Positions 1-49,524 of a stretch of 49,524 nt of DNA are shown here, piece by piece. Each line of letters starts with the position of its first letter. Within the stretch, counting starts at the first letter, position 1. The stretch comes from Clostridia bacterium (GTDB lineage Bacteria > Bacillota > Clostridia > Christensenellales > Aristaeellaceae). A program made the translations under genes and the position numbers. Below the pieces are notes generated by a model, which was given only the letters and a program-made list of their open reading frames with translations, was not told where the DNA came from and made no database searches. Where the stretch lies: contig JAFRTK010000103.1 in assembly GCA_017427165.1 (NCBI GenBank), forward strand, positions 1 through 49,524. The letters are read 5' to 3'.

Positions 1-12
1 AAACCATCGTTG

Positions 13-18
13 TAAAAT
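13..18 (+). promoter_or_regulatory. possible -10 box for the NlpC/P60-like gene
   Basis: TAAAAT lies 40 bases before the ATG at 59, in the context TTGTAAAATA, which recurs upstream of the BspA-like gene at 6171-6180. The matching -35 would fall outside the window, so only half of the promoter is visible. Confidence 0.4.
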
Positions 19-58
19 AGGAAAGCTGGTATCTGTAAATGAAACGGAGGTGGTCCGC

Positions 59-946
59 ATGCGCCGGTTCCTGATGCGCTCGGCCGTCCTGCTCCTGTGC
101 GTCATGCTGCTCCCGGCTTCAGCGGTCCGGGCCGAACACAGCCTGTCCGCTGTTCCGATGCTGGATCATGCATTCACCCTGCTGGAGGAGGGAAACCCGT
201 TCATTGCCCGGTACAACCGGATCTCCGGTGCGGCAGTCAGCGCCCGGATGCCCCTCGGCGTTCCCTACCTCTGGGGCGGACGGACCGCCAGCCACGTTTT
301 TGCCAAAGAACCGGATTATGTCGTGTTGCCCGCCTGGTCCAACAGCCCGTCCTATTACCGGAAGGGACTGAACTACCTGTACGGCTATGACTGCTATGGC
401 TATGTTGCCTGGGTATGGCAGGAAACCTTCGGGTATAAGATGGATACCATGGATATGATGTTCTGGGACCGGGATCATCACCTGATGGACAGTGCCTTCA
501 CGCCGGAGGCGGATTTCACATCCCTGATGAAGGAACTGCGTCCCGGAGACCTGCTGCTGGTGGAACACCCCGGACGCCATATCGGTATCTATATCGGTAC
601 GCTGCGCATGTATGGCTATACAGAGGAGGAGGTCCCGGAACTGGCCGGTTACCTGGATGAACCGCTGATCATCAACAGCACGGTCAATGCCCAGATCTCC
701 GACCGGTTTGCGGACCTGATCGCCAACGGGCTCCCGAAATACCGGGGAACCACCGTAACCGACGGCGGCGTATGCGTTTCCCTGGTCTGCCGTGATTCGT
801 CAGCGGTGCCGTACACGGTCCACCAGCAGAACCAGGATACCCGTTACTTCATGCTTCCGGACGGGACCTGGCTCCCGGTTTTCCTCTGGGAAACCGTGAT
901 CCGCTACTGCTGGTACCGGACGCCGGACGCCCCGCCGGCATCGTGA
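59..946 (+). CDS. exported NlpC/P60-like cysteine peptidase/amidase
   Basis: A 295-residue secreted protein. The ATG at 59 is chosen over an in-frame GTG at 50 because the ribosome site ACGGAGG (44-50) is correctly spaced only for the ATG. A signal peptide fills residues 1-26 (Arg-rich start, Leu/Val core, cleavage near VRA-E). The core shows YDCYGY with Cys112 as candidate nucleophile, then GDLLL and His174 followed by IGIYIG, the usual His motif of NlpC/P60 enzymes that cut peptidoglycan peptides. Family membership rests on this Cys and His pair; the third polar residue was not assigned. There is no SH3, LysM or choline-binding domain, so wall targeting is not evident. The next gene has its own consensus promoter, so this gene is probably monocistronic. 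The substrate is unknown, and it could be a divergent amidase-like relative rather than a true endopeptidase. Confidence 0.7.
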   Translation: MRRFLMRSAVLLLCVMLLPASAVRAEHSLSAVPMLDHAFTLLEEGNPFIARYNRISGAAVSARMPLGVPYLWGGRTASHVFAKEPDYVVLPAWSNSPSYYRKGLNYLYGYDCYGYVAWVWQETFGYKMDTMDMMFWDRDHHLMDSAFTPEADFTSLMKELRPGDLLLVEHPGRHIGIYIGTLRMYGYTEEEVPELAGYLDEPLIINSTVNAQISDRFADLIANGLPKYRGTTVTDGGVCVSLVCRDSSAVPYTVHQQNQDTRYFMLPDGTWLPVFLWETVIRYCWYRTPDAPPAS

Positions 947-986
947 ATCCGGCGCCTGTCCCCGTTGTTCTCCAACGGTCCCGGCG

Positions 987-1015
987 TTGACATCCGTTGT
1001 TTCATTCAATATAAT
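987..1015 (+). promoter_or_regulatory. perfect consensus sigma-A promoter of the envelope operon
   Basis: TTGACA (987-992) and TATAAT (1010-1015) are separated by exactly 17 bases. This is the best promoter in the window and lies 63 bases before the CapA-like start, so it should drive the four-gene operon 1078-6087. Confidence 0.85.
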
Positions 1016-1077
1016 GAAGCGATCTGTTTTTTCGGGATTCAGGGTTCCCCGCGCAGAATGATCATTGGAGTGAAAAA

Positions 1078-2175
1078 ATGAAGCAACGGCTCGCGCAACT
1101 GCTGTCTGTCCTTTTCCTTGTTTCTGTGTTTTCCGGACTGCCGGCCGGCGCGTCCGCCGACCGGTCCGTTATTCTCACATTTGCCGGGGACTGTACACTG
1201 GGCAGCGAGGAAGCAAAGCGGGCCGGCGGCAGCTCCTTCGATTCGGTGGTCGGGCGGGAGGGATTCTCCTATCCCTTTGAAAAGGTCCGTTTCCTGTTTG
1301 AAGCGGACGACCTGACCATCGTCAACCTGGAGGGAGTCCTGTCCGACTCCGCTTCCGGGGAAAACACAAACAAGACCTATCGTTTCCGCGGGCCGGCGGA
1401 ATTTGCGGAAATCCTGTCCGGTTCCTCCGTGGAGGCCGCCGGGCTGGCCAACAATCACACAGGCGATTACGGAACCCGCGGCCTTGAGGATACACAGCGC
1501 ATCCTGTCTGAGAACGGGATCGCGTGGTTCCGGGCGCGAACCTCCTATATCCTGGAGAAGGAGGGAATCCGGATTGCCTTCTATGCGGTCAACAGCTTCC
1601 AGGATCCGACGTTCCAGAATGACCTGCCCTGGCTGAGGGCGGAAATCCGCCGTGTGAAACAGGACGGGGAAGCCGATGCCGTCGTCGTACTGTTCCACAG
1701 CGGTTCCGAGTATGACGCCTGCCATACGGTCACGCAGGAAAAAATCGGAAAATCCTTCATCGACAACGGTGCGGACCTGGTTGTGATGCACCATCCCCAT
1801 GTCGTACAGGGCGCTGCGGTGCATGAAAACCGTACCATGCTTTACTCCCTCGGGAATTTCGTCTTCGGCGGCAACAGCGAAATCCGCACCAAACCCTATC
1901 ACACGTGGGAGGTTTCCTCCCTGTACTCGCTGATCGCCCGTGTCCGCCTGGATTTTTCCGATGAGGGCACCTACCTGGGACAGGCGGTTGAACTGATTCC
2001 CGCCTATACCAGCAGCGACAACCCCCACAATAATTACCAGCCTGTTCCGGTCAGCGGGGACGATGCGGCGCCTGTGATCCACGCGGTTCAGTATGACACC
2101 GCCTTCCCGCTTCCGGAGCTTACCGAAGAGGATGGATACAGTATCATCCACCTCCCTTACCTGAATGCCGGTTAA
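1078..2175 (+). CDS. CapA-family exported metallophosphoesterase-like protein
   Basis: A 365-residue protein with a signal peptide (residues 1-27, ending ASA-D). It then shows the CapA/PGA_cap pattern: FAGDCTLG with Asp38, a VNLEG block, LANNHTGDYG, an HPHVVQG block, and YSLGNFVFGG. These are the metal-binding motifs of the calcineurin-like fold seen in CapA/PgsA proteins of poly-gamma-glutamate or capsule synthesis. The family is clear, but many gut clostridial members have no known polymer, so a capsule role is not proven. It is first in the operon behind the promoter at 987-1015. Its stop lies 43 bases before the preferred start of the next gene. The neighbours are all exported or membrane proteins, which supports an envelope job. 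Confidence 0.85.
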   Translation: MKQRLAQLLSVLFLVSVFSGLPAGASADRSVILTFAGDCTLGSEEAKRAGGSSFDSVVGREGFSYPFEKVRFLFEADDLTIVNLEGVLSDSASGENTNKTYRFRGPAEFAEILSGSSVEAAGLANNHTGDYGTRGLEDTQRILSENGIAWFRARTSYILEKEGIRIAFYAVNSFQDPTFQNDLPWLRAEIRRVKQDGEADAVVVLFHSGSEYDACHTVTQEKIGKSFIDNGADLVVMHHPHVVQGAAVHENRTMLYSLGNFVFGGNSEIRTKPYHTWEVSSLYSLIARVRLDFSDEGTYLGQAVELIPAYTSSDNPHNNYQPVPVSGDDAAPVIHAVQYDTAFPLPELTEEDGYSIIHLPYLNAG

Positions 2176-2218
2176 CCTTCCCCGCATGGAACCCCAATTG
2201 AAACAGAAAGTGAGATCA

Positions 2219-4123
2219 GTGACATTGAAACGCAAATGGTTATGGTGCTGCCTCGTCATCCTGCTGCTTTTCCCGGCCGTCGTGCTGGCCGATGTGGCTT
2301 ACGAAGGAAAAAACTATCCTGAAAGCGCGGAATACATTGATCTGGGTGACCTCGTGGTCCGTGATTTTGACGGGCTGATCGGGTTCCTGGAGCAGATGCC
2401 CGGCCTGCGCCGTGTCGATATGTGGCAGACCAAAATGGACCGGGAACACTGTGACCTGCTCGCATCCCGCTTTCCGGAAATCCAGTGGGGATGGACGCTG
2501 GTCATCAAAAGTGCGGATCATGAGCACCTGATCCGTACGGATTATACCTCCTGGTCCACGCTTCACAATAATTCCAGCCTCCAGCACAGCAGCGAAGACT
2601 TTGAAATCCTGAAGTACTGCTGGAACCTGCTGGCGCTGGACATCGGGCACAACAATGTCACCAGCCTCGATTTCCTTTACAGCCTGCCGAACCTGCGCGT
2701 GCTGATTGCTGCCTGCAACCATGTGACGGACATTACCCCGATCGCCTCCCTGAAGGACCTGGAATACGCGGAACTGTTCAAGAACGACATCCAGGACCTG
2801 TCTCCGCTCACCGGCCTGCCCCATCTGCTGGACCTGAATATCTGCTTCAACCATGTGCAGGATTACACCCCGGTCAAAACCCTGCCCGCGCTGAAACGCC
2901 TGTGGATGTTTGCCAGCCAGAAGTACAATGTGAAACCGGATGCCGCCGTGGTGGCAGATCTGGCCGCGGCGCTCCCGGATACGGAGATTGACCATACGCA
3001 TTACTCGACCACCGGTACCTGGCGCTTCATCTACGGTGAACGCCGCCACCCCCACTACGATGCCATCGTCCGGATGTTCGGCGAAGACAGTAAACATCCC
3101 CACTACGAATATGTCGCCTTTGAGGACAGCTTCCCGCTGGAGAACACGGACACCGGATACACCGGTGCTCCCGCCGTTCCGGTTCCGGAAACCCCGGCTG
3201 CCGCGGAAGCGGCCCCGGCCGGGGCTGCCCTGAAAGAGGCGGAACCGCTTGCGCTCCTGCAGCCCCAGGATTTCTCGGATAAGGGATACCTGCTGCCCGT
3301 CGATTTCTCCGTCGGACCGGCCCCGAAGGCGGAAGGATTTACCACACCGCTTTCCTATGAGGACTCCACCATCTCCGCCCAGGTGACCGCTGCGAACACA
3401 GGCTCCTGCTCCTACTGGTACTGCGATGTGAAGATCAGCGACGCGTCCCAGCTTCGCACGATGTCTGCCAGCCGTTCCGGCGCGTTTGACAGCGAAAACG
3501 CCGAGCTGCGGGCGGAAACCCTTTTCGATCGTTCTTCCGCAGTCGTCATGATCAGCGGGGACTTCTGGGGAAGCTCGGAAAAGCGGGGCCTCGGATACAT
3601 CGTCCGGCAGGGAGTCCTGTTCAAGGACAGCCTGGATGAGGGAGGCCGCTGGGACAGCCGGCTGATGGATGTCCTGGTGATTGATGAGGACGGCGATTTC
3701 CAGGTCCTGGACCGCCCGGTAAAGGGATCCATCGGCGGTACGGTGAACGGGAAACGCATCCTGCAGGCATTCTCCTTCGGACCGGCCCTTGTCGAAAACG
3801 GCGAGGCGTTTACCGCCTTTGAAGGAGAGCAGAAGTGGATTGATATGTCCGCCAATGACCGGCGCCAGCGGATGTGCATCTGCCAGACCGGACCGCTGAG
3901 CTACCGGATGGTTTGCTGTGCCGGTCCCTTCCGGGGCAATTCCGGAATGACGCTGCGGGAGTTTGCCGACCTGGTTGCTTCCCTGGGTGTGGAGACCGCC
4001 TATAATCTGGACGGCGGGGACTCCACCTCCCTGTTCTTCAATAAAGGCCGGATCAATAATTACGGCAGCACCTCCCAGCGAAAGCTGCGGGATATCATCT
4101 ACTTCGCGTCAGCGGAACAGTAA
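2219..4123 (+). CDS. exported LRR plus phosphodiester glycosidase (NAGPA-type) fusion protein
   Basis: About 634 residues from the GTG at 2219. This start places a clean signal peptide (KRKW, then a Leu/Val core, then VLA-D) at the N-terminus; an ATG at 2165 overlapping the CapA gene is an alternative. Residues about 137-234 hold several leucine-rich repeats (LDIGHNN, LIAACNHV, AELFKNDI, LNICFNHV) spaced about 22 residues apart. A Pro/Ala-rich linker follows near residues 325-345. The C-terminal half (about 370-634) is a phosphodiester glycosidase domain, recognised by FSFGPALV, TGPLSYRMV, the signature NLDGGDSTSL (about 597-606) and a final DIIYF. NAGPA-type domains cleave sugar-1-phosphodiester bonds; in bacteria they are linked to exopolysaccharide or wall polymer turnover. 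The LRR part probably binds a ligand or surface. The actual substrate is unknown. Confidence 0.8.
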   Translation: MTLKRKWLWCCLVILLLFPAVVLADVAYEGKNYPESAEYIDLGDLVVRDFDGLIGFLEQMPGLRRVDMWQTKMDREHCDLLASRFPEIQWGWTLVIKSADHEHLIRTDYTSWSTLHNNSSLQHSSEDFEILKYCWNLLALDIGHNNVTSLDFLYSLPNLRVLIAACNHVTDITPIASLKDLEYAELFKNDIQDLSPLTGLPHLLDLNICFNHVQDYTPVKTLPALKRLWMFASQKYNVKPDAAVVADLAAALPDTEIDHTHYSTTGTWRFIYGERRHPHYDAIVRMFGEDSKHPHYEYVAFEDSFPLENTDTGYTGAPAVPVPETPAAAEAAPAGAALKEAEPLALLQPQDFSDKGYLLPVDFSVGPAPKAEGFTTPLSYEDSTISAQVTAANTGSCSYWYCDVKISDASQLRTMSASRSGAFDSENAELRAETLFDRSSAVVMISGDFWGSSEKRGLGYIVRQGVLFKDSLDEGGRWDSRLMDVLVIDEDGDFQVLDRPVKGSIGGTVNGKRILQAFSFGPALVENGEAFTAFEGEQKWIDMSANDRRQRMCICQTGPLSYRMVCCAGPFRGNSGMTLREFADLVASLGVETAYNLDGGDSTSLFFNKGRINNYGSTSQRKLRDIIYFASAEQ

Positions 4124-4138
4124 CCGGGAGGAATCTTT

Positions 4139-5170
4139 GTGAACTCTGTCATTGGTTATGGAATTACCATGGCGGCAGGCCTGCTCCTGTCCGCCGTTCT
4201 TTACATTCTCCGGGCCCGCCGGAAAGGGCTCCCGGTGTCCCGTATCCTGGCAGGTATCCCGGCCGGAATCCTCCTGGCGTATATCTGCGCCAAGCTGGTT
4301 TTCCTGGCCTTTTTCCATGTGTCGGTGGATGACCAGGGGCTGGGGATGCTGGTACGGCTGATTCCCGGGGAATTCTCCTTTGTCAGCGGATGCGCCGGGT
4401 TCTGCCTGGGTATTGCCCTGCCCTTTGTCCGGAACCGGAGCCGGATTCCCGACGCGCTGGACGCCTGGGCGGTTCCCGGGTGCCTGATGGCCGCCTTCGC
4501 CCGGTTCGGGGAGATTTTCCTGGACCAGTCCGGCCTGGCGGAACTGTATGATATGGGACTTCCGGACATCGAGGACGGATCCCTGCTGGCCCGATTCCCC
4601 TTTGCAGTGGGCGACGATTTCGGCATGTGGTATTTTGCCGTCAGCACGCTGACCGCGGTTCTTTTCCTCGTGATTGCGCTGTTCGCCCGGCTGCGGGAAA
4701 AGCGCGTACGCGGAATCCCGGAGGATGCCGGGATGACCTTCTCCTTTGCCGCGTACCTGATGTGCAGTGTCCGTTTCTTCCTGGAACTGCCCCGGATTGA
4801 AAGCCTGATCTTCTATTTCGTCCATGTGGAACAGGTGCTGGCCGCCCTCGTCATGATTTTCCTGACCGTCCGGATCTGCCGGCGGCGGAAAGGTCAGACG
4901 GGGAAGTTCCCCCGCTGGCCGCTGGTTTCCCTCTCCCTTTGTATTGTCGTAAACGGTCTCACCCAGTTTCTTCGGGACAAGCCGTCGAAATTTGAGCCCC
5001 TGATGCCGGAAGCCGTATACTGGTGGATCAGTGAGCGGCTGTCGCCTTTCTGCTACTCCGTCTATCTGCTGACCACGCTGGTGCTGGTCGTCGGATACCT
5101 GGTCCTGGACAGCCGTCTGTGTACCGGATACCGTACGGATAATGTTCCGGGGAAGGGGGAAAATGTATGA
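4139..5170 (+). CDS. Lgt-like polytopic membrane protein (divergent prolipoprotein diacylglyceryl transferase paralogue)
   Basis: 343 residues, GTG start behind GGGAGG (4126-4131), with at least seven hydrophobic segments. The layout resembles Lgt: a loop containing FSFVSGCAGF, then ALDAWAVPGCLMAAFARFGEIFLDQSG, then further helices. True Lgt enzymes carry G-R-x-G-N-F-x-N-x-E at this point; here only A-R-F-G-E-I-F-L-D-Q remains, so the key Asn and Glu pattern is changed. Lgt normally moves diacylglycerol from phosphatidylglycerol to a lipobox Cys. This copy may be a paralogue with another substrate, or may be inactive. It overlaps the next gene by four bases (ATGA), and that next product has a lipobox, which is suggestive. 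The Lgt assignment is by pattern only. Confidence 0.6.
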   Translation: MNSVIGYGITMAAGLLLSAVLYILRARRKGLPVSRILAGIPAGILLAYICAKLVFLAFFHVSVDDQGLGMLVRLIPGEFSFVSGCAGFCLGIALPFVRNRSRIPDALDAWAVPGCLMAAFARFGEIFLDQSGLAELYDMGLPDIEDGSLLARFPFAVGDDFGMWYFAVSTLTAVLFLVIALFARLREKRVRGIPEDAGMTFSFAAYLMCSVRFFLELPRIESLIFYFVHVEQVLAALVMIFLTVRICRRRKGQTGKFPRWPLVSLSLCIVVNGLTQFLRDKPSKFEPLMPEAVYWWISERLSPFCYSVYLLTTLVLVVGYLVLDSRLCTGYRTDNVPGKGENV

Positions 5171-6087
5171 ACGTCCGTAAAGCTTTCTCACTCATCCTGG
5201 TCCTGGCACTGGCGGCCTGCGCCCTGCCCGGATCCGGAATGGCCGGGTCCGTGCCGGATCCGGAGCGGGAGCTGCTGCGCCTGCACCAGATCAATATCGG
5301 CAGCGCCGACGCCTACCTGCTGACCGTCGGGGACATTGTCATCCTCGTGGACTGCGGCACCAACATTACCGTGCCGATCTCCGACAACGCGGGCAATCCC
5401 CCGCTGTTCAAATATCTCGAGGCGTCCGGAATCGACCATGTGGACGTTCATTTTGTCACCCACTGGCACAATGACCACTGCTACAATGTGGACCGGCTTT
5501 CCGCACTGTACGGGACGGACGATACCATTGTCTACGGTCCCTCAGCGGAGATCCTGAAAGCGCTCAGCCCCCTTCCCTTTGGTACTTACCGGCAGCTGAA
5601 GGACGGCGACCGCCTGACGGTCGGCCCGCTGGATATCCTGTGTGTCAGCCCGCCTTTCAAAGAGAACCTGTCCGGGCAGAGCAACTCCCAGTCCCTCAAC
5701 TTTATCGTCACCTATTCCGATATCCGGATCATGTTCTCCGGGGACTTCATGGACTGGTCGCTTCTCCGCCGCTGGGGAGATACCCTGGCGGATGTCGATA
5801 TCCTGTCCTTTCCGCATCACGGGATCGACAATCCGATTGCCGTAACGGAACAGGTATATAAACTCGTCAATCCCCATCTGATCCTGGTGCCGGGCGGGGA
5901 ACGCGGAATCGTCCGCAATTTCGCGCTGAACCAGGCTTACGCGCAGACCGATCCAGTGATTTACTGCACCAGGGACGGGAATATCCTGGTCATCACCGAC
6001 GGAACCGGCATCTGGACTGCCACGCAGGTGGAACCCGGGACCTTCCCGCTCGGGGAACCGCTTCCGCCCCGGAAAAACGTCCGGTAA
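5167..6087 (+). CDS. metallo-beta-lactamase-fold hydrolase, predicted lipoprotein (ComEC C-terminal-like)
   Basis: 306 residues, translationally coupled to the Lgt-like gene by an ATGA overlap. The N-terminus has a charged start, a hydrophobic core and a lipobox L-A-A-C with Cys18, predicting a lipid-anchored extracellular protein. The fold motifs are clear: DCGT, then THWHNDH giving His99, His101, Asp103 and His104 as metal ligands, then FSGDF and a late SFPHHG. Order and spacing resemble the ComEC/Rec2 C-terminal hydrolase group, whose members act on nucleic acids or phosphodiesters. It might act on phosphodiester-linked wall polymers together with the upstream NAGPA-type protein; that is inference from context. 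It is last in the operon and is followed by a strong terminator. Confidence 0.82.
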   Translation: MNVRKAFSLILVLALAACALPGSGMAGSVPDPERELLRLHQINIGSADAYLLTVGDIVILVDCGTNITVPISDNAGNPPLFKYLEASGIDHVDVHFVTHWHNDHCYNVDRLSALYGTDDTIVYGPSAEILKALSPLPFGTYRQLKDGDRLTVGPLDILCVSPPFKENLSGQSNSQSLNFIVTYSDIRIMFSGDFMDWSLLRRWGDTLADVDILSFPHHGIDNPIAVTEQVYKLVNPHLILVPGGERGIVRNFALNQAYAQTDPVIYCTRDGNILVITDGTGIWTATQVEPGTFPLGEPLPPRKNVR

Positions 6088-6100
6088 TCCCTTTGCCGTC

Positions 6101-6129
6101 AACGGCCGCACGCGGCCGTTTTTTCTTTT
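6101..6129 (+). terminator. rho-independent terminator of the envelope operon
   Basis: A perfect 8-bp stem (6101-6108 with 6113-6120, CACG loop) is followed by TTTTCTTTT. It lies 13 bases after the stop of the MBL-fold gene. Confidence 0.9.
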
Positions 6130-6149
6130 GCTTTCATTCGGTTTCCCCG

Positions 6150-6179
6150 TTGCGGAAGGCACGGCAGGTGTTGTAAAAT
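6150..6179 (+). promoter_or_regulatory. promoter of the BspA-like surface protein gene
   Basis: TTGCGG (6150-6155), 18-base spacer, TAAAAT (6174-6179). It sits between the upstream terminator and the ribosome site of the gene starting at 6237. Confidence 0.65.
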
Positions 6180-6236
6180 ATGAAAAGATGCAAACAGAAC
6201 GGATATTTTTCCATTTGTGGAAAAAGGGAGGAAAAT

Positions 6237-9119
6237 ATGAGGAAATGGATTGCATGCCTGCTGGGAGTCATGCTGGCGGCAGCCGCATTCAGTACGGTCC
6301 TGGCGGACCCGGAGAAGCCCGAATGGGAGTACAATGCCCGTGACGCGAAAATCACAAAATATAACGGTCCCGGCGGAGAAGTGGTCGTTCCGGCGGAGAT
6401 CGACGGTAATCCGGTCATTTTTATCGATGGCAGCACATTTCCTTCCAGCCGGGAGGATATCACTTCCATCACGTTCCCGAGCGGGATTGAAGGCTTTTAC
6501 AATGTGCTGAATACCGCACCCTCCCTGGAACGGATTGTCCTGCCCGATACCCTGGAGGTAATCGGCAACGGTGCGCTGGGATACTGCCCGAAGCTGAAGG
6601 AAATCACCTTCCCGGCCTCCCTGCGGTTCATCAATGCCCAGCTGCTGTTCTCCATGGACAGCATGGAAACAGTCACCTTCCTGGGGGAATGCCCGGTGAT
6701 CAGCGACGCCAATTCCGTCCTTTCGGGGCTGCCTTCCGGAGCGGTGATCCATGTGCCGGATGACCAGGTGGACGCGTACCGTGCCGTGCTGACATCTGTC
6801 AGTCCCGAACAGATCCGGCCGTCTGGCAAAGCAGCCGAACCATATCACTCCCCCGATATAGACTTTGCCTTTGATCCGGCTTCCGGCACGATTACCGGCT
6901 GCAGTACCATGCGGGGCTGGATTGAGGTCCCGGTGGAAATAGGCGGAGTACCGGTCCGGGCACTGGGCGCGTACAGCTTTTCCGGCTGTACAAACCTTCA
7001 TGCCGTCATCCTTCCGGACAGCCTGGAGGAAATCGGGGAATGCGCCTTCGGCCGGCTGAATCATCTGACCTGGACAGAGATCCCCGCCGGAGTCAAAGTG
7101 CTCGGCCCGGAAGCATTCCAGTACTATAAGGGATATTTCCTGGACCTCCCGGACGGATTGACGGAAATACCGGACAGGTGTTTCAACGCCTCCGGCCTGC
7201 AGTCCATCACCCTTCCCCCGTCGGTCCGTTCAATCGGTGAACAGGCCTTCCGCGGTTCTTCCCTCCGCGAGGCATACTTCCCTGCCGGCCTGGAAAGCAT
7301 CGGAAAGGAAGCCTTTTCCGGATCCCGGATACTGGAATACCTGTATTTTGACGGAACCTCCCTCCCGCAGATCGGGGAAGGTGCCTTTTCCGGAACGGAA
7401 AGCCGGCTGGCCGATGTGGACCTGAACTGGCGCGCATCGAAACAGGCCATGCTGGATGCCCAGGCATACTTCGATTCCCTGGGATTCTCCGCCCGCGTCT
7501 GGCGTGCCCAGAACCCGGAAGTGAATTACCATGAAAGCCAGCTCGGCGAATACCATGACGGCCTGTTCGCCGGCTATTCCGGTACCATGACCGCCATCCG
7601 GCCGTACGACAGCTACGACAGCGTCGAAACCACCGGCGTGGCGGACGATGCCCTGAAGGGAAACCAGATCGTCACATACTTCGCGGTCTGCTATAACGAC
7701 GAGGTGACCCGGATCGGAAAGGAAGCCTTTGCGGACAGCGTCCTGGAAAAAGTCGACCTGTTCGATTCCGTCACCGCCATCGGTGCGGAAGCGTTCCGCA
7801 ATTCCCGCCTGAAGGAAATAACCATTCCTGCCGGTGTGACGGAAATCGGGAGCCGCGCTTTTGCGGACTGCCCCGCGCTGGAAACCGTCACCGTGCTGTG
7901 TGATCCGTCGGTGATTCCGGCGGACGCGTTTGACGGCAGCGGCAGTATCCGGCGCGTCCGGACCGCGGATGATGACGGAGCGGACAGCATTGCGCTCTGC
8001 AGCCGCCTGGGCCTGCATATTGCTTCCCTGACACCGACCCCTGTGCCCACCGCGACCCCGTCCCCGACGCCGGAACCCACACCGGAACCCACGCCCGAAC
8101 CGACTCCGGAGCCTACACCGGAACCCACCCCGGCGCCGGTGGCTCCGTCGGAGGCTGCCTGGAACCGGTACGGCGGTGAGTGGTATGTGCTGGAAATGGT
8201 CAGTGACGGAGAGATCATGCGTCCTTCGGACTTCGGTGCCGTCATGATCCTGTCCCTGAACCGGGACGGTACAGCCGCCATGACCGGTACCGGCAGTGAT
8301 TCATTCGGTACCTGGACCGCGGATGAAGCGGGAATTTCCGTGACCATCGACGGCAGCCCCGTACCCGGCACCGAAGCGGACGGCATCCTGACCATGGCGA
8401 TGGACGGAATGTCCATGACCCTGAACCGGGAAGCGCCCGCAGCGCCGTTCACCCCCGCTGAAGCGGTCCCGGCCGCGGATGTATCCGCATTTGCGGGCAC
8501 CTGGAAAGCCGCCTGGCTGTGCGGGGACGGAATGATGATGGCGGCGGATTCCGCGCAGGCGCTGAGCTCCTGGGAAATGCTCTTCGGCTCCGCGGACCAG
8601 GCTGTGACAGTGTCCGGTACGCACGCGGTTTACTTCGGGCATGATGAGGACTTTGTGTTTGCGAACGGCCGGCTGGAAAACCTGGCCGGTCCGGTCGAAG
8701 GCCTGGAGGATACCGGTATCTTCGATAAAATCATCACCCTGCGGGCGGACGGCATGCTGTGCCTGCAGGTGATGGGATTCGAAATCTACCTGGTGCCGGA
8801 CAGCAGCGTGCCGGCCGTTCCGGCCCCGGCTCCCGCCGGCAGCGGAATCGCGATGGACGTCCGGTACAGCGGTGTCCGTTACACAGCTTCCGGAGTCACG
8901 GTCGCAGGCACGCCGGGCGATATGGAATACTCGCTTGTTTTCCATGAAAACGGCACCGTGGATTTCACGATGGCCACAATGACGCTGTCCCTCTCCTGGA
9001 GCATGGATGGAACGGATTATGTGATTGACTACAGCGGCATGCCGCTGCGCTGCACACCAAACAGCGAAGGCCTGGAAATGGATTACTTCGGCACCATGCT
9101 GCTGCAGATGAATCCGTAA
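6237..9119 (+). CDS. BspA-like leucine-rich-repeat surface protein with TPEP linker and beta-rich C-terminal repeats
   Basis: 960 residues from the ATG at 6237, set by GGGAGGA (6226-6232); a longer reading frame to 6180 has no such site. A signal peptide covers residues 1-22 (ending VLA-D). Residues about 30-590 contain many BspA/LRR_5 type repeats of the form I-x-x-I-x-F/L-P-x-x-L-x-x-I-G-x-x-A-F, in two blocks with an irregular stretch between them. Residues 611-634 are a TPEP linker. Three C-terminal segments follow (about 639-735, 750-856, 869-960), each mostly beta strand with an extracellular lipocalin-like look (for example GTWTADE, GTWKAAW). There is no LPXTG or C-terminal anchor helix, so attachment is unclear. 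BspA-type proteins bind host or microbial surfaces; a role in adhesion is likely but not shown. Confidence 0.85.
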   Translation: MRKWIACLLGVMLAAAAFSTVLADPEKPEWEYNARDAKITKYNGPGGEVVVPAEIDGNPVIFIDGSTFPSSREDITSITFPSGIEGFYNVLNTAPSLERIVLPDTLEVIGNGALGYCPKLKEITFPASLRFINAQLLFSMDSMETVTFLGECPVISDANSVLSGLPSGAVIHVPDDQVDAYRAVLTSVSPEQIRPSGKAAEPYHSPDIDFAFDPASGTITGCSTMRGWIEVPVEIGGVPVRALGAYSFSGCTNLHAVILPDSLEEIGECAFGRLNHLTWTEIPAGVKVLGPEAFQYYKGYFLDLPDGLTEIPDRCFNASGLQSITLPPSVRSIGEQAFRGSSLREAYFPAGLESIGKEAFSGSRILEYLYFDGTSLPQIGEGAFSGTESRLADVDLNWRASKQAMLDAQAYFDSLGFSARVWRAQNPEVNYHESQLGEYHDGLFAGYSGTMTAIRPYDSYDSVETTGVADDALKGNQIVTYFAVCYNDEVTRIGKEAFADSVLEKVDLFDSVTAIGAEAFRNSRLKEITIPAGVTEIGSRAFADCPALETVTVLCDPSVIPADAFDGSGSIRRVRTADDDGADSIALCSRLGLHIASLTPTPVPTATPSPTPEPTPEPTPEPTPEPTPEPTPAPVAPSEAAWNRYGGEWYVLEMVSDGEIMRPSDFGAVMILSLNRDGTAAMTGTGSDSFGTWTADEAGISVTIDGSPVPGTEADGILTMAMDGMSMTLNREAPAAPFTPAEAVPAADVSAFAGTWKAAWLCGDGMMMAADSAQALSSWEMLFGSADQAVTVSGTHAVYFGHDEDFVFANGRLENLAGPVEGLEDTGIFDKIITLRADGMLCLQVMGFEIYLVPDSSVPAVPAPAPAGSGIAMDVRYSGVRYTASGVTVAGTPGDMEYSLVFHENGTVDFTMATMTLSLSWSMDGTDYVIDYSGMPLRCTPNSEGLEMDYFGTMLLQMNP
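8067..8138 (+). repeat. in-frame 12-bp tandem repeat encoding a TPEP linker
   Basis: Five Thr-Pro-Glu-Pro units plus one Thr-Pro-Ala-Pro unit, one per 12 bases, with synonymous variation between copies. It encodes an extended spacer between the LRR part and the C-terminal domains, and could vary in copy number by slippage. Confidence 0.9.
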
Positions 9120-9144
9120 TTCCCCCCCCGGCCGGCCGGGAAGA

Positions 9145-9173
9145 TTGCCTTCATCCGGGGTTTCGGATATAAT
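9145..9173 (+). promoter_or_regulatory. promoter of the nfeD-floA operon
   Basis: TTGCCT (9145-9150), 17-base spacer, TATAAT (9168-9173). It leaves a leader of about 140 bases before nfeD. Confidence 0.75.
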
Positions 9174-9205
9174 GGAAAGGCAAATGAGACGGCCGGACAG
9201 GTTCC

Positions 9206-9231
9206 GGAAAAATAAAGCCCCTTATTTTTCC
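9206..9231 (+). promoter_or_regulatory. AT-rich hairpin in the nfeD-floA leader
   Basis: A perfect 10-bp inverted repeat (9206-9215 with 9222-9231, loop AGCCCC), flanked by further pairing GCCGG (9192-9196) with CCGGC (9235-9239). It lies downstream of the promoter at 9145-9173. It may be a leader structure or a weak terminator; nothing in it matches a riboswitch I know. Confidence 0.5.
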
Positions 9232-9322
9232 GTTCCGGCTGTGTATTCATCATGTTCGTTCAGGTAATATATAGACAACGGAAGAAATCCGGATTCATAT
9301 CATACGGGAAAGGAGGGTTTAT

Positions 9323-9814
9323 ATGGATCCTGTAACAGGTAACCTGATTATGATCATCGGTTTTGTCATTGGCAGCGCACTGATCCTGCTGGAAGCGTTC
9401 ATGCCGGGCTTCGGTGTGGCGGGAATCACCGGTATCATCCTGGAAATCATTGCGATTGTGATGACCGCTTCCCTGTACGGAACAACGTGGGCCGTGATTG
9501 CCACATTCGCGGTCCTGCTGCTGATCGGCCTGGCGATACTCCTGTCTTACCGGAGCGCGATGAAGGGGCGGCTGAGCAAAAGCCCGCTGATTCTGAAAAA
9601 CGAAGAATCCGCCCAACCCGTTTCGGATACAGCCGCCCTGGCCGCGTGGATTTCCCGCGAGGGCACGGTGGCAACGCCTCTCCGGCCGGCCGGTTTCATT
9701 GAAATCGACGGCGAACGGCTCAACGCGGCTACCACCGGGGACTTCCTGGAAAGGGGAGCTTCCGTCCTGGTCACCGGCGTGGAAGGAGATCACCTGGTCG
9801 TCTGCCGGAAGTAA
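9323..9814 (+). CDS. NfeD-family membrane protein
   Basis: 163 residues with ATG behind AAAGGAGGG. Three hydrophobic helices occupy roughly residues 9-80 (with PGFGVAGITG between the first two), followed by a soluble OB-fold C-terminal part (about 105-163) showing GTVATPLRPAG, DGERLNAATTGDFLERG and V-x-x-V-x-G-x-x-L-V. That is the short NfeD form that accompanies flotillins in Bacillota, where it associates with FloA/FloT membrane microdomains. The flotillin gene follows 39 bases downstream, which strongly supports the call. The molecular function of NfeD is still poorly defined. Confidence 0.9.
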   Translation: MDPVTGNLIMIIGFVIGSALILLEAFMPGFGVAGITGIILEIIAIVMTASLYGTTWAVIATFAVLLLIGLAILLSYRSAMKGRLSKSPLILKNEESAQPVSDTAALAAWISREGTVATPLRPAGFIEIDGERLNAATTGDFLERGASVLVTGVEGDHLVVCRK

Positions 9815-9853
9815 ACCGGCTGGTACCCTGAATATCTGAAGGAGGAATGAAAA

Positions 9854-10852
9854 ATGGATCCTGTTATTATCGCGGTTATCGTTGTGATTGTCCTGGTTGT
9901 CCTGGCCATCTTCCTGCACTTTGTTCCCATGGGCCTGTGGATTTCCGCCCTGGCCAGCGGCGTGCACGTATCCATCGGCTCCCTGGTCGGCATGCGGATC
10001 CGCCGCATCCAGCCCGCGAAGCTGATTTATCCCCTGATCAAGGCCAATAAGGCCGGCCTGAACCTGACCGTCAGCCAGCTGGAAACCCATTACCTGGCCG
10101 GCGGTAATGTGGACCGCGTCATCAACGCCCTGATCGCCGCCCAGCGCGCCAATATCCAGATGCCCTTTGAAAAAGCATGCGCCATCGACCTGGCCGGCCG
10201 TGACGTGTTCCAGGCCGTCCAGATGAGCGTTACCCCCAAGGTCATTGAAACCCCCGTGGTCGCCGCCATCGCGAAGGACGGTATCGAGCTGCGGGCCAAG
10301 GCCCGGGTGACCGTGCGCACCAACATCGAACGCCTGGTCGGCGGTGCCGGTGAGGAAACCGTAATCGCCCGTGTCGGCGAAGGCATCGTGACCACCGTCG
10401 GTTCCGCCGAAACCCATAAGCAAGTGCTGGAGAATCCGGACCTGATCAGCCGTACCGTGCTGGATAAGGGCCTGGATGCCGGAACCGCCTACGAAATCCT
10501 GTCCATCGATATCGCGGACGTGGACGTCGGCCGGAACGTTGGTGCCCAGCTGCAGATGGACCAGGCGGAAGCCGACCGCCGCATCGCCCAGGCGAAGGCT
10601 GAAGAGCGCCGCGCCATGGCCGTTGCCCGCGAGCAGGAAATGAAAGCTTCCGTCCAGGAAATGCGCGCCAAGGTGGTCGAGGCCGAAGCCGAAGTGCCGC
10701 GCGCCATGGCATCTGCCCTGCGGGACGGCAAGATGGGTGTGCTCGACTACTACCAGATGAAGAATACCATTGCCGATACGGAAATGCGTGAATCCATCGC
10801 CAAGGCAAGCACTCCGCAGCAGTCCGAAGCCGCGCCCCACACAAAGAAATAA
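9854..10852 (+). CDS. floA: flotillin-like protein FloA
   Basis: 332 residues, close to the usual FloA length, ATG behind GAAGGAGGAATG. An N-terminal membrane segment (residues about 4-28) is followed by [17 protein letters not shown] band-7/SPFH-like region contains [19 protein letters not shown] and [20 protein letters not shown] long Ala/Glu/Arg-rich coiled coil (about 235-290) ends near [11 protein letters not shown]. This arrangement is specific to the FloA (YqfA) family, which forms membrane microdomains that scaffold signalling and envelope proteins. It forms a three-gene unit with nfeD and the small membrane protein downstream. Confidence 0.95.
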
Positions 10853-10884
10853 TGTGCGGAAAAACGCGGAAAGGGGGATGCTGA

Positions 10885-11352
10885 ATGGATGAATTCGGCC
10901 CGCTTCTGATTGTCATTCTCATCTGGGTGTTCGTCGGTCTTCCGGCTGCCGTGGCCAAAAAGGCCAAGGAGCAGAAAACCGCGGCGAGGCTGTCCCGCAG
11001 TGTCCGGTCCACGCCGGACGCCCGGACGGGCAGCGCCCCGGTTTCGGGTTCCGCCGGACTGGAAAGCCAGCCCGAAACCTTTTCGGAACCTGCCCCGCGG
11101 CTGCGGCCGACCGTATACATTACCCCGCATGATGACTCCATCTACCAGGGCAGCCTGAACGCTGAAACCGGAGAGGGCTTTGATCCCTGCCATAACGAGG
11201 ACCTGGAACGCCTGAACGCGGCGGAAGCCGCGCCCGCAGTCCAGCCCGTTTCGGAGGTGCCTGCGCTTCCCTTCGGATGGACCGGCAGCGACATTGTTAG
11301 CGGCGTGGTCATCAGCGAAATCCTGAAAAGAAAAACACCCGCCCGGCGGTAA
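10885..11352 (+). CDS. small single-pass membrane protein of unknown function
   Basis: 155 residues, ATG behind AAAGGGGG. One hydrophobic helix (about residues 5-23) is followed by a Lys/Arg-rich stretch (KKAKEQKTAARLSRS), so the C-terminal part should be cytoplasmic. The rest is low in secondary structure cues; it includes VYITPHDDSIYQGSLNAETGEGFDPCHNEDLE and a final short helix ending KRKTPARR. I do not recognise a named domain. Position directly after floA, inside the same terminator-bounded unit, suggests a FloA/NfeD partner. Confidence 0.75.
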   Translation: MDEFGPLLIVILIWVFVGLPAAVAKKAKEQKTAARLSRSVRSTPDARTGSAPVSGSAGLESQPETFSEPAPRLRPTVYITPHDDSIYQGSLNAETGEGFDPCHNEDLERLNAAEAAPAVQPVSEVPALPFGWTGSDIVSGVVISEILKRKTPARR

Positions 11353-11362
11353 GCCGGGATCC

Positions 11363-11400
11363 GGGCCGGCCCTGATGGCCGGCCCTCCTTTTTTCCTTTT
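11363..11400 (+). terminator. rho-independent terminator after the nfeD-floA operon
   Basis: A perfect 9-bp GC-rich stem (11363-11371 with 11377-11385, loop CTGAT) followed by TCCTTTTTTCCTTTT. Confidence 0.92.
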
Positions 11401-11425
11401 CAAAGGCCCGGCTGCATGATACAAT
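11397..11425 (+). promoter_or_regulatory. probable promoter of the GH31 gene
   Basis: TTTTCA (11397-11402), 17-base spacer, TACAAT (11420-11425). The -35 is poor and lies in the T-run of the preceding terminator. Confidence 0.5.
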
Positions 11426-11460
11426 CAATTCGTAATCCATCCAGCAAGTGAGGAATGACC

Positions 11461-13521
11461 ATGATCCGCAGATACTCATTCGGTACTCCCCTTCCCACAG
11501 ACGCCGTCGTCTGCGCACTGCCCGCGGAAAAAGGGGATGTGCCTTATTTCACCACCCTCCGGGAGAATGAACGCGTTTCCTTTACGCTGTCCCTGTCCCC
11601 GGAAGATATCCTGTTCGGCCTGGGCGAATCCGTCCGGGGCGTCAACAAGCGCGGCTTCCGTTTCCGTTCCTGGAACAGCGATATCCCCAGCCATACGGAA
11701 AACACGGAAAGCCTGTATGCTTCCCATAACTTCCTGGTATTCTTCGGACCGTCCCGCCTGTTCGGGATCTACCTGGACGATCCGGGCGCCGTTATCTGGG
11801 ACCTGGGCTATACCCGGTCGGACACCGCCGTCATTACATCGGAAAACGGAAATTTTGATTTCTACCTGATTGAGGAGGACTCCCTGTCCGGCCTCGTCCG
11901 TACTTTCCGCGGCCTGACCGGGCAGAGCTACCTGCCGCCGCGCTGGGCATTCGGGTATATCCAGAGCCGCTGGGGCTATGCCAGTGAGGATGAAATCCGC
12001 ACCGTGGCGGAAGAGCACCGCAGCCGTCACATCCCGCTGGACGCCGTCTGTATGGATATTGATTACATGGTGGGTTTCAAAAATTTCACCTGGAAGCCGG
12101 AGGCTTTTCCGGACCTGAAGCGCTTCAGCACGGAGCTGAAACAGGATCACCTGCGCCTTGTTCCGATCATCGATGCAGGTATTCCCGCTGAAGAGGGATT
12201 TGCCCAATATGAGGAAGGAAAGGCGGAGGGCGTCTTCTGCAAAAAGGAAGACGGTTCCGAGTTTGTTGCGTCTGTATGGCCCGGCTGGTGCGTCTTCCCG
12301 GATTTCCTGCAGGAAAAAGCCCGCACATGGTTCGGCGACCAGTACCGTCCCCTCCTGGAAGCGGGAATCGAAGGCTTCTGGAATGACATGAATGAACCGG
12401 CACTCTTCTTTACGGAGGAGGGCGTTTCAGAAGCCTTTGCCCGGGCGGAATCGCTTCGCGGCAGCCATGTGGACTATGAGTCCATGTGGCAGCTGAAGGG
12501 TTCCTTCAACGGCATCGGCAACAACATGAATGACTACCGGCGTTTCTTCCACCGGATCGGGGATGCGTCCGTCCGCCATGACAAAGTGCACAACCTTTAC
12601 GGGGCACACATGACCCGGGCCTCCGCAGACGCTTTCCGCCGGTATGATCCCGACCGCCGTTTCCTGCTGTTCTCCCGCTCTTCGTTCATCGGCGCCCACC
12701 GGAACGGCGGCGTCTGGCAGGGAGATAATTTCTCCTGGTGGAGCCACCTGAAAATGGCGCTGCAGATGCTTCCGGGGCTGAACATGTGCGGCTTCCTGTA
12801 CAGCGGCTGTGACCTGGGCGGCTTCGGCAGCAACGTCACCGAGGACCTGCTCACGCGTTTCCTTCAACTGGGCGTATTCACGCCGCTGATGCGGAATCAT
12901 TCCGCCCTGCATACCCGGGAGCAGGAAATCTACCGCTTCTCCACCTGGGAAATGATGCGGGATACCGTCACCGTGCGGTATGCGCTTCTGCCCTTCCTCT
13001 ACAGCGAATTCATGAAGGCCGCCCTGACGGATGGAATGTACTTCCGCCCGCTCGCCTTCGATTATCCGGAAGACACCCGTGCGGTCCGCGTGGAGGACCA
13101 GCTGATGCTGGGCGAAGGCTGCATGATCGCCCCCGTGCTGGAGCAGAACGCCGTCGGCCGGTATGTCTATCTTCCGGAGGATATGCTGATGATCCGTTTC
13201 CGTTCCGCATCGGATTATGACCTGGTCCCGCTGGACAAGGGGGACCACCGGATTGACCTGAAGCTGAACGAGTTCCCGCTGTTTGTGAAAAAGAACCATC
13301 TCGTGGCGCTCTGCGCCGGCGGGGAATCCTCCGAAACGCTGGATGACCGGGCGCTGACCGTGATCGGCCGGATCGACCGGGAAACGGTTTACGACTACTA
13401 CCGGGATGACGGGTTCAGTCCCCGTCCGGATCTGCAGCAGCACCTGTTCCGGATTTCAATAAAACCTGAAACTGTATGTACATCCACGGCCGGGGTTGCA
13501 ATTTCAAAACTTCTGATATAA
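11461..13521 (+). CDS. GH31 family alpha-glucosidase/alpha-xylosidase-type glycoside hydrolase
   Basis: 686 residues from the ATG at 11461, which has AGTGAGGA six bases upstream; an ATG two codons earlier is too close to that site. No signal peptide, so it is cytoplasmic. The N-terminal beta domain includes FGLGESVRGVNKRG. The TIM barrel starts near PPRWAFGYIQSRWGY and carries FWNDMNEPA with Asp309 as predicted nucleophile, RFLLFSRSSFIGAHR, and WQGDN with Asp422 as predicted acid/base. These motifs define GH31, which hydrolyses alpha-linked glucosides or xylosides. Substrate choice cannot be read. The last codons overlap the promoter of the next gene, and the final residues, ending ISKLLI, look like run-through sequence rather than a conserved tail. 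Confidence 0.92.
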   Translation: MIRRYSFGTPLPTDAVVCALPAEKGDVPYFTTLRENERVSFTLSLSPEDILFGLGESVRGVNKRGFRFRSWNSDIPSHTENTESLYASHNFLVFFGPSRLFGIYLDDPGAVIWDLGYTRSDTAVITSENGNFDFYLIEEDSLSGLVRTFRGLTGQSYLPPRWAFGYIQSRWGYASEDEIRTVAEEHRSRHIPLDAVCMDIDYMVGFKNFTWKPEAFPDLKRFSTELKQDHLRLVPIIDAGIPAEEGFAQYEEGKAEGVFCKKEDGSEFVASVWPGWCVFPDFLQEKARTWFGDQYRPLLEAGIEGFWNDMNEPALFFTEEGVSEAFARAESLRGSHVDYESMWQLKGSFNGIGNNMNDYRRFFHRIGDASVRHDKVHNLYGAHMTRASADAFRRYDPDRRFLLFSRSSFIGAHRNGGVWQGDNFSWWSHLKMALQMLPGLNMCGFLYSGCDLGGFGSNVTEDLLTRFLQLGVFTPLMRNHSALHTREQEIYRFSTWEMMRDTVTVRYALLPFLYSEFMKAALTDGMYFRPLAFDYPEDTRAVRVEDQLMLGEGCMIAPVLEQNAVGRYVYLPEDMLMIRFRSASDYDLVPLDKGDHRIDLKLNEFPLFVKKNHLVALCAGGESSETLDDRALTVIGRIDRETVYDYYRDDGFSPRPDLQQHLFRISIKPETVCTSTAGVAISKLLI

Positions 13522-13524
13522 AAT
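13496..13524 (+). promoter_or_regulatory. promoter of degV overlapping the GH31 stop codon
   Basis: TTGCAA (13496-13501), 17-base spacer, TAAAAT (13519-13524). The GH31 stop TAA (13519-13521) is part of the -10 box. Confidence 0.7.
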
Positions 13525-13563
13525 AGACCCGTTGAATTTCAAGGATCTGAAGGAGGTTGTCCC

Positions 13564-14445
13564 GTGGCACAGGATTACATTTTCATCACCGACAGCGACA
13601 GTGACCTGCCCTATCACCTGAAGGAGCAGTATGATATTCCGGTTATTTACATGCCCTACGCACTCGACGGCAAGGAATACTTCGACGATCTCGGCCAGAC
13701 GCTGGATCACAAGAGCTATTACGACGCGATGCGCGCCGGTGCGAACCCGGTGACTTCCGCGCTGAATGAAGCGTCTTACCTGGATTATTTCGAGCCCATC
13801 CTGCAGGAAGGGAAGGACATCCTGTTCGTTGCCTTCTCCAGCAAGCTCAGCTGCACGCTGCAGTCCGCGGCGTCTGCCCGGGAAAAGCTGCTGGAAAAAT
13901 ATCCGGATCGGAAGATCACCATCGTGGATACGCTGCGCATCTCCGGCCCCATGACCCTGCTGGTCCTCAAGGCGCATGAGATGTACCGCGACGGCAGGCC
14001 CATGGATGAAATCGCCTCCTGGCTTGAAAGCAACAAGCTCCGTGCCCAGGCCTTCTTCATCGTGGATGACCTGAAATACCTCAAGCGCGGCGGCCGGATT
14101 TCCGCCACCGCCGCAACCGTCGGTTCCATGCTGGACCTGAAGCCGATCATCGTGGAAGCGGCGGACGGTTCCCTCCAGGCCGGCGACAAGATCCGCGGCC
14201 GGAAAAAGGCAATCGCCCATATCGTGGACCAGACCGTTGCGGCGCAGCCCGATCCGGAAGAAAGCCCGATTATCGTGCTGAACGCCGATTCCCGTGACGA
14301 CGCGGAGCGCACCAAAGCCCTGCTCGAGCAGAAGATCCCCGGCGTCAACGTACTGATCGAAAACGTCGGCCCCGTGATCGGCGCCCATGCCGGTCCCGGA
14401 ACCATCGCCATCTGCTTCATCGGCAAAGAGCCGGTGAAAGCCTGA
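13564..14445 (+). CDS. DegV family fatty-acid-binding protein
   Basis: 293 residues, GTG start behind AAGGAGG (13551-13557). The order of motifs is typical: ITDSDSDLP at the N-terminus, then MPYALDGKEYFDD, TSALNEASY, a middle block FVAFSSKLSCTLQSA, DTLRISGPMTLLV, then DDLKYLKRGGRIS and VGSMLDLKPII. DegV/FakB proteins bind a fatty acid and present it to the kinase FakA for phosphorylation and membrane lipid synthesis. No FakA gene is in the window, so this may be one of several DegV paralogues. Own promoter, and a shared terminator with the convergent suf genes. Confidence 0.93.
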   Translation: MAQDYIFITDSDSDLPYHLKEQYDIPVIYMPYALDGKEYFDDLGQTLDHKSYYDAMRAGANPVTSALNEASYLDYFEPILQEGKDILFVAFSSKLSCTLQSAASAREKLLEKYPDRKITIVDTLRISGPMTLLVLKAHEMYRDGRPMDEIASWLESNKLRAQAFFIVDDLKYLKRGGRISATAATVGSMLDLKPIIVEAADGSLQAGDKIRGRKKAIAHIVDQTVAAQPDPEESPIIVLNADSRDDAERTKALLEQKIPGVNVLIENVGPVIGAHAGPGTIAICFIGKEPVKA

Positions 14446-14456
14446 ACCGCATAAAG

Positions 14457-14488
14457 AAATCCGCCGGCCGTAAGGCTGGCGGATTTTT
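14457..14488. terminator. bidirectional terminator between degV and sufB
   Basis: A 13-bp stem with one mismatch (14457-14469 with 14474-14486, loop GTAA), T-run after it on the plus strand and an A-run before it that serves the minus strand. It separates convergent genes. Confidence 0.88.
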
Positions 14489-14499
14489 GTTGATTCATT

Positions 14500-15426
14500 T
14501 TACCGCAGGAACCCGTTGATAATCTGCTCTTCCGCTTCCGCTTCGGTCAGTCCCAGCGTCATCAGCTTGATCAGCTGTTCCCCGGCAATCTTTCCGATCG
14601 CGGCTTCGTGGAACAGGGAAGCGTCCACATGGTTGGCCTCCAGGCCCGGTACCGCCAGGATCCGTCCCTGGTCCATGATGATGGAGTCGCATTCCGTATG
14701 GCCGCTGCAGGCGGCATTGCCAATGATCTTCGCGTCGAACTTCTGGTAGGAATGATCCCGGGCCACCGAGCGGCTGACGACGTCCGCGCTGGCGTTTTCG
14801 CCGTTCAGCGTCACCACATAGGTGCTCACGGCATTCTGGTCCCCGTGTGTCATCAGTCGTTCACGGACCACCAGTTTCGCGCCCGCGGCCAGTTCCGCGG
14901 TCGTGGTCCGCACGGTGTCGTCCACGCCCTTGATCTGGACCATTTCCATCTCCATATAGCTGTCCTCAGCCATATAGACCTCGGTGCCCGGATTCAGGAT
15001 TCGCTTGCCGCTTCCGTCTCCGGAGCCGTAATGCTTTTCCACATATCGGACCTTTGCGCCCTTTTCCAGGTAGAAACGGTGGATACCGTCATGCTGGGAA
15101 TCCTGGTTGCCGCAGTTGTCGATGCCGCATCCGGCAACAATCACAACATCCGCGTCCGCACCGACGAAGAAGTCATTGTACACAACCTCTTTCAGGCCGC
15201 TTTCCGTCATCACCACCGGAATATGGACGCTTTCACGCTTCGTCCCGGGTTTGATCCGGACCTCCAGGCCGCTGACCTCCTGCTTGGAGGTAATCTCAAT
15301 GTTCGCGGTGGACTGCCGTCCGGCGGACTGACTGTTGGAACGGATATTGTAGGCGCCCTCCGGTATTTCGTGGAGGTCCGCCACCTCCAGGAGCAGGCGT
15401 CTCTGTATTTCATCCAGTTTCATCAT
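14500..15426 (-). CDS. sufB: SufB/SufD-family Fe-S cluster scaffold protein
   Basis: 308 residues from the ATG at 15426, chosen because it overlaps the sufC stop (ATGA) and has GGGAGGG eight bases upstream; the frame is open further up. The C-terminal half has the SufBD signature: CSGHTECDS, then GLEANHVDASLFHEAAIGKIAGEQLIKLMTLGL and EEQIINGF. An upstream segment holds CGIDNCGNQD and HDGIHRFY. The family builds Fe-S clusters on a scaffold driven by the SufC ATPase. The protein is much shorter than standard SufB (about 470 residues), lacking most of the N-terminal region, and there is no sufD, sufS or sufU nearby. It therefore resembles the minimal two-gene SufB-SufC type described from archaea and some anaerobes. 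Confidence 0.85.
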   Translation of the reverse strand: MMKLDEIQRRLLLEVADLHEIPEGAYNIRSNSQSAGRQSTANIEITSKQEVSGLEVRIKPGTKRESVHIPVVMTESGLKEVVYNDFFVGADADVVIVAGCGIDNCGNQDSQHDGIHRFYLEKGAKVRYVEKHYGSGDGSGKRILNPGTEVYMAEDSYMEMEMVQIKGVDDTVRTTTAELAAGAKLVVRERLMTHGDQNAVSTYVVTLNGENASADVVSRSVARDHSYQKFDAKIIGNAACSGHTECDSIIMDQGRILAVPGLEANHVDASLFHEAAIGKIAGEQLIKLMTLGLTEAEAEEQIINGFLR

Positions 15427-16181
15427 TGCGCGTTCCCTCCCGGGCATGCCGCGCGGATCTGCCCTTCACACTCGGAAACTGCCGCCGCGCCGGCTGCCAG
15501 ACCGGGATAGATTTCTTCCCGTTTTCCCTTCCGGTCCACCACACCGTCCCGGATCACGACAATCTCGTCCGCGATGTTCAGGATCCGCTCCTGGTGGGAG
15601 ATAATCAGGATGGAGCTGTCCGCGATGGTTTCCCGCATATGCTGGAACACATCAATCAGGTTCCGGAAACTCCACAGGTCGATACCGGCTTCCGGTTCAT
15701 CGAACACGGACAGCTTTGCGTTGCGCGCAAGCACCGTCGCGATCTCGATCCGTTTCAGCTCGCCGCCGGAAAGGCTGGCGTTCACTTCCCGGTCCACATA
15801 ATCCCGGGCGCAGAGCCCGACCGCGGACAGGTATTCACACGCGTCCGCGATGGAGAGCTGCTTTCCGGCCGCGATCCGGATCAGGTCCAGCACCCGGATT
15901 CCCTTGAACCGCACGGGCTGCTGGAATGCGAAGCTGATCCCCATCCGGGCGCGCTCCGTCACGTTCTTCTCCGTGATATCCTCCCCGCCGAAAAAAATCC
16001 GTCCGCCGGTCGGCTTCTCAATGCCGGCAATCAGCTTTGCCAGCGTGGATTTTCCGCCGCCGTTCGGACCGGTAATCACAATCAGCTTCCGTTCCGGAAT
16101 CGTCAGGCTGACGTTCCGGATAATCTCTTTGCCTTGTCCCTCGGTTTCCACCTGGAAGGACAGTTCTTTCAGTTCCAGCAT
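15423..16181 (-). CDS. sufC: SufC-type ABC ATPase for Fe-S cluster assembly
   Basis: 252 residues. Walker A is GPNGGGKST, the Q-loop lies in SFAFQQPVRFKG, the signature is LSGGELKRIEIA, Walker B is LSVFDEPEAGIDLW, and the switch His is in ISHQ. The E-A-G-I-D and L-K-R-I-E features separate SufC from transport ATPases. It powers the SufB scaffold, whose gene follows with a four-base overlap. The start is five bases downstream of the Ppx/GppA gene, and no strong ribosome site is visible, so translation may depend on coupling. Confidence 0.92.
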   Translation of the reverse strand: MLELKELSFQVETEGQGKEIIRNVSLTIPERKLIVITGPNGGGKSTLAKLIAGIEKPTGGRIFFGGEDITEKNVTERARMGISFAFQQPVRFKGIRVLDLIRIAAGKQLSIADACEYLSAVGLCARDYVDREVNASLSGGELKRIEIATVLARNAKLSVFDEPEAGIDLWSFRNLIDVFQHMRETIADSSILIISHQERILNIADEIVVIRDGVVDRKGKREEIYPGLAAGAAAVSECEGQIRAACPGGNAQ

Positions 16182-16186
16182 GTCTG

Positions 16187-17107
16187 TTATCCGTTTTCCT
16201 TTCTTCCCTGCAGCTTCCTCCGCAGGTATCCGTCCATATTGCCCCGCTCACTGATGATAATCTCCGGAATCCCCAGATGGTTCATCACCGCCAGCAGGAT
16301 GCAGATTCCGTGCACAACAATATCCGCACGTCCCGGCTGCAGCCCGGGCAGTTTTTTCCGTTCCTCCAGCGTCATTTCCGCCAGTTCCCCGCCGATCTCC
16401 CGGATTTCCTTCCGGGCAATCCGCACGCCGTGCATGCTCGTGCGGTCCGTCCACGGAACCTTTTTGACCATGGCTGCCAGCGTGGTGAACGTGCCGCCCG
16501 TACCGACCCAGACATCCGGACAGCGGAAGCCTTCTGTTTCCGCCATCTTCTCACTCAGGATTTCCGTGGCGGCCTTTTCGGCAATCGCCATGTCGCTCCG
16601 GCTTTCCAGCTGGATCGACCGGAACAGCCGGACCGCGCCCATCTGGCAGGAGAACGCGCAGTCGATGTCCTCGCCGGTTCCGGTCACAATTTCCGTGCTT
16701 CCGCCGCCGATGTCAATCACGCCGCAGCGTCCCGGTCCGGCGGCTTCCGAAGCGCCGAGGAAGCTCAGGCGCGCCTCCTCCTCGCCGGAGATGATCACCG
16801 GCTCCGTTCCGGTCTGCCGTGCGATCTCCCGGATAAAATCCGCTCCGTTCGCGGCATCCCGCGCCGCGCTGGTGGCGAATACGTCCACTTCTTCCGCGCC
16901 CAGTTTCCGGGCTTCCGCAGCCAGGCGCCCGGCGGCCTCCGCCGTTCTCCGGATGCTCTCCGTGCTCAGGTTGCCGGCCCCATCCAGCCCGGCAAAAAGC
17001 CGTGTCCCCTCCCGGCCCCGCCAGCAGCGCACAAATATATCCCCGGTGGTTTCCACCACCAGCGCCCGGACGGAATTGGAGCCGATACCGACAACGGCAG
17101 ACCTCAT
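16187..17107 (-). CDS. Ppx/GppA-family phosphatase (exopolyphosphatase-like)
   Basis: 306 residues from the ATG at 17107, set by GGAGGT just upstream; the frame continues open to 17272 without a site and with unlikely composition. Ppx/GppA motifs: an N-terminal VVGIGSNSVRALVVE, a middle block EEARLSFLGA, then GVIDIGGGSTEIV, and near the end GVRIARKEIREIG and LQPGRADIVVHG. This ASKHA-fold family hydrolyses polyphosphate or the pppGpp 5' phosphate. The short length matches the single-module form without an HD domain. It lies 10 bases after the DivIC-like gene, in an operon with sufCB. Confidence 0.9.
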   Translation of the reverse strand: MRSAVVGIGSNSVRALVVETTGDIFVRCWRGREGTRLFAGLDGAGNLSTESIRRTAEAAGRLAAEARKLGAEEVDVFATSAARDAANGADFIREIARQTGTEPVIISGEEEARLSFLGASEAAGPGRCGVIDIGGGSTEIVTGTGEDIDCAFSCQMGAVRLFRSIQLESRSDMAIAEKAATEILSEKMAETEGFRCPDVWVGTGGTFTTLAAMVKKVPWTDRTSMHGVRIARKEIREIGGELAEMTLEERKKLPGLQPGRADIVVHGICILLAVMNHLGIPEIIISERGNMDGYLRRKLQGRKENG

Positions 17108-17117
17108 GGGGACCTCC

Positions 17118-17456
17118 TTACTGGGCCATTTCCTCCACCAGGATCCGTACCTCCGCTTCCGTATACGCGTCCAGCGCCTGCGGATTGGAATACTCAAAGC
17201 GGATGTCGTCCCGGTTGACATAGGAATAATTCTGGATTGCGGTGTATGCGATATAGTCGTCCGTCCCGACAAGGTCCATCTGGCCTGCCAGGTAGTTGTT
17301 TTCCTCCTCCAGCTTTGCCAGGGCGGTGCGCAGTTCTTCTTCCTTTTCCGCTTTGCGGTGGAGGTCGTTCTGCATCAGGATATGCAGGGTGAAAAAGACA
17401 ATCAGGATGGTGCCGATAATCACCAGGAATCCTTTGATATTCATGCTTCTGTTCAT
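17118..17456 (-). CDS. DivIC/FtsB/FtsL-like septum formation initiator
   Basis: 112 residues, ATG behind GGAGG. A short cytoplasmic end, one membrane helix (residues about 8-28), a coiled coil (about 30-60, EKEEELRTALAKLEEEN), then a compact C-terminal part with TDDYIAYTAIQNYSYVNRDDIRFEY. This is the DivIC/FtsB layout; these bitopic proteins bridge early and late divisome components. The C-terminal segment keeps the pattern of D-x-Y-I-x-x-x-A-x-x-x-x-Y-V found near the end of the family. DivIC and FtsL cannot be told apart here. Confidence 0.85.
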   Translation of the reverse strand: MNRSMNIKGFLVIIGTILIVFFTLHILMQNDLHRKAEKEEELRTALAKLEEENNYLAGQMDLVGTDDYIAYTAIQNYSYVNRDDIRFEYSNPQALDAYTEAEVRILVEEMAQ

Positions 17457-17545
17457 CCCGATCCTCCTTTCCCTCCGCGGTTTTCCTTATCTGTAACAAT
17501 TCTCCGTTTATCCATCGGGTTCCTTCCGGAACGCCGGCTTTTTCA

Positions 17546-20500
17546 TCAGAACATACTGATCTGGTTGGTTTCAGACAAACCGTCCAGGGCGCCATGGAGC
17601 CGGAGCAGGTCAATGATGGAGGAACCAACCCGTCCGCGGGTCTGCAGGTCCTCGATGCTGATGAACGGCCTTTCCTTCCTCGCTTCCACAATCGGCACGG
17701 CGGCACTTTCGCCCAGGCCCGGCAGGCTGATAAACGGACAGCGGATGTTGCCGTCCTCAATCAGGAACTTCCGGACATCGCTCCGGTACAGGTCCACCGG
17801 CAGGAAGCGGATCCCGCGCATGTTCATCTCCAGCACCAGCTCCAGGCAGGTCATGATATCCTTGTCCCGGGCCGTCGGCTTATCCATGTTCCGGATTTCC
17901 GAAATCCGCTGCCGCGCGGCATCCGGGGACAGGATCATGGTGGACGCGTCAAATCCGTCCCCGCGCACGGTGAAATACGCGCAGTAATAGGCCAGCGGAT
18001 GATGCAGCTTGAACCATGCCACACGCAGGCTCATCGTCACATAGGCCACCGCGTGTCCCTTCGGGAACATGTATTTGATCTTTTTGCAGCTGTCCATGAA
18101 CCATTCCGGCACATTCACCGCGTTCATGGCTTCTTCCATCTCCGGCTTCAGGCCTTTTCCCTTCCGGACGCTTTCCATGGTGGTAAAGGCCAGCTTCGGC
18201 TTTACCCCCTTGTCCATCAGGTAATTCATAATGTCATCACGGCAGCAGACGCACTCGCTCAGCGTCGCGGTTCCATTGGCAATGATCTCCTGCGCGTTCC
18301 CCAGCCATACATCCGTGCCGTGGCTCAGGCCGGAAATCCGCAGCAGTTCCTCCATGGTATGCGGCCGGGTTTCCTCCAGCATGCCCCGCACGAAACCGGT
18401 GCCGAATTCCGGCACGCCGTAGGTACCGGTGTTGCACAGAATATCGTCCGTCGTAACGCCCAGCGCCTCCGGGGAGGTAAACAGGCTGCGTACGCCCTGA
18501 TCGTCCAGCGGCACATCCCGGAAATTGACACCCGTCAGCATCTCCAGCTCATGCATCATGGTCGGGTCATCATGGCCGAGGCAGTCCAGCTTCACCAGGA
18601 TATCATGCATGGAGTTGAAGTCGAAGTGCGTGGTGGTGAAGTCGCTTTCCAGGTCGTCCGCCGGGTGCTGCACGGCTGTGAAATCATAGATCTCGTATTC
18701 CAGGGGCACAACCACCATGCCGCCGGGGTGCTGGCCGGTTGTCCGCTTGACGCCCGTGCATGTCAGGGCCAGGCGTTCCTTCTCGGCATTGCCTGCCTGA
18801 ATATTGCGCTCCTCCAGATATTTCAGCACATAGCCGTAGGCGGTCTTGTCCGCCAGGCCGCTGATGGTGCCGGCCCGGAATACATGGTCATGGCCAAACA
18901 GTTCTTCCACGTAATGGTGTGCCCGGTTCTGGTACTCACCGGAAAAATTCAGGTCAATATCCGGCACCTTGTCGCCTTCAAAGCCGAGGAACACCTCAAA
19001 CGGAATATCAAACCCGTCCTTCGTCAGCGGTGCGCCGCATTCCGGACAGTCCCTGTCCGGCAGGTCCACTCCCACATGGTACATGCTTTTATCCACGTCG
19101 AAAAAGCCCTTCCGGCAGTGGACGCAGCGGTAATGCGGCGGCAGCGCGTTCACCTCGGTAATTCCGCACATGCGCGCCACCAGGCTCGATCCGACGCTGC
19201 CCCGGCTTCCGACGAGGTATCCGTCCTCCAGGGAGCGGGAAACCAGCTTCTGGGCAATTGCGTACAGCGTGCAGTAGCCGTATCCGACAATGGATTTCAG
19301 TTCCTTTTTCAGCCGCGCCTCGACGATCTCCGGCAGTGGATTGCCGTACAGCTCCTCCGCGGTATCCCAGGTCATTTCCTGGATCATATCCTCCGCGAAA
19401 TCCCAGTAAGGCTGGAAGGTATCCTCCCCTTTGGGATGCTTCGGAAACAGCCTGATTTCCTCCACCATCTCCGCGATCTTCCGCGGATTGTCAATCACGA
19501 CCTCCCGGGCTTTTTCCTCGCCGAGATAGGCAAACTCCTCCAGCATTTCCTCGGTGGTTTTGAAATAGAGGGGCGGCTGCAGGTCCGCGTCGCTGTATTT
19601 CAGGCCGGCCTGGATAATCGCCCGCCCGATGGAATCCTTCGGGTCCAGGAAATGCACGTCGCCGGTTGCCGCGACAGGCAGTCCCAGTTCCTCTCCCAGC
19701 TGCACAATCACCCGGTTCAGGTTCCGCAGCTCCTCCTCGGAGCTGACCTGCCCCTCCCGGAGCAGGAACGCATTGTTCCCGATCGGCTGGATTTCCAGGT
19801 AATCGTAGAAGGACGCGATTTCCTTCAGGCGCTCATGGCTTTCCCCGGCCAGCACTGCACGGAACAGTTCTCCCGCCTCGCAGGCACTGCCGAGGATCAG
19901 GCCTTCCCGGTATTTCCGGATCAGTTCCCGCGGCATATGCGGGGTCCGCTTGAAGTATTCCAGGTGGCTGATCGATACCAGCCGGTTCAGGTTCACCAGG
20001 CCGGTCCGGTTTTTCGCCAGCAGGATAATATGCCAGCTTTCGCCGATTGCCCCGCCGCGCAGTGCCTCGTTCAGGTCCCGGTCGCTGACGATGTCCGGAT
20101 ACTGTTCCCGGGTATCGTCAAACATCCGTTTCAGGCATCCGGCTGTGGCGGCCGCGTCATGCACGGCCCGGTGCGCGTTTTTCAGGCTGACGCCCAGGTG
20201 CTTGCACAGTGCGCCCAGCCGGAATGATTTCAGCTGTGGATACAGTTTCCGCGCGTAGCTCAGCGTATCCAGCACCGGGCCGTTCCACTCCAGGCCGATA
20301 CGCCGCAGCTCCGCACGCATCAGGCTGATGTCAAAGTTTGCGTTATGTGCCGCCAGCGGCAGCCCGCCGATGAATTCCATCAGCTGCGGCAGCGCTTCCT
20401 CCGCGGTGGGCTGGCCCTCCAGCTGCATATCGGTGATCCCGGTAATTTCCGTTATTTTCGGCGGCAGCGCTTCCCGGGGATCCACAAGCATCTCAAAGGA

Positions 20501-21997
20501 ATCCGAAACCACGCCGTTCACCAGCTTCACCGCGCCGATTTCAATAATCCGCGCCTTGCCGGTATTCAGGCCTGTGCTCTCAAAGTCCAGCACGACGATC
20601 GGCCCGTCATATGGGTTCCCCGCCGGATTATCCACCACGGCTTTTTCCTCGATCAGGTAACCTTCGCAGCCGGGAATCAGTCGGATTTTCCCTTTGGCGG
20701 CACGGAAAGCCGCCGGGAAGGACTGCAGCACACCGTGGTCGGTGATGGCCACGGCCGGATGGCCCCATTTCACGGCACGGGCAATCAGGTCCTCCGCCTT
20801 CGTCAGCGCGTCCATCGTGGACATGTTCGTATGCATATGGAGCTCCACGCGCTTCTCCGGCGCGTTGTCCTGGCGCTCCTCCTTTTCCGTTTCCACCATG
20901 TCCCGCACGGTCATGGAAAGCTCGCGGGCATAGCTGTCATACTGGCAGTCGCCGCGCAGGCGGACATGCATGCCGACCTTGATCCGGTCGATTTTGTCCT
21001 GGACGGCCTGGCGTTCCTCATCCGTAATCGGGATTTCCTCCGCCTCTTCCTTCCGGACAAAGCGGGTCCGGTAGCGCAGGAAAACCTTGCACAGGACAGA
21101 GCTGGTAAAGTCCGTCACCGCGAAGGAAACCAGGACGCGCTCGCCGCCCTTCAGTTCCTTCGTTTCCAGCTTGAAGACCTCTCCCTCGATCACGGTAATT
21201 CCGCTTTCGCTGGTCAGGCTCTTGATCTCCACGGGCTTTTCCGCGACGCTGCGGCCGATAATCGGTTTTCCGACCGTCTGCGCCTCGGGGTGTTCCTCTT
21301 CCTTCCCCGTACGCGGCTTCCGCGGCGTGCTCTTCCGCTCGCCCTTCGCCGCGGCGGACGGTTCCGCCCCGCCGACGTTCCCGGTCCCGTAACGCTGTTC
21401 CATTTCCTCCCGCGTCACGGTGATCACCGCCTGCTGTTCCCGTTCCTCCCGGATTTTGCGCAGGCGTTCCTCCCGGTCTCCGGCTACGGTCATTTCCACC
21501 CGCACCCGGGCGTCAAAGATCTCCTGAATCGCCCGGGCCAGCCGCGGTCCCGCATTCTTCTCGCTCATCACCTGCAGGCTGAACTCGTCCGGGAAGAGCA
21601 GGGTCAGGATCGCTTCCTCCGCTTCCCCGAAAGTTTCATCCCCCCGCAGCTGGTTTTTCTCGATCTGCCAGTCAATCTGCCCGATCCACCCGCGGGCGGC
21701 CGGGTAATTCCGGCGCAGAAAATCGTCCAGCACCTGGCGGTATTCCGTCGGATCCTCCAGGAAACGGACGCGCAGGCCGGGGGAAATAATGCGCACCGCA
21801 AGCGGCCGGCCCGGGAAGATCTCCTTCAGCAGCTTTTCCATCTGCAGGAACTGCTTCTCGCCGGCCAGCACGGTGCTTTCAAATGTGATATATGTTTTTC
21901 GCAAAGATCTGACATACGTGACCCGGGGCGCGGAAAGCTTTCCCGCCAGTTCCGGTATCTCCCGCGCGATGCGCGCCATCAAATCCTCGTAGCTCAT
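17546..21997 (-). CDS. polC: DNA polymerase III alpha subunit, PolC type
   Basis: 1483 residues from the ATG at 21997 (GAAGGA upstream); a longer open frame has no support. Domain order is typical of PolC: N-terminal region with a Lys/Arg-rich linker (near residues 195-245), an OB domain, a PHP domain starting VELHMHTNMS (near 385) that is interrupted by the DEDDh proofreading exonuclease (LDFESTG near 469, then AAHNANFD and HRAVHDAAAT), and the C-family polymerase. A four-Cys zinc site (CVHC near 957, CPEC near 985) and the catalytic PDIDLNF (near 1014) are present, then GQHPGGMVV. The last residues QISMF fit a sliding-clamp binding motif. This is the essential leading-strand replicase of low-GC-type Gram-positives. 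It lies 37 bases after ispG. Confidence 0.97.
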   Translation of the reverse strand: MSYEDLMARIAREIPELAGKLSAPRVTYVRSLRKTYITFESTVLAGEKQFLQMEKLLKEIFPGRPLAVRIISPGLRVRFLEDPTEYRQVLDDFLRRNYPAARGWIGQIDWQIEKNQLRGDETFGEAEEAILTLLFPDEFSLQVMSEKNAGPRLARAIQEIFDARVRVEMTVAGDREERLRKIREEREQQAVITVTREEMEQRYGTGNVGGAEPSAAAKGERKSTPRKPRTGKEEEHPEAQTVGKPIIGRSVAEKPVEIKSLTSESGITVIEGEVFKLETKELKGGERVLVSFAVTDFTSSVLCKVFLRYRTRFVRKEEAEEIPITDEERQAVQDKIDRIKVGMHVRLRGDCQYDSYARELSMTVRDMVETEKEERQDNAPEKRVELHMHTNMSTMDALTKAEDLIARAVKWGHPAVAITDHGVLQSFPAAFRAAKGKIRLIPGCEGYLIEEKAVVDNPAGNPYDGPIVVLDFESTGLNTGKARIIEIGAVKLVNGVVSDSFEMLVDPREALPPKITEITGITDMQLEGQPTAEEALPQLMEFIGGLPLAAHNANFDISLMRAELRRIGLEWNGPVLDTLSYARKLYPQLKSFRLGALCKHLGVSLKNAHRAVHDAAATAGCLKRMFDDTREQYPDIVSDRDLNEALRGGAIGESWHIILLAKNRTGLVNLNRLVSISHLEYFKRTPHMPRELIRKYREGLILGSACEAGELFRAVLAGESHERLKEIASFYDYLEIQPIGNNAFLLREGQVSSEEELRNLNRVIVQLGEELGLPVAATGDVHFLDPKDSIGRAIIQAGLKYSDADLQPPLYFKTTEEMLEEFAYLGEEKAREVVIDNPRKIAEMVEEIRLFPKHPKGEDTFQPYWDFAEDMIQEMTWDTAEELYGNPLPEIVEARLKKELKSIVGYGYCTLYAIAQKLVSRSLEDGYLVGSRGSVGSSLVARMCGITEVNALPPHYRCVHCRKGFFDVDKSMYHVGVDLPDRDCPECGAPLTKDGFDIPFEVFLGFEGDKVPDIDLNFSGEYQNRAHHYVEELFGHDHVFRAGTISGLADKTAYGYVLKYLEERNIQAGNAEKERLALTCTGVKRTTGQHPGGMVVVPLEYEIYDFTAVQHPADDLESDFTTTHFDFNSMHDILVKLDCLGHDDPTMMHELEMLTGVNFRDVPLDDQGVRSLFTSPEALGVTTDDILCNTGTYGVPEFGTGFVRGMLEETRPHTMEELLRISGLSHGTDVWLGNAQEIIANGTATLSECVCCRDDIMNYLMDKGVKPKLAFTTMESVRKGKGLKPEMEEAMNAVNVPEWFMDSCKKIKYMFPKGHAVAYVTMSLRVAWFKLHHPLAYYCAYFTVRGDGFDASTMILSPDAARQRISEIRNMDKPTARDKDIMTCLELVLEMNMRGIRFLPVDLYRSDVRKFLIEDGNIRCPFISLPGLGESAAVPIVEARKERPFISIEDLQTRGRVGSSIIDLLRLHGALDGLSETNQISMF

Positions 21998-22034
21998 TGA
22001 TCCTTCATTCCATGTCCCGGTTTCCGGTGTCTGT

Positions 22035-23087
22035 TCAGTCCGCCGTCCGGCTGATCCTTCTCCGCACTTCGGCAATCAGCTGTTCCGCCAGGTCGCCTTC
22101 CACCTTCCGGGGCTCTTCTCCCTTGACAAACAGCACGCCGCCGCTCTTTCCGCCGGCAATCCCGACGTCCGCTTCCCGGCCCTCGCCCAGGCCGTTCACC
22201 ACACACCCCATCACCGCCACCTTCAGCGGAACGGTCACATCCGAAAGCTCCTCTTCCACGCGTTTCCCGATTTCTGCCACGGGAATGCAGGTCCGTCCGC
22301 AGGTGGGGCACGCAATCAGCTGGACGCCGCGCACGCGCAGGTCCAGCGCCCGCAGGATATCCCATGCGGCTTTCGCTTCCGGTACCGGATCCCCGCTCAG
22401 GCTGACGCGGATTGTATCCCCGATGCCGTCCGCCAGCAGCGCCCCGATGCCGATGGCGCTCTTCACCGTTCCCTGGCCCGGAAGACCCGCTTCTGTCACA
22501 CCGACATGCAGCGGATATCCGCAGCGCTCATGCGCGAGGCGGTATGCAGCGATGGTCAGCTTCACGTCGCTGGATTTCATGCTCAGCACGATGTCCTCAA
22601 ACCCGACCTTTTCCAGGATCCGGGCATGCCCGAGCGCGCTTTCCACCAGGCATTCCGCTGTGGGTCCGCCGTACTTCGCCAGCAGCTCCTTTTCCACGGA
22701 ACCGCTGTTCACGCCGATCCGGATCGGAATGTGATGCGCCTTCGCGCAGTCTGCCACCATCCGTACACGGTCTTCCCGGCCGATATTCCCCGGGTTGATC
22801 CGCAGCTTCGCGATTCCATTCTCCGCGGAGCGGATCGCCAGCTGATAGTCAAAGTGGATATCCGCCACCAGCGGCACCGGGCTCCGGTCCGTCAGGGTTT
22901 TCACCGCTTCCGCGCAGGCTTCGTCATACACGCTGACCCGCACCAGGTCGCATCCCGCATCATGCAGCGCGCGGATCTGCGCCAGTGTGGCCTCCGTATC
23001 CCGGGTATCGGTATTGGTCATGCTCTGCACCAGTACCGGGTTCCCGCCGCCCAGCCTCAGCTTTCCGATCTGTACTTCCCTGGTCAT
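22035..23087 (-). CDS. ispG: 4-hydroxy-3-methylbut-2-en-1-yl diphosphate synthase (IspG/GcpE)
   Basis: 350 residues, ATG behind GGGAGGAA. The start of the mature fold reads VQIGKLRLGGGNPVLVQSMTNTDTRDTE, and the TIM barrel includes VPLVADIHFDYQLA and RINPGNIG. The C-terminal [4Fe-4S] part has CPTCGRT followed by MGCVVNGLGEGREADVGIAGG, giving the three cluster Cys residues. It converts MEcPP to HMBPP in the methylerythritol phosphate isoprenoid pathway. With dxr two genes upstream and uppS in the same run, it supplies undecaprenyl carrier for wall synthesis. Its Fe-S cluster links it functionally to sufCB further downstream. Confidence 0.97.
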   Translation of the reverse strand: MTREVQIGKLRLGGGNPVLVQSMTNTDTRDTEATLAQIRALHDAGCDLVRVSVYDEACAEAVKTLTDRSPVPLVADIHFDYQLAIRSAENGIAKLRINPGNIGREDRVRMVADCAKAHHIPIRIGVNSGSVEKELLAKYGGPTAECLVESALGHARILEKVGFEDIVLSMKSSDVKLTIAAYRLAHERCGYPLHVGVTEAGLPGQGTVKSAIGIGALLADGIGDTIRVSLSGDPVPEAKAAWDILRALDLRVRGVQLIACPTCGRTCIPVAEIGKRVEEELSDVTVPLKVAVMGCVVNGLGEGREADVGIAGGKSGGVLFVKGEEPRKVEGDLAEQLIAEVRRRISRTAD

Positions 23088-23115
23088 GCCGCTTTCCTCC
23101 CGTTTATCCGGTCAC

Positions 23116-24189
23116 TCACTGAAACAGTCGGGTTACATCCTGGAAGGTGATGAAAATGATAAATCCGAACAGCAGCACCATTCCCGCCACATGGACGATG
23201 GCTTCCTTCTCCGGCGGTATCGCCTTTCCGCGGATGACCTCCACGATTCCGAATACCAGGCGGCTTCCGTCCAGTCCGGGAATCGGCAGCAGGTTCATAA
23301 TCCCCAGGTTGATGGAAAGGAAAACCAGCAGGTCGATAAACGCCCGGAAACCGTTCTGCTGCACCTTGTCCGCCACCATGGTAATTATACCGATCGGACC
23401 GGCCGTCTGGTCCAGCCCTTCCCCGGTGGTTACCAGCTTTTTCAATGCGTCAACCAGCGCTCCCGAATAATACGTGCATGTATCCCACGCAAGGCGGAAT
23501 CCCTCCGTAAAGCTGACCGGCTGGATTTCCGCCCGGATATACTGCCCGATATAAACGCCAATCTGGTACTTTTCAGCATCCTCGTTCCATTCCGGGGTCA
23601 GGCTGAGTTCCAGGGTTTCCTCCCCCCGCTTCACATTGGCCTGCAGGGGTTCATCCCCATCCTTCCAGCCTGAAATCGTATTCAGGAGGGTCTCTGCTGT
23701 ACCATCCAGCATATTCGCCCCGTTGATCGCGGTGATGATATCCCCGTCCTTCATTCCCGCGCGCTGTGCCGGACCGGATGCCATGACCTGGGAGATGAAG
23801 GGATCCACCTCTCCGGTCGGCACCATGTTTCCGGCACACCAGAAAAACACGACCGCCACGCAGAATGCCAGCACAAAGTTCATCAGCGGGCCCATCAGGA
23901 TCACAAACATCCGCTTCCAGACGTTCTGCTTCGCGAACGCCCGCGGGTCGTCCTTCGACTCGCCTTTGGTGTCATCTTCGCCGTAGAAGGCGCAGAATCC
24001 GCCCAGCGGAACCGCGCGGACCGAGAAATCCGTCTCGTACTTTTTGCTTTTCCACTTCAGCAGCTTCGGGCCGAAGCCGACCGAAAATTCCGTCACATCA
24101 ATCTTCATCAGGCGCGCTGCCATAAAATGCCCGAACTCGTGCACCACGATCAGGATCGCCAGCAGCAGGATCGCCACTATAATATACAC
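23116..24189 (-). CDS. rseP: site-2 zinc metalloprotease RseP/RasP
   Basis: 357 residues from a GTG at 24189, three bases after the dxr stop. The first helix carries HEFGH (His17, Glu18, His21), the zinc motif of M50 intramembrane proteases. A region rich in GFGPKLLKW follows. A PDZ domain lies near residues 140-220 (SGPAQRAGMKDGDIITAINGAN). The third metal ligand is in NLLPIPGLDGSRL near the C-terminal helices. It cleaves membrane-bound anti-sigma factors and signal peptides; targets cannot be inferred. Its position between dxr and ispG is the common Bacillota order. Confidence 0.95.
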   Translation of the reverse strand: MYIIVAILLLAILIVVHEFGHFMAARLMKIDVTEFSVGFGPKLLKWKSKKYETDFSVRAVPLGGFCAFYGEDDTKGESKDDPRAFAKQNVWKRMFVILMGPLMNFVLAFCVAVVFFWCAGNMVPTGEVDPFISQVMASGPAQRAGMKDGDIITAINGANMLDGTAETLLNTISGWKDGDEPLQANVKRGEETLELSLTPEWNEDAEKYQIGVYIGQYIRAEIQPVSFTEGFRLAWDTCTYYSGALVDALKKLVTTGEGLDQTAGPIGIITMVADKVQQNGFRAFIDLLVFLSINLGIMNLLPIPGLDGSRLVFGIVEVIRGKAIPPEKEAIVHVAGMVLLFGFIIFITFQDVTRLFQ

Positions 24190-24192
24190 GTC

Positions 24193-25332
24193 TTAACCCT
24201 TTCCGACGCACGCCCGCGCGCGTCTGTCCGCTTCCATGATGTCCCCGATGCTGTCCGCCGGCAGTCCCGCCAGGCGCTCGAGGGCATTCTCCACCCGCCG
24301 GGCGATCTCCCCGAAGGGAATTTCCTCCCGCAGGAATGCCGCAACGGCTGCCTCATTGGCGCCGTTCAGCACCGTACACGCCGCGCCTCCGGCCCGCAGG
24401 GCCTCCCGCGCAAGCTCGGTTGCCGGGAACTTTTCGGTATCCGGTTCCTCAAAGGTCAGGCGGCCGATCGCCGCCAGGTCCGGCGCCGGCACGCCGGTTT
24501 CCACCCGTTCCGGGTAGGTCATCGCGTATCCGATCGGAACCCGCATGTCCGGCATCCCCAGCTGGGCCAGCACCGCGCCGTCCCGGAAAACAATGGCGGA
24601 ATGGACGATGCTCTCCGGATGGATGACCACCCGGATCCGGTCCTCCGGCATATCGAACAGCCAGCGGGCTTCGATAATCTCCAGGCCTTTGTTGAACATG
24701 CTGGCGGAGTCCACCGTAATCTTCGCGCCCATGCTCCAGTTGGGATGCTTCAGCGCCTCCCGGGGAGTTGCCCGCTCAATCCGTTCCCGGTCCCAGGTCC
24801 GGAACGGGCCGCCCGATGCCGTCAGCAGGATCTTCTCCGCCGGGTTGCCGCCGGCTGCCTGCAGGCACTGGAAAATCGCGCTGTGTTCGCTGTCCACCGG
24901 CAGGATAGGTTTTCCCATCCTCTTTGCCAGGTCCATCACCAGGTGTCCGCCGGTCACCAGGGCTTCCTTGTTGGCCAGCAGCACCTGCCTTCCGGCCTCC
25001 AGCGCATCCAGCACGCTCTTCAGCCCGGCGATTCCGACAATGCTCACCAGGACCTGGTCCGCCGGCACCTCTGCCGCCGCGGCCTTCAGCGCTTCCGCGC
25101 CGCTCATCCAGCGGCAGAACCGCAGGTCCTCCGGAATCTCATTCAGCGGAATATCGTCCTCCGCCAGTCCGGCCATCTCCGGCCGGAATTCCCGCACCTG
25201 CTCAAACAGCTTTTCCCGGCTGCTTCTTGCGGTCAGCGCCGCCACCCGGAACCGTTCCGGATGGCGCCGGCAGATATCCAGCGCCTGGGTCCCGATGGAA
25301 CCCGTGGAACCCAGTATCGCAATCCTTGTCAT
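24193..25332 (-). CDS. dxr: 1-deoxy-D-xylulose 5-phosphate reductoisomerase
   Basis: 379 residues, ATG behind GGAGTGAT. NADPH-binding GSTGSIGTQAL (residues 8-18); LANKEALVTGG in the middle; DSEHSAIFQCL with the metal-binding Asp and Glu; then ASGGPFR and a substrate block NWSMGAKITVDSASMFNKGLE with the conserved His replaced by the usual flanking residues. It catalyses the committed step of the MEP isoprenoid pathway. It follows cdsA by 13 bases and is in one operon with frr, uppS, cdsA, rseP, ispG and polC. Confidence 0.97.
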   Translation of the reverse strand: MTRIAILGSTGSIGTQALDICRRHPERFRVAALTARSSREKLFEQVREFRPEMAGLAEDDIPLNEIPEDLRFCRWMSGAEALKAAAAEVPADQVLVSIVGIAGLKSVLDALEAGRQVLLANKEALVTGGHLVMDLAKRMGKPILPVDSEHSAIFQCLQAAGGNPAEKILLTASGGPFRTWDRERIERATPREALKHPNWSMGAKITVDSASMFNKGLEIIEARWLFDMPEDRIRVVIHPESIVHSAIVFRDGAVLAQLGMPDMRVPIGYAMTYPERVETGVPAPDLAAIGRLTFEEPDTEKFPATELAREALRAGGAACTVLNGANEAAVAAFLREEIPFGEIARRVENALERLAGLPADSIGDIMEADRRARACVGKG

Positions 25333-25345
25333 ACCGGATCACTCC

Positions 25346-26167
25346 TTACGGAATAAACAGCAGGTAGCAGTACATCAGCACCGCCATGAACAGTACGCTG
25401 TCCAGCCGGTCCAGCATACCGCCGTGGCCAGGGAACAGGTTGGAAAAGTCCTTGATTCCGCTGTGCCGCTTGACCAGGCTGGCAAACAGGTCGCCGATCT
25501 GCCCGACCGCGCCGCCGGCAATACCCAGCAGCAGGTAATGCCACCAGACCGGCAGCTTTGCCAGGGTCGGCTCATTGCAGAACAACACGCTCAGCCCGTA
25601 TACCGCCATGGCTGCCAGGACGCTGCCTGCCAGCCCGCCGATACTGCCCGCGATCGTCTTCTTCGGGCTCACGGGTTCACACAGCTTCGGCCCGCCGATC
25701 GCGCTGCCGGCAAACAGGGCAAAAATATCGCCCAGCAGGGGCACAGCGAAGGTCAGGCACAGCAGCACCACCTCCACCGCTTTCTGGTCCGGCAGCAGGC
25801 TGATCGCCACGAGGCTCAGGCCCGGCAGCGCCACCGTCAGCAGCGGCAGCGCGCTCATGCTCAGGTCCGTCAGCTCCGGCTCTTTCCGGAACAGGATCAC
25901 GGTGACCATAATCAGCAGCGCCAGCGCCAGCAGCGGAACAATCGCCTTCACACCGAAAAAGATGGTCAGCGGAATCGATGTGACCAGCGAAATCCACGTC
26001 GGCCAGGTCACCACCCGGTGTCCCGCGGTTGCCAGGGCATGGTATTCCTCCCAGACCGCAAAGCAGACGCAGATCAGCGTTGCCAGCGCCATGCACCAGT
26101 TCGGCAGCCAAAGCATTACTGCCAGGAAAACCACCAGCAGCAGTCCGGTTATAAATCTCTGTTTCAT
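25346..26167 (-). CDS. cdsA: phosphatidate cytidylyltransferase
   Basis: 273 residues from the ATG at 26167 (AAGGAA closely upstream). An ATG ten codons earlier would give a longer cytoplasmic end but lacks a site. Seven or eight membrane helices follow. The C-terminal signature S-L-V-K-R-H-S-G-I-K-D then LFPGHGGMLDRLDS holds the catalytic Asp residues of the CDS family. It makes CDP-diacylglycerol, the precursor of phosphatidylglycerol and cardiolipin. It sits 46 bases after uppS. Confidence 0.95.
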   Translation of the reverse strand: MKQRFITGLLLVVFLAVMLWLPNWCMALATLICVCFAVWEEYHALATAGHRVVTWPTWISLVTSIPLTIFFGVKAIVPLLALALLIMVTVILFRKEPELTDLSMSALPLLTVALPGLSLVAISLLPDQKAVEVVLLCLTFAVPLLGDIFALFAGSAIGGPKLCEPVSPKKTIAGSIGGLAGSVLAAMAVYGLSVLFCNEPTLAKLPVWWHYLLLGIAGGAVGQIGDLFASLVKRHSGIKDFSNLFPGHGGMLDRLDSVLFMAVLMYCYLLFIP

Positions 26168-26213
26168 GGTTCCTTGTCTTTCGGGCGTTTCCTCCATATC
26201 CGGACCGGCCGTT

Positions 26214-26984
26214 TCAGCTGCCGATCCTCCGCCCGAATCTCCTCTCCCTGTGCGCATATGCGTCCAGCGCCAGATCATAATCATGCACCGTAAAGTCCGG
26301 CCACAGAATCTCCGGGAATACAAATTCCGCGTAAGCGTTCTGGTACAGCAGGAAATTGCTCAGCCGCTGCTCCCCGCTCGTGCGGATCAGCAGGTCCACA
26401 TCCGGCTGTCCCCGGGTATACAGGTGCTCCGAAATGGTTTCCTCCGTGATCGCGTCCACCGGCAGGGAACCGTTTACCGCCAGGGTGGCAATCTCCCGGG
26501 CCGCCTTCACCAGCTCGGCCCTTCCGCCGTAGTTCACGGCAATATTCAGCCGGAGACCGGTATTTTTCTCCGTCCGCCGCTCCGCTTCCTTCAGCGTTTC
26601 CCGCTGCTTCTCCGGCAGACCGCTCTTGTCCCCGAGGATCAGGATCCGGACATTTTTTGCATCCAGCTCATCGATCTCCGAAGCGAAAAAGTCCAGGATC
26701 AGCTGCATCAGGGCCGCCACCTCTTCCTCGGACCGTTTCCAGTTTTCCGTGGAGAAGGCGTACAGGCTCAGTGCCTTGATCCCCAGGTCATCCGTATGCC
26801 GGATGATTTCCCGCAGTGTTTCGGTTCCCTGGCGGTGTCCTTTGGAAACGCTCAGCTTATGCTTCCGCGCCCAGCGGCCGTTCCCGTCCATGATGATCGC
26901 CACATGCTCCGGCAGCTTGTCAAACTCATCAGGGGTGCGGGGCGTTTTTTTCAGCGCCAGTTTCAAAGCTGTGTTGATTTTCAT
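26214..26984 (-). CDS. uppS: isoprenyl transferase (undecaprenyl diphosphate synthase)
   Basis: 256 residues from the ATG at 26984, with TAGGAG nine bases upstream; a TTG eight codons earlier has no site. IIMDGNGRWA carries catalytic Asp33; GHRQGTETLREI, YAFSTENWKRS, NYGGRAEL, DLLIRTSGEQRLSNFL and FPEILWPDF follow in the family order. It builds the C55 lipid carrier for peptidoglycan from isopentenyl units made by the dxr and ispG pathway in the same operon. A hairpin separates it from frr. Confidence 0.97.
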   Translation of the reverse strand: MKINTALKLALKKTPRTPDEFDKLPEHVAIIMDGNGRWARKHKLSVSKGHRQGTETLREIIRHTDDLGIKALSLYAFSTENWKRSEEEVAALMQLILDFFASEIDELDAKNVRILILGDKSGLPEKQRETLKEAERRTEKNTGLRLNIAVNYGGRAELVKAAREIATLAVNGSLPVDAITEETISEHLYTRGQPDVDLLIRTSGEQRLSNFLLYQNAYAEFVFPEILWPDFTVHDYDLALDAYAHRERRFGRRIGS

Positions 26985-27006
26985 GCTCGCCGCTCCTATG
27001 ACTGCC

Positions 27007-27029
27007 AAAACCCGCCTCCCGGCGGGTTT
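27007..27029 (-). terminator. hairpin between frr and uppS (possible partial terminator)
   Basis: A perfect 9-bp stem (27008-27016 with 27021-27029, loop TCCC). On the minus strand it ends in only four T residues, so it may attenuate rather than stop transcription into uppS. Confidence 0.55.
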
Positions 27030-27053
27030 CAGCTTCGTCCGGCAGGCCTGTTG

Positions 27054-27611
27054 TCAGACCTCCATGATTTCCTTTTCTTTCTTGGCGAAGATTTCGTCCA
27101 CTTCCTTGATGGCTTTGTCCGTCATCTTCTGGATCTCTTCCTCGGCGTCCTTCTGGTCGTCCTCGGTGATCTCGTTATTCTTCTTCAGCTTCTTGATCTG
27201 GTCCACAGCGTCCCTGCGGATGTTGCGGATGGCCACCTTGGTCTCCTCCGCGCCCTTGGAAGCCACCTTGGTCAGGTCCTTGCGGCGTTCCTCGTTCAGT
27301 TCCGGGAACACCAGGCGGATAATCTTTCCGTCATTGGAAGGATTCAGGCCCAGGTCGCTCTTCTGGATGGCCTTTTCCACCTGGGGAATCATCTTGGCTT
27401 CCCAGGGGGCAATCACCAGCAGGCGGGGTTCCGGGGAAGAAATATTCCCGATCTGGTTGATCGGTGTCTGTGTCCCGTAATAGTCCACCATAATCCGGTC
27501 CAGCAGCTTCGGATTTGCCCGGCCGGCCCGCAGGCCCATCATATCCCGCTCATACGCCGCGCAGGATTTCTGCATCTTTTCTTCAGCGGTCATCATGATA
27601 TCGTCGATCAT
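27054..27611 (-). CDS. frr: ribosome recycling factor
   Basis: 185 residues, exactly the family length; ATG behind AGGAGGG. The sequence runs EEKMQKSCAAYERDMMGLRAGRANPKLLDRIMVDYYG, then LVIAPWEAKMIPQVEKAI and GLNPSNDGKIIRLVFPELNEERRKDLTK, with the long helical arm at the end. It splits post-termination ribosomes with EF-G. It is first in the long operon and has its own strong promoter; the usual upstream partners rpsB, tsf and pyrH are not here. Confidence 0.98.
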   Translation of the reverse strand: MIDDIMMTAEEKMQKSCAAYERDMMGLRAGRANPKLLDRIMVDYYGTQTPINQIGNISSPEPRLLVIAPWEAKMIPQVEKAIQKSDLGLNPSNDGKIIRLVFPELNEERRKDLTKVASKGAEETKVAIRNIRRDAVDQIKKLKKNNEITEDDQKDAEEEIQKMTDKAIKEVDEIFAKKEKEIMEV

Positions 27612-27674
27612 CTGAAATGCCCTCCTCTGTTTGGTTATGTCATGCGGAAACCCCGCTTTGATCCGTACCGGATT

Positions 27675-27703
27675 ATTATACCGGTTTTCTGCTTCCTTGA
27701 CAA
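27675..27703 (-). promoter_or_regulatory. promoter of the frr-uppS-cdsA-dxr-rseP-ispG-polC operon
   Basis: Read on the minus strand: TTGTCA (27703-27698), 17-base spacer, TATAAT (27680-27675), 64 bases before frr. Confidence 0.85.
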
Positions 27704-27800
27704 GTAAGGAAGTTGGCGGAACAAGCGATATGGATCCTGTCCCGGGGCGCTTTCCCGTACCGGATCGGTCCCTGCCTTGCCGGCATTTCCCCCGCAGGGC

Positions 27801-27827
27801 GAAAAAAGCGTTCCGAAGGCTTTTTTC
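27801..27827 (+). terminator. terminator-like hairpin with T-run
   Basis: A perfect 9-bp inverted repeat (27801-27809 with 27819-27827, loop GTTCCGAAG) whose right arm is a six-T run. No plus-strand gene ends just upstream, so it may block stray transcription or act in a leader. Confidence 0.5.
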
Positions 27828-27855
27828 ATCCTGCAGAATATGGTATGATCTGTGG
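27818..27855 (+). promoter_or_regulatory. promoter-like 38-bp motif, copy 1 (GNAT gene)
   Basis: Contains TATGAT at 27844-27849 and matches 29081-29118 at 30 of 38 positions without gaps. The -35 region is only a T-run. Confidence 0.5.
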
Positions 27856-27938
27856 AAGGCGGCGGAACAGCTGCCGCTGTATCAGCCCGGTTCCCGCAGT
27901 ACTGCGGCATACCGGAATCCGGAAGGAGACCTGGATAT

Positions 27939-28343
27939 ATGGAAATAATCAACCTGCAGGAAGAACAGATTGAGGATATCGAAGAACGGCTGGAAAACTT
28001 TGACGAAGAGCACATCACCTATACCATGGACGGATGTATTCAGATCGGCATGGAAGAAGGCGGGAAGCTGATTGCCGGGCTGGACGCGTGTATTACAACC
28101 TTCAAAATCCTGTATGTGTCCACCATGTTTGTGGATCCGGAATACCGGCGGAAAGGGATCGGAACGCAGCTGATCCGGGAAATGGAAAAGCGGGCGGCCG
28201 CCATGGGCGTCAACACCATCCGGTTGGACACCTTTGACTGGCAGGGAAAGGATTTCTATGAGGCACTTGGATACAAGTGTGTCGGCAGTTACGACAATGC
28301 GGAGGACGGCTATTCCGAATACTTTTTCATGAAGAGAATCTGA
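27939..28343 (+). CDS. GNAT family N-acetyltransferase
   Basis: 134 residues from the ATG at 27939 (GGAAGGAGA upstream); the open frame extends further up but is unsupported. The acetyl-CoA loop is STMFVDPEYRRKGIGTQLIREMEKRA, giving the R/Q-x-x-G-x-G motif, followed by INTIRLDTFDWQGKDFYEALGYKCVG-type strands (the D-F-Y-E-A-L-G-Y block is typical). N-terminal residues are acidic. The substrate is unknown; small single-domain members commonly acetylate amino groups of small molecules or peptides. Confidence 0.88.
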   Translation: MEIINLQEEQIEDIEERLENFDEEHITYTMDGCIQIGMEEGGKLIAGLDACITTFKILYVSTMFVDPEYRRKGIGTQLIREMEKRAAAMGVNTIRLDTFDWQGKDFYEALGYKCVGSYDNAEDGYSEYFFMKRI

Positions 28344-28353
28344 TCCGCAGGTT

Positions 28354-28971
28354 TCACTTTGTAATCACGTGCCAGATCACGGGATCGGCAAACCCGCAGG
28401 AAAGGTATAGCCGAAGGGGCCTGTCCGGATTCTGCATTCGTCCGGAAACTGTTGCAAAGGACGCTCCTCCGCTTTTCAGCCGTCGGAGCAATTCACATAC
28501 AACAAACCGTCCCAGTCCTTTCCGCCTGTACGTCGGGGAAACCTGGATCCACTCCAGGATTCCCTCCCCGATCCGGCGGTCGTATTCCGCAATTCCGGAA
28601 GCCGCAATTGTGCCGTTTTCCGGCTCCCGAACAGCAATCCAGAGCTTTGGGACATATACCGGATGATTCATATAGCTCCGTAGTTCTTCAACGGTCATTC
28701 CCGTATCCCGATAGCATCCGCGGATATGATCCGCATATTCATCCACGGATGCCGTGTCCGGCCGGAACCCGGCCGGAAGACCGGGATCCGCGATACGGTC
28801 CAGGCAATGGATCGCCCGGAAATAGGGGTCATCCCTTCCGGAAAACCGTTCCGGGGAAAACAGGTCATCACGGACGACGGACAGCTGCTCCGGGACCACG
28901 ATGGATTCGGTTTTCCACCACGGAAGTGACGAGGCCGTACATGGACCTGCCAGGTATTCTGCTGCTGTCAT
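28354..28971 (-). CDS. GNAT family N-acetyltransferase with N-terminal extension
   Basis: 205 residues, ATG behind GGAGGAAC. The C-terminal half is a GNAT domain: GTIAASGIAEYD, EWIQVSPTYRRKGLGRFVVCELLRRL (acetyl-CoA loop) and PLRLYLSCGFADPVIWHV. The first 90 residues form an extra part with WWKTESIVVPEQLSVVRDDLF and a YFRAIHCLD segment that is not typical of small GNATs. Convergent with the other GNAT gene (10 bases between stops) and with its own promoter. The substrate is unknown. Confidence 0.85.
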   Translation of the reverse strand: MTAAEYLAGPCTASSLPWWKTESIVVPEQLSVVRDDLFSPERFSGRDDPYFRAIHCLDRIADPGLPAGFRPDTASVDEYADHIRGCYRDTGMTVEELRSYMNHPVYVPKLWIAVREPENGTIAASGIAEYDRRIGEGILEWIQVSPTYRRKGLGRFVVCELLRRLKSGGASFATVSGRMQNPDRPLRLYLSCGFADPVIWHVITK

Positions 28972-29009
28972 GCTGTCGTTCCTCCGGACTGCGCAATGTT
29001 TCTGAATGC

Positions 29010-29039
29010 ATTATAATCTCCGCGGTCCGGTTCCCGCAA
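29010..29039 (-). promoter_or_regulatory. promoter of the GNAT gene at 28354-28971
   Basis: Minus strand: TTGCGG (29039-29034), 18-base spacer, TATAAT (29015-29010), 39 bases before the start. Confidence 0.75.
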
Positions 29040-29080
29040 GGAGAAAGGAAGATACTTTTCCCCGGACAGGCAGCCCGGCG

Positions 29081-29118
29081 GGCTTCTTTTGTTCCGGAGA
29101 ATATGATATCATCTGTGG
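29081..29118 (+). promoter_or_regulatory. promoter-like 38-bp motif, copy 2 (pepF)
   Basis: Matches copy 1 at 27818-27855; the aligned -10 is TATCAT (29107-29112), with TATGAT (29102-29107) overlapping. A short GC hairpin (GCCC/GGGC) lies directly upstream. Confidence 0.45.
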
Positions 29119-29185
29119 GCAGCCGCATGAAAACTGTGGAAATATACCGGACACCCGGATTCACGGTACCTCTCGGAAACCTCCT

Positions 29186-29226
29186 GGCCCTTGAGTAGAA
29201 GGGCCGGAAATCATTGCGGGATTTCC
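29186..29226 (+). promoter_or_regulatory. two adjacent hairpins in the pepF leader
   Basis: Stem 1: 29186-29192 with 29199-29205 (perfect, 7 bp). Stem 2: 29206-29212 with 29220-29226 (perfect, 7 bp). They abut, leave no T-run and lie 64 bases before the pepF start. They match no riboswitch I recognise. Confidence 0.5.
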
Positions 29227-29289
29227 TCCCGGATTGTCCCGCCCGGATCAAAAAATATAAGTTACTGTATTAGTACAAAGGAGTAAATC

Positions 29290-30996
29290 ATGATGAAATT
29301 TTCTGAAATGCCTTATACCCGCCCGGATCCCGAAGCTGTCAAGGCAGAGCTTCAGCAGCTGACCGAACGCCTCCGGAACGCGGACGGTTACGAAACCGCC
29401 CGGGCGGTCTTCCTGGAAAAGGAGGAAAAGGGAAAAGCCGTCGAAACCATGGGGTCCCTGGCGTATATCCGCCACTCCATCGATACACGGGATGAATTCT
29501 ACGACGGTGAGATCGAGTTCTGGGATGAGATCGGTCCGGAAATCGAGGAATTCGAACAGGAATGGCTCAGCGCCCTGCTTGAATCCCCCTTCCGTGCGGA
29601 TTTTGAAAAGGAGTATGGCCGCCTGCTGTTCCTGAATGCGGAGATTGACCGGAAATCTTTTTCGCCCGAAATCGTCGAAGATATGCAGAAGGAAAACGAG
29701 CTTGTCACCGAATACGGCAAGCTGATCGCCTCCGCCCAGGTTCCGTTCGAGGGCGGCGTCTATACGCTGTCCCAGCTGGAACCTTTCCAGACTGATCCGG
29801 ATGACGCGCGCCGCCTCGCCGCGTGGAAAGCCAAAGGGCAGTGGTTCAGGGATCACCAGGAGCGCCTGGATTCGCTGTATGACGAGCTGGTCGTCCTCCG
29901 GGACCGCATGGGCCGCAAGCTCGGCTACGGAGGCTATACCCAGCTCGGGTATTACCGCATGGCGCGCAACTGCTGGACCCGTAAAGACATTGAAAAGTTC
30001 CGCACCGCCGTGCAGAAATACCTCGTGCCGGTGGCGGACTCCGTCATGCGCGAACAGGCAAAACGCCTGGGCAAATCCTATCCGCTGTCATTTGCGGATG
30101 CCGCCCTGAGCTTCCGCAGCGGCAACCCGCGGCCGGTCGGAACGCCTGATGATATCCTGGCCCAGGGCCAGAAGTTCTATGATTCGCTTTCACCCGAGAC
30201 AAGCGAATTCTTCCGCACCATGCGGGAAAACGGGCTGATGGATGTCCTTTCCACCGAAGGCAAGGAAGGCGGAGGATACTGCACCTCCCTTCCGCTGTAC
30301 GAAGTGCCTTTCATCTTCGCGAATTTCAACGGAACGCAGGGCGACGTTGAGGTCGTAACCCATGAGGCAGGCCATGCCTTTGCCTACTGGATGAACCGCA
30401 GCCGGATCCCGACGGAATATACGGACCCGAGTGCCGAGGCCTGCGAGGTCCATTCGATGAGCATGGAATTCTTCGGCTGGAAGAATGCGGAAGGATTCTT
30501 TGGCCCGGATGCGCGGAAATTTATGTACAGCCATCTGGCTGCTGCGGTGACCTTCATCCCGTACGGTACAATGGTGGACCACTTCCAGCATATCGTCTAT
30601 GAAAAAGCGGAAATGAAGCCGGCGGAACGCCACGCGGAGTGGAAGCGTCTCCTCGGCATTTACATGCCTTGGCTGAAACTGGACGGAGAGATCCCGTTCT
30701 TTGCGGACGGTGAAGGCTGGCAACGCCAGTCCCACATCTACGAAGTGCCGTTCTATTATATTGATTACTGCCTGGCCCAGACAGTTTCACTGGAGTTCTG
30801 GGCCATGATTCAGAAGGATCCCGAAGACGCGTGGAAGCACTACATGGCCTATACCGTCCAGGGCGGCAGCCATACATTTACGGATCTGCTCAAAAATGCG
30901 GACCTCATCACCCCGTTCGATGAAGCCTGCCTGAAAGGCGTCTGTGAAACCGCCACCCGGTGGCTGGATAATTTCGACCTGACAGGAATTGAGTAA
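29290..30996 (+). CDS. pepF: M3 family oligoendopeptidase F
   Basis: 568 residues, ATG behind AAAGGAG. The zinc site is THEAGHAFAYW with His358, Glu359 and His362, and the third ligand is in ACEVHSMSMEFF. FIFANFNGTQGDVE upstream and FQHIVYEKAEMKPAERH with YYIDYCLAQTVSLEFW downstream follow the PepF/M3 pattern, and KLGYGGYTQLGYYRM is also characteristic. No signal peptide, so it is cytoplasmic. It cuts oligopeptides of roughly 7-20 residues. The two oligopeptide importers encoded just downstream would supply substrates, although transcription is separate and convergent. Confidence 0.93.
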   Translation: MMKFSEMPYTRPDPEAVKAELQQLTERLRNADGYETARAVFLEKEEKGKAVETMGSLAYIRHSIDTRDEFYDGEIEFWDEIGPEIEEFEQEWLSALLESPFRADFEKEYGRLLFLNAEIDRKSFSPEIVEDMQKENELVTEYGKLIASAQVPFEGGVYTLSQLEPFQTDPDDARRLAAWKAKGQWFRDHQERLDSLYDELVVLRDRMGRKLGYGGYTQLGYYRMARNCWTRKDIEKFRTAVQKYLVPVADSVMREQAKRLGKSYPLSFADAALSFRSGNPRPVGTPDDILAQGQKFYDSLSPETSEFFRTMRENGLMDVLSTEGKEGGGYCTSLPLYEVPFIFANFNGTQGDVEVVTHEAGHAFAYWMNRSRIPTEYTDPSAEACEVHSMSMEFFGWKNAEGFFGPDARKFMYSHLAAAVTFIPYGTMVDHFQHIVYEKAEMKPAERHAEWKRLLGIYMPWLKLDGEIPFFADGEGWQRQSHIYEVPFYYIDYCLAQTVSLEFWAMIQKDPEDAWKHYMAYTVQGGSHTFTDLLKNADLITPFDEACLKGVCETATRWLDNFDLTGIE

Positions 30997-31003
30997 ATAA
31001 GGC

Positions 31004-31048
31004 AAAACTGCCGGCGGACTTAAAGCCCGCCGGCAGTTTTGTTTTTTT
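31004..31048. terminator. strong terminator between pepF and the first opp operon
   Basis: A perfect 14-bp stem (31004-31017 with 31027-31040) followed by GTTTTTTT. The AAAA arm on the left can serve the convergent minus-strand operon too. Confidence 0.92.
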
Positions 31049-31072
31049 CGGCGTTTTTTCCGGTTTCCCGGC

Positions 31073-31492
31073 TCATGCGCCGCCGATGGATGAATAATAC
31101 AGCCACAGCAGCAGGCCGGATACCAGCAGGTAGAATATTCCGACAACCAGCAGCTCGAACAGCGCCGGCTGCCTTTTTTCCGCCCGGTACGTTTTATAAT
31201 CATAGAAGGGCATGATGTCCTTCTTCCGCCCGAACGGGATGAACATCCGGACCGCTGCGGAAAAACCATATGAAAAGATATCAAACAGTCCGGTCGTGGA
31301 AATCCACGTCAGCGCTCCGATGCTGCCAATCAGGACCGCGGCCACAAAACAGCCGTCGCTCCAGTAACGCAGTGTCAGCGCCGTTCCGATACCCGGTTTC
31401 AGTCCCCTTGCCGCGGCGGCACCCCAGGCAATCAGTGCACCGACGACAACCGTAATCCCGATCCGGATCAGGCTTTTTTTCCGGGGATCCAT
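31073..31492 (-). CDS. DUF3899-like small membrane protein, last gene of opp operon A
   Basis: 139 residues from the ATG at 31492, one base after the oppF stop; an in-frame ATG at 31507 is an alternative. Four hydrophobic segments lie at about 9-26, 45-70 and 105-135, with a cytoplasmic loop FGRKKDIMPFYDYKTYRAEKRQ. The YDYK-x-x-R-x-x-K loop followed by a final helix resembles DUF3899 proteins of Bacillota. The function is unknown. The tight junction means it is co-translated with the importer, so it may be a transporter accessory factor. Confidence 0.65.
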   Translation of the reverse strand: MDPRKKSLIRIGITVVVGALIAWGAAAARGLKPGIGTALTLRYWSDGCFVAAVLIGSIGALTWISTTGLFDIFSYGFSAAVRMFIPFGRKKDIMPFYDYKTYRAEKRQPALFELLVVGIFYLLVSGLLLWLYYSSIGGA

Positions 31493-31493
31493 A

Positions 31494-32690
31494 TCACTGC
31501 TTCTCATCTTCAGGAGACTGCAGGCCAAGCTGCTGCCGGTAGCGTTCGAATTCCTCCCGGCTGCACCGTACAAAATGCCCGGGGGCAACTTCCCTCATTT
31601 CCGGCTGCTCACTTCCATAGTTATGGGCTGCCAGCGGGTCATACTTCAGCCGCTTCCGCTTCTTCTCCATCAGCGGATCCGGAAGGGGAATCGCGCTCAG
31701 CAGGGACTGGGTATACGGATGCAGCGGGTGGGCGAACAGCTCATCGGATGAGGCCAGTTCCACCAGATGCCCGTAATACATGACGCCGATCCGGTCCGAG
31801 AAATATTTGACCACCGACAGGTCGTGCGCGATAAACAGGAATGTCAGGCCGAATTCATGGCGCAGCTCATTGAGCAGGTTGATCACCTGGGCCTGGATGG
31901 ACACGTCCAGTGCGGATACCGGTTCATCAGCAATGATCAGCTCCGGTTCCATCACCACAGCCCGCGCCACGCCGATCCGCTGGCGCTGGCCGCCTGAAAA
32001 CTCGTGGGGATACCGGTTGGCATGTTCCCGCACCAGGCCGACCTTTTCCAGGATGTCATACACTTTCTTTTCAAGGACCTCCCGGTCCTTTTCCCCGCGG
32101 ATCACCAGGCCTTCCGCAATGGTATCCATGACCGTCATCCGGGGGTCCAGCGAAGCGATGGGATCCTGGAAGATCATCTGGATCTGCGTAATGTAGCGCT
32201 GCTTTTTCGCGATGCGAAGCGCCTCGTCATACTCCTGCCGGATCCGTTTTTCTTCTTCACCCTGCGCGTTTTCCAGCAGGGGAGCATATTTCTCCCGGAC
32301 CTCTTTGACCAGCTCGTCCTTGTAAAGCTTGTCGCACTGCTCATGATCCCGGCGTGCGGAGCGGATTTCTTCCCGCAGTTTCGCAATCTCCGCTTCCAGT
32401 TCGCTGCGGCGTTCCGGGGATGCTTCCCTGCATTCCTTCCGGGCTTCCCGGATCCGGTCTTTATAGGACTTGGTCCCGGCAGCAATCCGCTTTCCCTTGA
32501 AATAGATACTTCCGGACGTAATGTCATACAGCTTGATGATCGAGCGGCCGGTAGTTGTCTTGCCGCAGCCGGATTCACCGACCAGGCCGAAAACCTCGCC
32601 TTTCTGGATCTCAAAGCTGACGTCATCCACCGCTTTGTTGGGTCCGAAGTACTGGCACAGGTGTTCCACCCTCAGCAACGGTTCACTCAT
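31494..32690 (-). CDS. oppF: oligopeptide ABC importer ATPase, OppF type (system A), with insertion
   Basis: 398 residues. Walker [10 protein letters not shown] (39-46), Q-loop MIFQDP (Gln175), signature [12 protein letters not shown], Walker [13 protein letters not shown], switch AHDLSV, and the OppF-type C-terminal [19 protein letters not shown]. OppF proteins are normally about 320 residues; here about 90 extra charged residues (about 72-165) sit between Walker A and the Q-loop and are predicted to be coiled coil ([17 protein letters not shown]). The ATPase core itself is intact. It overlaps oppD by eight bases. It pairs with OppD to energise peptide import through OppBC. Confidence 0.92.
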
Positions 32691-34833
32691 TTCCGCTCAC
32701 CTCCGCTGCCCGTGCTTTCATCTTCCGGATACGCTCCGTCACCGCCGCGGGAGGATCCACCTTCGGTGCGTCCGGATGCAGCAGCCATGTTGCTGCCCAG
32801 TGGGTTTCTGAAATGGGGAATACCGGCGGCTCCTGTTCAAAGTCGATTTCCATCGCATACCGGTTCCGTTCCGCGAACGCGTCTCCCTTCGGCGGATAAA
32901 TCATGTTCGGGGGCGTGCCGGGAATTGCTTCCAGCTTCTCCTTGGTGTCCAGGTCCGGCATGGAGGAAAGCAGGGCCCATGTATAGGGATGGGCCGGCGA
33001 ATAGAAGATCTCCTCCGAAGTCCCGTATTCCACGATTTTGCCCGCATACATCACGGCGATCCGATCCGCCATGTTGGCCACCACACCCAGGTCGTGCGTG
33101 ATGAAGATAATGGACAGGTTCCGTTTTTCCTTCAGGCTGTTGATCAGCTCCAGGATCTGCGCCTGGATCGTCACGTCCAGCGCGGTCGTCGGCTCGTCAC
33201 AGATCAGGATGTCCGGGTCCGCCGCAAGGGCGATTGCAATCACGATACGCTGCCGCATACCGCCGGAGAATTCAAAGGGATACTGGCGGTAACGGACCCG
33301 CGGCTCGGAAATACCGACTTCCTCCATCAGCTTCAGCGCTTTGTTCCGGGCGGTCCATTTATCCATCCGTGCCGCCATGCCGGCCGCTTTTTCTTCCAGA
33401 TCCCGGATCACCTGTTCCGTCTTCCGGGCTTTGTCTTCCGTTCCTTCCTCTGCGATCCGTTCCTCATAATGGTCTTTCAGGCCGGAGATCACGCGTTCCA
33501 TGTTGGAGGAAACCGTATCCATATCGATGACGGTCGGGGCCGGAACGGTCCAAGTCTTTCCCTTTGCCGCGCGCTTTTCCGCACGGGCCTTCTCCCGCAG
33601 GTACTTCTTTTCCTTGCGCCCGTTGCTGCGAAGGCCTTCCCGCCACCGGGATGTCAGGTATTTCATATTTCCGGTGAACGTGCATGCCATGCTGTCCTTG
33701 ACCAGGTCCATGGGGTCAATCGATTCATCGACGGCCCTGCATACCGGCCCCAGCTCCGGAATCAGCGCGTCCGGCCCGCCGGAAGCCAGCGTTTCCATTC
33801 CGTGCTCCAGCATTTCCAGCGCCTTCCGCCGGCGTTCCGTATATTCCGCGTCCGAACGCCGGATTCCGGTCTCCGCGCAGGCCCTGAATTCCTTCATGAA
33901 TCCGTCTTCCAGCGATTCGCTGTGTCCGGCTTCCTTCCAGGTCTTCTCCAGGTAGTCCGGCTTCTCCCGTTCCAGCGCTTTCTTCAGGCATTCCTGAATG
34001 GCCTGGACGGACGACGCTTTATCCGAGAAATCTCCATTTTTCTGGCAGGCGCGCAGGCCGCGCGTCAGCGCGTCCACATGCTCACGGATCTGTTTGAATT
34101 CTTCTTCGGGCATGACGTCCGGATGGATGGAACGGCGGGTGAATTCCTTCACCTTTTTGGCGTCAGACAGATCTTTCCAGGCATTCTTTCCGATCAGGTA
34201 AAGGATATTTTCACATTCGGTTTCCGCTTCTTCAGCGCAGCTGCGGGCCGCCTGGTACGCCTGTTCCTTCCGGACGCTCGCTTTCTCCAGTTCCTTCAGT
34301 TCCCGGATCTGCCGGCTGATCTCCGCGCTCTTTTCCGGAGCAGCTGCTTCCATCCGCTTCGACAGCTGGTCCATCCGTGCGGCAAACTCCCTGCGGGAGG
34401 ACTTCCGCCGGGCCCTGCTCTTGAGCAACATGGCTTCCGTCAGCTGTTTTCCGATCCGCATGATCGGGTTCAGGCTGGAAAGGGGGTCCTGGAAGATCAT
34501 GGCGATCTTGTCGCCGCGCAGGTGGTAGAAATCATCCTCGCCGATCTTCAGCAGGTCCATGCCGTTGTACAGGATTTCTCCCTCTTCGGTAATGGCGTTG
34601 CCGGCCTGGATGCCCAGGATGGCTTTGCTGGTAACCGATTTGCCCGAACCACTCTCGCCGACGATAGCCAGCGTTTCTCCCTTCATCAGGTCAAAATTGA
34701 TTCCGCGGACCGCCTGCACCTTGCCTGCAGAGGTACGGAAGGAAATCCGCAGATTATGAACCTGCAGTTTCTTTTCCGCCTGCGTCTTCTGTTCCGTCCG
34801 GGACGGCATAACGTTCATATTGTTCTCTGACAT
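32683..34833 (-). CDS. oppD: oligopeptide ABC importer ATPase, OppD type (system A), with very large insertion
   Basis: 716 residues against about 330-350 for ordinary OppD. Walker A GESGSGKS (59-66), Q-loop MIFQDP (Gln115), then [18 protein letters not shown]. From about residue 140 to 490 lies an insertion of roughly 330 residues rich in Lys, Glu, Arg and Ala, with helical, partly coiled-coil composition. The domain resumes with [11 protein letters not shown], signature FSGGMRQRI (522 on), Walker [11 protein letters not shown] and ITHDLGVV. The OppD C-terminal block [17 protein letters not shown] is present. All catalytic motifs remain, so it should be active. The insertion sits where the helical subdomain normally meets the permease coupling helices. 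It starts by one-base overlap with oppC (TAATG). Confidence 0.93.
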
Positions 34834-36365
34834 TAATCAGCACCTCGCAGCGATGGATTGAAAGCGTCCCGTAGTCCGTTGCCGAACAGGTTGAATGAGA
34901 TTTCCAGCAGAGATATGAACAATGCCGGGAAGAAGATGATATAAGGATCGGTTGCCAGGTAATCCTTCCCGTTTGCCAGCATCGTACCAACCGATGTCAT
35001 CGTGGAGGACTCCAGGTTGACAATGTTCAGGTACGTCAGGGAACTCTCCGTGAAGATGACGCCGGGAATGACCAGGATGGATCCGGTAATGATCGTTCCC
35101 AGCGAATTCGGGAAGATATGCCGGAACATCAGGCGGCTGTCCCGGGCGCCCAGTGTGCGTGCGGCCAGGACATACTCCTGTCCCTTGAAGCGGTAGAACT
35201 GCATCCGGACCCGGGATGCCATCCCGATCCAGCCGGTCAGTACAAACGCAAACAGCAGCGCACCGATCACGCCGACCTTCTTTGCCAGGTGCAGCTGGAA
35301 CAGGACGGTGACGACGATGAAAGGGATTTCCGCCAGGATATCGGAAATCCGTTCCATCACCAGGTCCGTTGTGCCGCCGTAATAGCCTTCGATCGCACCG
35401 TAGATGGTTCCGATAAAGAGGTTGATTGCCGACACGCAGATCGCCAGCAGGAAGGAAAAGCGTGCACCGGCGGCAAGCCTTGTAAAGATATCCTGTCCTC
35501 GGGCGTTCGTCCCGAAAACAAAACCCGGTTCAAATCCGTAACGGTACTGGAAATAGGTATACTTGTTGATCCGGGTGACATAGCTCTTGGCCGTACTGGT
35601 TCCTGCGACCCGGGCATAGGCCATCGGGTGTTCGGGATCGTTGTCCGCGGCAATCCGCAGGCTGTGGTAGGCTGTATCCTCCGGAGTGGTGGTCCGGTAG
35701 ATGCTCTTGAGGTTTCCCTCCTTGTCCAGCTTGGGCTGGCCCTTCTTGTCCACTTCGTACCAGATATTGGCGTCGGTCTGCTTGGCGTCCTTGATGGCAG
35801 GATAAATCACCTGAATCCCGTGCTCATCCTGCCATTTCTGGATATCTTCAAACTGATCCCCGGTCAGGGTCAGGTACAGCATGCCCATGGATGTATAGTT
35901 GTCGACCCGGAGATCGTAGAATGTGGATTTTCCGCTGGCCGTCGGGTCCTTGTAATCGGCGCGGTAGGTTGCCCGGATTGTTTCCAGGCCGGTTTCTTCC
36001 GCGATCGCCCGGTAATAATGGTATTTCCCGCTGTTTACCGTCACGTCGCTGCATCCGTCGATGCCCAGGAACGGAATCTTCGGGGGCAGCTTTGTGTAAT
36101 TCAGGTACATGGTATCCGTCAGGGCCCGCGAATAGGGCGTTTCGCAGAAGATCGGGATAAGGATGGCATACAGCACCAGAAGAAGGATAATCCAGGCAGC
36201 AGCCACGGATCCCTTGTTCTTCCGGAACCTGTTCATGGCGTCACGGAAATAGCCAACCGGTTTGGTTTCCAGTTTTTTGTCATGTGTCCTGCCTTCCATG
36301 GGTACAAAACGGAATTTATCCTTCGGTACCTCGAAGGCGGCGGTATTCATCATCTTCTCACTCAT
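34833..36365 (-). CDS. oppC: oligopeptide ABC importer permease, OppC type (system A), with extracellular insertion
   Basis: 510 residues against about 300. TM1 lies near 54-74. About 190 extra residues (75-284) follow before FGTNARGQDIFTRLAAGARFS, which corresponds to the usual GTD-x-x-G-R-D block. That region is predicted outside the membrane and contains alternating beta and charged stretches. The normal five-helix permease core then follows, with the coupling region EYVLAARTLGARDSRLMFRHIFPNSLGTII. The start overlaps oppB by four bases (ATGA). Such a loop could form a docking domain for the binding protein. Confidence 0.92.
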   Translation of the reverse strand: MSEKMMNTAAFEVPKDKFRFVPMEGRTHDKKLETKPVGYFRDAMNRFRKNKGSVAAAWIILLLVLYAILIPIFCETPYSRALTDTMYLNYTKLPPKIPFLGIDGCSDVTVNSGKYHYYRAIAEETGLETIRATYRADYKDPTASGKSTFYDLRVDNYTSMGMLYLTLTGDQFEDIQKWQDEHGIQVIYPAIKDAKQTDANIWYEVDKKGQPKLDKEGNLKSIYRTTTPEDTAYHSLRIAADNDPEHPMAYARVAGTSTAKSYVTRINKYTYFQYRYGFEPGFVFGTNARGQDIFTRLAAGARFSFLLAICVSAINLFIGTIYGAIEGYYGGTTDLVMERISDILAEIPFIVVTVLFQLHLAKKVGVIGALLFAFVLTGWIGMASRVRMQFYRFKGQEYVLAARTLGARDSRLMFRHIFPNSLGTIITGSILVIPGVIFTESSLTYLNIVNLESSTMTSVGTMLANGKDYLATDPYIIFFPALFISLLEISFNLFGNGLRDAFNPSLRGAD

Positions 36366-37324
36366 ACTTTTCTGCTCCCCATTCTGATCCTCGGGTCAAT
36401 GAACCCGTAGCTGATATCCACAATAATACCGGACACAAGCCCGATAAGCGTATAGAACGCGGAAAGCAGCAGGAAGAAGTTATAGTCAGGCGTCGCGGAT
36501 GAAACGGAAGCGACATACAGCGGGCCGACGCCCGGAATCCCGAAAATCTGCTCAATGATCAGTGATCCGCCCATGATCCCGATGAACTCACCCAGGATCA
36601 TCGGGAAAATCGGAACCATGGCGTTCCGAAGGGCATGGCGCACTGTCGTCTGCGCCCGTGTCAGGCCTTTCGTCCGGGCCAGCAGCAGGTAATCGCTGGT
36701 CAGGACTTCTGTCAGTTCCGCCCGGGTATACCGTGTCAGCTGTGCCACGGTTCCGAACCCGAGCGACATCACCGCCGGAACGATACTGACAAATGTGGAC
36801 CATGAAAAATAATCATATCCGGCATTCATCTGGAACGGGAACCATTTCAGTTTGAAGCACAGGAAATACTGCACCAGGAATGCGTATACATAGCTGGGCG
36901 TGGATACAAAAATCACGACCAGCGTTGAAATCAGCTGATCCTGCCATTTGTTTTTCTTCAGCGCCGCGTAAATGCCCAGCAGCAGGCCCAGGGGCACTGA
37001 TATCAGCATGGTATAGGCGTTCACAATCACCGTGGCGGGCATCTTTTCGATAAACTTCCCCCAGACGTCCTGCCCCAGGTACAAAACCTCACTGACACCC
37101 CAGTCCTGTCCGATCAGCGACCTCTGGAGAAAGATCACATACTGCTCAAGCAGCGGTTTGTTGTATCCCAGTGCCTCCCGCCGCATCTCAATCAGCTGCA
37201 TATCTTTGCCGAACTGCTTGGCCGGTTTGTTGGGCAGCAGTTTGACCAGGATAAAGCACATGGAGATGATGATCAGAAAGGTAAACAGCATCAGCACAAT
37301 TCTTTTGAGAACATATTTTCCCAC
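36362..37324 (-). CDS. oppB: oligopeptide ABC importer permease, OppB type (system A)
   Basis: 320 residues, GTG start behind AAGGGG. Standard architecture: TM1, a short extracellular part with LLEQYVIFLQRSLIGQDWGVS, then five helices. The coupling motif is VLTSDYLLLARTKGLTRAQTTVRHALRNAMVPI, and it ends YGFIDPRIRMG. No insertion, unlike the OppB of system B. It is first permease gene after a structured 250-base gap from the binding protein gene. Confidence 0.93.
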   Translation of the reverse strand: MGKYVLKRIVLMLFTFLIIISMCFILVKLLPNKPAKQFGKDMQLIEMRREALGYNKPLLEQYVIFLQRSLIGQDWGVSEVLYLGQDVWGKFIEKMPATVIVNAYTMLISVPLGLLLGIYAALKKNKWQDQLISTLVVIFVSTPSYVYAFLVQYFLCFKLKWFPFQMNAGYDYFSWSTFVSIVPAVMSLGFGTVAQLTRYTRAELTEVLTSDYLLLARTKGLTRAQTTVRHALRNAMVPIFPMILGEFIGIMGGSLIIEQIFGIPGVGPLYVASVSSATPDYNFFLLLSAFYTLIGLVSGIIVDISYGFIDPRIRMGSRKV

Positions 37325-37362
37325 GCTTCAAACCCCTTTTTCCTTGCGGTTCATTTCTTTTC

Positions 37363-37550
37363 CTGCCCGTGCAGGGATGGTTCCATGAACAGTGAAGCAT
37401 ACAACGTTCACCGCGTTGCATGCTTCGCTGTTCATGCAGGGATTGTTTCACAAAACGGAAATACCATCTCCGGCAGCCGGAAACCCGGTTGCCGGAGATG
37501 GCCCTGTTCTGGTATCCAGAACCGGCGGAGGGCCTTTCGGCCCTGCCGCC
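37363..37550 (-). promoter_or_regulatory. array of five hairpins between binding protein A and oppB
   Basis: In order: 37363-37367 with 37372-37376 (5 bp); 37385-37406 with 37414-37435 (22 bp, two mismatches); 37464-37480 with 37485-37501 (17 bp, one mismatch); 37506-37512 with 37516-37522 (7 bp); 37524-37534 with 37539-37550 (11 bp with a bulge). None has a good T-run on the minus strand. They probably act as processing or stabilising elements that raise the binding protein level over the permeases. Confidence 0.75.
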
Positions 37551-37574
37551 TTTCATTCTTCCGTCCCGTGAATC

Positions 37575-39947
37575 TTACTTATAGTTCAGGGTGCCGCCCT
37601 GTTCAGCAACAAACGCATCCCAGGCAGCATCATCATAGTTGTAGGTCATGTACTTGACGCCGCCGCGGCTCAGCGGGAATACTTCATCCTCGATGTAGTA
37701 TTCGATCTTCATGCCCTTCAGCTTGGCGGAAGCATCGCCCATCAGCGGGATGAAGTCATAGTTCTGCAGGATGATGTTTTCGAGCTCGCCCAGGACCAGG
37801 ATCCGGGTTTCCGCATTCGCGGTCACATCCAGTTCCACGTCTTCGCCCGCAGCGTTCTTGGCTGTGATCACATTGTTGGTGATGCTCAGGTACCAGGTCC
37901 AGACGTCCGTCGTGTACGCTTCGCCGTCGATCGTCACCGTCATCTGGGTTTCGGCGGGTTTCCAGGCGGGGTCATACTGATAGTTGGAGGAGACGTAAGC
38001 TTCGATCAGGCCGAAGGGATCGAAGGTGCTGCCGGTCCAGCCGACGCCGAAGAGCATATCCACCTGGTTGTTGCGCAGCGCATCGGCGAAGCCGTTGCCC
38101 AGGGTGGAGTCACGGTCAAACTTCAGCTTGCCTTCCAGCTTGGTGCCCTTGACTGCTTCGGTGTAATTGTTGACGATGAAGTCATAGCCGCTGTTGTAGA
38201 AAGCGGAAGTCGCGTTGGGCGTACCGACCATGATCAGGACGGTATCCGCATCGGTCATCAGGCCGGCTTCAATCGCCTGATCATAGGCCTTGTCGAAATA
38301 CTCGCGGGCCATCTCCAGGTTGTAGCCGGTGATGGAATCGATCGCGTCGTCCACGGTCGCATACAGCTTGCCTTCGCCGATTTCGTCCGCCAGACCCCAG
38401 AAGTCAACGACAACCTGCTTGGCGGTATCCGTGGTGCGGTAGAACAGGCCTTCTTCAGGATCCGCAACAATCTGGCTGCCGTAGAGGGCGAACGCCGGGA
38501 AGCTTGTCGGATCAGCCGCCAGCACGAACTCGGAACGGTTCATGGCCAGGGACATGGCGATACGGAAATCCTTGATCGTCAGGATCGTCTTGTTGATGTT
38601 CGCTCCGGCAGCTTCCTGCGCGGTCTTCAGCGCTGCCAGATCGGGGTTGAACGCCATCGCGAATACGGAGTCGCCCTCATCATAATAGGTGTAGTCGGAG
38701 GACGCGTATTCCTTGATGTAATCCTTGTTCAGGCCGTTGACGTCCAGCTTGCCGTTCAGGAACATTTCCATCCGGGTGGCGGGTTCCTGTACGTAGGAAA
38801 CATTGATCACGTCGGTCTGATACAGTCCTTCGAATTCCGGCAGGCTGTATCCGAACCATTTATCATTGCGGACCAGGTTGTATTCCTTGTCGCTCTGGAA
38901 GGAACCCAGCTTGTAGGGACCCCAGGACATCGTGGTTTCCTGGGAGGTGCAGTAGTTGTTGGTGTACACGCCGTCTTTCTCGGTCGCGCACTCATTATAC
39001 TTTGCTTCGTTGACCAGCCAGTTCGGAATACCGTAGTAGAGGTAAAAGCCTTCCAGGGGCTTGGCCAGGATCAGCACCAGTTCCTTGTCGCTGAGGGCCT
39101 TGACGCCAACCTTTTCAAACGGGAATCCGTCTTCATAGGCCTGGAAGTTCAGGAAAAGCTCATCCTCGGTCCACTCAACCAGCTGTTCGGGGCCAGCCCA
39201 TGTCGCATAGGCCGCGCCCTCACCGGTGGTGTAGAATTCATACAGTTCGCCGACGGTCAGGGGCGTTTCGACAACTTCGTTTTCCGCCGCGCCGGTCCAG
39301 GCTTTCGTCTCGAAATCGTATGTATCGCCGAAAGAATTGGCCCAGTTGATCCAGCCCTTTTCATCCTTGAAGGCGTCGATCAGTTCTTCAGTGGTCGCAA
39401 ATCCCTTGCTGGCCTTTACCTTGCCGTAGGAAGTGGGCTCAGTCAGGCCCTGCTTCAGATAGGCTTCGGCGTTCTCCACAACCAGGTTGCCGGAATAGAG
39501 GCCGTCCGCGCGGTGGTTCTGCGCTTTCGGATCCAGCAGGTACTGGGCGGAAGTCACGAAATCCGGAGCCGTGATGGGAGTGCCGTCTTCCCAGGCAAGG
39601 CCGTCCCGCAGGACGAATTTCCATGCGCGGGCGGTTTCGCCTTCCGCGATTCCCCATTCTTCACCGACATAGTCGGCGGAGACGTCGGTCGGGAAGTCTT
39701 CAACAGCCAGGGGCTTCAGGACGTAGCCGTCTTTGTCTTCGTTGAAATCGAATTCATAGAAAGCGGAGTACAGCCAGTCGGTAAGGCTGCTGTCAGTCGC
39801 CGTCTGCTGCTGGAAAGGGCTCCAGTTGGTCGGGAATTCCGCCGCAGCCGTACGGTACGTATAGGTCGGCGCGGTTTCTTCCGCAAACGCGGCGGTCAGG
39901 CTGGCCATCATGCAGAGAGCCAGTACCAGTGCTAAAAGTTTCCTCAT
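37575..39947 (-). CDS. oligopeptide-binding protein (SBP family 5) of system A
   Basis: 790 residues from the ATG at 39947 (AGGAGGGG upstream); larger than the usual 520-600. The signal peptide ends AAFA-E. The only nearby Cys (ALCMM) does not fit a lipobox, so type I cleavage and no lipid anchor is predicted. SBP5 features: an N-terminal strand YRTAAAEFPTNWSPF, KFVLRDGLAWEDGTPITAPDFV, then LVRNDKWFGY in the middle, FRIAMSLAMNRSEFV, and a final segment RILVLGELENIILQNYDFIPLMGD in normal order. Extra stretches lie near residues 130-245 and near the C-terminus. It captures extracellular peptides for OppBCDF encoded downstream. Confidence 0.92.
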   Translation of the reverse strand: MRKLLALVLALCMMASLTAAFAEETAPTYTYRTAAAEFPTNWSPFQQQTATDSSLTDWLYSAFYEFDFNEDKDGYVLKPLAVEDFPTDVSADYVGEEWGIAEGETARAWKFVLRDGLAWEDGTPITAPDFVTSAQYLLDPKAQNHRADGLYSGNLVVENAEAYLKQGLTEPTSYGKVKASKGFATTEELIDAFKDEKGWINWANSFGDTYDFETKAWTGAAENEVVETPLTVGELYEFYTTGEGAAYATWAGPEQLVEWTEDELFLNFQAYEDGFPFEKVGVKALSDKELVLILAKPLEGFYLYYGIPNWLVNEAKYNECATEKDGVYTNNYCTSQETTMSWGPYKLGSFQSDKEYNLVRNDKWFGYSLPEFEGLYQTDVINVSYVQEPATRMEMFLNGKLDVNGLNKDYIKEYASSDYTYYDEGDSVFAMAFNPDLAALKTAQEAAGANINKTILTIKDFRIAMSLAMNRSEFVLAADPTSFPAFALYGSQIVADPEEGLFYRTTDTAKQVVVDFWGLADEIGEGKLYATVDDAIDSITGYNLEMAREYFDKAYDQAIEAGLMTDADTVLIMVGTPNATSAFYNSGYDFIVNNYTEAVKGTKLEGKLKFDRDSTLGNGFADALRNNQVDMLFGVGWTGSTFDPFGLIEAYVSSNYQYDPAWKPAETQMTVTIDGEAYTTDVWTWYLSITNNVITAKNAAGEDVELDVTANAETRILVLGELENIILQNYDFIPLMGDASAKLKGMKIEYYIEDEVFPLSRGGVKYMTYNYDDAAWDAFVAEQGGTLNYK

Positions 39948-40075
39948 TAAGTGTCCCCTCCTGTATTGTTTTATTTTTCTGGGCATCTGCCCGAAAAAAC
40001 GAAATCAGAACAAGCCGGATTGGATTGCCCGAATGGTTGCTATTGATGATCTGTCCCTGTAAGAAGTACGGTTTG

Positions 40076-40104
40076 ATCATAGCATATTCCGGAGTGATAT
40101 GCAA
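40076..40104 (-). promoter_or_regulatory. promoter of opp operon A
   Basis: Minus strand: TTGCAT (40104-40099), 17-base spacer, TATGAT (40081-40076), leaving a leader of about 120 bases. Confidence 0.8.
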
Positions 40105-40141
40105 TTCTTTTTGCCTGTCCGCCGGTGCAAAAGCGATGCCT

Positions 40142-41278
40142 TCACCTGGAAGGAACCGCATCCTGCGGGCTGTCCGCCCCGGTCCAGACGCACTGGATAT
40201 CATCCGGAATATCTACCGTTCCGGGATCCTCCGCGCAGTTCAGCCGGATCATCTCCCAGGCCAGGTCAGCCGCCCGGGCCGGTCCGGCCATCACGGCCTG
40301 GTCCACCGCATCCCGGAATCCGCCGGTCCGCGCGTCAAACCAGTAATGGCGCTTCAGCCCGTTCACCGTATAGGCGCCGTATCCGTCGCTGCGCAGTTCC
40401 CCGGCCGCAAACCGGATGGAGGCCGCCGGGCCGGCGGCACTCAGTGCGGCCGCTGCTTCCCCGTCCTTCATCACGGATACAGTCAGCGTTTCCTTTGTGC
40501 GGGCCGTCAGTGCCAGCCCGCTCTTTGAAAACAGCACAAAATCCGGATAGCCGGCCGCTTTCATATCTTCCGCAACCAGGTCCATCAGGTACGCGTCCCG
40601 CAGCAGGTTCAGGTCCAGCACCGGGGCGGAAATTTCCAGTTCCTCCGCCAGGCGCCGGTATTCTTCCGGTACCGTCAGGCAGGCCGTCATTCCGCCTTCC
40701 CCTTCGCTGAGTGTGAGCCGTATTCCGTTCTCCGGCCGGACCGCCCCGGCAATCCGGGCAATCCGCTCCGCTTCCTCCGGTGAATTGGCCGGGTCCGCGT
40801 TCTGCGGTTCATCCAGGTAGAGCAGCCGTTCCCACTCATCATACAGTGCACCGGCAAATACGGAGTATCCTTCATCCGCGCCGGTTTTTTCCAGCGCGTC
40901 GCGCAGCACACCGGCCAGCCGGTCCGGGATCAGGATTTCCTCTCCCGGATGCCGGTTCAGGGCCGCGATATTCTCCGTTTCCGCATACACTTCTGCGCTG
41001 TCCAGTTGGATAAAGTTCCGGTACAGGCTGTCGGAATAGATCCGCTGGACGGTATTCGACAGCGTCCGGATATCCGCGGCGTTTCCTTCTGCCCAGTAAA
41101 TCATGGAGATGCCGGTCCGGTACAGCACGTCCGCGTGCGTATTTTCATAAACAATCGTCTGGTATCCGCTCTCCCGGTGTCCCAGCTTCATGGCCCATGT
41201 TGTAAAGGACCCGACTGCGACCAGGATCGCCAGGATGAACAGGACCAGCCGGATTCGGTTTTTCCTGTCACGAAGCAT
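40142..41278 (-). CDS. membrane-anchored protein with a divergent ApbE-like domain, last gene of opp operon B
   Basis: 378 residues, ATG three bases after the oppF stop with GAGGAA upstream. One N-terminal helix (about 10-30) would anchor an extracytoplasmic domain. Parts of that domain follow the ApbE (flavin transferase) order: ALYDEWERLLYL, an EEAERIARI block, LDLNLLRDAYLMDLVAEDMKAAGY, and HYWFDARTGGF followed by GPARAADLAWEMIRL, which resembles the H-x-I-L-D-P-x-T-G and A-D-A-L-A-T-A-L elements. The match is loose and the usual flavin-binding Gly motif is not evident, so it may be inactive or belong to another family. Its operon position suggests a transporter-linked role. Confidence 0.6.
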   Translation of the reverse strand: MLRDRKNRIRLVLFILAILVAVGSFTTWAMKLGHRESGYQTIVYENTHADVLYRTGISMIYWAEGNAADIRTLSNTVQRIYSDSLYRNFIQLDSAEVYAETENIAALNRHPGEEILIPDRLAGVLRDALEKTGADEGYSVFAGALYDEWERLLYLDEPQNADPANSPEEAERIARIAGAVRPENGIRLTLSEGEGGMTACLTVPEEYRRLAEELEISAPVLDLNLLRDAYLMDLVAEDMKAAGYPDFVLFSKSGLALTARTKETLTVSVMKDGEAAAALSAAGPAASIRFAAGELRSDGYGAYTVNGLKRHYWFDARTGGFRDAVDQAVMAGPARAADLAWEMIRLNCAEDPGTVDIPDDIQCVWTGADSPQDAVPSR

Positions 41279-41281
41279 GCG

Positions 41282-42226
41282 TTATTCCTCGCCGAAGCGC
41301 TTTCTCCTTGCCCCGTTGATTTCCTCCGGTGTGCCGTACAGCCAGTGGCCGTTTCCCAGGTCCTGCAGGCTCGGATGATCGCTCTCGCCGTATTCCTTGG
41401 GTTCATAGACGAAGAGCTTCTTCTTCTTTTCCAGGATCGGATCCGGAATCGGAATTGCGCTCATCAGGGAACGGGTATACGGATGCAGCGGATACTGGAA
41501 CAGTTCCTCTGTCTCGGCCACTTCCATAATCCGGCCCTTGTAGATCACCACGATGCGGTCGGAAATAAACCGGACGATCGACAGGTCATGCGCAATGAAC
41601 AGATAGGTCAGCCCGCGCTCCTGCTGGAATTTCTTCAGCAGGTTCAGCACCTGGGCCCGGATGGAAACGTCCAGCGCGGAGATCGGCTCGTCCGCCACGA
41701 TCAGCTCCGGTTCCATGACGATGGACCGGGCCAGGCCAACGCGCTGCCGCTGTCCGCCGGAAAACTCATGGGGATACCGCGTCAGGTGCTCCGGCAGGAG
41801 GCCGACGTCGTTGATGGCCTTTTCCACCTTTTCCATCCGTTCCCGGTCGCTGTCGAACAGGTGGAAATTATACAGGCCTTCCGAAATGATATATTCAATG
41901 GTTGCCCGCTCATTCAGGGATGCCGCGGGATCCTGGAATACCATCTGGATCTTCCGGATGACCTCCCGGTCCTTCGCGCGGGGCAGCTTGCCGGAAATCT
42001 TCTCTCCCTTGAAGTAGATCGCGCCGTTCGTGCAGGGATTGATCCGCACGATGGCCCGGCCGATGGTGGTTTTGCCGCTGCCGGACTCGCCTACCAGGGA
42101 CAGGGTCTCTCCCTTGTAGATATCAAAGCTGACATCAGACACGGCCTTGAAGCTGTTCTTCCCCTGCTTGAAGACTACGTCCAGGTTCTGGACGGAAAGC
42201 AGGACTTCCTTGTTCTGATTGTCCAT
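41282..42226 (-). CDS. oppF: oligopeptide ABC importer ATPase, OppF type (system B)
   Basis: 314 residues, normal length, ATG behind AAGGAGAG. Walker [11 protein letters not shown]-loop MVFQDP, signature [12 protein letters not shown], Walker [13 protein letters not shown], switch AHDLSI, and the C-terminal [18 protein letters not shown]. This copy has no insertion, unlike its system A counterpart, which confirms that the extra segment there is an addition. It is separated by three bases from oppD. Confidence 0.94.
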
Positions 42227-42229
42227 GCC

Positions 42230-44041
42230 TTACTCTCCTTCCTCTTCGAAATCGCCGTAGATCTTCACCATTTTTTCATGCAGGTTCTGGATGTTCTTCG
42301 GCGCTTCCGTCTTCGGGGCCCGGGGATCCAGCAGCCAGGTCTTCGCGAAGTGGGTCTCGCTGACCTGGAACATCGGCGGCTCTTCCTTCAGGTCGATTGC
42401 CATCGCGTAGTTGTTCCGCGGGGCAAACGCGTCGCCGACAATCTTGTTGTACAGGGAGGGCGGCGTACCGGGGATGGAGAACAGCTCCGTGCCCCGCTCC
42501 GTCAGCTGCGGCAGGGAGGACAGCAGGGCCCAGGTATAGGGATGCTTCGGATCGTAGAAGATATCCTCCACAGTGCCCAGCTCCACGATCTGGCCGGCAT
42601 ACAGCACCGCCACGCGTTCCGCCACATTGGCCACAACGCCCAGGTCGTGGGTGATATACACGGTCGTAAATCCGAGATCCCGCTGCAGGTCCTTGATCAG
42701 GCGGATAATCTGGGCCTGGATCGTCACATCCAGCGCCGTGGTCGGTTCGTCGCAGATCAGGATCTTCGGCTGGCAGCTCAGCGCGATCGCGATTACGATC
42801 CGCTGGCGCATACCGCCGGAATACTGGAAGGGATAATCGTCAAAGCGTTTCTCCGGCTCCGGGATTCCCACCTTCGCCATGATGTCCAGTGTCCGCTGCT
42901 TTGCTTCCCCCTGGGAGCACTTCTGGTGCTTCAGGATCACCTGCATGATCTGCTTGCCGATCGGGATAACCGGGTTCAGGCTCGTCATGGGATCCTGGAA
43001 CACCGTCGCGATCCGGCGGCCGCGGATTTTCTGCCAGTCGTCGGTATACTTCACATTGGCGCAGTCGATCACCGCGTAGCCTTCCAGCTGGTTCTCCGAC
43101 TCATTCACTTCGGTGAACTCCACATACAGCACGCAGGTCTGGAACAGCTTCCGCCGCACGTCGCTGTCCAGCAGGTTTTCGCCCTGGATCATCGCCTTGC
43201 GGAGGACCCGGTTCAGCTTCATCGTGTACTTGATCCGGTCCTTGAGGGGATACCGTCCGGTGGAAAGCAACACATCATAGGCCAGCTTCCGGTTGCGCGC
43301 GATCGTCGCGTCAGAAAGCCCTTCCGGGTTGCTTTCCTTATCCCTCGTTTTGATCTTTTGTTTGCGCAGCTCCTTCAGCCTTGCGATCTCCGTCCGGTCT
43401 GCCGCCTGGCGGGCTGCATCCGCCTTATAAGCTTCCGTCCGTTTCTTAATCAGGAATTCCTTTTCCGCTTTCAGCGCGTTTTCCCGCGCGGTCAGTTCCC
43501 GGATTTTCCTTTCCAGTCCCTGGATTTCCTTCTGGTCATTCGCGCTGTGCTTGTCCAGGGTCAGCAGGTAGTTGTTGCTTTCCACGATATCGTCATGGAT
43601 TTCCTTGGCCTTGATACGGAAGGATTCCTCCTCCTCCTCGGTCAGGGCCTTGACGTGGGCCACATCCGCCTTTTTCTGCCGGATCGCGCGGTATTCTCCG
43701 GCGCCGCGTTCCAGCACCGAGTATTTGTTGTATTTGTTGGTCAGCCGCTCCAGCAGGCGCAGGTTGGCCGGGGTCAGCTTGACGTTGGTATGGGAAAGGT
43801 CGTCATCCGAGAAGATGACGCTGCCTTCACTGATGAATCCGTTGGATTCCAGCATGCCGGCAAATGTCTTGGTCAGCACGGATTTGCCCGATCCGCTCTC
43901 GCCGACGATCGCGATGGATTCATGCTCATAGATATCCAGGCTGACGTTCCGGATCGCGGTCAGGATCCGGCCCCGGACGTTGAATTTGACGCTGACATTT
44001 TTCAGGGAGAGGAGGACTTTCCTGTTTTCATTCTCGCTCAT
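42230..44041 (-). CDS. oppD: oligopeptide ABC importer ATPase, OppD type (system B), with large insertion before the Q-loop
   Basis: 603 residues. Walker A GESGSGKS (about 47-54), then an insertion of roughly 250 residues (about 85-335), and only then the Q-loop VFQDPM (Gln349), signature YSGGMRQRI, Walker [11 protein letters not shown], switch ITHDLGVV and [16 protein letters not shown]. The spacing Walker A to Q-loop is about 300 residues instead of about 50. The insertion includes a long coiled coil (for example IQGLERKIRELTARENALKA) and a globular part near LLDSDVRRKLFQTC. The insertion point differs from that of OppD in system A, so the two arose separately. ATG behind AAGGAGGG, 12 bases after oppC. 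Confidence 0.93.
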   Translation of the reverse strand: MSENENRKVLLSLKNVSVKFNVRGRILTAIRNVSLDIYEHESIAIVGESGSGKSVLTKTFAGMLESNGFISEGSVIFSDDDLSHTNVKLTPANLRLLERLTNKYNKYSVLERGAGEYRAIRQKKADVAHVKALTEEEEESFRIKAKEIHDDIVESNNYLLTLDKHSANDQKEIQGLERKIRELTARENALKAEKEFLIKKRTEAYKADAARQAADRTEIARLKELRKQKIKTRDKESNPEGLSDATIARNRKLAYDVLLSTGRYPLKDRIKYTMKLNRVLRKAMIQGENLLDSDVRRKLFQTCVLYVEFTEVNESENQLEGYAVIDCANVKYTDDWQKIRGRRIATVFQDPMTSLNPVIPIGKQIMQVILKHQKCSQGEAKQRTLDIMAKVGIPEPEKRFDDYPFQYSGGMRQRIVIAIALSCQPKILICDEPTTALDVTIQAQIIRLIKDLQRDLGFTTVYITHDLGVVANVAERVAVLYAGQIVELGTVEDIFYDPKHPYTWALLSSLPQLTERGTELFSIPGTPPSLYNKIVGDAFAPRNNYAMAIDLKEEPPMFQVSETHFAKTWLLDPRAPKTEAPKNIQNLHEKMVKIYGDFEEEGE

Positions 44042-44053
44042 GATCCGCCCTCC

Positions 44054-45016
44054 TTACATATGCGTCCTGGGATCCGAGGCATCCGCCAGGTTCTGGCCCA
44101 GAACGTACAGAATTACGGTAATGGCTGACGCGATGGCAACCGGCGGCCAGAATTCCCACGGATAGACCAGGAAGGCGCTCTGGGCCTGCTGGATCATTCG
44201 TCCGAGGGAGGGAATTTCAGCGCTCAGTCCGACACCGATATAGCTCAGGAACACCTCCGAGGAGATATAGCTCGGCAGCTCCGTCGCCAGCACCGTCACG
44301 ATCACGGAGGTCAGGAACGGCAGGATGTTCTTGCTGATCATCCGGGGAATCGGCGTGCCCAGGCAGCGGGACGCCAGCGAATACTCCCGGTCGCGGATGA
44401 TCATCACCTGGGTCCGGAAGAAGTAGGCGATTCCCAGCCAGCCGGTGATCGTCATGGCAAACACAAAGCTCCAGAAGCCCGAGCCGATTATGTATACCAG
44501 CACGGTAATCATCAGGATGTACGGCACGTTGGCAATAATGTTGTAGATCACCAGCATTACCTGGTCAAACCGCTTGCTGTATCCCCACACAGCGCCCAGG
44601 ATGATACCGATCGTCATGTTGATCGCCGCGCAGATGATAGCCAGCAGCAGGCTGGTCTGGGCCGATGCCCAGATTCCGTAGAAGATGCTGTTGCCCATGG
44701 GGCCGGTTCCCAGGATCCACTTGAAGGAGAATCCGTCGTATTTGGCCATGGCTGCGGCGGGAGAAAGGTTGAAAGAAGTGGCATCCCGGAGGTTTTCATA
44801 TGCGTCGTAGGGGGCAATCGCCGGAATCACAAAAGCGCACAGGAAAATCAGGATAAAGAGGATGATCATCACCAGGTTGGTTTTTTTGCGGAAAAATACG
44901 CGGAATACGGATGCCCAGTAGGAATACCGGGGTGCCGTGATTTTTTCGGACTGGATCGTATCCTTGTCGATAAACCGGAACAATCCGTCCTGGTTCCGGG
45001 TCGTCTGCTCAGACAT
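44054..45016 (-). CDS. oppC: oligopeptide ABC importer permease, OppC type (system B)
   Basis: 320 residues, start overlapping the oppB stop by one base (TGATG), with GGAGGT upstream. Normal OppC layout: a cytoplasmic lead of about 45 residues, TM1, a modest extracellular segment, WILGTGPMGNSIFYGIWASAQTS in place of the GTD-x-x-G-R-D block, four or five further helices, and the coupling region EYSLASRCLGTPIPRMISKNILPF. No insertion. It pairs with the enlarged OppB. Confidence 0.93.
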   Translation of the reverse strand: MSEQTTRNQDGLFRFIDKDTIQSEKITAPRYSYWASVFRVFFRKKTNLVMIILFILIFLCAFVIPAIAPYDAYENLRDATSFNLSPAAAMAKYDGFSFKWILGTGPMGNSIFYGIWASAQTSLLLAIICAAINMTIGIILGAVWGYSKRFDQVMLVIYNIIANVPYILMITVLVYIIGSGFWSFVFAMTITGWLGIAYFFRTQVMIIRDREYSLASRCLGTPIPRMISKNILPFLTSVIVTVLATELPSYISSEVFLSYIGVGLSAEIPSLGRMIQQAQSAFLVYPWEFWPPVAIASAITVILYVLGQNLADASDPRTHM

Positions 45017-46599
45017 CAGCGGCCACCTCCTTTGCTGGATGAAAGGGAGATCCGCGGGTCATACTTGGCCAGCAGCAGGTCGCCCAGGATCAGGGATATG
45101 ATGGACAGCGTGGTATAGAACACGGTACATGCCACGATGATGCCGTTGTCATATCCGTTGATGGCGTTGGTCAGCAGGCCGCCCACGCCGGGCACGGAAT
45201 AGACGCGCTCGGTAATGATCGCGCCGATCAGGCAGCCCAGGATGTTGCCGGGGATACCGTGTACCAGGTAGATCATCGCGTTGGGGCTGATGTGCTTCCG
45301 GTAGATTTCCTTTTCGCTCATGCCTTCCGCCCGGGCGAATTTCACGTAGTCACTGTTCATCTGGTCAATCATATACCGCCGCATCCACTTCATCAGGTTG
45401 CCGATGGACGGCAGCGCCAGGGAAAGGGTCGGCAGGATGTAGGCCAGTATTTTGGCCTCCGCGTTGGCAAACTTGTATGGCAGCCCGAACAGGGTGGTGC
45501 CGATGGCGGCAAACAGGAAGATGCGGGCCAGTCCGGGCACCGCAATGGAGAAAATGATGTAGCCGTTGCCGATCTTGTCCCCCAGTCCGTCCTTGTGCCG
45601 GGCCATGGCAATGCCCAGCGGCAGGCCGAACAGGTAGGCGATCGCGGTCGCGATCAGGCCGATCACAAAGGAGTTCTCCAGCATGGACAGTCCGTCGATC
45701 CGGTAGCTGTAGGTGGTGTACTGGTCCGGGAACTGCTTCATCTCCGTTTTAGTTCTGGGAGAACTGTTATAGGTCAGCGTATGGAAATCAATCGCTGAAT
45801 TGATATATTCATCCGTACCCAGCTTGGCCGGATACTGGGTCTGTGCCTTCACCTGGTCCCCGGTCGGCCGGTTGATGACGTCGGTGATTTCCTGTCCCCT
45901 GAACTTGGTAAAGGAAGTACCCAGGTTCAGGTGGATCCAGTTCTGGTGGATAAACGGGAAACGCCCGTCAAAGTACAGCTGGTATTTGTGCGTGGTACCG
46001 CTGCCCACCACCGCGAACAGGCCGCTGTACGGGTCATGCTCCACCCGGACATAGCGCTCTGTCAGTGCGGGATCCTGCACGTCGTTCACGGTTTCCACCG
46101 TAATCAGGTGCGTCAGGTAATTCCACAGGCGGGTAAATACGCTCCGTTCCACCACGGCGACCAGGTAGCCGTCGCCGCCCTTCTTGGCTTTGCCGGAAGG
46201 GGACCGCTGGGGTTCGAGATACTTGATCTTGTATCCTTCCTTCTCGAACATCTCAATAAACTCCTGGACGTCAGGATTGTCCAGGTAGGTATTTTCATTC
46301 TGAATGGCTTCCTTGGCTGCCTTGAACTCATCGCTCTTGGTATACTCCGCGCCGTACCGGCCCTCATATTTGGACCGCAGGAAGCTGGTGAAATCCGAAT
46401 ACTCCAGGTATCCGAATTTCTGATACTGGGCATACTCATAGATTGTCCGGTCGTTCAGGCTCTTCTTGTTCCAGACGTCGTCCATCTGGAATATGGCGCC
46501 CCTTGGAATCAGGTTATAGACCAGGAGCATAACGGTCGCGATTACGACCAGCAGCGAAAACAGGGAGAACAGAATCCGCCGCAGCATGTATCTTCTCAT
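45016..46599 (-). CDS. oppB: oligopeptide ABC importer permease, OppB type (system B), with extracellular insertion
   Basis: 527 residues from the ATG at 46599; a GTG four codons earlier is possible, and neither has a strong ribosome site. TM1 is near residues 9-29. About 190 extra residues (about 33-220) precede WIHLNLGTSFTKFRG, which aligns with the normal G-D-L-G-x-S segment, and a further stretch leads to TM2 near 308. The permease core then follows with MNSDYVKFARAEGMSEKEIYRKHISPNAMIYL and ends AKYDPRISL. The extra region is extracellular by topology. OppB of system A lacks it, while OppC of system A has a comparable one. Confidence 0.9.
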   Translation of the reverse strand: MRRYMLRRILFSLFSLLVVIATVMLLVYNLIPRGAIFQMDDVWNKKSLNDRTIYEYAQYQKFGYLEYSDFTSFLRSKYEGRYGAEYTKSDEFKAAKEAIQNENTYLDNPDVQEFIEMFEKEGYKIKYLEPQRSPSGKAKKGGDGYLVAVVERSVFTRLWNYLTHLITVETVNDVQDPALTERYVRVEHDPYSGLFAVVGSGTTHKYQLYFDGRFPFIHQNWIHLNLGTSFTKFRGQEITDVINRPTGDQVKAQTQYPAKLGTDEYINSAIDFHTLTYNSSPRTKTEMKQFPDQYTTYSYRIDGLSMLENSFVIGLIATAIAYLFGLPLGIAMARHKDGLGDKIGNGYIIFSIAVPGLARIFLFAAIGTTLFGLPYKFANAEAKILAYILPTLSLALPSIGNLMKWMRRYMIDQMNSDYVKFARAEGMSEKEIYRKHISPNAMIYLVHGIPGNILGCLIGAIITERVYSVPGVGGLLTNAINGYDNGIIVACTVFYTTLSIISLILGDLLLAKYDPRISLSSSKGGGR

Positions 46600-46648
46600 G
46601 AATACACCCACTTACCCAAAAAATAAATTCGGAAATAATACGCAAATG

Positions 46649-46711
46649 ATCCCGCGTTGGCGGGATTATGCTTGGAATCAAGAGGGGAAGCGGCGAAGAC
46701 GCCGCTTCCCC
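46649..46711 (-). promoter_or_regulatory. two hairpins between binding protein B and oppB
   Basis: A perfect 12-bp GC-rich stem (46684-46695 with 46700-46711, loop AAGA) and a 7-bp stem (46649-46655 with 46660-46666). T-runs are absent or weak, so they look like transcript-stabilising or partial termination elements after the binding protein gene. Confidence 0.7.
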
Positions 46712-46739
46712 CCGTATTACAGAAAACCCTGTATGGGGA

Positions 46740-48794
46740 TTAATAGTCCACACCGATAACCTTCAGCATGTAGCCATTCACGCCGAACGTATCCAGATAG
46801 GTGGAAGGATCGCCGTAGTCGGGGCCCCAGCCGGATCCGTAGAAGAAGTCGAAGTTGCCGGCTTCACCGGACGCCGCGCGGTAACCGCAGGCGTAGAAGT
46901 CCGCGGAAGTGGTGGTCTCAACCAGGTTCACAACCACGTTCTCGGCTCCGAGGGTTTCCTCGATGGTCTGCTTGGAGACCTGTGCCTGGGCGGTGTTGGC
47001 TTCGTTAGCGGAATAGTACACGATGTCGATGGTGATCGGCCAGGTCACGCTGTCGCCCAGCTCTTCCTTGGCCTTGGCCAGGTAAGTCTTGGCCAGGTCA
47101 GCATTGTACCAGCCGTCGATGGCGTCCGCAACCTTGATTTCGCCGCCCATCTGATCCAGGTAGTACTGAACCATCTCGCCGTAGAAGGTGCCGGCAGCGA
47201 ATTCATGGCCGTCCGCATCCGTCGTGGCGTTCTCCAGGGAGACGAACTCGGGGTGGGTATACATGTTCCGGATGTTGGCCAGCTTCAGGTCTTCACCGCG
47301 GCTGGTGGCATTCACGGTCGCACGGTCCCACCCATGGGCCAGGGCTTTCCGGAAGCTCTTGTTCATCAGGGCAGTATGGGTGTCAATCTTCTGCTGCTCG
47401 GACTTGGGAGAAGCAGCCGCGCCGCTTTCCAGGGCGAAGGTGCCGCGGTTGACGTTCATGCCGCCGAAGTAGGTGGTGGAGGTGGTGTCGGAAACGTAGG
47501 CATACTTGTCGAAGTTGCCGTCGTCCTTGGCCATCTTCAGGGTGCCGCTCGCCTCGGTCAGGCCGCTGCCGGCGTACACACCGCTCACAACGTCATCGTA
47601 GAACGCCTTCATGTTCTCACCGTTGTCGTAGATCCAGGTGATGCTGTTGATCGTCACCTCGTCCGCACGGTAGTAGTTCGGGTTCTTCACGACGGCGATT
47701 TCAGAATCGGGATTCAGCTTCTGGAGGAGGAACGGACCGCTGTAGACCTGGGAGGCCACATCGGTGTTCTTGCCAAAGGTATAGGCTTCGGTATCGGCGA
47801 AAGCAGCCTGATATTCCTCAGCGCCGTAGACGCCGCCGTGGCTCAGGTACCAGTCTTCGCAGATCGGCAGGAAGCAGCTGTAGGTCAGCATGGTCATGAA
47901 GTAGGGGATATCGCCCTCCAGCGTGATCACCAGGGTCTGGTCATCAACAGCTTCATAGCCGACTTCGTCGAAGGAGCCGCCTTCCAGGTATTCATGAGCG
48001 CCCTTCACAACGCCTTCAACCAGCCACTCGAGGCCGGCCTTGGCATCCAGCATGTGATGGAAACCGGCAACAAAGTCGCCCGCGGTCACGTCGGCGTATT
48101 CTTCGCCTTCGGAGGTGAACCACTTGGCGCCTTCCCGGATGTGGAAGGTGTAGACGGAACCGTCATCGCTGACTTCCCAGGACTCCGCCATGGCGGGGCA
48201 CAGCTGGTTCAGGTTGTTGTACTGCACCAGGCCGTCCACACAGTTCACGGTGATTTCGGTATCGCTCTGGGAGGAGGTGTTCAGCCAGTCCAGGGTAACC
48301 GGAGCGGTGGCGAAGGTCAGCTTGTAATCGCTCTGGATCTTGTGGCCCTTCTCGGTCAGGTAAGCGGCAGGATCATAGGTTCCTTCGCCGGCAACAGCTT
48401 TGCTCCACTGATCGAGCAGGTCAGCCCGCTCGGCGGGGGTCAGGAACTCATCGGAGATGACCAGGCCGAACAGGCGGTCATCGTCATTGCCCCACTGGAC
48501 GTAGGGAACGGTACGGGGAGCGATCCGGCTGATGGTGTAGGCACCACCCTGGGTGGTGTTCGGAACCATCACGGCGCTGTCGAGCAGCGCGGCTTCCGCC
48601 TGCGCATACAGGACGAACCGTTCATCGTTGGTCGGAGCGGCTTTGGCGGCCTTCATCAGCTCGTCATAGTCACCCAGCAGTTCGAGATAGATCTCTTCAT
48701 CTTCGGCGCGTTCGTAAGCCACATCTTCTGCGGAAACGGAGGCGACACCCAGAATCATGCAGAGAGCCATCAACAGGGCAATCAGTTTCTTCAT
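46740..48794 (-). CDS. oligopeptide-binding protein (SBP family 5) of system B, apparently circularly permuted
   Basis: 684 residues from the ATG at 48794 (AAGGAGA upstream). The signal peptide ends SVSA-E and has no lipobox. Residues about 24-134 (DYDELMKAAKAA, RFVLYAQAEAALLDSAVMVP, GGAYTISRIAP) look like the segment that normally closes SBP5 proteins. Only then comes the usual beginning, YKLTFATAPVTLDWLNT, LVQYNNLNQLCPAMAESWEVS and FHIREGAKWF. The protein ends NFDFFYGSGWGPDYGDPSTYLDTFGVNGYMLKVIGVDY, exactly where a normal member would continue into the displaced segment. The reading frame is intact and codon use matches its neighbours. It should deliver peptides to system B. Confidence 0.9.
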   Translation of the reverse strand: MKKLIALLMALCMILGVASVSAEDVAYERAEDEEIYLELLGDYDELMKAAKAAPTNDERFVLYAQAEAALLDSAVMVPNTTQGGAYTISRIAPRTVPYVQWGNDDDRLFGLVISDEFLTPAERADLLDQWSKAVAGEGTYDPAAYLTEKGHKIQSDYKLTFATAPVTLDWLNTSSQSDTEITVNCVDGLVQYNNLNQLCPAMAESWEVSDDGSVYTFHIREGAKWFTSEGEEYADVTAGDFVAGFHHMLDAKAGLEWLVEGVVKGAHEYLEGGSFDEVGYEAVDDQTLVITLEGDIPYFMTMLTYSCFLPICEDWYLSHGGVYGAEEYQAAFADTEAYTFGKNTDVASQVYSGPFLLQKLNPDSEIAVVKNPNYYRADEVTINSITWIYDNGENMKAFYDDVVSGVYAGSGLTEASGTLKMAKDDGNFDKYAYVSDTTSTTYFGGMNVNRGTFALESGAAASPKSEQQKIDTHTALMNKSFRKALAHGWDRATVNATSRGEDLKLANIRNMYTHPEFVSLENATTDADGHEFAAGTFYGEMVQYYLDQMGGEIKVADAIDGWYNADLAKTYLAKAKEELGDSVTWPITIDIVYYSANEANTAQAQVSKQTIEETLGAENVVVNLVETTTSADFYACGYRAASGEAGNFDFFYGSGWGPDYGDPSTYLDTFGVNGYMLKVIGVDY

Positions 48795-49098
48795 GGTAGA
48801 TATCTCCTTTTTTTTATTTATTATCGGGATAGCCCCCGAATAATACAAAACAGGAAATACGGAATGCAAATACACATTTCACAATGGCAACATATACAAC
48901 CTTTGTTTATGTGCGAGATAGAATAACATATTTACTGGCAAAAAGCAACGACCTGAGCTGTCCGTTTTGAATCGGACAACATGTAAATACAATAAAAATA
49001 CAATCCTGTTTTATGCCTTCTATGGCCATCAATCCCTTTATTTTCAAGGGTTCCGTGTTTTTCAGATTGTATTTTTTGTGTACTGTATACAATGTTGT
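48795..49098. other. AT-rich intergenic region upstream of opp operon B
   Basis: No gene. It is clearly more AT-rich than its surroundings and holds the operon B promoter, a 12-bp perfect inverted repeat (48994-49005 with 49065-49076) and the palindrome TGTATACA (49084-49091). No clear terminator for the gene ending at 49099 is visible. Confidence 0.6.
48920..48948 (-). promoter_or_regulatory. promoter of opp operon B
   Basis: Minus strand: TTGCTT (48948-48943), 17-base spacer, TATTCT (48925-48920). The leader is about 115 bases. Confidence 0.7.
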
Positions 49099-49524
49099 TC
49101 AGATCCGGACGCCCGTTTTTGCAGCCTTTCCGGCGACATAATCATAGGCCTTCCGATACTCTTCTTCGGTCTGCATATGCTCCAGCAGCACCGGTGCGTC
49201 CGGTGCCAGGTACCGGTCCATGATCCGCAGGATTTCCCCGTAGCGGAGGGTCCCCTCCCCGGGGGAGCATTCCTCCAGCAGGGTGGTCAGGTTCGTCGGG
49301 TGCATCCGGGTGTCCTTGATATGGGTGCTCCGGATATACGGCCCCAGCTTCCGGAAGCATTCCTCGATGAATGCCTCCGGCGCGAGATACCGCCGCGGGC
49401 AGTTGATCATGTTCACAAAATCCATATGGGCGCCGAACTGCGGCCGGTTCACATCCCGGATCAGCTGCAGGTACTCGTCCGGCCCGTCGGGCACCATCCA
49501 GGGCATGGGCTCAATGCAGTAATA
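49099..49524 (-). CDS. sugar phosphate isomerase/epimerase-type TIM barrel protein, 3' part
   Basis: The last 141 residues of a gene that runs off the right edge; the frame is open to the final base, so the ATG at 49506 is internal. Visible motifs: EPMPWMVPDGPDEYLQLI, FGAHMDFVNMINCPRRYL, STHIKDTRM, and PGEGTLRYGEILRIMD with VLLEHM near the end. The metal-binding His, Asp and Glu positions of the AP endonuclease 2 family (sugar phosphate isomerases and epimerases, xylose isomerase-like) are consistent with this. The substrate is unknown. It is on the same strand as opp operon B but separated from it by an AT-rich region with its own promoter. Confidence 0.85.
   Translation of the reverse strand, partial: YYCIEPMPWMVPDGPDEYLQLIRDVNRPQFGAHMDFVNMINCPRRYLAPEAFIEECFRKLGPYIRSTHIKDTRMHPTNLTTLLEECSPGEGTLRYGEILRIMDRYLAPDAPVLLEHMQTEEEYRKAYDYVAGKAAKTGVRI

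Follow-up and report, generated by a model that had tools for sequence, protein, structure and literature searches.

Evidence for a natural circular permutation, opened in lobe 2, in an SBP5 oligopeptide-binding protein of gut bacteria

The product of the gene at 46740..48794 on the reverse strand of the window (the whole stretch of 49,524 nucleotides analysed here) is very probably an SBP5 protein with a natural circular permutation, its chain being opened some 25 residues past the W..D motif, in lobe 2, and its old ends linked. It would form the usual clamp, capture oligopeptides at their N-terminus and pass them to an OppBCDF importer. The permuted order has most likely been kept by selection in many gut bacteria, and it is most likely one of several within SBP5. 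The gene and its parts are as follows.

46740..48794, reverse strand: predicted circularly permuted SBP5 gene, 684 aa, stop included
48726..48794, reverse strand: signal peptide, about residues 1-23, ending in ...SVSA, without a lipobox cysteine (cleavage site and lipobox absence judged by eye)
48390..48707, reverse strand: moved closing segment, residues 30-135, from hhalign and the segment profile against the PDB
48327..48389, reverse strand: linker, residues 136-156, between the two homologous stretches, from the old C-terminus to the old N-terminus
46743..48326, reverse strand: main body, residues 157-684, with the start of lobe 1, domain II, most of lobe 2 and the new C-terminus
46806..46832, reverse strand: GWGPDYGDP, residues 655-663

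The open reading frame starts with ATG, and the frame remains open up to a GTG 27 codons upstream. Behind the signal peptide, the motifs YDEL, RFVLYAQAE, DSAVMVP and GGAYTIS follow one another in this order, and the C-terminus lies 26 residues from the first residue of DYGDP, counted from that residue. The first-pass annotation had described a closing segment behind the signal peptide, the opening block after it and an end of the protein where the closing part is due, a layout that the reading frame, the motifs and the swapped PDB matches given below all confirm. The Pfam and NCBIfam matches of the protein above threshold are of the SBP5 type, with 152.2 bits for PF00496 against a cut-off of 32.4. 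This model spans only the middle of the chain (residues 200-672, profile positions 4-362 of 368) and leaves the moved segment outside, so that Pfam cannot show the swapped order.

Comparison with solved structures revealed two homologous parts in swapped order relative to the relatives, neither of which is found twice; the closing segment, C-terminal in the normal order of SBP_bac_5, is N-terminal in the window protein. With phmmer against the PDB, residues 157-670 match AmiA chain residues 16-497 and residues 40-135 match 524-623. AliB and AliC also give two stretches in swapped order, and AliD gives the body stretch with phmmer and both stretches with a profile of 11 sequences. Searching the PDB with a profile of the moved segment (A4, 11 sequences) returned five distinct sequences at E ≤10, all of them SBP5 and all matched in the C-terminal part of the target: AliC (1.6e-11), AmiA (1.7e-8), AliD (2.2e-8), AliB (3.7e-7) and, weakly, DppE (0.41). 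Using hhalign against a profile of four normal-order cousins from the same genus, the segment aligns to columns 555-649/652 (probability 95.1, E 3.4e-8) and the rest of the protein to columns 42-535 (probability 100). The C-terminal helix alpha-19 is matched at its start only, by about residues 120-135.

The position of the break was mapped on AliD. According to PMC11192437, lobe 1 of AliD comprises residues 29-63, 64-190, 191-296 and 583-617, lobe 2 comprises residues 297-582, the C-terminal helix 622-652 packs against lobe 1, and the N-terminus of the peptide is held by W498 and D501. Since these two residues have the chain numbers 473 and 476, the numbering of that source equals chain number plus 25. 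The body of the window protein ends at chain residue 501 and the segment begins at 505, which places the break at residues 526-530, inside lobe 2. The moved piece consequently begins with the terminal portion of lobe 2, which reaches about residue 82 of the window protein, and continues through the final cross-over and the final stretch of lobe 1 into the C-terminal helix, of which it holds the start; lobe limits were transferred by alignment from PMC11192437. The first-pass annotation had placed the break at lobe 1, which this mapping corrects. W656 and D659 of the window protein align with W498 and D501 of AliD, and both are invariant in the 11 of 11 aligned members. According to PMC11192437, two variable regions of lobe 2, R1 (523-530 in AmiA) and R2, form pocket P2; by position, the break would lie at or near R1. 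With the break inside lobe 2, the N-terminal tether would shift to the other lobe.

The arrangement is widespread. Searching 61 genomes with the whole protein gave some match in 40 of them; the permuted protein is collinear over its length in 11 and split across contig ends in G029, and five genomes have normal-order cousins at 35-36%. A profile of the new junction detected the complete junction in 14/45 genomes of the genus, 8/297 of the order and 2/398 of the phylum. A scan of named genome contigs yielded 233 relatives, the best 80 of which were retained, some of them being the same contigs as in the genome searches. The titles among these best 80 name Clostridia, Lachnospiraceae, Oscillospiraceae, Erysipelotrichaceae, Bacilli and spirochaetes, and many give a rumen, gut or faecal source. 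In 160 loci, which overlap between searches, separate segment and body models sorted the ORFs into 97 permuted, 21 normal and 45 undecided ones, the last being beyond reach of the segment model of the window protein's family (family 1) or cut; these are mostly OppA-like and were read by motif or sorted with models of a second family (family 2, below). This corresponds to 90 distinct permuted ORFs in the phyla Bacillota and Spirochaetota. In 84 of the 90 the C-terminus lies 24-27 residues from the first DYGDP residue, and five are cut at the end of the locus. In one, L096, a stop codon in frame separates ORFs of 465 and 220 aa, through decay or sequence error. A rough pattern, which evidently misses some cases and hits others falsely, detects a lipobox in 53/90. 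Both SBPs of the window, at 46740-48794 and at 37575-39986 (reverse strand), have signal peptides without a lipobox (by eye), unlike many permuted relatives.

The window contig comes from a draft genome of 165 contigs that is 80% complete, and an error of assembly or binning could in principle create such an order. The same order is nevertheless found in other assemblies, including the single-contig G022 and G035, the two-contig G064 and named public contigs. Its presence in 14/45 genus genomes, two of them single-contig, and in 90 distinct ORFs shows that it is not an assembly error, and we regard an artefact as exceedingly improbable.

The moved segment and the body are both under purifying selection. 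For six pairs, dN is 0.07-0.19 against a dS of 0.94-1.52 in the segment and 0.12-0.17 against 0.56-1.09 in the body. The signal peptide and the linker are under weaker constraint, with dN 0.33 and dS 0.38 for the signal peptide of L002. These values also bear on the reading of residues 24-134 as an added domain of another kind on a truncated, decaying SBP5 that no longer works as a receptor. Such a reading would fit the fact that the body stops before the usual closing part, but the segment is homologous to the SBP5 closing part itself, and selection acts on both parts while the end position and the operon are conserved, which makes an added domain or decay very unlikely. In agreement with circular permutation, a second closing segment, which the first-pass annotation had named as an outcome that would speak against it, is absent from every ORF of the 160 loci as judged with the family-1 segment model.

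Phylogenetic trees of the two parts were computed separately, each with a quick method and without bootstrap. The body tree holds 109 of the 132 rows collected, after exclusion of cut, broken, repeated and near-identical rows (near-copies dropped by a k-mer rule). Its 71 permuted rows form one clade (SH-aLRT 98, starred) adjoining the normal-order cousins L012-L015, L076 and L162 (95, starred), in a tree flagged for long branches that meet, those of L162 and L068 among them. In the segment tree, built from 97 rows and only 107 columns, the permuted rows again form one clade (99, starred) and, together with the six nearest normal cousins, are split from the other 20 cousins (87, not starred). 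The segment tree thus shows the same split as the body tree, and both parts appear to share one history, which is the expectation under a permutation but not under a graft from a distant SBP.

A graft from a nearer source was also considered, in which an ancestor lost its own closing segment and gained one at the N-terminus from another AmiA-like paralogue, so that the two parts have different histories. The best BLAST matches of the window protein do differ, being L162, L014 and L012 for the body and L164, L166 and L168 for the segment, and the nearest normal-order relatives of family 1 are only about 33% identical, a distance compatible with a close paralogue as donor. Against this stand the agreement of the segment split with the body split, albeit at a support of 87 that is not starred, and the case of L031 in family 2, whose body and segment have the same nearest normal relatives, L038-L042. 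Permutation accounts for both observations without a donor, and the graft is improbable. We conclude that the gene arose via a rearrangement inside one SBP5 gene lineage.

Taken together, the swapped matches to solved relatives, the normal-order cousins in the genus, the conservation across genomes and the agreeing trees of the two parts uphold the circular permutation proposed in the first-pass annotation, and the same arrangement, which it had proposed to look for in related genomes, is present in 14/45 genus genomes and in 90 distinct ORFs. The route it had suggested, a tandem duplication followed by loss of both outer halves, fares less well: the signal peptide is located in the first half and would have been lost with it. 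As the signal peptide is retained, an internal deletion behind the signal peptide of the first copy, or another route, is required. No intermediate of a duplication, neither a two-segment ORF nor a segment without a body, was found among the ORFs of the 160 loci with the family-1 segment model.

The permuted gene is followed on the reverse strand by five genes.

45016..46611, reverse strand: OppB/AmiC-type permease, 531 aa, its permease domain (PF00528 at 329-522) preceded by a large region
44054..45016, reverse strand: OppC/AmiD-type permease, 320 aa
42230..44041, reverse strand: OppD-type ATPase, 603 aa
41282..42226, reverse strand: OppF-type ATPase, 314 aa
40142..41278, reverse strand: 378-aa protein without a Pfam match above cut-off

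Among the 80 named loci, counting those with room, OppB is encoded downstream of the permuted SBP in 78/79, OppC in 77/78, OppD in 73/74 and OppF in 70/71, and the 378-aa protein accompanies the operon in 55/63. In L217, L220 and L221, normal-order cousins stand first in operons of a similar kind. For OppB, OppC, OppD, OppF and the SBP, the NCBIfam models that score best are those of the mollicute Opp set, with every score below the curated cut-off. Since the permuted clade heads oppBCDF operons, the window protein is most likely the oligopeptide receptor of the adjoining Ami/Opp-type importer, with ligand and transport suggested by family and operon. The best weak matches of the 378-aa protein are AppA_SCHIC (E 0.064) and ApbE (E 0.092); an assignment as ApbE-like was set aside, as the latter value falls below the cut-off.

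Directly behind this importer, on the same reverse strand, 31494-39986 encodes another one of oligopeptide type, made up of an SBP, two permeases and two ATPases. Its SBP (37575-39986) has its best PF00496 stretch at residues 286-669 of 803 aa, and its closing part, judged by eye, is at the normal end. Elsewhere in the window, on the forward strand, 6180-9119 is a 979-aa ORF with BspA-type leucine-rich repeats, and at 2165-4123 leucine-rich repeats are joined to a phosphodiester glycosidase domain. In another locus (L133:5847-9983), a permuted SBP5 is fused behind BspA-type leucine-rich repeats and three SLH domains in a protein of 1379 aa, possibly a receptor held in the cell wall; oppBCDF and the 378-aa protein were not found in this 18-kb locus despite room for them.

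In the mechanism that we propose, the chain would have been opened in lobe 2 and the old C-terminus joined to the old N-terminus through the short linker, the opened loop presumably lying at the protein surface. The permuted chain should still fold into the usual two-lobed clamp, with the segment packing in its old place, and the protein would bind oligopeptides by their N-terminus and hand them to the OppBCDF importer encoded downstream. The exported N-terminus, lipid-anchored in many relatives, would leave from lobe 2 rather than lobe 1, so that the receptor likely hangs differently beside the transporter.

The first-pass annotation had treated the gene as a local oddity; it belongs instead to a widespread clade, and other SBP5 lineages have been permuted separately. 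Family 2, SBP5 proteins with a short OppA-like closing segment, is permuted in 7/45 genus genomes, two of them cut at contig ends, and in 9/297 order genomes, G066 being common to both counts; its members in G165 and G292 are divergent and have long branches. Compared with OppA (PDB 1b05), residues 103-549 of L027 align to 12-441 and residues 32-86 to 445-499, the latter match being weak alone (14.6 bits, i-Evalue 0.093). The break on OppA therefore falls at 441-445, in the loop equivalent to that of the family-1 break. As the two parts of L031 share their relatives L038-L042, family 2 represents a second, separate event.

Other breakpoints were also observed, and the positions given for them refer to the family-2 body model, which has 446 positions. 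L179 (L179:493-2271) starts at 358 and ends at 353, L192 (L192:814-2634) starts at 266 and ends at 260, and L212 (L212:709-2661), L213 and L224 begin at 371-372 and stop near 320-323, while L188 (L188:118-1974) is opened within the closing segment. A further quick tree was built with the pieces rearranged to the usual order; its 94 rows, 11 of them of undecided order, exclude listed duplicates and all genome_contigs loci. Its starred branches require at least two gains of the first kind, one for a family-2 clade comprising 12 rows and one for L188, as well as three of other kinds (L179; L192; L212/L213/L224). With family 1 this amounts to six separate events, three of which are seen in at least two assemblies: family 1, family 2 and the L212 group, the last in G525, G733 and G384, plus a copy with an inner stop in G708. 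L179, L188 and L192 come from one draft genome each, and no second copy of the same order was found for them among 5, 18 and 1 genomes, respectively. In the phylum sample, 84/299 genomes gave some match and 22 loci were classed, 19 as normal and three as permuted; the junction search would miss breaks near the junction itself. In the second half of another ORF, of 961 aa (L214), there is an SBP5 of normal order. The matches G525:C1:744215-745741, G733:C7:33237-34775 and G708:C1:2227928-2229571, at 26-27%, are collinear with most of permuted L212 and perhaps represent a further permuted subfamily.

We take lobe 2 of OppA to span about residues 271-486, and the breakpoints would fall inside it by an approximate mapping via L027. 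It is conceivable, at somewhat less than even chances, that the SBP5 proteins of Bacillota are a hot spot for natural circular permutation, with at least six events and at least four breakpoints, all new ends lying in lobe 2 and the exported, often lipidated N-terminus shifted repeatedly from lobe 1 to lobe 2; such a direction would point to selection on tether or docking rather than to mere tolerance.

SBP5 proteins are among the best-studied receptors of ABC importers, and a large clade opened in lobe 2, with a second lineage opened at the equivalent loop, is a natural experiment that can tell which regions of the fold and which tether point matter for delivery. As PF00496 covers only the middle of the chain, permuted proteins pass for ordinary SBPs in annotation, and about 100 residues of permuted SBP5 proteins are misplaced in any alignment that presupposes collinearity.

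A search of the open literature by title and start of abstract, most subscription journals lying outside its scope, found no precedent for a permuted SBP5. The closest solved relatives, AmiA, AliB, AliC and AliD (PDB 8a42, 8qlj, 8qlh and 8qlc; PMC11192437), are of the same SBP5 type by sequence in both parts. The Ami importer and the window system have in common the W/D pair for the peptide N-terminus, a set of two permeases and two ATPases, and a large extra region in the partner permease. These relatives have the normal order, whereas the chain of the window protein is opened in lobe 2 and its old ends are joined, and the lipobox cysteine that anchors Ami-type proteins is absent from it (by eye). 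OppA (PDB 1b05), the yardstick for the second permuted family, is likewise of normal order, as is the mollicute OppA (NF043077, MMSYN1_0169), the best NCBIfam model for the window protein; the idea that the latter might also be permuted was rejected, as the moved segment matches positions 786-880 of 896, the end of that model.

A natural permutation is known from another class of SBP. PMC4990184 describes Tp0684 (MglB-2), the glucose-binding SBP of Treponema, as naturally circularly permuted ("Type Ic / Cluster Bc"), with the first three strands of the N-lobe near the C-terminus. Its relatives occur among treponemes and among Gram-positives of the gut, and the authors raise tethering as a possible reason. 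By that description, Tp0684 binds glucose and belongs to a different SBP class from the window protein. Like the window protein, it is a permuted SBP of an ABC importer, in an arrangement common to a group of relatives from spirochaetes and Gram-positive gut bacteria.
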